The notes under the pieces: generated by a model
What the model was told of the DNA's origin: nothing
Databases searched by the model: none
What the model saw: the letters and a program-made list of their open reading frames with translations, nothing else
Shown here: positions 1 through 64,000 of the stretch, piece after piece
Layout: the number at the start of each line of letters is the position of its first letter
Position numbering within the stretch: the first letter of the stretch is position 1
NCBI GenBank assembly: GCA_033065855.1
Contig: JAVXUO010003001.1
Location: forward strand, 1,922,001 to 1,986,000
Reading direction: 5' to 3'
Origin: Escallonia rubra
Lineage: Eukaryota > Streptophyta > Magnoliopsida > Escalloniales > Escalloniaceae
DNA length: 64,000 nucleotides
Translations under genes and position numbers: made by a program

Positions 1-205
1 TTGAGCTTTTAATCAAGCACTGCTAGCCGGTTGGAGGATGATCCGAAATCCAAAGTGCATCCATAGCAAATACCTACTCCCAAAATACTGTAATATATAA
101 GATCTCAGTGTTGTTAAACCTGCTAATGGGTGTTCTTGGGCCTGGCAAAGCATTCTTCTTGGGAAAGAGATCCTCTCAAAAAATGCACAAGGAGAATTAA
201 CCGGA

Positions 206-648
206 AATGGTTTCCAATAAGGATCTTCTGCTGTATAATATTTATGCTGAACAGTTTTAGTGACAAAAGATTGTCACTTATAGTGTTTCATCGCTGTTAT
301 TGAAAATTATAGTAATAATCTTTCGACTCTGAAATACGTTTAGCGACATTATTTTTCTTTTTGTAGCAGAGGATCCTGATCTACTCTCAACTGATGACTG
401 GGGAAGGGGACGCATCGGTGTGCAAATGGTTTCCAATGGATAAGGATCTTCTGCTGTATGATATTTATGCTGAACAGTTTTAGTGACAAAAGATTGTCAC
501 TTATAGTGTTTTATCGTTGTTATTGAAAATTATAGTAATAATCTTTCGACTCTGAAATACGTTTAGCGACATTATTTTTCTTTTTGTAGCAGGGAATCCT
601 GATCTACTCTCAACTGATGACTGGGGAAAGGGACGCATCGGTGTGCAA
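206..648. repeat. Tandem duplication of about 220 bp, two copies
   Basis: Copy 1 starts at 206 and copy 2 at 424, both beginning AAATGGTTTCC. They run in parallel to a shared end, GGTGTGCAAA, at about 425 and 649. Differences are few: a 4-nt insertion near 436, one C/T near 490, and AGAGGATCC versus AGGGAATCC. It lies inside the decayed LINE and is younger than the LINE. Confidence 0.85.
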
Positions 649-811
649 AGCGAAACCAACTCTGCTAAAACCAAAAAAATGGACTCATTATGGAGACTCA
701 AGATTTAAAGGTCAACCATTTAATAAATAGGGTAAAAAGAAGTGGAACCAAAGTCTTTTATCTTAGAAAGATGTCAAGGAAATCCTTAAGACACCTCTCA
801 CTACATGTGGC

Positions 812-1351
812 TAGGGTTATATACGAACCGAGTTCGAGTTGAACAGATGTATGTTCAGACTCATATATTTAGTTGCAGGTCATGTTCGTGTTCGTTTAAT
901 ATTCAAAATTTTGTTTGAACTCGTTCGCGGTTCGTTTCACAAAACTCGTGTTCGGCTCGAGTTCGATTGTTTATTTATATGAACCAAACTCGAACTTGAA
1001 AACTCGTGTTCTCGTTCAAAACAATTATTTCCAAACGAGAATTATACCTTACTTGATCCAATTGTCTACATAATTTTAGGACTTCCAAGTTTAAACTAAT
1101 TTATACTATAATTAAGTCATTTGACTTTTAGGGTTGGAACATGTTATAATTAAGTTATTACCCAGACGAGCTGTTCACGAACATATTCATGAACACTTCG
1201 GAATGTTCATGCTCGACTCGTTTAATAAACGAACTTTAATATTTTGTTCATGTACTGTTTTGTTCGTATATTATACAAACGAACATGAATGAGTTCTTTG
1301 GAGAACGAACTAGGAGCAGTTCATGAACAACTCGTTTCATTTACAGCCCTA
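812..1351. mobile_element. hAT-like MITE, 540 bp, nested in the LINE
   Basis: The left end begins TAGGGTTATATACGAAC. The right end, reversed, begins TAGGGCTGTAAATGAAACG. The element is flanked by an 8-bp target duplication, CATGTGGC (804-811) and CCTGTGGC (1352-1359), with one mismatch. The interior is full of GTTCG/CGAAC-type words in both orientations. There is no transposase. An 8-bp duplication with TAGGGCTGTAAA-type ends points to the hAT superfamily. LINE reading resumes directly across the insertion, which confirms both borders. Confidence 0.82.
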
Positions 1352-2429
1352 CCTGTGGCATTCATGATAAGAGAGCTTGGTGGTTTACTAGAAAAGGATC
1401 AAATACTGTCAAATCCGGTTAATTTTCAGCTGTAGCTGAAGGATATGAAATTGAAGCAGAGGAGCAACAAGAGGACATGAACAGTCAACAAGAAGATCGA
1501 TCACAGGAGCAGCAGATAACAGTGATCTCTGATAGTGAGCAAAGCAACCACATTGCTACTTTAGCCGTCTCACAAGCATCTGTGAGGAACTCAGCAGTTA
1601 GGGTATTTGCTGTGAATTTCCCAGAAAAATTAAAATTACTTATTTGGAAGATTATGAATAATGCTCCGGCAACTTCTCAAAAGTAAATGTGAAATAGCTG
1701 ATCTACGTCCCCTTTGCTGTAGACAGCAGAGAGTATTATCCATCAGTTATTAACTTGTTAGGGAGTTGACAGTGAAACACAAGCGACGCTAGAGCAAACA
1801 AGGGACTGTTGCTTCAAGTTCAGGGCAATCAATGGAGGCAAAGGAGTTAAATTCTTACCCACTCTGCAGCTCTCTGTTGGGCAATATGGAAATTAAGGAA
1901 TACTTAACTCTAAACCCAATAAATGTGGTGGATCAGTACGAGCATTAGATGCATAAATGGAAAATGATTGAACAAAGGCAATAAGAAGAGCACCTCATCA
2001 AGCTCTACAACAAGCAATAAAGCATTAGCAAGAACAAGTAAACTTAACTGCAACTTCTTGTTTTTGCAGTCAACTCAGGACAACAAACCCATCCAAGGCG
2101 AGAGGCAAGTTTTTAAAATGCAGGTGGATGCGGCATGCAAGGAGAGCAAGTACAAGCCTGGACTAGGCATTTTTTGCACTAGAAGGTGGACCACTTGGAG
2201 AAACCGACCGAGTTTGTTAACTATGTGGAACATGCTGAAGCATTGGCCATGCTGGAAGCATTATTTTCTGGAGTAAAAATCCAAACTATACCCTCTCAGA
2301 TTGTAGGAATGTAGTCATAAGGCTGGCTTTGGATGAGGAATGGACACAGTTTCTGTTCTGTAAAAGCCAGAAGGTACCAAGGGCTAGAGCTACGGAAGCA
2401 CATAAAGGAGCCAAACAGTTATGTTGTAA

Positions 2430-2826
2430 AGTACCACCAATAATAACCATTTGATTCCCAAACTCGTTTATACATAGTTCTACAGTACATAGGTCAAACT
2501 GTTTCTATATCTATACGTTGCCTTACCGCTTCTCCATTATTACTCTCACGGTGTTCTGCATCTTCACTGGAAATATATATAAAAAATTGAAGCTCGCTTC
2601 CTGTTCATAAATTACCACCCTTGATCTCTGCAGATTTATGCTAGATTAAAACTACCAAATTGCAAAACTATATTCAGCTTCCTTTCTACCAAAAATCAAA
2701 GCCGCTGGGGGCTGCTCCTGTAGCGCGCACATAGAACAAATCTCATATTCTTCTTTCACCTTTGAACCCCACGTGTGTCCCATGAATGGTAACCAGAAAC
2801 TTCAAAAGAAAATTGACCCATAAAAC
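2430..2826 (-). other. SEC24 3' UTR (limit approximate)
   Basis: This is the minus-strand sequence after the TGA at 2829-2827. I saw no AATAAA. The AT-rich minus-strand region around 2430-2470 is the likely cleavage zone. The decayed LINE lies immediately beyond, so gene and LINE converge. Confidence 0.45.
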
Positions 2827-5800
2827 TCAAGACATTTTAGTTTGGATTTGCCGATGGACATGTACCAAAAACTCAACGTAGGACACCCCACTTGGAGTTT
2901 TGTCCTCCACCATGTATGAAAAGAACAACATTCCTGAGAATTGAAGTTAAGCATGAAGAGGTCAGGATAAATCATAAAATCAAGTTCGTATAATTTAAAA
3001 CAATCATTGTCAGCTATTTAGAGTTAAAAACTATAACTGCATACATTTCGTTAAAATTCTTTAACACCTCCCAAATAAACAAAATGGGCAGAATTTTCAT
3101 AACAAAAAGCTACTTGCGTACAATAAGCTTCAATCATAACTCGGTTTCCACAAGATCTTATACACTATAGTGTCCCTTATCACTAAATGAGCTTAGTCTT
3201 CTCAGGGCTTTAATTGACTTACACGGTTGATTATAGATGAGGGATGTAATTTTCTCAGGGCTTAATGTTCTCAGGGCTTTGATTGAGTTACATGGAGTCA
3301 ATCCGAATTGAGTTACATGGAGTCAATCCGAATATCAACTAACTTGGACTTGTATGCATGAAACTCATGATACTGCTATGCCACCTTACATCCCTCATCT
3401 ATATATTAAGGAGAAGATCAAACATTGCTGCAGTTCCTATTGTGTCACATGGAAGACAACATGTTCCTTGGAATTAACCACTCTAAACTAATACAACCTC
3501 CATTCGGGTGTGATTAACAAGAAAAAAAGTAATACAAAAAGAGAAAATTGTCATTAGAGACATACAAGAGGAAAAGTTTTCCAATAAGGAGACAAGGGGA
3601 GACGAAGATGGGGAGAGGGGGGGGAGGGACGAAGACAGACGGACAAAGAGAAGCATAAAGGAGTTGCAAGGACAAAGGCCAACAGAAATAGATCTATAAG
3701 GAAGATTTAATACAAAAGATGGCCAACAGAAGGGCATGACTCAAACTCTTCAGCTAATTCATTACAATAATATGTAGAGCATCAAAAAGGGTGCATAGCA
3801 TGATTTGTAAATACACAAAAGTCAAAGCTAGTAAAAGGACCCTGGCTAACCCTCTAAACTTGAGCCAAAAAGATTGAGAAGGAATAAAGCTTGGCACCAA
3901 AGAGATTGTTTTATTAAAACTGATACTCTAGTATTTCTCCCCCGCGACATGCACCAACTTAACCATATCCTCTAATCCTATTTCTCCTTCTCAAATTCTA
4001 GTAGTAGGCCATAACAAGCATGACAAACAAATTTTTACAGGAGCTTAAAATCAACCAAGTAATATCACAGAGGATCAAATTAATTCCATAAGCACCTGTA
4101 GGTGTACTTTTTTTAAGCATGTAGATCCTTCTTTCAACCCTGGGATGAGAAGGGAGAGAAGGGGGAGAGGGGGGGGATGGGGTCCCAAAATTATGACTGA
4201 GCGCAAGGGTGTTCTCGTGTACTAACCTGATGAGTCTCCTTTCTTGCACAACTTTAAGCTGAAACATGGAAAAAGATGTAATAAGAGGATAGAATGAACT
4301 AATCATTAAAGCAAAGGTGCGGAAAATTCTTAATGTCAGGTGACGTAAAGAATACACAAGCATAGTTATACCGGAGGTAGGAACATCGCTGGCGCCGAAT
4401 TTCATTTATAACATCATTTAGCTTCTTTGACAAGGGACTATCATTCTGCTGCAATACAAACTGAGCATGGACAAAGATTGAAGTAAGAAATTGGTAAGGA
4501 GCTTGGCAGGGAGACCATTCCAATAAATAAGTTCACATGAAACCTCACAACATTCACTATCGAAGCATTAATATAAACTGAAAAATGAGAGGGGCAACAA
4601 AGTGTGACCAAATGAAGAAAAATCACATTCTAAGCATTAAGACTTCAATCTGGTTGGCAGTTCCAGAGCAATAAGAGAAGACAACTCATAATTCGTGCTC
4701 CCTTTGGAGTGGATGTTCAACATTGACCACCAATTCACAAGTCTCTAAAAAAGAGTGCAAAATCTCTGATTTAATATTCAATCTTCGAAACCTTCCTGAG
4801 AAAGAGGCTAAACCGTGTGACAAGGGTTGGCTAATCAAATTTCAAGAGTCAGAAACTCGGAGGTCATTTCTATCCAGACAAGAATGCACAAAGTACATAC
4901 ATGCTAAAAGTCATCAACATAAGGACATACCTGATTCGGAATTTCGTCAACAGAAGAAATGCCTAACAATTGTCGCGTTGTGTCAGGATCGACAGAGTTC
5001 CCGACATAGATCAAACAATCCTCGCCGTTCTCAAGAAGATAGATTCCATCATCACTCACGTGTTCACTGGAAAGTGGGATGGAAGGAGGGAATCCTTCCA
5101 TATCCTGTCAACTCAAATATTAAATATCAGTCATGGAAGGAGCATTGCAAGAGCGTATAATATAACAGATTATAATTCTTACCTTTGAGTTGAGGTCATG
5201 AATAGCAATCATCCTGGGGTAAACCAATGGGATTGCCAGAGGAGTAGAGAGAGGGGAAACGTAAGTGATCCAGAATGACCTATCGTCTATGCGCCCATCA
5301 GCTCGCAATCCAGGGCTTTTAAGCAAAGCTGAAAAGAAACAACAAAAAGTTGACATTTACACTATCCTTACTGAAGTAGCAACTGGATCTTTCTAAGAGG
5401 AATCTAAGTTGTTCCACGACAAAACAAAATTATAGTGACAAGAGAACCAAGAAAAGCTGTCCCAGAAAAGAGTAAGTTAATTGTTTCCCAAACGAAGTTA
5501 TTCAAATCCCACTTCGCTTGCCTCACAGGAAAGACATGTCGCCGGGTTCTTATTCTAGGCGCAGCCAACGCAGTTAAAAAAGACATTGTCATCTTATTCT
5601 CTCCTATATTCCTAGCAGTCAAGTCCTTCATAACTACTCCTTCCTTGCCAAGTCCGGCTTAACCCTACTTCATCTTACCCCATCAACTTGGCATAAATAA
5701 CTTTTCCCCTATCATTGGGCTCTAAGCTGTCCTGGAAAGTGTTCCCGTAAACTTGCGAGACACATAGTAATCACACGGTACTCTGGAAGCACACTTCCAC

Positions 5801-8800
5801 TTTATTCGATTTGCCTCATAAATCTCGTGTATTGATCTAAAATAAGCTACCTCTTGGTTATGTTAGATGGACTCAGTACGAGTGTCCAGATTGGGCACGT
5901 GTCCAAGTGGGTTCGTCTAATTTTTAAGACAGATGCAAGGCAAAAGTATCCACATCTATGACTACGTTTTAGTTATTCCTAAGGTAAAATGGTGCTTTAT
6001 ACGACGCACATGATTTTAATTGAGAGCTTGTCTAATCTCAAAGCAATAAACAATTAAAAGAAACAATATAAGGTAGTGTTGATAGTGGCATATCCTATGA
6101 GATGTGTCGAACACATATCCCATACACATGTCCAAGTGCTGAGTGTCAGACACGGGTACTTCACACACTGAAGAATCCATGTAACATAGCCTCTTCGACC
6201 ATGTACCTCCTACACTTACTAAATCGCTTTCCAAATGTTATTATTGTAGTCCTGCTTAACGTAAACCTCTTGGATTCTAAAGAACTTCTCCATGACTTCA
6301 TCTTAGCATTGAAACCATTTCTCCTTTTTTGATAAGTCGCAATAGAACCATTAAGACAACATCATTCTCACACCACATACAGCACTAAACCTTTAGTAAG
6401 CTGATCCACGGTGACGCATGACTGTCTGTAACTGGAAGCTCTCTAGGTCAAGCCATTAGATGCTATCTCACTACTTAATGCTTCTGCATATGCCATTAAT
6501 AACAACGTCTTACTTAGTCAGCACTCCTTTTTTCTCCAAAACCCATGAAATGACTATTCTTAGCATCTCTTTTCCATCCTCGAAAGACCTCTTAAAGATC
6601 CTTTTGAAGGTGGACCCCTCATGCATGAATCGAACAGATACCATGACATTTTAGTCTCCTTATTCGCCTTGGGTTCAAATTAACCTCCTCAAAGCTTCGA
6701 TGGGTGATAAGCTTGATCCATCTATAGCTAGTCTAGAAAGGGAAGGAAGGAGGAGGAGGGGGGAAATCAGGAACAGCATTCCTCTCTCTTCCTCGCTCCA
6801 TTTGTCCCTCCCTCCCTCTCTCTCTCTCTCTCTCACACAAACACAGATTCAGAAGCAGTATTTTCCCCTATGAGGTTTCAACAAAAAGGCACGCGTGCCT
6901 CATAATCTTTAATTTTGCTGCTGCTACCGTGATTTCATTCAAAAATCAAAACCTTTAAGTCAACTGACCGAAACTTCCTTGAAAGTCTATCAGATTTGTA
7001 TTTTCTACACTAATATCAGATGTCTTTCCCTATTAATTACTTTTTCCAGGTTGTTTTGTAGAAGTTTTCTTGTTTCAAATTGAAGGATTTTCTATTTAAT
7101 CAGTCTCTTTCAAATACATTTGATCTCTTTTCTTCTGTGATAGCTTGTAATCGAGCCATTAATGTCATATATCTTCGAGCAGTTGTCTTTCTTGCTCCAA
7201 CTGACTGATTGATGATTCAACGATTAAGGTGGAAGAAACAAAGTACAAAAAAGAAGATACAAAGAGAATCATATAAAAGAAATCAAACAAGACATTTGAT
7301 GCATGCAAATGATGGTGGTTAACTTCTGTCTTCCATTCTTGCAGTTGTTTGAATGGCATGAAAGGAATAAACAAAACAACATTGCTTAACGGTCAAGAAG
7401 CGAAGACGCATTTTTCAAATGGCGAGGGGTACAGTGGTAATTTGGTATCAACACTAGAAATGGTAGTGGTTGGAGTCTGTGATAATAGAAAAGTAGCGAT
7501 CAGAGCCCTCCACCATGTGACGTGGAAATTGGCGCGTGCACACATATATATCGGGGGCAGATCTGGATATAAATCCAGAAAATACCCATTTTATCTAGCT
7601 GATCTAGGGCCGTCCGTATAAAAACGCAGACTGTCCGGATCAACCTTACCTAAATCTGCCCAATTGCCCCTCTTTCGAGCAGTTGGTAACAAATCACCTT
7701 AATGTGAAAAAAACTAAGTCAACTACCAACTGCCAGCCATTTAGAAATAGGTCAGACTGTGAAACTGGCCACCGCACAAAGTTACCGGAGTGGAGTTCGA
7801 CTCCAACTTTTATCATCAACATCAATTGTGAAAACCTTAGCTCAACAGCCATGGATCCGGCATCTCCTAACCATAGCTTGCCATCCTACAAGCTACAAGC
7901 CCGCATCCCAACTCATCCGATCCTTCTCAACCTCCTCCATTGCCACTACCTTACCGCCCTTAATTTCTATGATCTACCACCACCGCACCCAGTTCGTCAA
8001 GCACCAACACCACCGCACCATGTTGAAAATCTGGACCGATGCTACCTCAAATTCAAAACACGCCATTACTTACCAACCCCGACCCAATCCTCACCTCTCC
8101 ACTTACGCATCCTCCTCCTCCTCCACCTCCCCCCCCCGGTCCTGAAAGTAGGGAAAGGAAGACCACCTTTGATGGTAAATAAGTCTAATCAAGCGATTGA
8201 GATCCACCATTTATACACAAGTTGATGTACAACTCAAGTTGTGATTTGCTCACGATGCCACAGAAGTGCCGGCGCAACCTCGTATTGACACTATCAAGCT
8301 TACATTGAATGTTGATCTTGTCAAGTGGGCATAAGGCATACCGAAGGAGCAAACAATTTCTAGGGCAGTCAAAGCAATTACCCCAATAAGGTTGAGATGG
8401 ACGCACCAGCTGCAAGACCATGATACTTGGAGGGGTTCTTTCCCATGAGTTGTTTACGGCGGGTACGAGGAGTCCTACCATGTTGATTTGATAGGTCGTA
8501 CGATACACCGAAAACAAACTGGAACGCGCTTAATAAGGATGGTCTTTGGGGCAGAGACCAACTCAATGCCATTTTGTGAAAGCTATGGAGCTATCATGAG
8601 GATAAAACATAATGCTTATTTTCTCACGGTCATAGGGACTAGAAACTCTTCCATTGTCCAAGGGTATGATATCAAAACTCTCGAGTACAACCATATTATT
8701 CAACAAGACTAAGAATGTTGCTCCTTGCAAATTGTTTCTAATATTATTTCTTAGGAAAAAGTGTAACCTAACCCAGTGCCAAGCCCTGCTGGAGATGTTC

Positions 8801-9977
8801 AATTCATAGATGGCCTTGGATGCAAACACCCAAATCAGCAACAGAAGGTCAGCCCTATCGAACCTAATCACCAAATTAAGCCGTCCGAACGCGCGGGCCG
8901 CGGGGGGTGGGGATGGGGATTGCGGATATAGTTTCTGTTATTTTCGTACTAGGTTCAATAAAGCCAACCTTCCGCTGTCGATTTATAAGACAGCCAAGGT
9001 GTTTGCATTCAAAGCCATCTACGAATTGGACATCTCCCGTAGGGGTTGGCAGAACGTAAGATGACACTTTTTCCCAATAAATAATACCAGATACAATTTG
9101 CAATGAGCAAAGTTCTGTCTCAATAAAAATATGGTTTTAACTGAGAGTTCAGATTTCAATTATCGATGCCCTTGAACAATGAAAGAGTTTCTAATCCACG
9201 TGACCTTTGAGAATATAAACGTCATGTTTTCTCCACGTAATAACTCTATAACTTTCATAAATGGTATTAAGCTGGTCTCTGCCCCAGAGATCGTCTTTAT
9301 AAGCTTGGCCCGCATTCGTTTTCGGTCTATCGTAAAACCTATTGAATCAACATGGGAGGAGCCCTCATACTTGCCATAAACGACTCTTGGGGAAGAACCT
9401 AGTACCCTGGCGCAAAGTATCACAGTGTTACAGCAGGTGCGTCCATTTCTCCACTAAGGCGCAACCTTACTGGGGTAACCACTTTGGCTGCCCCGAAATT
9501 GATTACTCCTCCGATATGCATATGCCTTAGTGCCCATTTGACGAAATCAACTTCATTGTTTACTTCTGCGCCATCTTGAGCAAATCGCCCCATAAGTTGT
9601 ACTTCAGCGCGTATATAGACGCTACGATCTCAGTCACTGGATTAGACTAATTTACCCCGCAAGCCTAACCTTGGTAAAAACCACCATTGAGGTGAGGATC
9701 ATAATGTGTGCTTGTTTAACTGCGTGAATGTTTTAATTAATAGGCCGCAAAGTGGAACCGGTGGTTTATTTTTGGGGCAGTTAGGAGGGATGGGACGCTG
9801 TCGGGGTTTTTTAAAAAAGACGAGGTTATTTTTTCCATCATGCAGGGATTGCCCCTCTTTTGGGGGGGTTTAAAAATTTCCTTTAATGAAAAATCAATCT
9901 CAGTCGTCCATGTGTAGACGCAGATGGCTGTGGATCAGCTAAATAAATGACAATCAGCACTAATCTGGATACGACCA

Positions 9978-10036
<59 letters not shown>

Positions 10037-13000
10037 GCGCGCACGTGCGCGTGCGTGTGTATTACTGTATATATATAGGAGCCCAGTGCTGGGAAGGGAT
10101 TCTTTTTTCCAACCAACTGAAGTCGTCCACCACTGCCACGTGAACTTTCCTAATCACTTTTCCAAAAATCCAAAAAGCTGTGCGTCAAGTAGTCTGGCAC
10201 ACTGTTCAAAATGCCCCTCGACCTCTGGTTTCTCAAAACAGTTCAGCGACATCCGAAATAACATTGTTACTGCGCGAGACTATCTGGCGAACCGTTGATA
10301 TTATTTTAAAACAAAAGGTAAAGGTCCCTCATTTGTCCAACCCTACTCTATACTTCATGGTTTTCTCATGACACAAACAACCATTGCAACCCACCACCAC
10401 CATCCTACAATGCAACCCTAACCACGACCACCACAAACCACACCACCGCCATACCCACTGCAAATCCCAGTGACGTCACCACTCCATCCATCACCACACA
10501 GCTTCAATAAATACCACCTTTTCCACCACCACCATACCCAAATCAACCATTATCTAGTTCACAGGCAAGCAATGAATTTGACGAATTGAAAACCTCGAAA
10601 ATAGAAGTGAACAAATCTTGGAAAATAAAAATACAAGAAATATATTTATCAAACTGTTTTTATGTTAGATATTAAAAAAATTCATATTGGGATCATGTCA
10701 TACAAGCAATTTAAATTACTTCAATTCAGAAGCTACAGAGAAGGGAAAAACAAAGGGTAAAAAATGTGCTAATTCTCAGCTTAGCAACTCCACAAGTTGC
10801 TTTGGATGTAGATGGAAACCAACGAACAAAAAGATGAACAAATGCCAAAGGTATTTTGGGATGATATGAACTCTACGCCAGATTATTTGCCGCACTAGCT
10901 TTTTCCTCTTTTAAAAGAACTGGTCAAGACCGTCCACGTGGCCGTGGTGGACAAATCCAGATGGGTTGGGAAACAGTAGACCTTCCCAGCACTGGGTGGG
11001 GATGGGGTCCTTATATATATAGACACACACAAACACAAGTATATGTAAGTGCTTTTCCTAAGGCATCGGGCATTTCAGCATTCAAAATCCTGTTGAACAA
11101 CTGTGATTCCTTACCAAAATATATTTCTCTAGATTCTCCACATCCTCTTTAACAACACTCCAAATATAACTAGACACATACATTTGCGCTTATTGTGTAC
11201 ACTCCAGGATCCTTATCCAACCACTTATCCTTATAAAACCTTCAATTGACCCACAAATCAGACAACTACATGGCCTCCCTAAAAGCTTGCATGTAACATT
11301 TTATCGCTATGTATAGATAGTTGAAGATATACTAGAGAAGGATTTGATCGCCCCCAAAGTTTCGAAACTACTCCCTACAGAAATAGATATTTTACACACC
11401 ATAAAACTAATCGGGCTTTTAAAAAAAGGAAAAAATAAAGAAGCGAACAGGAGTTCCAGAATAATAAGAAATTATTACTTTTGCACGAGGCACTAACAAA
11501 AGGAGAAAAATAGATGAGAGCCTCAACCTACTCAAGCTAATGTAATGAGAAAAATAGAGAATAAAATCAATACAATGACGCAACTCAGCTGGTTTTACAA
11601 GCAGTAAGCAGCATACCTAGTGTGTATAGAGGCAACAATTTAAGTGCCTCTGGTAGAATAAGTTGCCCGGATGATGATACTGTAGCGCAAAATTTGCGGT
11701 AAGAATGCAATATGTTGATGCAATGGTTTGTCAGTTGCTCCCTGATCTGCAATAGTGGACTGGAAGGAATTTCACTTGCAGCTTCAAAAGAAAGTTGAAA
11801 CCGTATAATTAATATTCTTCTCAGTAAAAAGGAATTCACAGTATGCAATCCCAAACTTCTAAAAGGTAAAGAATATTGTTAGCAGAGCTGCTTTAAGGAA
11901 AAAAGAAAAGAAATGAAAAGGCAAAAACAAACAAAAAATATAGTGTAGAGGCAAAAGCATTACATAGGCCAAAAACATTATATCAACTTAGAAAAGAAAT
12001 ATAGCATGAAATTCCAAAAACTGCAAATAGTATAAATAAAAAATTCAGCAAATGAGGAGCATCACAGGCAGGACATATAAATCAAATACCTTGCTTCAAG
12101 AAACATGCGAACTGTGTATCTAAATCGGCTGAGCGGAACAGATTACTCAGCATGGTGGTGCACGGCAGAGATAAGGTAGAAACACGTATTCTTCTTTCAC
12201 CATACACAGTGGTGTAGAGAAGGGCACACTGACAAGAGAAAACCATTAAAAGGCTAGTAAGCTGCTACTTTCTTTACCCAGAAGCATAACAAGATATTCG
12301 GGCTAACATGAAATACTGCAAACTCATCTGACGGCATATATTAGTGAGTACCTGAAATGCACATTCCGAGCCATCCTGCAACTTATCATCATGTTTTAAA
12401 GTTACCAGGACTGTTTTGTCACAGTCAATCTGCACAAAGCAATGCCCAATCAGAGACTAAAGAAAGTCCAAACTATCCTCTATCACACAAATGCAACAGG
12501 ACAAAGAGGACAAGAAGATAAATGGTAATGAAACCTACTGATACCAAAAAGTAAGCTCTATAGAACCAGTGAAGCTAATGGATCAATTCAAGCCTTCTTT
12601 TTTTTCAAAAGTGATCAAGTGAATTACACTTTCTGAACTTTAATTTTCTCATTTAAAACGAATAAACAGGACAGAACCGTATGCTGCTATAAAGTGAATA
12701 ATATGGATATACATTTATATTCGTCACTTACAGTCCCATTTTTTCAGCCAGTGGGAAAAAATGTGTGCAAAGAAATTATGCATGAAACCCAAGGTCCTTC
12801 ATGCCATTTCCACATTATTTTGAAATGCTTAGTAGATACAAAAACTGCAATATATAAGATGTTGATGCCACAAGACAAGCTAAACTGGCTTGAGAGAGAG
12901 AGACCGCAGGTAGGTCGACGTCTGTCGGGATGCGTTTACAGAAGTTCCCAGAATATTCTTGAACTTGAAGACCCTATACAACAGAGAGGAAAGTTAAACA

Positions 13001-16000
13001 GATTCTACTGCTGAAAATCCATTGTTGTAGCATCGTCTATTTCGATGATGTAAACAAGTGTTCATAGCAAATGAGAGAAAGGTGAAAAGAATAGATTGCA
13101 ATGGGACTCACCTGGCTGCTCCTTACACGCATCACTGCTTCAAGACCTTGGGGCCTAATGACATTCCACCGAAGATCATTGTAAAGCTTGGCAGGATCAG
13201 AAAGAGCAGAGAAGGGATAATAGTAATACACCTGGACATATATGATTCAAACCTCAAGAAATCAGTATCCGAAGAGAACATGAGAACTCAAACATGCACA
13301 AGCAGCAAGAAGAAATAGTAATTTGCGCAAGTTGGACAAACGATTTTGCACGTCTTTGTGTTACCAAGTCTCCACTTACTGGGTAAATTAGTCAGTTGCA
13401 GTAATTAAAGAAAGAGCTTACGTTATTCTACCAAAAATCAGGAGCCAGTAAGTCGTTGTGGAAAAGAAAACTCCCAGCTAAGGAATAAGCGAAGCAAGCA
13501 GATCAGTAAGGGGTTGTACGCTTATGAGATTTTTTTCTGTATTCTGTATTCTGTTTTTGGTTTTCAGAATTTAATATTCAGTTCTAAAATCGTATCGTGT
13601 ACGTTTACTTTTTTCCGTATCTATTTTTTCAGTTTTTTTTGTACGTTTATCATTTTTATTTTTGTTTTTACCAACTTTTTTCTGAACCAATCTGTTAACG
13701 GAGTCCACTACTTCCATTTCTAGGAAGACCCAAGGAAATGGGTGGTCTAGTTTGGTGAGTGTTTGTTGAAACAGAGTGGTAGATATGAGGGAGAGGAGGT
13801 GGTCCTCGGATTTGTGGGGGAGGCTGTGGAGGATGAGAAAGGTTGCGGCGGCGCTAGGGTTTTGGGTCGTGGTCTGGAGGTGGGTGGTGATGAATTTGGG
13901 GCTTCTGATGAGCAAACGCCACAGCTTGGAGACAGATCTGAAGCGCAGGAGGCGGGTGGATAGTTCATCCAGATCCAGTCCTTTCATTCTCACGAGTTGG
14001 TGATAAATTCGTTTTCCTCTTCCATTTTTTCCGGCCGGAGGCGGTCGCTTCGTTTTCCTCTTCCATTTTTTCCGGCCGGCGGCGGCTGCTTCGTTTTCCT
14101 CTTCCATTTCTTCCGGTCGACACCAACGGCGACTTTGTCGTGTTTAGAATGGATCTTTGGCAGCCAGCGGTGGTTTTTTTTTTTCCGGATTAGGTTCTCC
14201 TTCGACGCCTTCAGATCCGGGATTGGCTTCTTGAGAATGAAGGCAGAGGGGTTTTCATAGATATATGGAGGAGAGAGCAGAGAAAGGGCTGGATTCTGCC
14301 AGAGAATACAATTGAAGTAAAAAGGTGAAAACAGCTTTCGGTTGTTTTCACCTTTTTTGACACTGTTACGAAATTTCATCCAAAACAGAACCCAAAAAAC
14401 GTAAACATACACGAAAAAATGTAATTTTTTTATCATCATTACAAAAATGAATACCGAAAAGCATAAGCGTACGCACCCTAAGAAGTTGACATTAAGTTTT
14501 AAAGCTAAACTCCATAAGAAAATATAAGGTTCCTTTTTATTCATTTGGGCCCTGTTTGTTTCACGGAAAACGTTTCCGGAATATGCTTTCCTAAAAAAAG
14601 CAGTTCCTCAAAAATATTTTCAGGAATTTCATTTTCCGCTGTTTGGGTGTTGCACAGGAAACGATAAAACTACCTATACCAAAAAAATATATGCTTTCCG
14701 CTATAAGGGTGTTGATTTGTCTGTGTGTGTGGGTGCGAGGTGTGGTTGTGTGGGGTGTCGGCGGGCAGTGTGGTTGTGTGGGGGTATGGAGGGGTGGGTG
14801 TGTGTGGGTGGGTGGGTGTGGGTCGTGGTTTGGGTTGGGGGGGGGGGGGGGGGGGTTAGGTGGGTGGGCGCACGCATGTATGGGTAGGTGATGTGGGGGT
14901 GTCATGTGGGGTGTGTGGGTGGAAGCGCGCGCATGTGTGGGTGAAAGCGCGCGTGTGTGGGGATGGAGGTGGGGAGGTGTGTGTTCAACGGTCCCGAAAA
15001 CAACTTACTGAGTTTTAATCGGTAAAAGATTTTCCGACATTTTGTTCTTCAAAATAAGTGTGATCAGATATCATTTTCCGTGAGAAAATCTTTTGCACGC
15101 ACCAAACACCGGAAAATGATTTCCGTGAAACATACAATATATAGCGTGTTAACATAAGGAATTATAGCAATATATGAATAAAACAGCAGGACATGATAAA
15201 ACTATCATGCAGTTTGAGTTTAGTGCAGTGATACGTGTAGCACTTGGAGAAACTAAAATAGAGTAATCGTACTTGACAGAAAAAAGCAAATAGTTGACTG
15301 TTGCTAATTCGTTAAGCTGCTTTGTAGCAGCTTTTCGGCAGTGCATCATATTCATAGCCTGATCCAGCTGGCGGCTCCTTTGAAAGTATAGATAATTTAA
15401 TACTATAAAATAGAGACACAATAGAAAAATTCTCAAACCAAACAACAATGCTGTCCAACAACAAAGATTAGGACAGAGGCAACGAAACTATAATTCACTA
15501 CCAAAAGGACTAACACAATGCTATAGAAATCATATGAGTCGTTCAAAAATACCTGCCCTCCAGTAGTCCTTGGGATGACGGAGATGGACGCGATGTCTAC
15601 GTAAGTTTGAGTAGTAATAAATACATCAACACAGACCTATATATGAAAACAAAAGAAAATCAACACTAGAAACTTATGATTCCACCAAGAGCCAACAGTT
15701 ATGTGATTTTTAAGCAGGTAAAGACTAAATAGTTGAACTTCACCTGGTACTCGGCAAACTCAATAGCCATTGTCTTGAGATTTTTGTCTGCCGGTTGGAG
15801 TAACTTATGTGCCTCCTGTACATAACCTCGTATAAGGAAACCACAACAACAGAAACTCGCCACGACAATAATTTGGAAGTGACAAAATTGATGAACTTTA
15901 TAACTGGGAGATATTAGAAAATCAGAAGTGCAACAAGAAATCGCATGCCCCATAAAAGAGGTCATATGTAAAACATGCTAAGTTACAGAGAAACAATTAG

Positions 16001-19000
16001 CAATTCCAGAAAATAGCAATAGATGCCAGTTCATAGTCCCTGGGCTTTGAATACATCCAGGATGCCTGAAGAGGTGGCTGGAATGACCGAAGCATAATCT
16101 GCTTGTTTTAGCAAATCTGCTTTTAGCACTGGATAACTGTCCCCATTTAATTAAAAAGGGACCAAGCTGTATTTGCTAAGTTTGTGACACAAATAATATT
16201 AAAAGCAGGTCCCACATGTTCAACGGAGCAACTCCACCACAAGTTATCGTCTAGTTTTCATCATGTAGAAATCAAAATCAGGACCTATTGTCATACAGTT
16301 CATCATCGATAGTCAAGAGCAATTTGTGTGCACTAGTAAACTCCAATGCATAAACACACAGCAAGAGAACATATAGATGTTATATACTATACCTTCTCCG
16401 CAGCAGAGACATTAGCCCTTCCTTCAGCTTCTCTGGCAGAAAGAGCACAAATGCCAATTGATGGCAACACTGTGGGCAACATAAAAATTTGTCAGAACAC
16501 GAAACCCATTAAGAAAACCAAGAAATGGCAATACACGGCAGATGAAAGGAGGAGCAGAAAGTAAGCAAATTTATTTCAAAGATAACAGAAATTTAATGCA
16601 GACCACTATGCAAATCCATTCACTCAAAAAGTCCGCATAAAAATGTGTATAGACACAGCAGCTTCAATTCGACATGGTGACCTTTCTTTCTTACTTTGTA
16701 AAATTTCTAGGGAAAAAAAAAACTATTTTTCTAAAACATCCCCAAGTTTAGCTATATGTCAGATTTAGAATAAAAATTCTTCAGTCACAAGGACAGGGTT
16801 GACCTGTGTGGACACCCTTACTCTGAATCGCAATAATACGAGGTATAAAATCCATAAAAAGAGCATATTGCTTATAACAAAAGCATCCATATAATTGAAC
16901 AGGTAGTCTGTGGCTCAATATGTGTTTATCGTGTGTGCGCACGCGCGCGTGCAATATAAAGACAACTGCTTCTGCGGCCATGACCCTTTCATCTGATGTT
17001 GAAAGATCGCGGCATTATAGACCCCATGCCATGCTAACACTGGGTCCGAGGATCATAAGAGTAGAACAAACAAGGGTTGAGCCAGGCTGCAGCTTTCCAA
17101 CACAAAATGCTTACTCAACATTTTCCATATAGGTACTTTAAAACTCAACTTCAAATGAAAAGTTTTACCATCTCTGTGCTACACCCTGTTTAGATCGCAA
17201 CTTAGTTCAAGCAATGAAGCCTTGGTCCAAATAAGTTGGCCAGAAGAGGAATTATTCTCCTCTACCTTCACATATCCAACTCAGATTATGTGTTTATCTA
17301 GCAATCAAGTCCTTCAATAACTCTACCTTGGTAACAAGATCAAACTATCAAATATACAAGGAGTTCTCCTCTTATTTTTCTAGCATGGGTCCTACTCAAG
17401 TCTTATAAAACTCATTTAAAACTTTGGTATCATTTGCTCCATCAGGAGTATCTATCTAACATTACCAAAGGCTTTACTTCCCATAAACCTGAAGAGATCT
17501 TACTTTAGGTTTTATATTTGTAGTTTACTCCACTTTCATTTCCCAGTGCCCTGACCCTCTCAGACATAATTTTGAACTCCCATTTGCAGCACTAAAGAAA
17601 AAAAGAGCAAGTTGATCTCTCATTATGCACCATCGACCCGATGCCTATTGAGTCTGGACGATCAAGGACTTTGAGTTGATGTCAATCGCCAACTCCGTCA
17701 ACTACATATATTCATCTTTTCTATATGTTTAAATAAAGCCATCTAGTTCAATCCACGCTTACTAATAGCACTAGATGCAATAGAAATCTGGTTGCATGCA
17801 AAGACAAAAAATTACGGATAAATACACAAAAGATGCGAACATAAAAAAAGGAAATAAATACTATAATTTCTACTTATACAAAATTAAAGAAATTTAAAGT
17901 TCATAAGCTTACCTGACTGGAACACAAGCAGTTTGCCTCCAGAACTCTTCATTGCCAAGAAAGCAGCCTGGAAAAAATGAAGACTTAAGCTAGATGTGCA
18001 CATATATATTCTGAGTGGCTTGATAAAGCTCAGGCATTATGTATATGTCAATTTGCATTTACTTTGGACACGGCTAGAAAAACAATGCTCTGTGTCATGA
18101 TTGTTTAGTCGAGTGGCATTTAAAAGGGAGACCGTGTAAAGGCTCCTTCCATTGCGGGGTCTGAAGAGGTTTGATGTATGCAGCCTTACCCCACTAAGGT
18201 TGGAGGCTGTTACTGAGTTTCAAACCAGTTTCAGGTCACAGTGGAGATTCTTCTAAAATACTGTAGCATTTCATGAAACTCTAGTAACCAAAGAAGCTCT
18301 AATCTACCGATGAAATTCTAAATTCATCAGCCTCCTCATTAACGTTCTAGGCCCAGCTTCTTCTATAACTTGCTAAATACCTTTGTTAACCAAAGGAGGT
18401 GAAAGATGTATTTGCCGCCAAAAGCTTGAAATTATTACTCACGAAGATGTATGAAGTGTTGGAACAATTATAAAGACAGGCTTTTGGTTCCAAAAGGGAA
18501 ATAAAATCAACACCGGCAATGAATCATACGTTGCGAAAGATAATAATTATTATCAGATCAATTATAAACACTACCATGCACATCATCGCATACCTTAATT
18601 GCTGCACCAAAGGCTGAATCGGCAGTTCTACTATTCTGAAACATGGTTGGGATATTTTCCAGCAATAGCTCTAAATGTTGACGACACTGAAACCTCAAAC
18701 AGAAAACCAATCACTTCATATCCTTTGAAACAAGAAGACCACCCAGGTATCAACCCCAACCCAAACGCAAAACTTGAAAGAAAAAAAAAAAACTTGCAGG
18801 TCAAAATTTGGCCACACTAACCTCAGAAAGTTGAACGATAATATCAGTTTGCAACGGAGTGTAAACATCTTGCACATCAGGAACTATGAGCATCAATGGC
18901 TGCAAAAATAGATTGAGCGTCAGAATTGCGCATCTACTGCAACTTCAGCAACTTCGTCCCCCATCAACAACAATGTGTACATTTTGTTTCATTGGGTAAG

Positions 19001-22000
19001 CATGACAACTTACATCACTAAACAGAACATACAAGAACTGAGTTTTCAAACAGTAAACATTAACTAAAGCAGGTCTAAAAGACACAATGCTTTACTAAAT
19101 GATTTCAAACCAAATATCTCAATACACATGCAGATTAAGATGAAGAACGAGGAAGCATCTACCATCTATTAGAATTAAAAACAATCATGAACTGAAAATT
19201 TGGAAAAAAGTTTCTGCAACTGTACCAACCTGCTGTAATGCGCGTTTCAGATTGTAAAAATGGATAGTTGAGTCAAATGTAGCAACCCCTACCATAGTCC
19301 TGGGACCCTCCTGAAACAATAAAATGTTAATGTACTAGTGATAGAAACAGCATAGTTTTTCAAGTAAATAGTGAGTAGCTCAATCAGGGAAAAGAAATAA
19401 AAAGAGGGTGAGCCTTGGCACCACGACAAAGGTTGCTTTATTTTGACCTAAAGGTCACGGGTTCGAAATACGGAACCAAACCTCCCCAGACTCCGCAATG
19501 GCTGGAGCCTTGTACACTGAGGCTGCCCTCAATCAGAAAAAAATACATATTTCTCAGTGCAAAGAAATGGTAGAAAATAGCATCAGAAACTGCTGCCTGC
19601 TTATTTTAGCGAAAAGTTGGAATCAAATGAATCTAGGAATGTGCTGATTTAAATGTTAATGCTAGAATACAAAGCAAAGTACAGTAAAGTGTGTGCTCTC
19701 ACTAAACAAATTAACACCACCCGGAAGAAATGTAACAAAAACTTGTTTGGTCAACATCAAGATGGATCAAATACAGGTACCTATAACCAAAGCTTTGCTC
19801 AAGTACAGTAGACCTCAATTTGTGTCGGACACTCGGAAATCTTTGCTCCAGTGTTCGAACATAGTCCTGTATGGTGCATTTGGAAAGAAAGAACTGTATG
19901 TTTGAAGGCTTGTCTTCGTCTGTAATAGATGTTAAAAAAATCTTAAGTTCTTTGTGATCTTGGTCTAGAGACCCGGGAGTGGTTTCCTTAAGCTCCTTGC
20001 TTAGTTCATTGATGATTTTGGTAATTTCTTGTAAGTTTGCCGGCTTTCCTGGTGTTTATCTTTTCTACATCCTTTGTATATGGGTTCGCCCTAAGAAACA
20101 AAGATATGCAAAACCAAAGCAGGGTAAGCCTCGACAACAGGAATTCCTACGCCGTTTGAGACAACATATCTAACCACCTTTTGCAGAACCTGAACAAGCC
20201 AACGGAAGGCGCTTAGGCTACAGGAAGACCGTCACAAGACGAACTCTTTACCCTCTGGATCAATTGAATCATTCACTAGAAGTTTTCTCCCTCAAATGAG
20301 ATGCCAATCTAGTTACACATAGTTCAGTAAACTAATTAAGAGACAAGTGCTTTCCATAATATCTACATTAAATACCAAAACAGGATGCTTGTATCTTTCA
20401 GTGGAGATTACTTGGCGAAAAACTTAGTGTGCCAGAAATAGAATTTTTGTAGTGCGGCACAGGACTTCCCATTTCCTTTCTTATTTAATACTTAAGTTGG
20501 AAAGGTCAACTATTGACATTATCCTGTAAAGCTGTGAAAAAAATTAAAACTTGATTATGGAGACCATTACTTATGAAGAAACCAAAAATTTGACCCGCAT
20601 GCAATATCAGAAGTAAGGAATTAACTTACAGGAAGATCAGCAATAACTTGGTTGATTGCACTGCAAGCAGCTGCAGTTGCACCGGTCTGTATGGCATTCA
20701 TGGATACATCTATGAGGAAGAAAAACACAGCAGGCATTGGATCACGCACCTGGAACAAAGATAGTGCTAAAATCACTTATCAAGTATCAAGTGCAACAAC
20801 AAAAGAACCGAGTTTCTAAGAACAACGGGGTGATACCTTTTCACTTAATCCCCCCAGAACAAGGAATATAGATACTTGTACATTCTCTTTCTTTCTTTTT
20901 AAATATTTTTTTTTGGGGGGTGGGGGGGGGGGTGGGTGGGTGGGAATGGGCTGTGGTGTGAGTGGGGGAAAGTGAAAAGGATGCTACCCTGCTGTTAACT
21001 ATAAAAAGGGTGCCACCCAAGTACAATGATGTGCACAAAGTAACTAGACTACACAAAAGTCCGAAAAGCACTTCAGAATACCATCTCTGGACTGACACAA
21101 AAAAATTAAAAAAACCTAGCTACAACTGTGATGTCAGAGAAGTTCATCTTTTCCTTGCACACCTCTCATAACACTAAAATCTGAACCTTAACTGTCTGAT
21201 ACCACGTTCAATTTATTAATGAAAGGTTTATACAATACCCTAAGAGCATGGGGACTAGTTGAATCAATGGGTCTGCCAATACCCTCACATACCACTCGAT
21301 AACTACCTCCTTGACCTCTATAAAATATTCTACACTATTTCCCAAGCAATCTGGAAATCATAAACCATTCTTTGCTAACTTTCTCGCTATTTGAAGCTTG
21401 TGTACACACCCCACGGCATTTCTCTGGGATGACCTATGACTCGATTTATATTAAGGAAATTGTTTCTCCAACTCCTACTGCCTGATCAAATAGGGTGCCC
21501 AACGCATAAGTGAAGAATATTACAGTGGTAAACTGGTAATAATGAAGTATGCCAGTACACGCGCAGCAGATCAAATACTGACCAAGTATTCTTTAGTAGC
21601 AACAAATTCAACTGTTCCTCTACATAGCTCAGGCCTTTCATCAGCATCTCTACGCCTCCCATCTGGAGCTAAATTGCAGTGATAGTCACGAGGAGTCTCA
21701 TCCGTAAATCCTGCAAAGGAATGGCAGGCATTGCAAAGTCACAACTATAATAACTCCGGAACATATATTGGAGAACAATGTTCCGCTTCCAAAGCCGGTC
21801 ATCTTTGAAATCTGATGAGATTTAATTGAGAAGTATCCAATCATAGCCATTCTGTCTTGGATAGGTAAGGCATTGTGAGACCCACCCACTTAATTAGATC
21901 ATCAATCTCAGATATTGACTGAGAAAACTAAATGAAAATCAGAACAGAAAGAAAGAGTATTAAAAGAACTAATTGTACAATTGATGTCAATTGCTAGCCA

Positions 22001-25000
22001 ATAGCTAGGACACCATTAAACGGAATTATCTCCTCCCTCGGTCTACGAGCATATGGCATTGCAAGATCTACAAACTTCTAGAGTGAACACCTTAAAATAC
22101 TATGTAGTGCTCGGCAAAATTAATTTCCGTTTCTATTTTTCAAAGCAAAAGAAGGAAACGAAAAAAAACAAGCAGCTTTTAATTGCATGTTCCATTGTTT
22201 TTTCTTAGGGGCAACTGTTTGTCATTTTAGGCCAAGAAACTAGAATCGGAATCTAAATAAGGTGTTTTCCTTTAATCTGTCCGGCGTTTCCAACTTTGGT
22301 CTAATGAGGTCCACACCCCGAATCTCACTAGAGAAAACAATCCCTGAAAGAAAGAAAGAAAAAAAAAACACCGAACTCTTAATCCTCCAACCAGGTTCGC
22401 AACCAGAACTTCCAAGCTACTGATTCTGATAACTTCCCATTGACAGGATCAGACGATCCCATCTCTCTTCCAAGGACACCTATCAAGGTATATCCACCAA
22501 TTAACTATCAGCCTCCGTCATCTATGGCCAAAGAACCCAATTACTGTGGGCCACCATCAGTTCCATCCTCACCACTTTGTTTTTGCTCCTAAAGTTTGTG
22601 GATTGCTGACGGCAGTGCCAGAGGAGAAACCAGCCACCAGGAACCCAAATAAGCCACTACAGAAAGAAGACAATCGGGCGTATAGGCACCTGGAGGTCAA
22701 TGCAATGGCCATAGAGGTCTTGGGTAGTTGGTCAAGTAGGTGAGAAGTGGTTATGTTGCTGGGCAATGGTGGAGACTGGGTAGATCAGCCAAGAGGTGAA
22801 GATGGTGAAGAAGATTAGGACAAAAAGAAAAGATGAAAGTAAGGAAAGAGAGAACAGATATTAGAAAAGCATATATTATCCCCATGGACAAAAAGAAAAG
22901 ATGAAACCAAAGGGGATAAAATAAAAGAAAGAAACTGAATGTGTCGAACAAAAAGAATTCTGTTTTATCAAAAAAAAAGCCTGATAATTCACTTGTTTTT
23001 AGAAGAAAGACAAATGTTACTAAGTGTACCCGTAATCTACCTAAGATACAACTAAACAGTTGATCATGCTCTGAAATCCATTAGCTTTCACATATCTAAA
23101 ATAGTAGAAGAACCAAAGAAACTTGTAGTGAGATGCTAAAACTGAAGTCTAACAAACAAGAGTTGGGCAAAACAAAACTGTACTGAACAACGAGTACTAG
23201 GTGCAGAAAGGAAAAATAATTACTCACCACACAAGTTACAGATGAAACGTCTTCCCTGATCAATAAACTTCATGAAAGGATTTATGTAGCCTTTGCAACG
23301 AGAGCAGCGGACTGGACCACTTTCCCCAAAATCCACTACCTATAAAGCAAGGTAACACAAGTCGTGTAAGATGTAGATTAATTAATACATTACTTTTTCA
23401 TAAGCTGCTAATAGATTTAAGATCTCATTATGCATTAACATCCCCATCTTTAACTTCCTGTTTGAAGGAAAAAACTAAACGATGTATGCAATTAGTAACA
23501 TTTAGAGAAGAAAAAGATTTGTGCAATACTTGAATGGGCTCCTCAGATGGATGAGGAAGAGCCAAGGGTTGGACCAGTAAAGCTAACTGCATCCCCGATG
23601 TATTCAAAAGATCGGACGTGCAAGGAATCTGTGGAGATAACATAAGAATTCAATATTAAGATCCCTATAAATTGCCATAAGGTAGGAAATCTATAGTTTG
23701 TAAGAGCACTACAAATTGATGTAAGAGGGATGGAGGAGTGGTTCAAAAGCAAAGTTGACAATAGTGTAAGCTTCTTATACATGATCATGACCTGACCTGA
23801 TTAATAGTACACCGCAAATAACGCGGACTGCAGTTCCCAGTGTCACTGACAACATACTCGCTTGTAGCAGGCTCCAAGAAGCAAGAAAAAAAGTTAATCA
23901 GAAGAACAGACAATTAACAAAAAAGAATACTGCAAAAGTAGAGAAGAGCACTTTATGGCATGCATCAGCAATTCAGCATTAACTGCATCAACTCACAGCT
24001 CATGCACCAGTGTATATCACGTTGCATCACAAATGTACCAAGTTAAAATCAAAGTGAAGAAACTGAAAACAACAAAAACATTTCTACTTTTCCTAGGATA
24101 AGTAACAAAAACATTGCAATCAAACAAGTAAAGTTATGTGGTGGTTGTTAGAGAAGAGAAGAGGAGTGTCTACCAAGTCTGAATGACACGTCTAATAGAG
24201 CAGTAACTCGTGTAACAACCATTGAATTTATGATCAACCTTCACCAATAATAAGCAGTAACCCTCAACTGTTATTTCAAAACTCACCAATACTCAGGTTG
24301 CAATTCACGATTATGTTATTTTTAGATAATAAAATGTTAATTGATGAGAGCAAAAGCTATATTAGACATGTCGAGAAGTACTTCAATAGTATTTCGGGTG
24401 CAAATTAAGTAATAATATATGAGCTGGTTTAAGAGTAAGAGGTAGCTAAGATATCTTTTGGTACATCGCATCAAAATTGAGTAAAGAGAGATCCAAGAAG
24501 ATGTTGTCATAGGAGACGAGCTGGTTGGGTGAAGTGGAGGTGTGCTCCCATGAGCGTTGGGCAATTGCTAGTTTTCTCAAGCTGTCAGTGAGGCCAGCAT
24601 GCTGTATGGGTCAGAATGTTGGACAACTAGAAACAACATACCAGATGAGTGTAACTGAAATTGGAATGCTGGGTGAACGAGGGTATTAGTTAAAAAAAAT
24701 GGAAGTGGCAGATTCCCCAATAAGGAAAATAACTTGTGTCAAGTTGCTGGGGTTAGACAAGATAGGGGTAAACTTTAAATAATTTGTGGAGTAGTGAGAA
24801 AGGACATTGGATAAGGTCAAGGGGATAAAATGATTCATGTAGCCAGACCCAATTAGTTTACATATAAGGCATAGTAAAGTATAAAGGTCCGATTTACTTT
24901 ATTTGAAACAAATAAGAGAGTGGCTAGCATTTACTTTATTGATTCCTCTTTCAGGAAAATAATGTCAGATAATTACCGGAGGGGGATTAGCCTGATTACT

Positions 25001-28000
25001 CTGACGAGTTTCGTGCAGAATCACTGAGGAATTTGGAATAGGGCGCGGAATTTGATTGGGATCAATCCTTGATGGACCAGCCATTGCAGCCATAGATTGA
25101 TCAGGAAGTGGAGGTTGCGGTGGCATTCCATACATCCTTGGGGTTTGAGCAGAACCAGGAATTGATGGAGGCGGAACCATCTGAACAAACACTGAAATTT
25201 AGATCCCAAATCAAGGTGAAAGTAAAACATAAATGCATTATTTCCCTTATTAATATATTTTCTTGTTCACTTAGATAAACGGTATTTTGTATGAGTAATC
25301 ACCGATAAAAACTATCAACCGAAATCTTGGCATGTCTACATGGTCCATGTTCACATAAAAAGCTTCATATCTAAGGACATGGAAAATTATTTGATACTGA
25401 AATAGAAGGATGTCATGAAATAGGTAACAGATGCTTGAGTGTTGTCCATGCTAACCTGTCTAAAATACTAAATAACCAAAATGGAAACAAACACATCAAT
25501 AAAGACCAAATTCATTTCATAATTCAGATAGTAATTGCGTATACATCACAGGAGAATAAGATTGCATGTACACAGACGAGTACTTTCTCCTTTTACATGT
25601 GTCAGAACAGAACTGAAGATGATGACATGGCAAAAACATCTCAAAATCACCATCAAATAGGTGTAGTGCAAGCTGAATAAGAAAACAAATGCATCTTGTT
25701 GAATTTGAAGCTTCACAATTAGGATGTGAATCAACACAATGGTCACTATCCATCATACAAGAAGATGATGATAGCAAAACTCTGAGCACGATTGACATCG
25801 AAAAAGACCTATCTACATTCATGTAGTTCCATGTTATTCAGCTAGCCGATATGGTTTCAAACTGTGGGTAAAAGGAACCTAAATATCTTCAGTAGTACCA
25901 CTTCATATTGCTAAGCAATTTTCATCTGATTTTCATATTATCTTCTCCTTCTACACTTTGCTTCAAAGCTTGCTCACTACTTACTTTTCTATCAGCTCAT
26001 GCGTCTTTCATTATTTCATTACTTAGCAACTATGTCATTCATATCAAAAAGAAATCATGAAATAGCACGTCATCTCATTTACATCTTATCTTGTTTGTTC
26101 AATTCCTTAAATTGACCAGCTCTGTTACCGCATTGTATCATGTAAGAATTGATTGAGATATAATCATCTCCTAGTTTGGTCCGTAATGATCGAGGGTGCA
26201 GCAAGAAATCAACTACAGCCAAACACCATATGGAAAATTTTACAGATCTTATGTTGGGACGTAGCAGTGTGATAGACAGTGTACCCTATACTGATTCAGA
26301 AAGAGGAAGTAAAATCAAGGGCTAGAACTACCAGCACCATTCTATGGGAGGTTAAGAGTGACTCCAGTTTCTTTCCAAAAGGAAAAAGCAATCTTTGTAA
26401 CCAAAACGTTCATTTCAAATTAAAGATAACATCATCCAACAGTAAATACAACTGAAAGAGTTGCAAGAGTGTCCATTAAGATATAAAAATGTCTCCAAAC
26501 AACTGAACCCGTACTAATTAGATATGAAGTCAGTCTGTAGTTTTTGAGCTCTAACTACCAAATATAATAGTACAGAATATCCTCTCTCAGTATGTTAGCA
26601 TAAATAGGCAATGTAGAAACCAAGAAAGCTGCGGTATTTTGAAAAGTAGTAACTAAAATATGAATCTTTGTTTACATTCATTGCACCATTGTGTATAGGT
26701 ATTGCTAATATCGGAGACGCGCACAAATACACCACCCAGTATGGAAGTAGAGAAGGGATCCTTCTCCAGAAAAAGAAAACAACAAAGAAGGAACGAAAAA
26801 AGTGGATCAGCGGTCTAAAGACACAGACCGAATACATCCCAAAACCAAACAGATTGGAAATGGAACACTGCAACACAAAGCCTAAAAAATCCTATCACCT
26901 TAGTTGTTATTTTCTCTAATCAAAAATAGATAACTATTCTTTCTTAAGCCCAAACCTAAACATGAGCCACCCTAATACCCGAACAAGAACCATGCAACCA
27001 TGGTTATTCTATTTACAAGTTGGACCAGCAGCACAGCCACTGTATTTTAAAAACACAAATATATAAACAACCTGGCACCCATCTCTTCGTTAAGTATACA
27101 GAGCACCGCTTATGATCCCACTGGTGCTTAGAACACTGTAAAATAATTGGAATATGTAAGCAACAACCAGGACTCAGTTCCCACTTAAAAGATCCTGATT
27201 CTCCAAATGCATAGGAACAAGAACCGTATATCTCTTTTCAACGTCTATTAGCAGGCGAAAGTACCTGCACAAAGATCTCGCTATGCATACTCACCTCCTA
27301 AGGCATACCAAATACCAAGGTCATGGATAGTTATTATTAAGCATGACAAACGTCCATAATCAAACATTTTTTAACATAACAGGCAATAAAAAGATATGCT
27401 CACATCTCTAGCATCTACCAGCATAGTTAGCTTACTCTTCTACGTCCAATACATGCCTCTTAAAGTATGGAGGTGTTTTATCTGTATCTGATGTATGCTT
27501 GAGAAAATATAAGAACCTTGTTTCTATATTGGCTATCTAGAAAATCAGGTGATCAATACTATGACATCTTTAAACTCACTCCAAGGGAATAAAAAAAAAA
27601 ACACAAAGTCCTTTACAACAAATTAGTAGCAGATACAATTTTAACACGGCCACAACATAAATGCAGTACTCACATGCCATTTAGCATTTAGCTTACTGCA
27701 AGATGATTATAAGATTTAAATCGCTCCAACACTCACCTGCTGCGGTGGCCACGTCTGAGGCCCGTATGGAGAACCTGATGGTGGCGGTACTCCTTGAGGT
27801 GGCCCTGAAAATGGTGAGGAACCTGATGGAGGCGGTGGAATGCCTTGAGGTGGTGCCGCTGAAAATGGCGGGGCAGGTTGTGGAGGGCCTGAAAATGGTG
27901 AAAAACCTGAAGGAGGCGGTGGAATGCCTTGCGGTGGTGCTGAAAATGGTGAGGCAGGCTGTGGAGGACCTGAAAATGGTGAGGAACTTGGTGGCGCTGA

Positions 28001-28729
28001 AAATGGCATAGAAGGCTGTGGAGGTCTAGGTGAACTAGCAGGCGGACTCCCCATGAAAGAATGCATACTGGGAGCCCTGGGAGGAGCCTCAGCTGGAGAC
28101 AACATGGGTGGGGGTAGTTGTGCAGCTGATGGTTGTGGTGTGCTGCCGGCAGAAGGAAACCGAGGCCCACCTTGCATAGGCCCCGATACAAATGCGGACG
28201 GTCCATTGCTAAAGGAACCCTGGGTGGTGCTCAAAGGTGGCACTACCGGACCTGTCGTCAACGGGGAGGACTGGAAAGGACCAGGGCGTGAACCAACAGG
28301 GGGTGCAACTTGTCCAGCGGGAGGGGGAACATAACCAGGAGGCGGAGGCCTCGACCCAAACGGTGGGCGAGGCTGGGTAACAACGTTCGGAGGACCAGTA
28401 GGTCTTGCTGGCGCAGCGTTCGGAGGCAATGTAGCTTGTGGAGGCCCACCAGGAGGCACAGAAGCCCTTGGGAGCGCACCTGGCGGGGGTGATGGGCCAG
28501 GACGGGAGGCAAAAGGCGACGACCCTTGAAATGGGGATGACGGCGGTGCAGATGATGGAAAAGGTGCGGGTTGCTGCCCGAAAGGCGGGGGAGGCCTGGG
28601 TTGCTGCCCGCCGGAATTCAGCATGCGACCAATTTGCAAGTTCTGCATATTATCAGCTAGATTAGGGTTGTAATTAGGGTTATAACTAGGTGGCGCATTG
28701 CCCGGTCTAGGTCTCCCAGGAGCTGCCAT
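2827..28729 (-). CDS. SEC24A: COPII coat cargo-receptor subunit SEC24 (SEC24A-like), 24 coding exons, 1129 aa
   Basis: Role: SEC24 pairs with SEC23 in the inner COPII coat and selects cargo at ER exit sites. Coding exons, start..end on the minus strand: 28729..27737, 25180..24977, 23871..23797, 23628..23530, 23339..23228, 21710..21583, 20749..20630, 19310..19230, 18899..18822, 18686..18594, 17967..17913, 16469..16393, 15815..15744, 15636..15553, 13231..13112, 12973..12905, 12429..12352, 12228..12090, 11781..11617, 5328..5183, 5104..4931, 4460..4372, 4258..4227, 2933..2827. All have GT-AG borders, and the sum is 3390 nt with no frame break. Domains: Pro/Gly/Ser-rich disordered N-terminus (about 1-400); zinc finger C469/C472/C491/C494; vWA-like trunk (about 540-780, [17 protein letters not shown]); beta-sandwich (about 785-875); helical (about 880-985, [20 protein letters not shown]); gelsolin-like (about 1000-1080). 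It is longer than Arabidopsis SEC24A (1038 aa from memory), mostly at the N-terminus. It looks intact. The A/B/C paralogue choice rests on remembered sequence. Confidence 0.95.
2934..4226 (-). other. SEC24 intron 24 (1.3 kb)
   Basis: It separates a 32-nt exon from the last exon. The only structure I see is a 25-bp unit repeated twice (3282-3306, 3307-3331, beginning ATTGAGTTACATGG) and G-rich runs near 3612 and 4155. There is no recognisable gene or element. Confidence 0.6.
8225..8870 (-). pseudogene. CrRLK1L-type malectin-like receptor kinase fragment, left arm
   Basis: Reading the minus strand gives [20 protein letters not shown], a later [18 protein letters not shown], and [10 protein letters not shown]. 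This is the order found in the malectin-like ectodomain of FERONIA/HERKULES-type receptors (ARVF...YEF.I..GRHWVRLHFYP; FINGIEVVSAP). It lacks the signal peptide, transmembrane segment and kinase, and has frame breaks. It is a dead fragment lying in the sense direction of the SEC24 intron. Confidence 0.72.
8995..9540 (+). pseudogene. CrRLK1L-type malectin-like receptor kinase fragment, right arm
   Basis: Plus-strand reading gives [20 protein letters not shown], then [20 protein letters not shown], then [20 protein letters not shown] and [16 protein letters not shown]. These fit the malectin-like domain of plant CrRLK1L receptors. It has stops and frame changes and no kinase part. It is oriented head-to-head with the left copy, so a transcript through the intron could fold into a long imperfect hairpin. 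Confidence 0.75.
9981..10060. repeat. (CT)26 tract next to alternating purine-pyrimidine DNA
   Basis: Twenty-six CT repeats (9981-10032) run directly into about 28 bp of alternating GT/GC (TGTGCGCGCGCACGTGCGCG and onward to about 10060). The first can form triplex DNA and the second Z-DNA. It lies in SEC24 intron 20. Confidence 0.85.
10068..11022. mobile_element. Inverted-repeat element of about 0.95 kb (unclassified MITE-like)
   Basis: The left arm, about 10068-10142, has ATATATAGGA, CCCAGTGCTGGGAAGG and GTCCACCACTGCCACGTG. It matches the reverse of 10933-11022, which has the same three blocks in the same order. Arms are 75-90 bp and imperfect. The interior is CCA/CAC-rich at 10380-10540 and has no transposase. 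I could not fix a target duplication, so the superfamily is open. Confidence 0.6.
13510..14478. mobile_element. PIF/Harbinger-like non-autonomous element carrying an F-box fragment
   Basis: The left end is GGGGTTGTACGCTTATG. The right end, reversed, is GGGTGCGTACGCTTATG. The flanking 3-bp duplication is TAA (13507-13509 and 14479-14481), the Harbinger preference. No transposase is seen. The minus-strand interior (about 13700-13990) reads [20 protein letters not shown] then SPKFITTHL. This is the second half of an F-box domain plus the start of the F-box-associated region, so a host gene piece appears captured. It lies in SEC24 intron 15. Confidence 0.7.
14008..14115. repeat. 41-bp minisatellite, about 2.6 copies
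   Basis: Units start at 14008, 14049 and 14090, each beginning TTCGTTTTCCTCTTCCATTT and followed by a TTCCGGCCGG-type block. It lies inside the Harbinger-like element, where it produces Lys/Pro-rich repeats on the minus strand. Confidence 0.85.
14547..15137. mobile_element. TIR element of about 0.6 kb with G-rich core
   Basis: The left end holds TTTGTTTCACGGAAAACG. The right end, reversed, holds TATGTTTCACGGAAATCA. A TTTTCCG(C/G)TGTTTGG block follows inside both. The core (14711-14975) is a G/T microsatellite with an 18-nt G run near 14838-14856 and many GGGTGGGTGGGT words, so it could form G-quadruplexes. No ORF of note. Target duplication not resolved. It is the second insertion in SEC24 intron 15, only about 70 bp from the first. 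Confidence 0.65.
16470..17912 (-). other. SEC24 intron 12 (1.4 kb)
   Basis: AT-rich intron. It includes a short alternating purine-pyrimidine stretch near 16932-16952. I recognise no gene or element in it. Confidence 0.6.
18110..18262 (-). mobile_element. tRNA-derived SINE fragment (Au-like)
   Basis: Minus-strand reading gives a degenerate B-box region (GGTTTGAAACTC), then AACAGCCTCC, GGGGTAAGGCTGCATACATC, CAGACCCCGCAATGG and GGAGCC. This is the order found in Au-family plant SINEs. The 5' A-box part is not clear. It lies in SEC24 intron 11 in the sense direction. The match is from memory of the family. Confidence 0.65.
19311..20629 (-). other. SEC24 intron 8 (1.3 kb)
   Basis: Contains the SINE at 19404-19536. 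The remainder, including a small ORF at 19693-19905, shows nothing I recognise. Confidence 0.55.
19404..19536 (+). mobile_element. tRNA-derived SINE (Au-like), shortened
   Basis: The order is GAGGGTGAGCCTTGG (A-box-like head), GGTCACGGGTTCGAAAT (B box), then CCTCCCCAGACTCCGCAATG and GGAGCCTTGTACACTGAGG. This is the Au SINE layout with the middle missing. The 9-mer CTCAATCAG occurs at 19379 and 19528, but about 17 bp separate the left copy from the SINE head, so it is only a doubtful target duplication. It sits antisense in SEC24 intron 8. Confidence 0.7.
20750..21582 (-). other. SEC24 intron 7 (0.8 kb)
   Basis: Carries a T-run/G-run patch at 20900-20970 (GGGGGGTGGGTGGGTGGG). Otherwise ordinary AT-rich intron with no recognisable feature. 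Confidence 0.55.
21711..23227 (-). other. SEC24 intron 6 (1.5 kb)
   Basis: This intron follows the zinc-finger exon. Two 60-70 aa ORFs around 22546-22951 show no family features. Nothing else is recognised. Confidence 0.55.
24300..24865 (+). mobile_element. RTE-clade LINE 3' fragment
   Basis: Plus-strand words typical of the C-terminus of plant RTE LINEs appear in order: [14 protein letters not shown] near 24590, MSVTEIGML near 24643, and KMIHVARPN near 24828. The stop and 3' end follow closely. Frame breaks show it is dead. It lies antisense in SEC24 intron 3 (23872-24976); the 5' limit is a guess. Confidence 0.75.
25181..27736 (-). other. SEC24 intron 2 (2.6 kb)
   Basis: Separates the proline-rich first coding exon from the rest. 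Several 60-100 aa ORFs here look random. I recognise no mobile element or RNA. Confidence 0.55.
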
Positions 28730-28951
28730 TTGATAACCTGAAGTCAAAATCATGTCAAAAATCACGACTTTAATTCATGTCAAAAATAAAAACTGCAACC
28801 ACAAGATAATTCCGAAAATCGCAAGGGTGGATCTAGCGATTGATCCCCTTGGGTTTTACTAATCGTATATAGGTGTAAATCTTCTTACGAAGCCCTAGAA
28901 AGTTCCTAAAAGTTGAGCAAACAGAGATCAATTATGGATCGATTGGCGTAC

Positions 28952-29060
28952 CAGTAGAAAGGAGGGATCCGGTAATGAACGTCGGATCCCGGCTATCTGA
29001 TTACCGGAGAAGCAGATGGCCGGTTCAATTCACGGTGGTGACCGAGCTGATAGGCTATGG
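28952..29060 (-). other. SEC24 5' UTR exon and leader intron
   Basis: A donor, CTG|GTACGC, ends the non-coding exon at 28952. The acceptor, GACTTCAG|GTTATCAA, opens exon 2 at 28737, eight bases before the ATG. The leader intron is therefore 28738-28951. The transcription start is not visible. A TTTAAAT near 29075-29085 could serve as a TATA box, which would put the start near 29050, but the exon could extend to about 29200. An intron in the 5' leader is common in highly expressed plant housekeeping genes. Confidence 0.6.
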
Positions 29061-29458
29061 TCTTCAATGTAAATTAACAATTTAAAGAGATCAAAACTGG
29101 TGGTGACCGCGGTGGGCGGTGGTGGTGGTCGGCATCGACTGGGGGGTTAGCAAACAGATGAGTTGGAAATCAAATTCGCAGAAGGAAGAAGTTCCAAGCT
29201 GTAACCGAAGAAGAAGAAAAAAAGTTGAAAGGCTGAATTAAAGTATCAGTCCCTAAACTTACAGGTAAAGTCTTCATTAAGCCCTTGTGTTGTAAATGTG
29301 ACAATTTGATCCCTTGAACGAACTTGATAGGTGCTTTAATTAAACTCTTCCATGGATAGGATATATATATGTTAATAATTCCCTCTGTGGATATAGAAAA
29401 CTTTATGGAGTACATGACAATATTGGTTTATCTAACCAAGTGTTTTCTCGTCAAAAAC

Positions 29459-29532
29459 AAACATGTGGAACGTAAGGTGAAAACGAACATGTGGAACGTA
29501 AGGTGAAAATAAACATGTGCAACGTCAGGTGT
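29459..29532. repeat. 26-bp minisatellite, about 2.8 copies
   Basis: Units start at 29461, 29487 and 29513 with ACATGTGGAACGTAAGGTGA. The third copy has two changes. It lies upstream of SEC24, about 260-400 bp beyond the likely start of transcription. Confidence 0.9.
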
Positions 29533-29769
29533 TTATCGTGTGCTTTTTTATTGCCAAATGAAAAATTGACAGGTGCCAATTAGTTAAACAATAGTGTCAT
29601 ATTTATACTTTTTCTTGACATTATTTTCGTAGAAGGGAAAGAGAAAAATAAAAGCTAATGACCAAAGATAATGGATAGAAAAGTTATATCGTCTTGAAAC
29701 TCGTCATCCCATAACTACAGAAAAAATTAACAACAACATTGTGAGATCTTTTATGGCTTTTATAAACGT

Positions 29770-31300
29770 TTGACATCGATAAAGAACTTCGGGACGAGTT
29801 CTTCGTTCAAGTCTCTAACGTTAAGAAAAAAACTTCAAACATTCGATTACAAGCTGATCACTCGCTGAAAATGTCACGTATCTGCCATCTTATTTGGATC
29901 GCGGCGTAGGGGCCTCGAATAGTCATCACAAGCTCATTTATTTCCATATCAACTAGGAGATCAAAATTGGCATCACATTCTTTCCATATCACTTCGTTCG
30001 ATTCACGATCACGCCATCATGCTCTCAAATTGGCATCACATTCTTCATCCTCTGTCCATATCATCTAGGAGACCAATCCATTTGATTCGTGATAAAGCCA
30101 ATCGGCCCTTGAATTGGCATCACAAGTTCGTTGTCTTTTAACGTCAACTCAAAGAAGACCACGCCGTTCAAATAATGAATGGGTCATTAAGCTCTCGAAT
30201 CAACTTCACAAGCTTTCTACATCAACTTGGAAAGAGAGCATGCCATTTGAATCACGATCACGTTATCTGGCCCTCGAATCAGCATCACAAATTCGTTATC
30301 TTTCTACATCAAACCAGAGAGATCACACCATCCAATTCGCTTTCATGACGTCGGGTCCTTGAATCAGCATTACAAGGTCATTCTCTTTTCCGTCATTCCT
30401 TGAAAATTGTGTCATTTGGTTCGGGATTGTTGAATCTGGTGTCCAACTCAAAAGCATACTCAAGAGTAGGAGAAGCCCACCAGGTATAAGAATCAATCTC
30501 AAACCCCGTGTATTGTCGATGTGAGACTTGACAGGGATCACGGCGTCAAGTCCTTAAATCGGCATCATAAATGCATTGTCTTTCCGCATCATTTTTAGAA
30601 GATTGCACCTTTTGGTTCGGGATCATGCCGTCAGGCTCTTGAAACTGACATCACATGGAAAATTTACACCGTACAATTCAAGATTACGTCCTTGGGCGCT
30701 CGAATTGGCACAAAAAAATTTGTTACGGGGTATTTTTTTTTGTTATTTTGAAGACGGTGTGTATTTTTTTTACTACGTCATTAGACCCTCAAGGCAACAC
30801 ACTATAACGAGACTAATCAGGGTATTAAATGGAGTTTGTACTTGTTTTTCTCAAGTATGTAAACATTGTTGTTCAATACGGAAAATTTGTGTACATAAAA
30901 TTTGGCATGCCTAATGGAACCATCCGCTCTTTATCTGAAGTTCCCAGATCTGCTCATTAGTGGCTTCTATTAAAGGACTCACATCTACAGCAAAACGGGG
31001 GAACATTTTGAGGGCTATTCTTCTGGCTTCCACTGACTTTTGACATCGAGAGCAAGCTTCTGCACGGCTCCTTCGCTCAAGCCTCTAACGTCAAGGAAAA
31101 GCTTCAAACCTTCATTATTAAGGTGATCGCTCACTGCATTTCGTGCATATCTTCCATCTTATATGGGATCAAGTCGCGAGACCCTAGAATCGACATCACA
31201 AATTCGTTATCTATTAAAAATGATTAGGATAGACCACTCGTTTGGTTCGTGATCACGCTGTCAGGCCCATAATGGGCATCACAAAGTTCGTTATTGTAAT
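29770..31300. repeat. Degenerate tandem repeat, period about 82 bp, inside a 1.27-kb larger repeat
   Basis: The word (C)CTCGAAT.(A/G)GCATCACAA recurs, often followed by a TTCGTTATCTTTC.ACATCA-type stretch and a GATCACG.C-type stretch. It is seen near 29900, 29970, 30025, 30106, 30189, 30268, 30353, 30545, 30630, 30694, 31178 and 31263. Steps between clear units are 79-85 bp. A longer leader starting TGACATCGA is duplicated at 29771 and 31041 (offset 1270). No coding potential is evident. Confidence 0.75.
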
Positions 31301-31544
31301 AACCCTAATTGTTTTATTTTGGAATGAAAGTGAATAAACCACATCGATCTTGGTTAATATAAGGGTGATAGAAGTAGATAAGTAGGAAGATGAAAAAGAA
31401 AAAGGGCAACGAGGAGTTATCAAAGAAACAAGGTGGGGGAGTTAGGGCTTAAAGAATAGTGCTTGGTTTACAGAAAGAAAATAGGAGAGGCTGAAGCATT
31501 CACCAGGGGAAGGAAATGAAAAGTAATGAAATGTTAGGCTCTGT
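31301..31544. other. Unassigned A/G-rich intergenic stretch
   Basis: It lies between the 82-bp array and the palindromic element. Purine-rich near 31390-31530. No ORF, repeat or promoter that I can support. Confidence 0.4.
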
Positions 31545-33535
31545 TCGGTAATACTTTCAGTTTCAGTTTTTTTTTTAAGAAAACTAGAAAGAGTTTTGGT
31601 TTTTTTTTTTTTTGTTACTAGTTTAAAAAATTGGTGGACGTTTGACAGAGTTTATTTTTTCAAAAAATAGAAAACCCCAAGCGTTTGGTAGGACAACTCT
31701 TTCGGTTTTTTTTTTTTTAATATACATTTTTTTGGTTGAATAACAACCAACATTATTAGCTCATTTGGGAAGTTGAGGGGGTACATTAGCCTCTCCCCCC
31801 CGGTTCAAAAGTAGGTCCGCCCCTAGCAGCCACCAGTACCCATCACCGACCCAACAACGCCGATCATCATTTCTCCGCAAGAAAGCATGTCCATTACAAC
31901 TCCCCCACTTCACCGCCAAGCACCATATCACCGCCCATCACAAACCCAACGTCACCACTGCCCCGCGTTCTGTCCTTAAAGCCTTAAACACCCTCACCGC
32001 CTCGAAAATGTCAAAACTCTCGCCGGAGCTAATCATCTACCACCCACGCACAACCACCAACCGTTTGTTGCACGCCGAGGGCCACCAATTCACCACCCAT
32101 CTCCGGCCTCTAACAGCCGGGCCACGCACGACCACCATTACTCGATAATCACCATCAAGCATACATTCGCGCCACGCGAGCCTTTCTTCGACAGCCTAGC
32201 ATACCGCCAATCACTCAACCGCTGCTAATCGCCCAATTATGTTTTCTATAATCGCAAAATCGTTAATCGGGACGGGGGGAGAGAAAGAGAGATAGAAGAA
32301 GAAGAAGAAAGAGAGAGAGGGGCCAAAAAGCGTTGCAAGTCACAGTAGGAAGAGGTGGAGCCGCCGATGTTCGGTGGAGGCGATGAAAGCGGTGGGCTGT
32401 GGAGTCAGTTGGGAAGAGGTGCCGCCGACCGAGCAAACCAGGTGAAAGAGATGACAAAGAAACCTAATTTAGGTGGGTTTTATACCCAACAAAGAAAAAA
32501 AATGCAATTATGTTGCTAGTGAGGCTCGAAGCCAAGACCTCATTAATCCCTTCCTTAACTTCCCGCGTGAAAATGGGTTTCCAAAACAGATAAAAGAGCA
32601 AAGTGCTCCTTTTGGAAATGGGCTCAGTTTTTAAACTCTTGGGCCCTTTTTAAAAACAAAAACCCAACCAAACACCCTAGTTTGTTGGACTTTTGAAAAA
32701 ATTTAAAACTTGGCCAAAAAAGAGCACAAAAAAAAAAGTGTCAAACGAGGCTTAGGGGTTCCACAAGCCTTTTTTCTCCTCTTTTTTGGCCCAATTTTAA
32801 AATTTCTCAAGAATCCCAAAAAACTGGGGTGTTTGGTGGTTCTTTAGTTTTTAAAAAAGCCCAAGACTTTAAAAAGAATGGCATGTTTTCAGAAAGAGCT
32901 AATAGCTCTTTTTGAAACCCATTTTCACACGGTCCGGATGGCTGGATTAATGAGGTCTGGACTTCGAGTCTTCCTAGCAACAGAAAATAAGATGGAAAAA
33001 AACCAAAGAATTAAAACATTAGGGTTCTCATCTCTTCGGCCGCATTGCATCTGGGGGAACATCTGTTCTGCTCGATCAGCCGCATCGCATCTCTCACGGA
33101 GTCGACAGCCACCGCCTCCATCGCTGGTCACTGGTCACCGCCTCCGTCCTTTCTTTCTCCGGCGCAGCCACGAACATCGCATCTGGGGGAACATCTCTTC
33201 GCTGCTTTGCTCGATCAGCCGCATCGCATCTCTCACGGAGTCCACAGGCACCGCCTCCATCGCAAAACACCGGTCACCGCCTCCGTCCCTTCTTTCTCCG
33301 GCGCAGCCACGACTTGCCACGAATTGTAATATATTTGTTCAATATTGTTTAATTATGTTAAAATTTAAAAAAAAATCAAAGAGCTTTCCTATCAAACGCT
33401 TAGACTATTCTTTTTTTGAAAAAATAAACTCTGTCAAACAGCCACCAATTTTTTTAACTGGTGAAAAAAAAATCCAGAACTCTTTATATTTTTTTAGAAA
33501 AAAAAACTGAAAACTGACAGTGTTACCAAACAGAC
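31545..33535. mobile_element. Composite palindromic TIR element, about 2 kb
   Basis: Outer arms of about 190 bp: 31545-31735, starting GGCTCTGTTCGGTAATAC, matches the reverse of 33340-33535, GGGTCTGTTTGGTAACAC. Both contain AATTGGTGG and TGACAGAGTTTATTTTTTC. Inside is a second inverted pair of about 235 bp (32510-32750 and 32752-32982) meeting at about 32751, with GTTGCTAG and CTAGCAAC at its outer edges. The rest is GC-richer sequence, possibly captured, at 31800-32440 and 33020-33320. No transposase and no clear target duplication. The ends resemble hAT-like MITEs. Confidence 0.65.
33048..33312. repeat. 132-bp tandem duplication, two copies
   Basis: Copies begin CATCTGGGGGAACATCT at 33048 and 33180. 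They share GCTCGATCAGCCGCATCGCA and end in CTCCGGCGCAGCCACGA. It lies in the right half of the palindromic element. Confidence 0.85.
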
Positions 33536-34130
33536 CCTTGGTTCCTTACTTTCAATTTTTTGGTGACTGATGTTTGTTAGTATAGATGTAATTGTTTTGG
33601 GTTTTGCGTTTTTGTTTATTTCAGTTGATCAACTGCTCGAGTTTATGGACTAGTTATAAGGTTGATTTTCCCGTAGAAACTTTTGATTACATCAACCGTG
33701 TCTTTTGATTATGCTCAGGCAATTAGGTTTGATTTGTTCTTATGACTCACAGGGGCAAGAATTTGTTCTAGGAAGTTTTGTGTGTTGTAGGAGTCATTGA
33801 GTTATAGCTTTAATGAATATTTATTTATGCCCAGTTCTTGTTTCATATTATTATACGCAATTCAATAACACGACCAAAATAAGGGAAGTGAGAAGAAAAT
33901 AAGAAAAATATTAGAATGCAAATCGTTAATATATATATATGTTTCGAGTGAACAACAATGGTGACATATTTTACTGCGCACCAGATTTTTTTATAAACAC
34001 TAGAGATTTTGCAAAAAAAAAAACATTTAAATTAAGATCATGACAAAAGGATATGAAGATTTCTAACATGAAAAAAATCTTTTAATTTATATATAGGGCC
34101 GATCCTCACCCACTAGTGGATATTATCCAC
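33536..34130. other. Unassigned intergenic stretch
   Basis: AT-rich, with A-runs near 34010-34025. I see no gene, array or inverted repeat. Confidence 0.4.
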
Positions 34131-34423
34131 CCAACCGCAACACTTTGTTGCGGTTGGTTTTCTTCTTCCTACCCCCAACCCCTCCCGCCAACAGCAACAA
34201 AGTGTTGCGGTCGGTTCCCCCCCCCTTTTTTTTTCTTTTCTTCCTAAAAAGTCGTGGCCCCCACCCCACCGCAACACTTTGTTGCGGTTGGTTATCTTTC
34301 CCTTTTTTTTCTTTTCTTCCCACTTTTCGTGGCCCCCACCCCCAACCGCAACACTTTGTTGCGGTTGTCCTTCGCTTCCCCCCTGCCTGCCACGTGGCCA
34401 AACCGCAACAAAGTGTTGCGGTT
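34131..34423. repeat. Array of five near-identical hairpins in pyrimidine-rich spacers
   Basis: The arm CCAACCGCAACA (or its core) pairs with TGTTGCGGTTGG around a 3-nt loop. Hairpins are centred at about 34144, 34201, 34278, 34355 and 34412, and the loops read CTT, AAG, CTT, CTT, AAG. Spacings are about 57, 77, 77 and 57 bp. Spacers are C/T-rich; two share CCTTTTTTTTCTTTTCTTCC and CGTGGCCCCCACCC. The first hairpin is a perfect 12-bp stem and the others have 0-2 mismatches. The short ORFs here on both strands are by-products of the repeat. Confidence 0.85.
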
Positions 34424-34943
34424 CCCCCTGCACATGTGGCATCAAAATTTGAATTTTTCACGAATTTATAAAAAATAGCTAGAGTTAGATTTTTTCAAAG
34501 TGCAAAAAATAGACCCTAGTTATTTTTAAAAGATCTATATCAGGGAAAATTTTCAGATTTTTCCAAAGACTGGAAATGGGTCAACTGATACGGGGAACCT
34601 TGTAACTTTGCAGTGTAATTTAAAATATCAAGCTAGCGCGATTTCACGCGAAACTTTTATGAGAACCCTAGGATGTTGGGAAGTTCCATTTCCCAGGAAT
34701 TTGCGCCATTTCGAAGTCGTTAGCTATTTTTTTGGCCGAACGGGCTTTTAAGCGCTCGATCCGGACACCGATTCGGGATTTTTTGACGAAAAATCCCGAA
34801 AAATACTTTTTAGACCAAGAATGAATTCATGAAGCTTAAAATAGCATTTCAAAATACTTTTGAGATTTTCGCATTTTGATAATTTGTCACACCGAGAAGG
34901 GTATTTTGGTAATTCTATAATGTTAAGTTTTTCAAACAACTTT
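34424..34943. other. Unassigned intergenic stretch, possibly older repeat
   Basis: Moderately AT-rich, with phrases such as GGGATTTTTTGACGAAAAATCCC (a short inverted repeat near 34773-34795). No ORF of note. It may belong to the neighbouring fossil, but I cannot show it. Confidence 0.35.
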
Positions 34944-35612
34944 TTAGTCCAGAAATGTACGTAAACGACTTTTTTTGTCGTTTTGAAGCTGATTTGGGGG
35001 AGTTAGGGTGATAATGAACCCCCAGGGGCATTTCGGTAATTTGCCACTCATTGGGGGCAACGACGTCTGTAACGTAAGCGAGCGTTGTGCCGGGGGCACG
35101 TGGCGCATGAATGACACATGGGTGCGACGACGGATGTCGCGGAGACGGTTCGCGGGCGATGATGAGCATCGTGGAGACTGCGCGTGGTTACGGGTAACGG
35201 ACGTCGTGGAGACAACACACGGGCGATAGGTTTCACGGAGCCGACGCGCGGCTGCCCTTATTGGCATAGAAGGTTGGGCAGAAGTTTGGGCAGCCATGGA
35301 AAGGATGAGAACAACCATATCAATGTGAAAGATAATTGGAGAAGTGGATGAGGCAAGAAGTAGGTCAATGGAGGAAGAAGAAGAGGCCATGACAGGAAGA
35401 GAATAGAAGCAGAAGGTGGCAGAGACGTGGATCAGAACCTGCTCAGATACCATGAAGAGTTCTGGGTTCCTTAAGCCTAATTAGGGTATGACTCATGTAT
35501 TTATATGTTTAGCAAGTACATGAAATCACACAAGTACCCATAGAAAGGGTAATTACCATAACATTCTAGAACTTAATAGTATATACACTAACGCAAACTA
35601 AATAAATCAACA
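34944..35612 (-). mobile_element. Copia-like LTR retroelement fossil, one end only
   Basis: On the minus strand a stretch of about 160 bp (35612-35453, TG...CA) looks like a short LTR. It is followed at once by a motif resembling the initiator-tRNA-Met primer site used by plant Copia elements. A Ser-rich start of a gag-like reading frame comes next. Neither a second LTR nor pol domains were found, so it is a broken remnant. The short LTR would also fit a TRIM-type element. Age: old, judged only from decay. The inner limit is uncertain. Confidence 0.5.
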
Positions 35613-35816
35613 TTCAGAAGTTAAAAAATTGATTAAAACTGTAGATATCCCATTTTTATAGGCATTATTTTTTTTTATGTTTATGATAAGCTTTATTTTA
35701 TATATTTTTGGCCTGATTTTAATTATTCGAGTCAAGTTTCTTAAGTTCCTACAAGTTGGTTAGTACCACCAAGGTCCGAGTCTAGACATGATTAAGAGTT
35801 TGATTAATGGGTTTAG

Positions 35817-36153
35817 TCTTTCATTTGGATTTCTGTCCGAATTCGTATTAATCAAGGGTGTTTGAATTAAAAAGATATTCTTTTTCTTCTAGAATTGGTT
35901 TAAGAGTAAATTATTGAGGGAAAGCAAATCGGTCAATTTAATTTAAACACTCCCGTAAGCCTTTAAACTCGCCGGTTCTCGTTTAATCTTTCATTTGGAT
36001 TTCTGTCCGAATTCGTATTAATCAAGGGTGTTTGAATTAAAAATATATTCTTTTTCTTCTAGAATTGGTTTAAGAGTAAATTATTGAGGGAAAGCAAATC
36101 GGTCAATTTAATTTAAACACGCCCGTAAGCCTTTAAACTCGCCGGTTCTCGTT

Positions 36154-36154
<1 letters not shown>
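35817..36154. repeat. Young 170-bp tandem duplication
   Basis: Copies start TCTTTCATTTGGATTTCTGT at 35817 and 35987. I count about two differences (AAAGATATT/AAATATATT and CACTCCCG/CACGCCCG). It is followed directly by a TA microsatellite. Confidence 0.9.

Positions 36155-36156
<2 letters not shown>

Positions 36157-36202
<46 letters not shown>
36157..36202. repeat. (TA)n microsatellite, about 22 units
   Basis: An uninterrupted TA run between the 170-bp duplication and the first promoter copy. Confidence 0.95.
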
Positions 36203-36204
<2 letters not shown>

Positions 36205-36219
36205 TCTTTTAATCTTATT

Positions 36220-36364
36220 TGTGACGTCTAAGGTTGTATTTTATTAGGATAAGTTTAAAGCTCAAACATTGAGATATTTTGAATTTCGGTCCGTAGCCGC
36301 CCTCCGTGTATAAGAGAGGCCTGAATCTGTTACGGAGACGTGTTTCAAGATTCAAGAATGTCCT
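36220..36364 (+). promoter_or_regulatory. Promoter/leader copy P1 (5' half, split by a LINE)
   Basis: It has a TATA-like TATAAGAG at 36309 in the context GCCCTCCGTGTATAAGAG, then GATTCAAGAATGTCCT at 36349-36364. It continues after the LINE at 37690 with TTTCTTTTCTTTCTCTTTCT and the leader down to a possible ATG at 37793. The same order appears in copies P2 and P3, which identifies the LINE as an insertion into P1. Confidence 0.6.
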
Positions 36365-37674
36365 TTAGAATTCATGATAAGCTCCCTACTAATTCCCTTA
36401 GAAAGACTAGAGGAATGACTGACTCTAGTTTATGCCCTAGATGTAACAGATTTGAGGAAACCACGTTACATGTTCTGTGGAATTGTTCCCACGCCATGAA
36501 CATCTGGAATAAAACCATTGACCACAGGCAGTTACAACATCTTCAAAATCTGCAGATAGTTCCTTGGTTTTGGAAAGGGGTCCTCTTATTTGATAAGCAC
36601 AACTTTAGCCCTCCTTGGAAAACTCTTTTTATATCTATTATGTGGACTAACTGGAAATGCAGGAACAAAAGTGTCTTTGACAACAAATACATCAGCCCTT
36701 CGGAAGCCCTATATTCCAGCCACGTGTTTGCAAGGGAAGTTACTGAAGCTTTCAAAGTCTCTATAAAGAAAAATGTTAACAGCACATGGAGGCGGTGACC
36801 GGCGAGGCTGTGGTCCCGTGAGAGAGATGCGAGCAGAGCAGACGGAGAAAGAAGAACTAATGTTCCTTCTCTTGATTTGGCAAATGTTTTCCCATATTGC
36901 TGCTAGGAAGATTCGAAGCCAAGATCACTTAAGTGAGCCTTCATTCTCCCATGAAAAGAGGCGTAAAAAAGAGCTTTTAGCTCTTTTGGAAAACCCACTT
37001 CCTCTTTTTAAAGAGGTGGACTTCTTTAAAAAGAGGTACCACTACCAAACACCCCAATTTTTTGGATTTCTCTCCAAATTTTAAAATTGAGCAAAAAAAG
37101 AGGTGAAGAAATGGCCGTCAAACGGCCCCTTAGTTGATTATTTGGAAATTCCCAGATGCAGGATTCATGAAAGTCAATACTGATGGAGCAACCAAAGGCA
37201 ACCCAGGCCAAAGCGGATATGGAGGAATAGCTAGAAATGACCAAGGAAAATGGATAGAAGGTTTTTATGGAAATATCGGACAAAGCAACAGCCTAAATGC
37301 TGAATTATGGGGAGTTCACAGAGGCCTTATGACCATAAGAGAAAGAAACTGGGGGAAAGCTACTCTCGAGACGGATTCTACCTCTATCCTCCAACTGATT
37401 TTGGAACAAAACACTCAGAACCACCCACTCAGAGCACTGGTGGAGGACTGCCGAAAATCATCAAGCAAATGGGAAGCGTTCTAACGCACACAATGCGTGA
37501 AGGAAATCAATGTGCGGACTATTTGGCGAACCTAGGTGTTGGACAAAACGAGAAGTATGTCTTGCGAACTGTCTTAGCCTTGTTTTGGCTGACCTGTGTG
37601 GAGTGGCTCATGTGAGGCACTCCGAGTAGTATGTCTTGCATTTCTTTTGCCTTTGTAGCCAAAAAAAAAAAAAT
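36365..37674 (+). mobile_element. 5'-truncated L1-type LINE (zf-RVT and RNase H) with poly-A and target duplication
   Basis: Perfect 15-bp flanking duplication ATTCAAGAATGTCCT (36350-36364 and 37675-37689), with an A-run of about 13 at the 3' end. ORF 1, to 36798, has the zf-RVT pattern LCPRCNRFEETTLHVLWNCS and TLFISIMWTNWKCRNKSVFD. After a nested insertion, 37134-37484 has RNase H: FMKVNTDGATKGNPG, GYGGIARNDQGKWIEGFYGN, a LNAELWGVHRGL motif with the catalytic Glu, and ETDS. The last Asp motif lies in another frame (NQCADYLANLG near 37510). Inserted dead-on-arrival by target-primed reverse transcription. Confidence 0.9.
36790..37132. mobile_element. Nested non-autonomous element inside the LINE
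   Basis: It splits the LINE between the zf-RVT and RNase H parts. The segment 36905-37132 (GAAGCCAAGATCAC onward, ending GCCGTCAAACGGCCCCTTAG) is related to the inner arms of the 31545-33535 element, sharing AGAGCTTTTAGCTCTTTT- and CCAAACACCCCAATTTTTTG-type blocks. The left border and target duplication are not resolved. Confidence 0.55.
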
Positions 37675-37894
37675 ATTCAAGAATGTCCTCTCTTTCCCGA
37701 ACATAATTTCTTTTCTTTCTCTTTCTGTTCCTCCGTTTCAATTCTGGCAAATTAGACCCGCAGAACTCCATAAACGAACCAGCAAGTTAACCATGGCACC
37801 TCCTCAGTCTTCACCGATATACTGCAGAATTCGAAGAGTGCCTTTCTCGCTCGCAATATTGAAAAGCATTAAACCCAACCCCCCCCCGTCTCTT

Positions 37895-38378
37895 TAGAAA
37901 TCTCTCTCTCTCTCTCTAAAATCTATCTTTCTGCCCCCCACCTCTATCTGATGGCAATTCTTTGTCAGTTTACCGCTCAAACACTAAACGTATTTTGGAT
38001 TTCAATCTGTAGCTAAGCGGCGTGATTCTTTATAAAGAAAGGATGTGAGAAGTGATTCAAGATTCAAGAATTCCCTCTCTCTACCTAACAGATTTCTTCT
38101 CTTTCTCTCTCTGTTCCCCCGTTAGAAATCTCTCTCTCTCTCTCTCTCTCTCTAAAATCTATCTTTCTGCCCCCCACCTCTATCTGATGGCAATTCTTTG
38201 TCAGTTTACCGCTCAAACACTAAACGTATTTTGGATTTCAATCTGTATTTTGGATTTCAATCTGTAGCTAAGCGGCGTGATTCTTTATAAAGAAAGGATG
38301 TGAGAAGTGATTCAAGATTCAAGAATTCCCTCTCTCTACCTAACAGATTTCTTCTCTTTCTCTCTCTGTTCCCCCGTT
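37895..38378 (+). promoter_or_regulatory. Tandem promoter/leader copies P2 and P3
   Basis: Two direct copies start TAGAAATCTCTCTCTC at 37895 and 38123 (offset 228). Each has CAATTCTTTGTCAGTTTACC, then TATAAAG (38031, 38286) in CTTTATAAAGAAAGG, then about 30 bp on GATTCAAGATTCAAGAATTC and a CT-rich leader. P3 carries an extra ATTTTGGATTTCAATCTGT duplication. They are nearly identical, so the doubling is recent. The TATA box followed by a CT-rich leader is typical of a plant pol II core promoter. Confidence 0.7.
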
Positions 38379-38458
38379 TCAATTCTGGCCAATTAATCCC
38401 ACAGAACTCCATTGCCGAACCAGCAAATTAACCATTGCCACGTCTTCAGTTCACCGAT

Positions 38459-38513
38459 ATGCTACAGAGACTCAACCGCCGCAATCGCAACAGCGCACCA
38501 GATGGAAGACAAG
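38459..38513 (+). CDS. Candidate first coding exon of an unidentified gene (18 codons)
   Basis: It lies downstream of promoter copy P3. The ATG at 38459 opens MLQRLNRRNRNSAPDGRQ and reaches a plausible donor, CAAG|GTGATTT, at 38513 (phase 1). The parallel place in P1 (37793) has a different ATG, MAPPQSSPIYCRI, and a different frame, so one or both may be non-coding. I do not recognise the peptide. No second exon could be supported before the satellite begins; a further one could lie beyond the window. Confidence 0.3.
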
Positions 38514-39479
38514 GTGATTTCTTGTTTTTACATTCTCTCTGTCTCGATTCAAGATTTATTAATTGCTGCTTTTTTTGGTGGTTAATTCTACCCGACTTGA
38601 CCAGTTCATTCCCGATCTGGAACCAAGGGTTTTGCTCCCCCCTCAAACATGTAGAGGTAACCGGTTGATCTTTGTTAGAATTGGGGCTTTACTCTGTACA
38701 TAGGAAAATTGTAGTGCTGGATATTATTTGTATGAATGAATGATTTGGGTTATCATGGGACATTATCTACCTGTGAGGAAAGGAGTCTGGTCTGGGGTCG
38801 AGCCTTGGTTATTTTACGTGCTTTCAGGCGTTTGGTCAAGAACCTTCAATAGCAGGGCTGATTATTTCTACTCCTTGAATTTTGTTAGTATTTTTGGAGC
38901 TTTAGAAGCTAGGGTAGAGCGTCATTTGCTTGGAAGCATGCCCCAAGATAACACCTGCAGATTTGGGGTCTTCTAGCGGTTGGAGTTCATGCTCGAATTC
39001 CCCCCAATTGGAATATGATGCTTTTTGTTGACACGTATACGTGCTGCGCGTGTATGCGTATGCAAGCGAGCGCCTATTCAGATAATGCATTTTGATTAAA
39101 CAATTGACAATTTTTTTTTTTTTTAATCATGGTTTATCTGTGAATCAACTTTTAAGCAAATTCGTTAATTTCTCCCGTTGGTACTTAATGGATGCACCAT
39201 TGGACGTTCCGTATGTTGGAAATGCTTTCTAAGTGAAAAAAAACCTTGATTCTTCAGAATTAGAATTTGGGAAATGTGGGACTTTTCAACTAGGTAGAGG
39301 TTGGGGAGGTCCGAGATATGTATTCTATGTAGGGAAGTGGAGAAGGACTTACATCCTAGAAGAAAAAAAAACTCAGTTCTCCACCACCGTTAGTTTTGTT
39401 GAAATATTGCTATCTTGTTATCTTATTTAGTTTTTATATCTTTGTATGTCGTATCTAATATTTAATTGGCTTATTTTCC
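38514..39479. other. Unassigned stretch between the candidate exon and the satellite
   Basis: Either the first intron of the candidate gene or intergenic DNA. A piece at 38588-38656 is open and ends in a possible donor (GTAGAG|GTAACC) but has no recognisable protein. It becomes T-rich toward 39420. Confidence 0.4.
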
Positions 39480-42400
39480 TTTATTTGATATAATACTTCT
39501 TAATTTTCTTCTTGTTGTACATATCATATTAAAAGTTCATTCCAGTATTACTTTTTGTGATGCTTCATAACTTCTTCATATCACATTTTGCCTCTCCACT
39601 TCTTTTAACCTCAACACTACATAATTGATTGTTTATTACTACTTTTTAAACTATTCTTCAATATTTTAACGTGTTTTACCCTCATACTTTTTCGATTTTA
39701 TCACTCTTCATCTTTTCCGAAACTTCATATTTCGATTAAATGACTTTTTATTCGTGATATATTATGTTTTTCTTTTCCACTTCTTTTACCCACGTTATGT
39801 AGCTGATTTTTTTTATTACTTTCCTTTTTCACCGTTCTTCCATTATTATCGTGATTGAATCTCAGACGCTTTCCCTTTATTTGATAAAGTATTTCTTATT
39901 TTTCTTCTTGCTTCTAGATATTATATTAAATGTCCATTTTGTATTACTTTTTGTAATGCTTCATAACTTCTTCATATTACATTTTGCCTCTCCACTTCTT
40001 TTATCCTCGTTATGTAGTTGACTGTTTATTACTACTTTTTTAATCATTCTTCAATATTTTGACGTGTTTTAGCGTTAGGTATTTTCCTTGTTTGCACTCT
40101 TCATCTCTTCTAAGACTTCATATTTCAAGTGTACTGTTTTTATTTTAATCGTGGCTTATGTTCTACATGTTTTTAGATGACTTTGTATTCTTGGTATATT
40201 TTATTTTTCCTTATCACATTTTATCCAAATTATGTAGTTGATTTTTTGTTACTTATCTTTTTTACAGTTCTTCGTTTTTTAACGTGTTTGCATTTCTGAC
40301 GCTTTTGTTTTTCCACTCGTCATCATTTCCAAATCATTATATTTTTAATAAACTGTTTTGTTTTAGCTTTGATTTATTTTCTACGAATTTTCAAATGACT
40401 TATAGTATTCTCGGTATATTTGTTTTTTCTTTGCCACATCTTTTACCCACATTATGCACTTGAATTTGTTTATTACTTTTTTTCACTGTTCTTCAATTTC
40501 TTTACATGTTTCTTTCTTGGATGCTTTTGATTTTCTTCATATTTATATTTTTAATACAGTGTTTTATTTTAGCCTTAATATACTTTTCACATCTTGTTAA
40601 ATGATATTTTTTGTATATATCTCTTTTCCTTTCCACTTCTTTTACCCATATGATGTATTTTTATTTTTTATTACTTTCTTTTTTCATCATTGTTTAATTT
40701 TATGTTATGGTGTTTCGTCCTCATGTTCTTTCGCTTTTTCACTCGTCAATCTTTTTCGAATCTTTATATTTTCAATAAACTTTTTTATTTTGACATTGGC
40801 TTATTTTACACGTGTTTTAAAATGACGTAATATTCTTTGTTTATTCCTTCCCACTCCTTTTACTCATATTATATAATTAATGTTTTTATTCCCTTTTTTT
40901 TTTAATTTCTTGACGTGGTTCTGTCAGCGGCACTTTTGATTATCCTTTTTATTCTTCATCTTTATACTTGTAATAAACTGCTTTATTTTGGCCTTGTTCA
41001 TTTTTTTTCACGTGTTTTAAATGATTTGATATTTTTTGTATAGACTGTTTTCCCTTTTCACTTCTTTTCCCCACATTATGTATTTTTTATTACTTTCTTT
41101 TTTCACCGTTCTCCATTAGTATCCCATATTTTGCTTTGCCTTTCTACTTTTTTAAGTGAAATTATGTAGGTGATTTTGTAATACTTTTATTTTATAGTTC
41201 CTCAATTATTTTAATGTGTTTCAGCATGCTTCTGCTTTTTCACTCTTTATCTTTTTCGAATCTTTATATTTTTATTCTTTGACTCACATTTTGTAGCTAT
41301 TTTTTTTATCACTTATTGTTTGTTATAGTTCTTTAATTTCTTAACGTGTTTTTAGCTCATATTCTTTTGCTCCTCTTCATCTTTTTCAAATCTTTATATT
41401 TTTATTAAACTGTTTATTTTGGTCTTTCCTGTTTTTTTTCTTTTGTGTGTGTTTTCAAATGAGTTAATATCTTGGTATAGACTGCTTTTCTTTTTCACTT
41501 CTTTTACTTACGCAATTTATTTTATTTTGTTGTTACTTACATTTACTTTTCTCACCGGTCTTTGACTTTTAACGTATTTCTGGTTTAGACGCTTTCACAT
41601 TTTAACCCTCCATCTCTCTCGAATCTTTATATTTTGTAGTAAATTATTTTATTTTTGCCTTGGGTTATTTTCTACGTATTTTCAAATGATTTGGTATTCT
41701 TGGCATATTTTGTTTTCCATTTCCACTTCTTTTACCAACATTGTGTAGTTGATATTTTTACTATTATCCTTTTTATCGTGTTTTGATTTTTTAAATTGTT
41801 TTTATCTCGTATGCTTTCACTCTTCTACTCTTTATCTTATTCATGTACTTATATATTAGTAAACTATTTTATTTTGGCCTTGGCTTATTTTACGTGTTTT
41901 CAGATGACTTAGTCTTCCTAATATAATTTGCTTTTGCTTTTCATTCCCACTTTTTCACCCACATTGATTTTTTTTTAAAAATATTTTCTTGTTATCTCGT
42001 TCTTCAATTATTTAAGGTGTTTTTGTCTTAGATGCTTTCACCTTTCCGCTATTCTTGATTTTTGAATATATACATTTTCAGTGAATTATTTAATTCTGAC
42101 CTTGGCTTGCTCTTTACGGGTTTCAAATAGTATTATTGTTATATTTTGTTTTTCTTCACCACTTTTTTACCCACATTGTGTATTTGATATTTTTATTAAT
42201 TTTTTTCGTCATTCTTCAATTTCTTAATGTGTTTATATCTTTGACACTTTCGATTCTCCACATCTTTTTCAAATTTTTACTATTTTTTGTTTGCTTTTGA
42301 TTTTGCTTATTTTCTACTTGTTTATAGTAATTGGTATATTTTCTATATTGCTTTTCCTTTCCACTTCTTTTACCCACGTGATGTATTTTATTTTTTTGTC

Positions 42401-42749
42401 ACCCTTTTTTAACTGTTCTTTAATATTTCACTTGTTTTTACCTTGAACTCTTTTGATTTTTCACTTCTCATTTTTTTCAATTCTTTATACTTTCATTAAA
42501 AAAAAATATTTTTGGCCTAATTTATGTTATGTAGTTGATTTTTTTTTTACTTTTCTTTTCAGGGTTCTTATTTTTATAACGTGTTTGTACCTCTGACGCT
42601 TTCATTTTTTTCTCTCTTCATCTTTTTGAATCTTTACATGTTCAGTAAACTGTTTCGTTTTGGCCTTGGCTTATTTTCAACGTGTTTTTAAATAATTTAG
42701 TATCCTTAGTATATTTTATTTTTATTTTCACTTCATTTACCAAGATTAT

Positions 42750-45700
42750 GTAGCTAATTTCAAATGACTTGGTATCCCAGTAAACTTTAATTTTTATTTC
42801 CATTTTTTTTACCCACATTATGTAGCATATTTTGTATTACTCACTATTTTATCCTTCTTCAAATTTTTATGTGTTACCGCTTCATAGTCTTTCATTGTTC
42901 GACTTTATCATTTTTAAATCTTTATATTTCATTAAACTTATTTATTTTGGCATTTGCTTACTTTCTACGTGTTTTCAAATGATTTAGTATTCCTAGTATA
43001 TTTTAATTTTAATTTTCGTTTTCACTTCTTTTATCCATATTATGTAATATATTTTTTACTATTTTTTTTCGTTCTTCTTCAATTTAAAATGTGTTTTACC
43101 TCACATTCTTACGTTTTTTATTTCCTCAACTTTTTCGAATCTTGATATTTTTAGTAAATTTTTTTAGTCTGACATTTGCTTAGTCTTTACTGTTATTCAG
43201 TGCTTTAGTGTTCTTGGTATATTTTGTTTTTTCTTACCATTTCTTTTACACACATTATGTAGTTGATTTTTTGATAAATTTTTCTTCATTATTTTTCAGT
43301 TTCTTAACGTGTTTCCGTCTCCAATGCTTTGAGTTCCCCTCATCTTTTCATCATCTTCATATTTAGAGTAAACCGTTTAATTTTGGCCTTTGCTTATTTT
43401 TATGTGTTTTCAATTGATTTGATATTTGTTGTGTGGATTGATTTTGCTTTCTACTTCTTTTACACACATGATGTATTTTATTTTATTTTTACTTTTTTTC
43501 ACCGTTTTTATTTTTTAACATGTTTTTAACTCGTATTCTTTGGCGTTACCCCTACTCATCTTTTTCAAATCTTTATATTTTCAATAGACATTTTTATTTT
43601 GCTGGTATTAGTCTTTACGTGTGTTAAATTGATTTGGTATTCTTCGTATATTTTACTTTTCATTCTCTCTTCTTTTACCCATACTCTATAGTTGTTCTCT
43701 CTCTCTCTCTCTCTCTCTCTTTTTACTTTCTTATTTCATTGTTTTTCAACTTTCAAATGTATTTCAGTGTCAGACAGTTAGCTTTTCAGCTTTTCATCTT
43801 ATCCAATTCTTTATATTTTCAGTAAATCATTTTTTTTTTGCCTTGAATTCTTTTCTACGTGTTTTCAAATGACTTCATACTCTTGTTATATTTTATTTCA
43901 CCTTTCCACTTCGTGTATCTACAATATGTATTTTTTTTAGCACTTCTCCTTTTCACCTTTCTTTGATTTTTAACGTGTTTCTATCTCAGACTTTTTTGTT
44001 TTTCTACTGTCGCGTTTTATCAAATCTCTATATTTTTAGTATGTTATTTAATTTGGCCTTTGCTTAATTTCTAAGTGTTTTCAAATGGCTTGGTATTTTT
44101 GGAATATTTTATTTTTCATTCCCACTTTTTTTACGCATATAATGTAGTTGACTTTTTATTACTCAATTTTTTTGTCGTTCTTCAATTTTCCAATGTGTTT
44201 CTTCCTCATATGCTTTTTCTTTTCCACTCTTTGATCATTTTTAAATCTTTATACTTCAAGTAAACTACTATTTTTTGGCCTTGCCTAATTTTTTGTCATA
44301 TTTCCAAATACGTGGTATTCATAGTATATTTTGCTTTTCCTTATCACTTCTTTTATTACTTTATGCAGTTTATTTTTTACTCTTCTTTTTCACCATTCTT
44401 CGATCTTTAACGAGTTTGTACTTCTGATGCTTTCGCTTTTCCAATTATTTATCTTTTGAAATTTATTTTATATATCTATATATATATTTTAAAATGTTTT
44501 ATTTGGGCTTTGTTTTTGTTTTTACATGTTTTAAAATGACTTGATATTCTTGGTGTATTTTGCTTTAGCTCACAAGTTCTTTTATCCATATTGTGTTTTT
44601 AAATTTATCTTCTTTCTTCAATTTTTAACGTTTTTGTAGCTCTTACGCTTTCGCTTTTCACTCTTTGTCCTTTGAAATTATTATCTTTTTAGTTAACTAT
44701 TTTATTTTTGCCGTTGCTTATTTTTTACATGTTCGCAAATGACTTGGTATTCTAGTAAATGTTAATTTTCATTTGCACTTCTTTTACCCACATTATTTAC
44801 TATATTTGTTATTACGTGTTTTTTATTTTTTTAAATCTTTATATTTTTAATAAAGTGTTTAAGTTTAGTCTTGACTTATTTTATTACGAACTTTCAAATG
44901 ACTTGGTATTCTTGGTATATATTATTTTTCTTTGTCACTTCTTTTACCCACATTATGTAGTTCATTTTGTTTATTAATTTTTTAAATAGTCGTTCTTCAA
45001 ATTTTTAACGTGTTTTTGTCTTCGATGCTTTTGATTCTCTTCATGTTTATATTTTTAATCAAGTGTTTTATTTCAGCCTTAACTTAATTTTCACGTGTCT
45101 TTAAATGATATTTTGTATATAATACTTTTCCTTTCCACTTTTTTTTTCCTTTATAATGTAATTTAATTTTTTATTACTTTCTTTTGTCATCATTGTTTAA
45201 TTTTCTTTTATGGTGTTTCGGCCTCGTATTCTTTCGCTTTTTCACGCCTCTCTTCTTCGATTCTTTATATTTTCGGTTAACTTTTTTATTTTTAACCTTG
45301 ACTTAGTGTATACGTGTTATTGAAATGACTTAATATTATTCATATATTTTGTTTTTTCCTTTCCACTTCTTTTATCTACATTATGCAATTGATTTTTTTA
45401 TTAATTTTTTTTCTAATTTCTTAACGTGTTTTTGTTACCGGTGCTTTCGATATCCTTTTGATTCTCCTCATTTTTTTATTTACAGTAAATTGTTTTATTT
45501 TGGTCTTAACTTTTTTTTCCTCCGTATTTCTATTGATTTGGTTATTTTTATATTGACTATTTTCCTTTTCACTTCTTTTATCCTCATGTATTATAGTTTT
45601 TTACTACTTTCTTTTCACCCTTCCCCATTTTTTGACGTGTTTCCATCTCTTACGCTTTCGCCATTCTACTTTTCATCTTTATACTTAATAAAGTGTTTTA

Positions 45701-47960
45701 TTTTGCCCTCGGCTTATCTTACTTAGTTTCAAGTGACTCTAGTATCTTGGTATACTTTGCTCTGCCTTCCCACGTTTTTAACCGATATTATGTAGTTAAT
45801 TTTTTACTACTTTCATTTTTTTACTATTCTCGAATTTTTTAACGTGTTTTTGCTTCAAGCGCGTTCACTTTTCCACTGTTTATCTTTTTTGAATTTTTAT
45901 ATTTTTAATAAACTGTTTATTTTGGCTTGGCTTGGCTTATTTTTTTTTAAGTATTTTCAGATGACTTGGTATTCTTTTTTATGTTGTTTTTCCTTTCCGG
46001 TTCTTTGACTCACATTATTTAGTTATGGTTTTATCACTTATTATTTTTTATCGTTCTTCAATTTCTTAATGCGTTTTTACATCATTTGTTTTCGCTCCTT
46101 TTCATCTTTTTTGAATTTTTATATTTTTATTAAACTGTTTTATTTTGGTCCTTGCTTTTTTTTAAAAAATGACTTGATATCTTCGTATGTACTGCTTTTC
46201 CTTTTCACTTCTTTTACCTACATTTTTTATATTGTTTTTACTTACTTTTTGAGCCGTTCTTCAATTTTTAACGTGTTTCTCCCTCAGATGCTTTCATTTT
46301 TCTACACTACATCGTTTTTGAATCTTTAAACTTTGTTGTAAACTGTTTATTTTTGGCCTTGGTTATTTTCTATGTATTTCAATTGATATGGTATTCTTTT
46401 CATATCTTTTTATTTCCACTTCTTTTACTGCATTGTGTAGTTGATATTTTTTATCGTTACCCTTTTTACCGTGTTTTAATCTTTTTCATTGTTTTTGTCT
46501 CATATGTTTTCACTTTTCTACTCTTCATTTTTTTCATATATTTGGCCTATGTGTTTTTCAATTGACTTGGTCTTCCTGGTATATTTTACTTTTGCTTTTG
46601 CTTTTCCTTTCCACTTTTTTAACCCACAGTATGTAGTTAATTTTTTAATATATTTTTATTCAGTTATTAAACTTATTTTTGTCTTAGATGCTTTCGTCTT
46701 TCCACTCTTCTGAAATTTTTGAATCTTTACATTTTTAGTAATATGTTTTATGTTACCTTGGGTTGTTTTATATGTGTTTCAAATGACATAGTTTTCTTGG
46801 TATATTTTATTTTTCTTTACCACTTTCTTTACCCACAAGTAATTGATATTTTTATTACTTTTTTTTCATCGTTCTTCAATTTAGTAACGCGTTTCTATCT
46901 CCCATGCTTTCGATTCTCATCATCTTTTCCGAATCTTTTATGTATTTTCTACGTGTTTTAAAATGATTTGGTACTTTCGATATATGTATTGCTTTTCCTT
47001 TCCTCTTTTTTTAACCCACATGATTTTTTTGTCACTTTATTTGTTACTGTCCTTCAATATTTACACTTGTTTTTCCTCTCTTTCATTTTTTCACTTCTCA
47101 TCCTTTTCAATTCTTTATATTTTCATTAAACATTTTTCATTTTTTCCTTGATTTATGTTATGTAGTTGATTTTTTTTTACTTTTTTTCAGTTTTATTCTA
47201 TTTCTAATTCGTACATTTTCAATTCTTTATATTTTCATTAAACTTTTTTCATTTTTAAATTTTCAGTAAACTGTTTCATTTTGGCCTTGGCTTATTTTCA
47301 ACGTGCTTTTAACTGATTTTGTATTCTTAGTATATTTTACTTTTCATTTCCACTTCATATACCCAAACTAAGTAGTTAATTTTTTAGTACTCTTTTTTTT
47401 GTCGCCGTTATTTAATTTTTTTAGCATGTTTTTTTAATTTCTTTTCCTCTTCTTCGTTTTTCGATTTTTAACGGGCTTTACCTCAGACACTCTTGCTTTT
47501 TCACACTTCATCATTTTGAATTTTTATATTTTAGTCAACTCTTTTATTTTGGCGTTGGTTTATTTTATACATGCTTTCAAATGACTTAGTATTCTTTATA
47601 TATTTTATTTTTTCCTTCCACCTCGTTACCCACATTACGGAGTCACATTTTTTATTACTTTTATTTTTTCATTCTTCTTCAATTTCTTAATGTTTCTGCC
47701 TCAAAGGTTTTTGCTTCTCCACATAGTTTTTGAATCTTTATATTTTCAGTAGACTTTTTATTTTGGCCGTAGCTTATTGTTTACGTCTTTTCAAACAACT
47801 TGAAATTCTTGGTATATTTTGCTTTTGCTTTTACGCTTCTTTACCCACATTATGTAGTTGATTTCTTTATTATCGTCCTCAATTTTTTTAACGTGTTTCC
47901 GTCTCAATCGCTTTCGGTTTTCAACCCTTCATTTTTAAAAAAGTGCTTAAATTTTTAGTA
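42750..47960 (+). repeat. Higher-order repeat copy A of the satellite
   Basis: Its series of variant monomers is repeated in the same order in the next block. Matched landmarks: a TTTAGAGTAAACCGTTTAAT variant at 43362, a CTACGAACTTTC-type variant near 44885, ACCTTGGGTTGTTTT near 46755, and a GGAGTCACATTTTTTATTAC variant near 47638. Confidence 0.7.
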
Positions 47961-48049
47961 AATTATTTATTGTGGTCTTGCCTTATTTTCTACTTCTTTC
48001 CACTTTTTTAAACTGAAATTATGTAGTTGATTTTTAATACTTTTTTTAA

Positions 48050-51000
48050 GAGTTCCTTAATTTTTAAATGTGTTTCAGATGATGTATCTCCTTTGTTTTA
48101 CTTTTTCATTAAACTTATTTGTTTTGGCCTTGGCTTACTTTCTACGTGTTTTCAAATGATTTTCCTAGTATATTTTATATTTCGTTTTCACTTCTTTTAT
48201 CCACATTATGTAATATGTTTTTTACTAATTTTTTTCGTTGTTCTTCTATTAAAAATGTGTGTTTACCTCATACTCTTACGTTTTTATTTCCTCAACTTTT
48301 TTGAATCTTGATGTTTTTAGTGAATTTTTTTATTCTAACATTTGCTTAGTTTATATTGTTTTTCAATGATTTCTTAAGTTTTCTTGGTATATTTTGTTTT
48401 TCTTACCATTTCTTTTACATGCATTATGTAGTTGATTTTTTAATAATTTTCTCTTCATCATTCTTCAATTTCTTAATGTGTTCCCGTTTCTGATGCTTTC
48501 AGTTCCCCCCATCTTTTCCTCGTCTTCATATTTAGAGTAAATCGTTTAATTTTGACCTTTGCTTATTTTTGTGTGTTTTCAATTGATTTGATATTTGTTG
48601 TGCGGATTGCTTTGCTTTTTACTTCTTTTTACACACATGATGTATTTTATTATTTTTTACTTTTTTCCACCTTTTTTATTTTTTAAACGTGTTTTTTACT
48701 CGTATTCTTTCGCTTTACTCCTCCTCATCTTTTTCAAATCTTTTTATTTTCATTAGACATTTTTATTTTTCTGGTATTAGTCTTTACGTGTTTTCAAATG
48801 ACTTGGTATCCTAGTATATTTTACTTTTCATTTCTTCTTCTTTTACCCATACTCTATAGATGATTTTTTTTCTACTTTCTTATTTCGCTGTTCTTCAACT
48901 TTCAAATGTATTTTGGTCTCAGACATTCGCTTTTCAGCTCTTCATCTGATCCAAATCTTTATATTTTAAGTAAACCATTTTTTTTGCCTTGACTTCATTT
49001 CTACGTGTTTTCAAATGACTTTGTAATCTTATCATATTTTATTTCACCTTTCCACTTCGTGTATCCACATTATGTAGTTTTTTTTAGCACTTCTCCTCTT
49101 CATATTTCTTCGATTTTTAACGCGTTTGTATCTCAAACGATTTTGTTTTTCTACTCATGCATTTTATCGAATCTCGATATTTTTAGTAGGTTATTTAATT
49201 TGGCCTTGGCTTATTTTCTAAGTGTTTTTTAATAGCTTGGTATTTTGTGAATATTTTATTTTTCATTCCCACTTATTTTACGCCTATAATGTAGTTGATT
49301 TTTTACTAAATTTTTTTGTCGTTCTTCAATTTTTCAATGTGTTTCTTCCTCATATGCTTTTTCTTTTGCACTCTTGATCATATTTAAATCTTTATACTTC
49401 AAGTAAACTATTTTTTTTTTGCCTTACCTAATTTTTTTCATGTTTCCAAATACATGGTATTCATAGTGTATTTTGCTTTTCCTTATCACTTCTTTTATTT
49501 ACTTTATGCAGTTTATTTTTTATTACTCTTCCTTTTCACCATTCTTTAATCTTTAACGAGTTTATACCTATGACCCTTTCACTTGTCAATTATTTATCTT
49601 TGGGAATCTTTATATTTTTATTAAATTGTTTTATTTTGTCCTTATTTTAGTTTTTACATGCTTTGAAATGACTTGATATTCTTGGTATATTTTGCTTTTC
49701 CTTACAACTTTTTTTTCTTTATATTGTGTTTTTAATTTTTCCTCCGTTCTTCAATTTTTAACGTGTTTGTACCTTTTACACTTTCGCTTTTCCACTCTTC
49801 GTCCTTTGAAATCATTATCTTTTCAGTTAACTGTTTTATTTTGGCCATAGCTTATTTTTACGTGTTTGCAAATGACTTGGTATTCTAGTAATTCTTATTT
49901 TTCAGTTGCATTTCTTTTACTCACATTATTTAATATATTTGTTATTACGTGTTTTTCGTTTTTCCAAATCTTATATTTTTAATAATGTGTTTTATTTTAG
50001 TCTTGACTTATTTTCTACGAACTTTCAAATGACGTAGTATTCTTGATACAAATTATTTTTCTTTGCCACTTCTTTTACTCACATTTTTTTTTATCACCGT
50101 TTTTCAAAATTTTAACGTTTTTTTGCCTTTTACGCTTTTGATTCTCTTCATCTTTATATTTTTAGTAAACTATTTTATTTCAGCCTTAACCTATTTTTCA
50201 CGTGTCTTTAAATGATATATTTTGTATATAATGCTTTTTCTTTCCACTTCTTTTACCTATATAATGTATTTTATTTTTTATTACTTTCTTTTTTCATCAT
50301 TACTTAACTTTCTTTTATGGTGTTTTGGCCTCATATTCTTTCACTTTTTCACTCCTCATCTTCTTCGAATCTTTATATTTTCAGTAAATATTTTCATTTT
50401 TTTAACCTTGACTTAGTTTATACATGTTATTGAAATGTCTTAATATTCTTCGTATATTTTGTTTTCCTTTCCTTTTCTTTTATCTACATTATGTAATTGA
50501 TTTTTTATTAACTATCTTTCTTTTTAATTTTTAACGTGTTTTTGTCACTGGCGCTTTCAATTCTCCTTATATTTATATTTACAGTAAACTGCTTTATTTT
50601 GGTCTTAACTTTTTTTTCCCTACGTATTTCAATTGATTTGGTATTTTTTTGTATAGACTGTGTTTCCTTTGCACTTCTTTTATCCTCATGTATTTTAGTT
50701 TTTTGCTACTTTGTTTTCACCCTTCATTTTTCAACGTGTTTCTGCCATTTTACTTTTCATCTTTATACTTGATAAACTGTTTTATTTTGCCCTTGGCTTA
50801 TTTTACTTGGTTTCAAGTGACTTTAGTATCTTGGAATTGGAATATTTTGCTCTGCCTTCCCACTTTTTAAACCAATATTATGTAGTTGATTTTTTAATAC
50901 TTTCCCTTTTTTATCGTTCCCCAATTTTTTAACATGTTTCTGCATCAGGCGCGTTCGCTTTTCCACTCTTTATCTTTTTTGAATCTTTATATTTTTAATA

Positions 51001-53450
51001 AAAATTGTCTTATTTTGGCCATGGCTTATTTTTTAAAGTATTTTTAAATGACTTGGTATTCTTTGGTTTTCCATTCCGGTTCTTTGACTCACATTATGTA
51101 GTTATAGTTTTATCACTTATTATCTTTTATCTTTCTTCAATTTCTTAATGTGTTTTGCATCATATGCTTTCGCTTCGCTTCATCTTTTTCAAAATTTTAT
51201 ATTTTTAGTAAGCTGTTTTATTTTGGTCCTTGCCTTTTTATTTTTGTTTTATGTGTGTGTGTGTTTTTAAATGACTTGATATCATGGTAAAGACTTATTT
51301 TCCTTTTCACCTCTTTTACCTACATTTTTTTATTTTGCTTTACTTACTTTTCTACCCGTTCTTCAATTTTGAACGTGTTTCTCCCTCAGATGCTTTCACT
51401 TTTCCACACTTCATCGTTTTTGAATCTTTAAATTTTGTTGTAAACTCTTATATTTTGGCCTTCGGTTATTTTCGACGTATTTTGAATGATATGGTATTCT
51501 TGTCATATTTTGTTTTTTATTTCCACTTCTTTTACCAAACATTTTGTAGTTGATATTTTTTATTGACACTTCATCGTTTTTGAATCTTTAAATTTTGTTG
51601 TAAACTCTTATATTTTGGCCTTCGGTTATTTTCGACGTATTTTGAATGATATGGTATTCTTGTCATATTTTGTTTTTTATTTCCACTTCTTTTACCAAAC
51701 ATTTTGTAGTTGATATTTTTTATTGCTATCCTTTTTACCGTGTTTTAATCTTTTTCATGTGTTTTTGTCTCATATGCTTTCACTTTTCTACTCTTCATTT
51801 TTTTTCATGTATTTATATTTTAGTAAACTGTTTTATTTTGGCCTTGGCTTATTTTATGTGTTTTTTAAATGACTTCCTGGTATGTTTTGCTTCTGCTTTT
51901 CCTTTCTACTTTTTTAACCCACAATACGTAGTAGATTTTTAATATATTTTTTATTCAATTATTTGACGTGTTTCTGTCTCGGATGTTTTCGTCTTTCCAC
52001 TCTTCTTAAATTTTTGAATCTTTACATTTTAAGTAAATTGTTTTATGTTTACCTTGGGTTGTGTTTTACGTGTTTCAAATGATATAATATTCTTGGTATA
52101 TTTTGTTTTTCTTTACCACTTCCTTTACCCACATTATGTAATTGATATTATTATTACTTTTTTTTCCATCGCTCTTCAATTTCTCAACGTGTTTCTATCT
52201 CCCACGCTTTCGATTCTCCTCATCTTTTTTGAGCATTCTACGTGTTTTTAAAATGATTTGGTACTTTCTTATATATTGCTTTTCCTATCCTCTTTTTTCA
52301 CCCACGTGATTTATTGTCAGTTTATTTTTTAACGTCCTTTAATATTTTCACTTGTTTTTCCCTTAAACTGTTTCGGTTTTTCACTTCTCATCATTTTCAA
52401 TTCTTTATATTTTCAATAAACTTTTTTCATTTTTGCCCTGAGTTATGCTATCTAGTTGATTTTTTTTTCCTTTTCATTTTCAATGTTCTTCTATTTCTAA
52501 TGCGTTTTTACCTCTGACGCTTACGGGTTTTTACTCTTCATCTTTTCGAATTTTCACATTTTTAGTAAACTGTTTCATTTTGGCCTTGGCTTATTTTCAA
52601 CGTGTTTTCAAATGATTATGTATTCTTAGTATATTTTACTTTTTATTTCCACTTCATTTACCCAGATTAAGTACTTAATTTTTTATTACTCTCTTTTTGT
52701 CGCTGTTATTTAATATTTTTAGAATGTCTCTGCTTCATGTGCTTTCGCCTTTCCAGTCTTCATGCTTTTGAATCTAAAAACAAATTCATTAACGTGTTTT
52801 ATTTTATTTTTGGCCTTGCCTTATTGTTTATATGTTTCAAATGACTTAGTATTTTTTAATATATTTTGCATTGTCTTATCATTTCTTTTATCCATATTAT
52901 GCTCAATTTTTTTTATTTCTTTTCCTTTTTACCATTTTAAATTTTTTAACGTGCTTTACCTCAGACACTTTCGCTTTTTCACGCTTCATCTTTTTGAATT
53001 TATATTTTAGTAAACTCTTTTATTTTCGCGTAGGTTTATTTTCTACATGCTTTCAGTTGAATTAGTATTCTTCATATATTTTGTTTTTTCTTTCCACATT
53101 TGTTGCCCACATTATGGAGTCACATTTTTTATTACTTTTTTTATTCTTCTTCAATTTCTTAATGTTTCTGCCTCAAAGGTTTTTGCTTCTCCTCATATTT
53201 TTTGAATCTTTATATTTTTAGTAGACTTTTTATTTTGGCCATAGCTTATTTTTTACGTCTTTTCAAATGACTTAAAATTCTTGGTATATTTTGCCTTTGC
53301 TTTACACTTCTTTACTCACATTATGTAGTTGATTTCTTTATTACCATCCTCAATTTTTTTAACGTGTTTTTTCTCAGTCGCTTTAGTTTTTCAACCCTTC
53401 ATTTTTTACAATTGCTTAAATTTTTAGTAATTATTTATTTTGGCATTGGT
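48050..53450 (+). repeat. Higher-order repeat copy B of the satellite
   Basis: It repeats copy A with offsets of about 5.13-5.17 kb early and 5.3-5.5 kb late. Part of the difference is the 160-bp duplication at 51406-51725. Parts of the same series recur again at about 57.1-59.4 kb and 61.3-62.95 kb. Confidence 0.7.
51406..51725 (+). repeat. Perfect 160-bp tandem duplication inside the satellite
   Basis: 51406-51565 and 51566-51725 read identically base for base by eye, from ACACTTCATCGTTTTTGAAT to GATATTTTTTATTG. The equivalent place in higher-order copy A (near 46310-46460) has one copy. Confidence 0.92.
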
Positions 53451-54054
53451 TTATTTTCTATGTGCTTTCAAATGACTTGTTATTCTTGGTATTTTTTTTC
53501 TTTTCCTTTTCACTTCTTTACACAAATCATGTAGATTTTTTTACTACTTTCTATTTTCAACAGTTCTTATATTCTTAACGTGTTTCTGCCTCAGACGCTT
53601 TTGCTTTTTTAATCTTAATCTTTTTTTGAATCTTAAATTTTGGCAAACTATTTATTTTGGCCTTGTTTTATTTTCTGTGTTCTTAAATGATTTGGTATTC
53701 TTGGTATATTTTGCTTTTCCTTTTCACTTGTTTTAAACCAAATTATAGAGTTGACATTTTAATTCCTTTTTTTGGTATTCTTGGTATATTTTGCTTTTCC
53801 CTTTCACTTATTTTTAGCCAAATTATATAGTTAACTTTTTAATTCCTTTTTTCTTCACCGTTCTTTTTTTTAATGTGTTTCTGCACCTGCTTGAGCTTTT
53901 CCATACTTTATGTTTTTCGAAATTGACTTGGTATTCTTGTTTATTTTGACCTTATCTCTACATGTCTTTAATTGACTTGGTATTCTTGTATATTTTGCCT
54001 TTCCTTCCCACTTCTTTTACCCAAAATATGTAGTTGATTTTTTTACTATTTTAC

Positions 54055-54705
54055 TTGTGGTAGCATTCGACACTACATAATTTATTTTAGCTATCTCGCA
54101 CAAAAAACTTGCATAAGTGTGACATTTAACACCTCCCGACTATTTTATGGCAAGAGCTTAGCCAAAGATGTCATTTAACTCAACTTGGGAGGCGGACCTC
54201 AGATCGAGGGTGGCCTCTCGAGCCGTTAGAGGAAATGATTGGAAGGGTCACAAAGCTCCGGCCTTCTTTTCCAACCCTTGAATCGTTGACCATGGTGCCA
54301 AGGTGTTGGTGCCGTCAGAGGAGAAGTGCCGGCGATAGTGGTGCCACGGTCTATGTCTCTCTTTTCCAGCCCTTGAAACGTTGATCATGGTTTGGAGAGA
54401 GGTGATGCCAAGTTCTCTGAGGATAGGACTGGAGGCTGGTGAGCTTGGAGTCAATGATGGCCGTTGAGTCAGTGGTGGCAATTTGGCGAGTGTGCCAGAT
54501 TAGAAAGAGAAGGAAAGAAAGAAGCATTTGCTAAGAATGGCTTCCAAAAATAAACCACGTCACCCACTTTGACGAGTTTTTTGGCCCAAGAAATGGCAGG
54601 AAGAGTTAGATGTCACACTTATGCATGTTTATGCTGCGATATAGCTTGAATAAACTTCGTGGTTCCGATATCACTAGTAGACTTGCGGGTGCCTGGTGTA
54701 GTTAA
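54055..54705. mobile_element. TIR element of about 0.65 kb inserted in the satellite
   Basis: Left end 54058-54132 pairs with the reverse of 54606-54690. The best block is GCATAAGTGTGACAT against ATGTCACACTTATGC, with diverged flanking sequence out to GTGGTAGC. The core is GC-richer than the array and holds an internal direct repeat: CTTTTCCAACCCTTGAATCG near 54266 and CTTTTCCAGCCCTTGAAACG near 54361. The minus-strand ORF at 54248-54481 shows no family features. The long imperfect ends fit a Mutator-like or similar non-autonomous element. Target duplication not resolved. Confidence 0.65.
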
Positions 54706-57700
54706 TCCATTTTTTTAAAACTTGTTTCTACCCTAAGTGCGTTTGCTTTTCCACTCATCTTTTCATAATGTTTATATTTTTAGTAAACATCCCCCCCCAT
54801 CAATCTCAAATCTTTATATTTTCTGTAAAACATTTTATTTTGGCCGTGACTTCTTAATTTTAAAAAGACTTGGTAGTTACTATAATTAATGTATTTGTTA
54901 TTACGTGTTCTTGTTTCCAAATTACTTGGTATATTTTATTTTTCATATTAATTCTTTTATCCATGTTAGGTAGTTAATTTTTTACTCTTTTTTTTTGCCG
55001 TTCAACTTTTTAAGGTATTTTTACCTCGCATGCTTTATCTTTCTCACTCTTTCGAATCTTTATACTTTTAATAAACTGTTTTTTTTTGCCTTGCATTATT
55101 TTTTTCATTTTTTCAAATGACTTAGTATTCTTAGTATATATTTATTTTCCTTATCTCTTCATTAATTTACTTTATTAGTTGATTTTTTAATACTTTTTCC
55201 CCATTATTCTTCGATTTTTACACATGTTGTACCTCTAACACTTTCTCTTTTCCACACTTCATCTTTCTGAATCTTTATATTTTCAATGAACTCTTTTTTT
55301 TATTTTTTTTGCTTTCTTTAGCTTGTACGTGTTTCAAAATGACTTGGTATTCTTGATACATTTGGCTTTTCCTTATCATTTCTTTTATCCGCATTATGCA
55401 GTTGAATTTTTTATAACTTTTCTTTTCTCTGTTCTTCAATTTTTAACGTGTTTATACCCTACTATATTTTTTACGTAGTTTCAAATGACTATATTTTTAT
55501 TACTAATAGTATTTCGTCGTTCTTCAACTTCACAATGCATTTCTGCCTCATACTTTTCTGTTTTGTCAACTCTTCAACTTTTTTGAATCTTTATATTTTC
55601 AGCATTTTTTTATTCTGACATTGGTTTAGTTTCTATTGTTTTCCAAAGTACGTAGGATTCTTGGTGTATTTTATTTTTTCTTACCACTTCTTTTACCCAC
55701 GTTATATAGTTGATTTTTTTATTACATTTTCGTAATTTATCATTTTTAATTTCTCAACGTGTTTCTTTCTCCGATGCTTTTGGTTCTGCAGATCTTTCTT
55801 CATCTTTATATTTAAAGTAAACTGTTTAATTTTGGACCTTGTTATTTTCATGTGCTTTCAAATGACTTGATAATCTTTGTACGGATTGATTTTGGTTTCC
55901 ACTTCTTTTTATACTGATGATGTGTTTTATTTCTTTTACTTCTTTTTCACCGTTCCCTAATTTATTAACGTATTTTTACTTCGCTTTTCGCCTACTGTTC
56001 CTTTTCAATTCATTATGTTTTTAGTAAACATTTTTATTTTGGCCTTGGATTAGTTTTTCTTGTTTATACGTCAAACACGTTCGCTTTTCCACGCCTCATC
56101 TTTTTATAATCTTTATATTTTCAGTAAACACTTTTTTTTCAAGGGCTTATTTCTTACATGTTTTCAAATTGGTATTTGTGGTATATTTTGTTTTTCCTTT
56201 CCAGTTCTTTGACCCACATGATGTGGTTGTTTTTTTCGTTACTTTCTTTTTTCACTATTCTTCAATTCTTTAACGTGTTTTGTCTCGGGCACTTTTGCTT
56301 TTTCACTCTCGTCTATTTCAAATCTATATATATTCTGTAAAATCATCAAGTTTGGCCATGATTTGTTAGTGTTTTAAAATCACTTGGTGTTTATTTTTTT
56401 ATTTTCACTTCGTTTACCCGCATTATGTAATTGATTACCTTTTTTAACCGTTCTTTATTCGTTTGTCGTTTTTCAACCTCAAACGGTTTGGCTTTTAAAC
56501 TCATCATCTTTTCTAATTCCTTATATTTTCAATAAATTGTTTTATTTTCACCTTGGCTCATTTTATACGTGTTCTCAAATAACTTGCTTTTCTTTTAGAC
56601 GACTTTTATCCACTGTATAGTTGATTTTTTATTACTTTCCTTTTTTTTTCGCCGTTCTTCAATTTGTAACAAGTTTCTACCTCGGAAGCTTTTGTTTTTC
56701 CAATCTTCATCTTTTTCAAATTTCATATATTTTTAATAAACTGATTTATTTTTGCCTTGACTTTTCTTTTACGTGTTTTCAGATGACTTGGTATATTTTA
56801 TTTTTTTCATTTTCACTTCTTTTATATACATAGTGTAGTTTATGTTTTTATCACTTCTTATTTGTTGGTCTTTGATTTTTTAACGTGTTGCACTTTCAAA
56901 TGACTTAGTACTCTTGGTATATTTTGCATTTCCTGCTTTTTACCCACCTAATGTAGTTGATTTTTTTATTACTTTCTTTTTCTAGTAATTTTTAAAATTT
57001 TAACCTGTTTCTGCCGCATTCGCTTTTGTCTTTCCATTCTTCATCTTTTCCAATTCTTCTTATATTTTTAAATAATGTATTTTAGTTTGGCCTTCGCTTA
57101 CTTTCTACCTGTTTTCAAATGACTTGGTTTTCCTCTAAATTTTATTTTTCATTTCCATTTCTTTTATTCACATTATGTTACTCACTATTTTATCCTTCTT
57201 CATTTTTTATGTGTTACCGCTTCATAGTCTTTCATTTTTCGACTCTTTATCAATTTTGAATATTTATATTTCATTAAACTTATTTATTTTGGCCTTGGCT
57301 TACTTTCTACGTGTTTTCAAATGACTCGGTATTCCTAGTATATTCTATTTTTTGTTTTCACTTCTTTTACCCACATTATTATGTATTATGTTTTTTACAA
57401 AAAAAAAATCGTTTTTCTTCAATCTTAGAATGTGTTTACTTTATACGTTTTTTATTTCCTCAACTTTTTTGAATCTTCATATTTTTAGTGGATTTTTTTA
57501 TTTTGAATTTTCTTAGTTTTTCCCGTTTTCCAATGATTTAGTGTTCTTGGTATATATATTTTTTTCTTACCATTTCTTTTACACACATTATGTAGTTGAT
57601 TTTATAATAATTTTTTCTTCATCTTCGTCTTCGATATTTTCAGCTCCCCTCATCTTTTCCTCATCTTCATATTTAGAATAAACCGTTTAATTTTGGCCTA

Positions 57701-58227
57701 TGCTTATTTTTTATGTGTTTTCAATTGATTTGATATTCGTTCTTTGGATTGCTTTTGCTTTCTACTTCTTTTTATACACATGATGTATTTTATTATTTTT
57801 TACTTTTTTCCACTATTTTTTATTTTTATCATGTTTTAACTCGTACTCTTTTGCTTCACCCCTCCTCATCTTTTTCAAATTTTATTTTATTTTCAGTAGA
57901 CATTTTTATTTTGCTAGTTTAGTTTTTACATGTTTTCAAATGACTTGATATTTTTCGTATATTTTAGTTTTCCTTCCCTCTTCTTTTGCCCATACTCTAT
58001 GGTTGATATTTTTTTTTCTACTTTCTTATTTTCTTGTTCTTCAACTTTTAAATGTATTCCTATCTCAGACGGTTCACTTTTCATCTCCATCTTATCCAAA
58101 TCTTTATATTTTTAGTAAACTATTCTTTTGCCTTGACTTCTTTTCTACGTGTTTTCAATTGACTTCATATTTTTCTTATAATTGTTTCGTGTTTCCACTT
58201 CGTGTATCCACTGTATGTACTTTTTTT

Positions 58228-58523
58228 TAAAACAAGGGGGAGGTGGCATCTCCTTACACCCACTTTTCTGAAAAAATGACACATAAGGCTAAATTTTCAA
58301 AAATTGCAAAATAGCCCCTCAAGTTCCAAAATTTACAAAATGACCCCAAAATTTTCAAAAAGTGCACTTTTGCCCCAAGATTCTCTTAATATTTATTAAT
58401 TTAATTAAATGTCACTAAAACATACATTGTCACTCATTTTATTATTTTTCATCACCAAAACATTAATTTACAGTTATGCCCCCAAAGTTTTGATAATTAG
58501 ATATACCCCCAAAACATTTTTTT
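58228..58523. mobile_element. Unclassified 300-bp insert in the satellite
   Basis: The array breaks after GTATGTACTTTTTTTT and resumes at TTTTTTTAGCACTTTTT. The insert is A/C-rich and has short internal repeats (TTGCAAAATAGCCCCTCAAG, TTTACAAAATGACCCCAAAA, TTTGCCCC). The ends, ACAAGGGGG and CCCCCAAAACA, are a weak inverted pair. No coding sequence. Confidence 0.5.
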
Positions 58524-60656
58524 AGCACTTTTTCTTTTCACTTTTCTTCGATTTTTAACGTATTTGTACCTCAGATGATTTTGTCTTTCTACTCTTGCAT
58601 TTTTTCGAATCTTGATATTTTCAGTAGGTTGTTTAATTTGACCTTGGCTTATTTTCTAAGTCTTTTCAAATCACTTGGTATTTTTTGGTATATTTTATTT
58701 TTCATTCCCACTTCTTTTACCCATATAATGTAGTTGACTTTTGATTACTCACTTTTTTTGCCATTCATCAATTTTTCAATGTGTTTCTTCCTCAGATGCT
58801 TTTTCTTTTCCACTCTTCATCATTTTTAAATCTTTATACTTAAAGCAAGCTACTTTTTTTTGGCCTTGCCTAATTTTCTTTTCATGTTTTCAAATACATG
58901 GTATTCTTAGTATATTTTGCTTTTCCTTATCACTTCTTTTATTTACTATATGCAGTTCATTTTTCATTACTCTTCTTTTTTACCATTATTCGATCTTTAA
59001 CATGTTTGTACATCTGGCGCTTTCACTTTTTTATTATTTATCTTTTAGACTCTTTATATATTTTCATTAAAACTATTTTATTTTTGCCTTATTTTAGTTT
59101 TTATATGTTTTGAAATGACTTGATATTCTTGGCATATTTTGCTTTTCCTTGCGACTTCTTTGATCCATATTGTGTAGTTAACTTTTTCTTCGTTCTTCAA
59201 TTTTTAACGTGTTTGTACTTTTTACGCTTTGGCTTTTCCACATCTCGTCCTTGACATCTTTATCTTTTCAGTTAACTCTTTTATTTTGGCCATTGCTTAT
59301 TTTTTACGTGTTCGCAATTGACTTAGTATTCTAGTAAATCTCATTTTTCATTTTCATTTCTCTTACCCACATTATGTACTACTATATTTGTTATTACTCC
59401 CATTTTCATACTCTTTCGTTTTTTCCACTCTTCAACTTTTTCAAATCTTTATATTTTACTAAAATTATTTATCAAGGTCTTGGCTTATTTTCTACGCGTT
59501 TTTAAATGACTTGTTATCCCTAATATATTTTATTTTTCATTTCAACTTTTTTTACCCACATTATGTAGCATAACTTTTACTACTAGTTTTTTTTTGTCTT
59601 TCTTAAATTGTATAAATTGGTTTTGCCCATACTTTTTCCTTTTCTCAATTCCTCAACCTTTTATTCGGACTTGGTATAGTTTCCAGCGTTCTTCAATTTT
59701 TAACGTGTTTTTACCTTTGACGTTTTTCCTTTTCAACTCTTCGTCTTTTTGAATCTTTATATTCTTAGTAAACTGTTTTATTCTGTTTTTTGTTTATTTT
59801 CTATGTGTTTTTAAATAACTCAATATTCTAATAAATTTAAAATTTTATTTTCACTTCTTTTACCCACATTATGTATTATATTTTTTATTACTCACTTTTT
59901 TCATCGTTCTTCAATCTTTTTAATTTGTTTTTGCTTTGTACTCTTTCTTTTTTCCACTCTTCATCTTTTTCAAATGTTTATATTTCATTAAACTTAATTA
60001 TTTTGGCCTTGGCTTATTTTTTACGTGTTTTCAAATGACTTGGTATTCCTACTATATTCTATTACTATAAGTTTTTTGTCGTTCTTCAATGTTACAAAGC
60101 AAATCTGCCTCATACTCTTTTGTTTTTCAACTCCTCAACTTTCTTGAATCTTTATATTTCAGTAATTTTTTTTTATTCTGACCTTGGTTTAGTTTCTACG
60201 GTTTTTCAAATGTCTTAGTATTCTTGGTTATTTTATTTTCTCTTACCACTTCTTTTACCCACGTCATATAGTTGATTCTTTAATTACATGTTCTTTATCA
60301 TTTCATTTAACGTGTTTCTGCCTCCGACTCTTTTGGTTCTCCTCATCTTTATATTTAAAGTAAATTATTTAATTTTGGACCTTGGTTATTTTATGTACTT
60401 TCAAATGATTTGATATTCTTTTTACGGATTATTTTGGTTGCTACTTCTTTTTACACAAATGATGTATCTTCTTTGGTTTACTTTTTTCATTAAACTTATT
60501 TATTTTGGCATTGGCTTACTTTCTACGTGTTTTCATATTATTTGGTATTCCTAGTATATTATTTTTCGTTTTCACTTCTTTTACCCACATTATGTAATAT
60601 GCTTTTTACTAATATTTTTTGTTGTTCTCCAATTTAGAACGTGTTTTACCTCATAC

Positions 60657-61253
60657 TCAGCCCGGGTTTAAATCAGCACTTTCCTGCTTACTTTAAATCA
60701 GAGAAAGTCCCTTCTGCATCCAAGCCTTCTGTAATGTGTTGAGCTCTATCATGTCCATTTCTTCCTATATCCTCAGCCTTGATATCTACTCCATTCATTT
60801 CATCCGGACAAATTTTCACACCCCTTCTCCATCCAAGCCTTCTGTAATGTGTTGGGTACAATGGATCATTTTTTGGGCCAGGTATGTTATACTATTTTGT
60901 TTGGTGCAGTGTTGTTTGGAATAAGTACTCTAACGTGACTATGTAATATATTTGCAGCGTTGGAGGTATCAATATGAATGTTGTTGACGGAAACTTCGTC
61001 AACTATTTTGTATTCTAAATTTTCTTTTTAAAATTGTGTTCATTCGATGATTATTAAATTGGTTGAAACACAAGTGTTGTAACTCTAACTTGATGTTTTG
61101 GTTAGATCGTAATTGTTCCAACCTGCACTTGCCATCGCCTTTACTATTTTTATATATTATTGTCTTAATAGTCATATATGACCTTCCTTAATTTATACTT
61201 AATCAATTATTATTAAAAATGTTCCCGTGTGCAACGCACGGGTTCAAAACTAG
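60657..61253 (+). mobile_element. Short non-autonomous Helitron
   Basis: The 3' end is CTAG (61250-61253), preceded by the hairpin CCCGTGTGCAACGCACGGG (61224-61242) and a TTCAAAA gap, followed by T. This is the usual plant Helitron terminus. The 5' end is probably the TC at 60657 before AGCCCGGG. The interior has a duplicated CATCCAAGCCTTCTGTAATG (near 60719 and 60832). No Rep/helicase. It is inserted into the satellite, which continues on both sides. Confidence 0.78.
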
Positions 61254-63156
61254 TATGTTGTTCTCCAATTTATTTCCTCAACTTTTTTTGAATCTTGATA
61301 TTTTTAGTGAATTTTTCATTCTGACATTTGCTTAGTTTCTACTATTTTTCAATGATTTAGTGTTCTTGGTATATTTTGTTTTTTCTTACCATTTCTTTTA
61401 CTCACATTATGTAGTTGATTTTTTAATAATTTTTTCTTCATCATTCTTCAATTTCTTAACGTGTTTCCGTCTCTAATGCTTTAATTTCCCCTCAGCTTTT
61501 CCTCATCTTTATATTTAGAGCAAACTGTTTAATTTTTGCCTCTGCTTATTTTTATGTGTTTTCAATTGATTTGATATTCGTTGTCATGTGCTTTCTACTT
61601 CTTTTTAACACATGATGTATTTTATTATTTTCTACTTTTTCCCACCGTTTTTAAAATTTTAACGTGTTTTTAACTCGTACTCCTTCGCTTTACCCCTCCT
61701 CATCTTTTTCAAATCTTTATCTTTTCGGTAGACATTTTTATTATACTAGTATTAGTTTTTACGTGTTTTCAAATGACTTGGTATTTTTAGTAATTTTATT
61801 TTTCCTTCCGTCTACTTTTACCCACACTCTATAGATGATCTTTTTTTTTTTTGCTTTCTTATTTCGTTGTTCTTCAACTTTTAAATGTGTTTTTGTCTCA
61901 AATGGTTTGCTTTTCAGCTCTTCATCTTATCCAAATCTTTATATTTTCAGTAAACCTTTTTTTTCTTTGCCTTGACTTCTTTTCTACGTGTTTTCAAATG
62001 ACTTCATATTCTTGTTATATTTTGTTTCATCTTTCCATTTCATGTATCCATAGTATGTAGGTTTCCTTTTTTTAGCACTTCTCCTTTTCACCTTTCTTCG
62101 ATTTTTAATGCGTTTGTACCTCAAACGATTTTGTTTTTCTACTCTTGCATTTTATCGAATCTCAATATTTTCAGAAGGTAATTTAATTTGGCCTTGACTT
62201 ATTTTCTAAGTTTTTTCAAATGGCTTGGTATTTTTGGAATATTTTATTTTTCATCCCCACTTCTTTTGTCCATATAATATAGTTGACTTTTCATTACTCA
62301 CTTTTTTTGTCGTTCTTCCATTTTTCAATGTGTTTCTTCCTTAGATGCTTTTTCTTTTCCACTCTTGATCATTTTTAAATATTTAAACTTCAAGTAAACT
62401 ACTTTTTTTTGGCCTTGCGTAATTTTTTTCCATGTTTCCAAATGCATGGTATTCTTAGTATATTTTGCTTTTCCTTATCACTTCTTTTATTTGCTTTATG
62501 CAGTTCATTTTTTATTACTTTTCTTTTTCACCATTATTCGATCTTTAACGTGTTTGTACTTTTGACGCTTTCACTTTTCCATTATTTGTCTTTTGGAATC
62601 TTTATATTTTTATTAAGCCGTTTTATTTTGGCCTTATTTTAGTTTTTACATATTTTGAAATGACTTGACATTCTCGGTATATTTTGCTTTTTCTTACAAC
62701 TTCTTTTATCCGTATTGCGTACTTAATTTTTTTTCTCAGTTCTTCAATTTTTAATGTGTTTTTACCTCTTGCGTTTTCGCTTTTCCATTCTTCGTCCTTT
62801 ATAATCTTTATCTTTTCAGTTAACTGTTTTATTTTGGCCATTGCTTACTTTTTACTTGTTCGCCAATGACTTGGTATTCTAGTAAATCTTATTTTTTATT
62901 TCCATTTCTTTTACCCACATTATGTACTACATTTGTTATTACTCCCTTTTTTGTACTCTTTCGTTTTTCCACTCTTCAACTTTTTCAAAATTTTATATTT
63001 TACTAAACTTATTAATATTGGCCTTTTTCCCTTTTTTTATTAAATGACTTGTTTTTCCTAATATATATTATTTTTCATTTCAACTTCTTTTACTCACATT
63101 ATGTAGCATAACTTTTACTATTAGTATTTCCGTCTTTCTTCGATTGTGCAATGTGT

Positions 63157-63260
63157 GTTTTGCCCATACTCTTTCCTCTATTCAACTCCTCAACCTTTAT
63201 ATATCTTTGTTTTGCCCATACTCTTTCCTCTATTCAACTCCTCAACCTTTATATATCTTT
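63157..63260 (+). repeat. 52-bp tandem duplication in the satellite
   Basis: Units start GTTTTGCCCATACTCTTTCC at 63157 and 63209, with no difference seen. Confidence 0.9.
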
Positions 63261-63599
63261 ATATTTTCAGTAACTTCTTTTATTAGGACCTTGGCTTAGT
63301 TTCCAACGTTCTTCAATTTTTCACGAATTTGTACCTCTCACCCTTTTGCTTTTCAACTCTTTTATACTGTCAGTAAACTGTTTTATTCTGGTCTTTGCTT
63401 ATTTTCTATGTGTTTTCAAATAATATATTACTCTAGTATATTTAATATTTCATCTCCACTTCTTTTACCCACACTATGTATTATTGTATATTTTTTATTA
63501 CTCTCTATTTTTTGTCGTTCTTCAAATTTTTAATATGTTTTTGCTTTATACTCTTTCGTTTTTCCACTCTTTATCTTTTTCGAATGTTTATATTTCGTT

Positions 63600-63641
63600 A
63601 AAAAGACAATATGAATAAATGAAGTTGTAAGGAAAAGCATG
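63600..63641 (-). repeat. Micro-inversion of a satellite segment
   Basis: A purine-rich stretch of about 42 bp. Reversed, it reads TGCTTTTCCTTACAACTTC then ATTTATTCATATTGT, matching the variant seen forward near 49690 and 62685. It is the only clear antisense piece I found in the array. Confidence 0.75.
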
Positions 63642-64000
63642 ACTTCTTTTTACACAGACGATGTATCTTTTCTTTCTTTTACTTTTTTTTCATCGTTCTG
63701 TAATTTCTCAACGTGTTTTTACCTCGTACTCTTTTGCTTTCCGCCTATTTCATCTTTTTCAAATGTTTATAGTTTCAGGAAACCTTTTTTCTTTGGCTTG
63801 GATTATTTTTACGTGTTCTCAAATGATTTTGTTTATTACTTTTTTCTTCTCATCGTTCTTCATTTTCTTAACGTGTTTTTGTCTTTGACGCTTTTGATTC
63901 TCTTCATCTTTATATTTCTAGTAAACTGTTTTATTTCAGCCTCAAGTTATTTTTCACGTGTCTTTAAATGGTATATTTTTCTTTTCCCTTTCACTTATTT

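Follow-up and report, generated by a model that had tools for sequence, protein, structure and literature searches.

A T-rich tandem repeat joined to a truncated Aurora-kinase 5' end at eight or more loci of Escallonia rubra, probably a composite macrosatellite in decay

In the genome of Escallonia rubra, a T-rich tandem repeat with a monomer of about 218 bp is joined to a truncated Aurora-kinase gene, of which the 5' end remains, and the two recur together at 8 or more loci on 7 contigs, in the same relative orientation at all eight. We consider, with a probability of roughly 0.75, that these loci represent a composite macrosatellite, now decaying, that lies in genic DNA and was spread by block and segmental duplication. 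The window, as we call the 64,000-nucleotide stretch that was analysed, covers C3195:1,922,001–1,986,000 (C-numbers are contigs) of an assembly of 566 Mb in 3,222 contigs.

An earlier note on this DNA had proposed a degenerate T-rich satellite in one orientation, more than 24 kb long. Both the type of repeat and its length were borne out. A profile search of the 64-kb window returned 118 monomer matches from about 39,585 to 63,996, head to tail and all 118 on the plus strand, and the array, interrupted by inserts, runs from ~39.4 kb to 64,961, which is 961 bp past the window edge. Its main parts are (window numbering):

About 39,400 to 64,000, continuing to 64,961, plus strand: T-rich array of ~218-bp monomers (profile; start by eye)
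42,927 to 46,912, plus strand: higher-order block, copy 1 (alignment to copy 2)
48,104 to 51,991, plus strand: higher-order block, copy 2 (alignment to copy 1)

The first profile was built from 43 seed monomers of the window (197–235 bp), which match their own profile by construction; the refined profile used 66 full-length copies from the window and the next 25.8 kb. The refined consensus is 218 bp long, with T at 118 of the 218 positions. Identity to the consensus averages 80.0% (range 73.8–84.7%) and pairwise identity 69.1% among these 66 copies. Applied to one strand, the refined profile found no match in a reversed, a reverse-complemented, or one mononucleotide-shuffled copy of the array. 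The periodicity expected in the note appeared as a broad peak at 200–230 bp in the lag spectrum. Tandem Repeats Finder, by contrast, listed no array of ~215 bp, as expected because the monomers are only ~69% identical. Monomer order, said to be well kept, is so in the form of multi-kb blocks: the two copies listed above are 81.8% identical over 4,081 columns at a lag of 5,177. No segment of the consensus is prominent apart from its T-tracts. An internal half-monomer repeat was considered and rejected, its local score of 25 being equalled in 83 of 500 shuffles.

With inserts included, the array contains 13,082 T (51%) and 5,317 A (21%) in 25,561 bases. Monomers differ from the consensus by near-symmetric transitions (C-to-T 0.223, G-to-A 0.207), a spectrum which suggests that the T-richness mostly goes back to a founder monomer and was preserved as copies were added head to tail, instead of being produced by strand-biased mutation. 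The spectrum is not fully symmetric (G-to-T 0.121 versus C-to-A 0.060), which counts against our preferred reading. Rfam gave no match in window 34,000–64,000. In the literature searched, titles and abstract openings held nothing on this T-rich satellite family, and four consensus words of the monomer did not occur. The family is likely undescribed, a judgement based on this literature search.

A genome search with window positions 38,390–39,480, which adjoin the array on its left, gave 67 matches, among them C1020 and C1092. Both carry kinase exons, and the C1020 exons, when joined and translated, give a peptide with PDB matches to Aurora kinases (best 2.8e-87). To the left of the window array, the flank is composed as follows:

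35,810 to 36,349, plus strand: left part of the spacer, with two ~175-bp copies at 98% identity; its match is the left end of the spacers inside C2749, beside the array end there
36,350 to 37,674, plus strand: truncated LINE-type retroelement in the spacer (zf-RVT 1.7e-7, RVT_3 3.2e-15)
37,675 to 38,477, plus strand: Aurora upstream or 5'UTR-like DNA, partly duplicated (short matches to C1020 and other spacers)
38,478 to 38,513, plus strand: Aurora exon 1 remnant, start codon lost (alignment with exon 1 of C1020 and C1092; limits by eye)
38,514 to 39,364, plus strand: most of Aurora intron 1 (C1020 matches 38,555–38,716, 38,808–39,005 and 39,262–39,348)

The candidate exon of the earlier note is thus, judging by alignment, Aurora exon 1, but only as a remnant, followed by most of intron 1; the array begins at the point where intron 1 homology stops. 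This flank recurs as spacers of about 1.7–3.7 kb inside other arrays, the longest being that of the window, which holds the LINE-type insert (A-run at its right end, 14-bp direct repeat at 36,350 and 37,675). Homology to C1020 ends at C1020 position 1,240–1,244 in six of nine array-linked spacers, a position that in C1092 lies about 150–160 bp before exon 2 (by eye); in the remaining three it stops earlier, at 1,127, 1,055 and 788. The array stops at monomer position 217 in all four internal spacers, which indicates one join that was then copied. These alignments establish the repeat–Aurora join itself; the manner and order of its origin we infer.

The intron-adjacent copy of exon 1 has lost its start codon in the window, C511, both C2749 spacers, C3141, the second C3195 locus, C2913 and C2920, and keeps its ATG in C2541. 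An extra upstream copy bearing an ATG is present in C511, both C2749 spacers and C3141. One spacer ORF yielded a 27-residue peptide that matched no family. The C1020 and C1092 genes can be aligned with the array spacers over their upstream DNA, exon 1 and intron 1, and differ from them in having exons 2 onward and no match to the T-rich monomer; the monomer was absent (E<0.001) from the searched stretches of both genes and of the solo copies, that is, the Aurora 5' pieces without an array at C1995 and C1393. The solo copy at C1393:611,001–619,000 has an ATG-bearing exon 1 and retroelement-like open frames within its intron. In a tree of 12 rows, with midpoint root and 4 of 9 inner branches open, C1020 and C1092 are sisters (100/100), and C2541 lies between them and the nine other rows (the other array-linked copies and C1995, a short solo fragment); the tree does not include C1393 or the second spacer of either C511 or C2541.

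A consensus search of the genome gave 709 matches, which among the matches listed fall on 7 contigs. The window array is therefore one of at least eight with the same Aurora 5' fragment, of which the earlier note had made no mention; the genome searches score best candidates only, so that eight loci is a lower bound. The other loci are C3195 ~878.7–909.0 kb, C511 ~341.6–384.7 kb, C2749 0–52.2 kb, C3141 0–41.4 kb, C2541 ~331.9–357.7 kb, C2913 ~866.7–888.0 kb and C2920 0–29.0 kb, for a total of ~270 kb (summed spans, spacers and inserts included). Spacers follow one another at 12.36 kb in C2749, 24.2 kb in C511 and 10.2 kb in C2541, so that these three arrays consist of kb-scale units in tandem, as in a macrosatellite; the window has one spacer. 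The first 3 kb of C2749 are inverted (16 of its 238 matches), with the turn at C2749:3,038–3,103, an inversion or a misassembly.

To place the monomers by kinship, we compared 401 full-length monomers from 4 of the 8 arrays (window, C3195 878–909 kb, C3141, C2749). Nearest relatives had a median identity of 0.926, against a mean of 0.700 for all pairs. Identity within these four arrays (0.696–0.702) equalled that between them (0.699–0.701), unlike the pattern of concerted evolution. The nearest relative lay in another array for 63 of the 71 window monomers (40 in the second C3195 array, 15 in C3141, 8 in C2749) and in the window array for 8, against 12.4 expected at random. C3141 was likewise below random (24 of 122, against 36.9). 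We conclude that blocks were copied with little local homogenisation. Own-array relatives exceeded random in the second C3195 array (26 of 67, against 11.1) and in C2749 (67 of 141, against 49.4); some local duplication exists there, which counts against our preferred reading. Inside the window, identity did not fall with distance and rose only at 5.0–5.5 kb (0.730 versus 0.689–0.699), the lag of the higher-order block.

The window array and the C3195 878–909 kb array, ~1 Mb apart on the same contig, are inverted duplicates of each other, and part of the flank is included. At window 55.1–60.2 kb, 15 of 18 monomers are nearest to that array, in matching order and at an identity of 0.915–0.975. 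The match passes the array end (63,969–65,627 at 88.9%, 67,520–68,447 at 93.1%, with unmatched DNA between), giving a shared non-array flank at 64,961–65,627 and 67,520–68,447. Shared flank stops short of the GRAS gene to the right, no GRAS match being found near C3195:873–885 kb. In C511, two stretches of array separated by 24.2 kb share 99.2% identity over 2,992 columns, and the spacers 91.8% and 93.1%. This mismatch is unexplained by one simple 24-kb duplication, a point against our preferred reading, and could reflect gene conversion, mosaic exchange or assembly error.

The array has also gathered inserts:

54,051 to 54,713, no strand assigned: insert of 663 bp with inverted arms (~56 columns)
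58,231 to 58,517, no strand assigned: insert of 287 bp, absent at the corresponding site of the 878–909 kb array
About 60,657 to 61,253, plus strand: Helitron-like insert, with a hairpin and then a CTAG end
64,239 to 64,895: insert beyond the window that interrupts the array

The 663-bp insert has 81 genome matches and recurs in many of the arrays; weaker single matches occur elsewhere, e.g. at C939:373,134–373,684 and C2610:242,037–242,339. A further stretch of 121 bp (54,789–54,909) has no monomer match. The 287-bp insert was either gained after the duplication or lost from the 878–909 kb array. The third insert is called Helitron-like on its hairpin and CTAG end, which we take to be Helitron features, and is missing from two corresponding blocks of the 878–909 kb array.

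Could a Helitron or other DNA transposon have captured the Aurora 5' piece and the tandem repeat and spread both? Helentrons are described as carrying satellite-like arrays (PMC7492417) and CACTA elements as carrying captured gene fragments (PMC8978399). As in these cases, where they travel within a single mobile unit, tandem repeats and a gene fragment are dispersed here. The dispersal of the loci, the window, C3141 and C2749 ends, which share only short repeats in their flanks, and the solo Aurora pieces at C1995 and C1393 also fit such an origin. We nevertheless consider it unlikely. Outer array ends fall at differing monomer phases (window right 208, second C3195 array outer 33, C2749 right about 17 by eye, C3141 211 by a profile that is unclear there), and no fixed termini were seen at these 4 of 8 loci. 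Transposon domains were likewise not seen, Pfam finding no family in the longest listed ORF within the array, and the non-array flank shared by the two C3195 loci marks a segmental duplication.

Macrosatellites of the D4Z4 type are transcribed or regulated units. Here, Aurora upstream DNA, exon 1 and its 5' splice site might drive a long U-rich satellite RNA, perhaps at G2/M, from the co-oriented arrays at the 8 loci, and retention of an ATG-bearing exon 1 in some of them fits this idea. We regard it as very unlikely. The motif CGACCGTTG, which resembles the plant mitotic MSA element, lies upstream of exon 1 in C1020 and C1092 and was found in none of the 9 array-linked spacer stretches (for C2541, ~330 bp upstream were read), and its absence counts against such transcription.

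A structural role as a centromeric or pericentromeric satellite appears slightly less probable again. The arrays are long, and C2749, C3141 and C2920 match from near their first bases, as if the assembly had broken inside a longer array. However, they sum to only about 270 kb of 566 Mb, they show little homogenisation, and their monomer has nothing prominent beyond T-tracts. The window array has a Sec23_trunk match on one side and a GRAS match on the other, and a glycosyltransferase-8 gene lies ~6.6 kb from the C2749 array, although a gene-rich flank is compatible with a pericentromere. The GRAS-domain protein (1.6e-97; GRAS is a plant protein family) is encoded at 78,611–80,026 in window numbering; this gene lies close to the end of C3195, and C3196 has a 99% copy of it within its first 5 kb (3,155–4,570); the two contigs perhaps overlap or are allelic. 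On the other side, SEC24, placed within 10 kb by the note, is represented by an ORF resembling the SEC24 N-terminus (27,716–28,774) about 10.6 kb from the array, but without a Pfam match, and the nearest Sec23_trunk match (20,630–20,740) is about 19 kb away. In Arabidopsis, SEC24 may lie near an Aurora gene.

Least credible is a third living Aurora gene with the array as its giant intron 1, its other exons beyond the array and the T-rich strand as sense, as in plant introns: the array does follow exon 1 and a GT, and does so in the sense orientation, the sense strand is the T-rich strand at 8 of 8 loci, and ATG-bearing exon 1 copies persist (C2541; the extra copies of C511, C3141 and two C2749 spacers), but the window copy has no start codon, a DNA search with exons 2 onward returned 3 matches, only at C1020 and C1092 (2 of 2 candidates scored), which largely refutes it, and a protein search found Aurora-like exons only at these two among the matches listed (best 150 of 1,472 candidates scored). 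The array is therefore no intron of a living gene that could be found. The earlier suggestion of an intron-resident satellite holds only in that the array starts inside a former Aurora intron 1.

We thus favour a composite macrosatellite. A T-rich 218-bp tandem repeat would have become joined to a truncated Aurora 5' end (upstream DNA, exon 1, most of intron 1), and the joined unit would have been copied as large pieces: as several-kb blocks within arrays, as units of about 10–24 kb in tandem in three arrays, and as whole stretches together with flank through segmental duplication in inverted orientation, a process documented for one pair and probable for the other loci. The copies would since have decayed mostly separately, with C-to-T and G-to-A as the main changes, and unequal exchange may be continuing. 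Most likely the array arose as a by-product of duplication and is now decaying; it has no known function and presumably none, and its features can be explained without one.

Human D4Z4 with DUX4 is described as a macrosatellite with an embedded gene (PMC12376486); the loci studied here share with it kb-long tandem units carrying gene DNA, and differ in having a truncated 5' end as their gene part, the bulk of the unit being itself a degenerate ~218-bp tandem repeat. With classical satellite DNA, which is described as being under concerted evolution (PMC5575873), they share non-coding, head-to-tail monomers of nucleosome scale and higher-order blocks, but the window monomers have their nearest relatives mostly in other arrays, the loci are few, and the flanks are gene-rich. 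Collectively, these findings point to a satellite copied in large blocks together with the gene 5' end to which it is joined, with less homogenisation than is expected of satellites. Since blocks were copied with little homogenisation, monomer-by-monomer kinship can give the order of duplications. Such loci also call for caution in genome annotation, where they can give rise to false first exons or giant introns.
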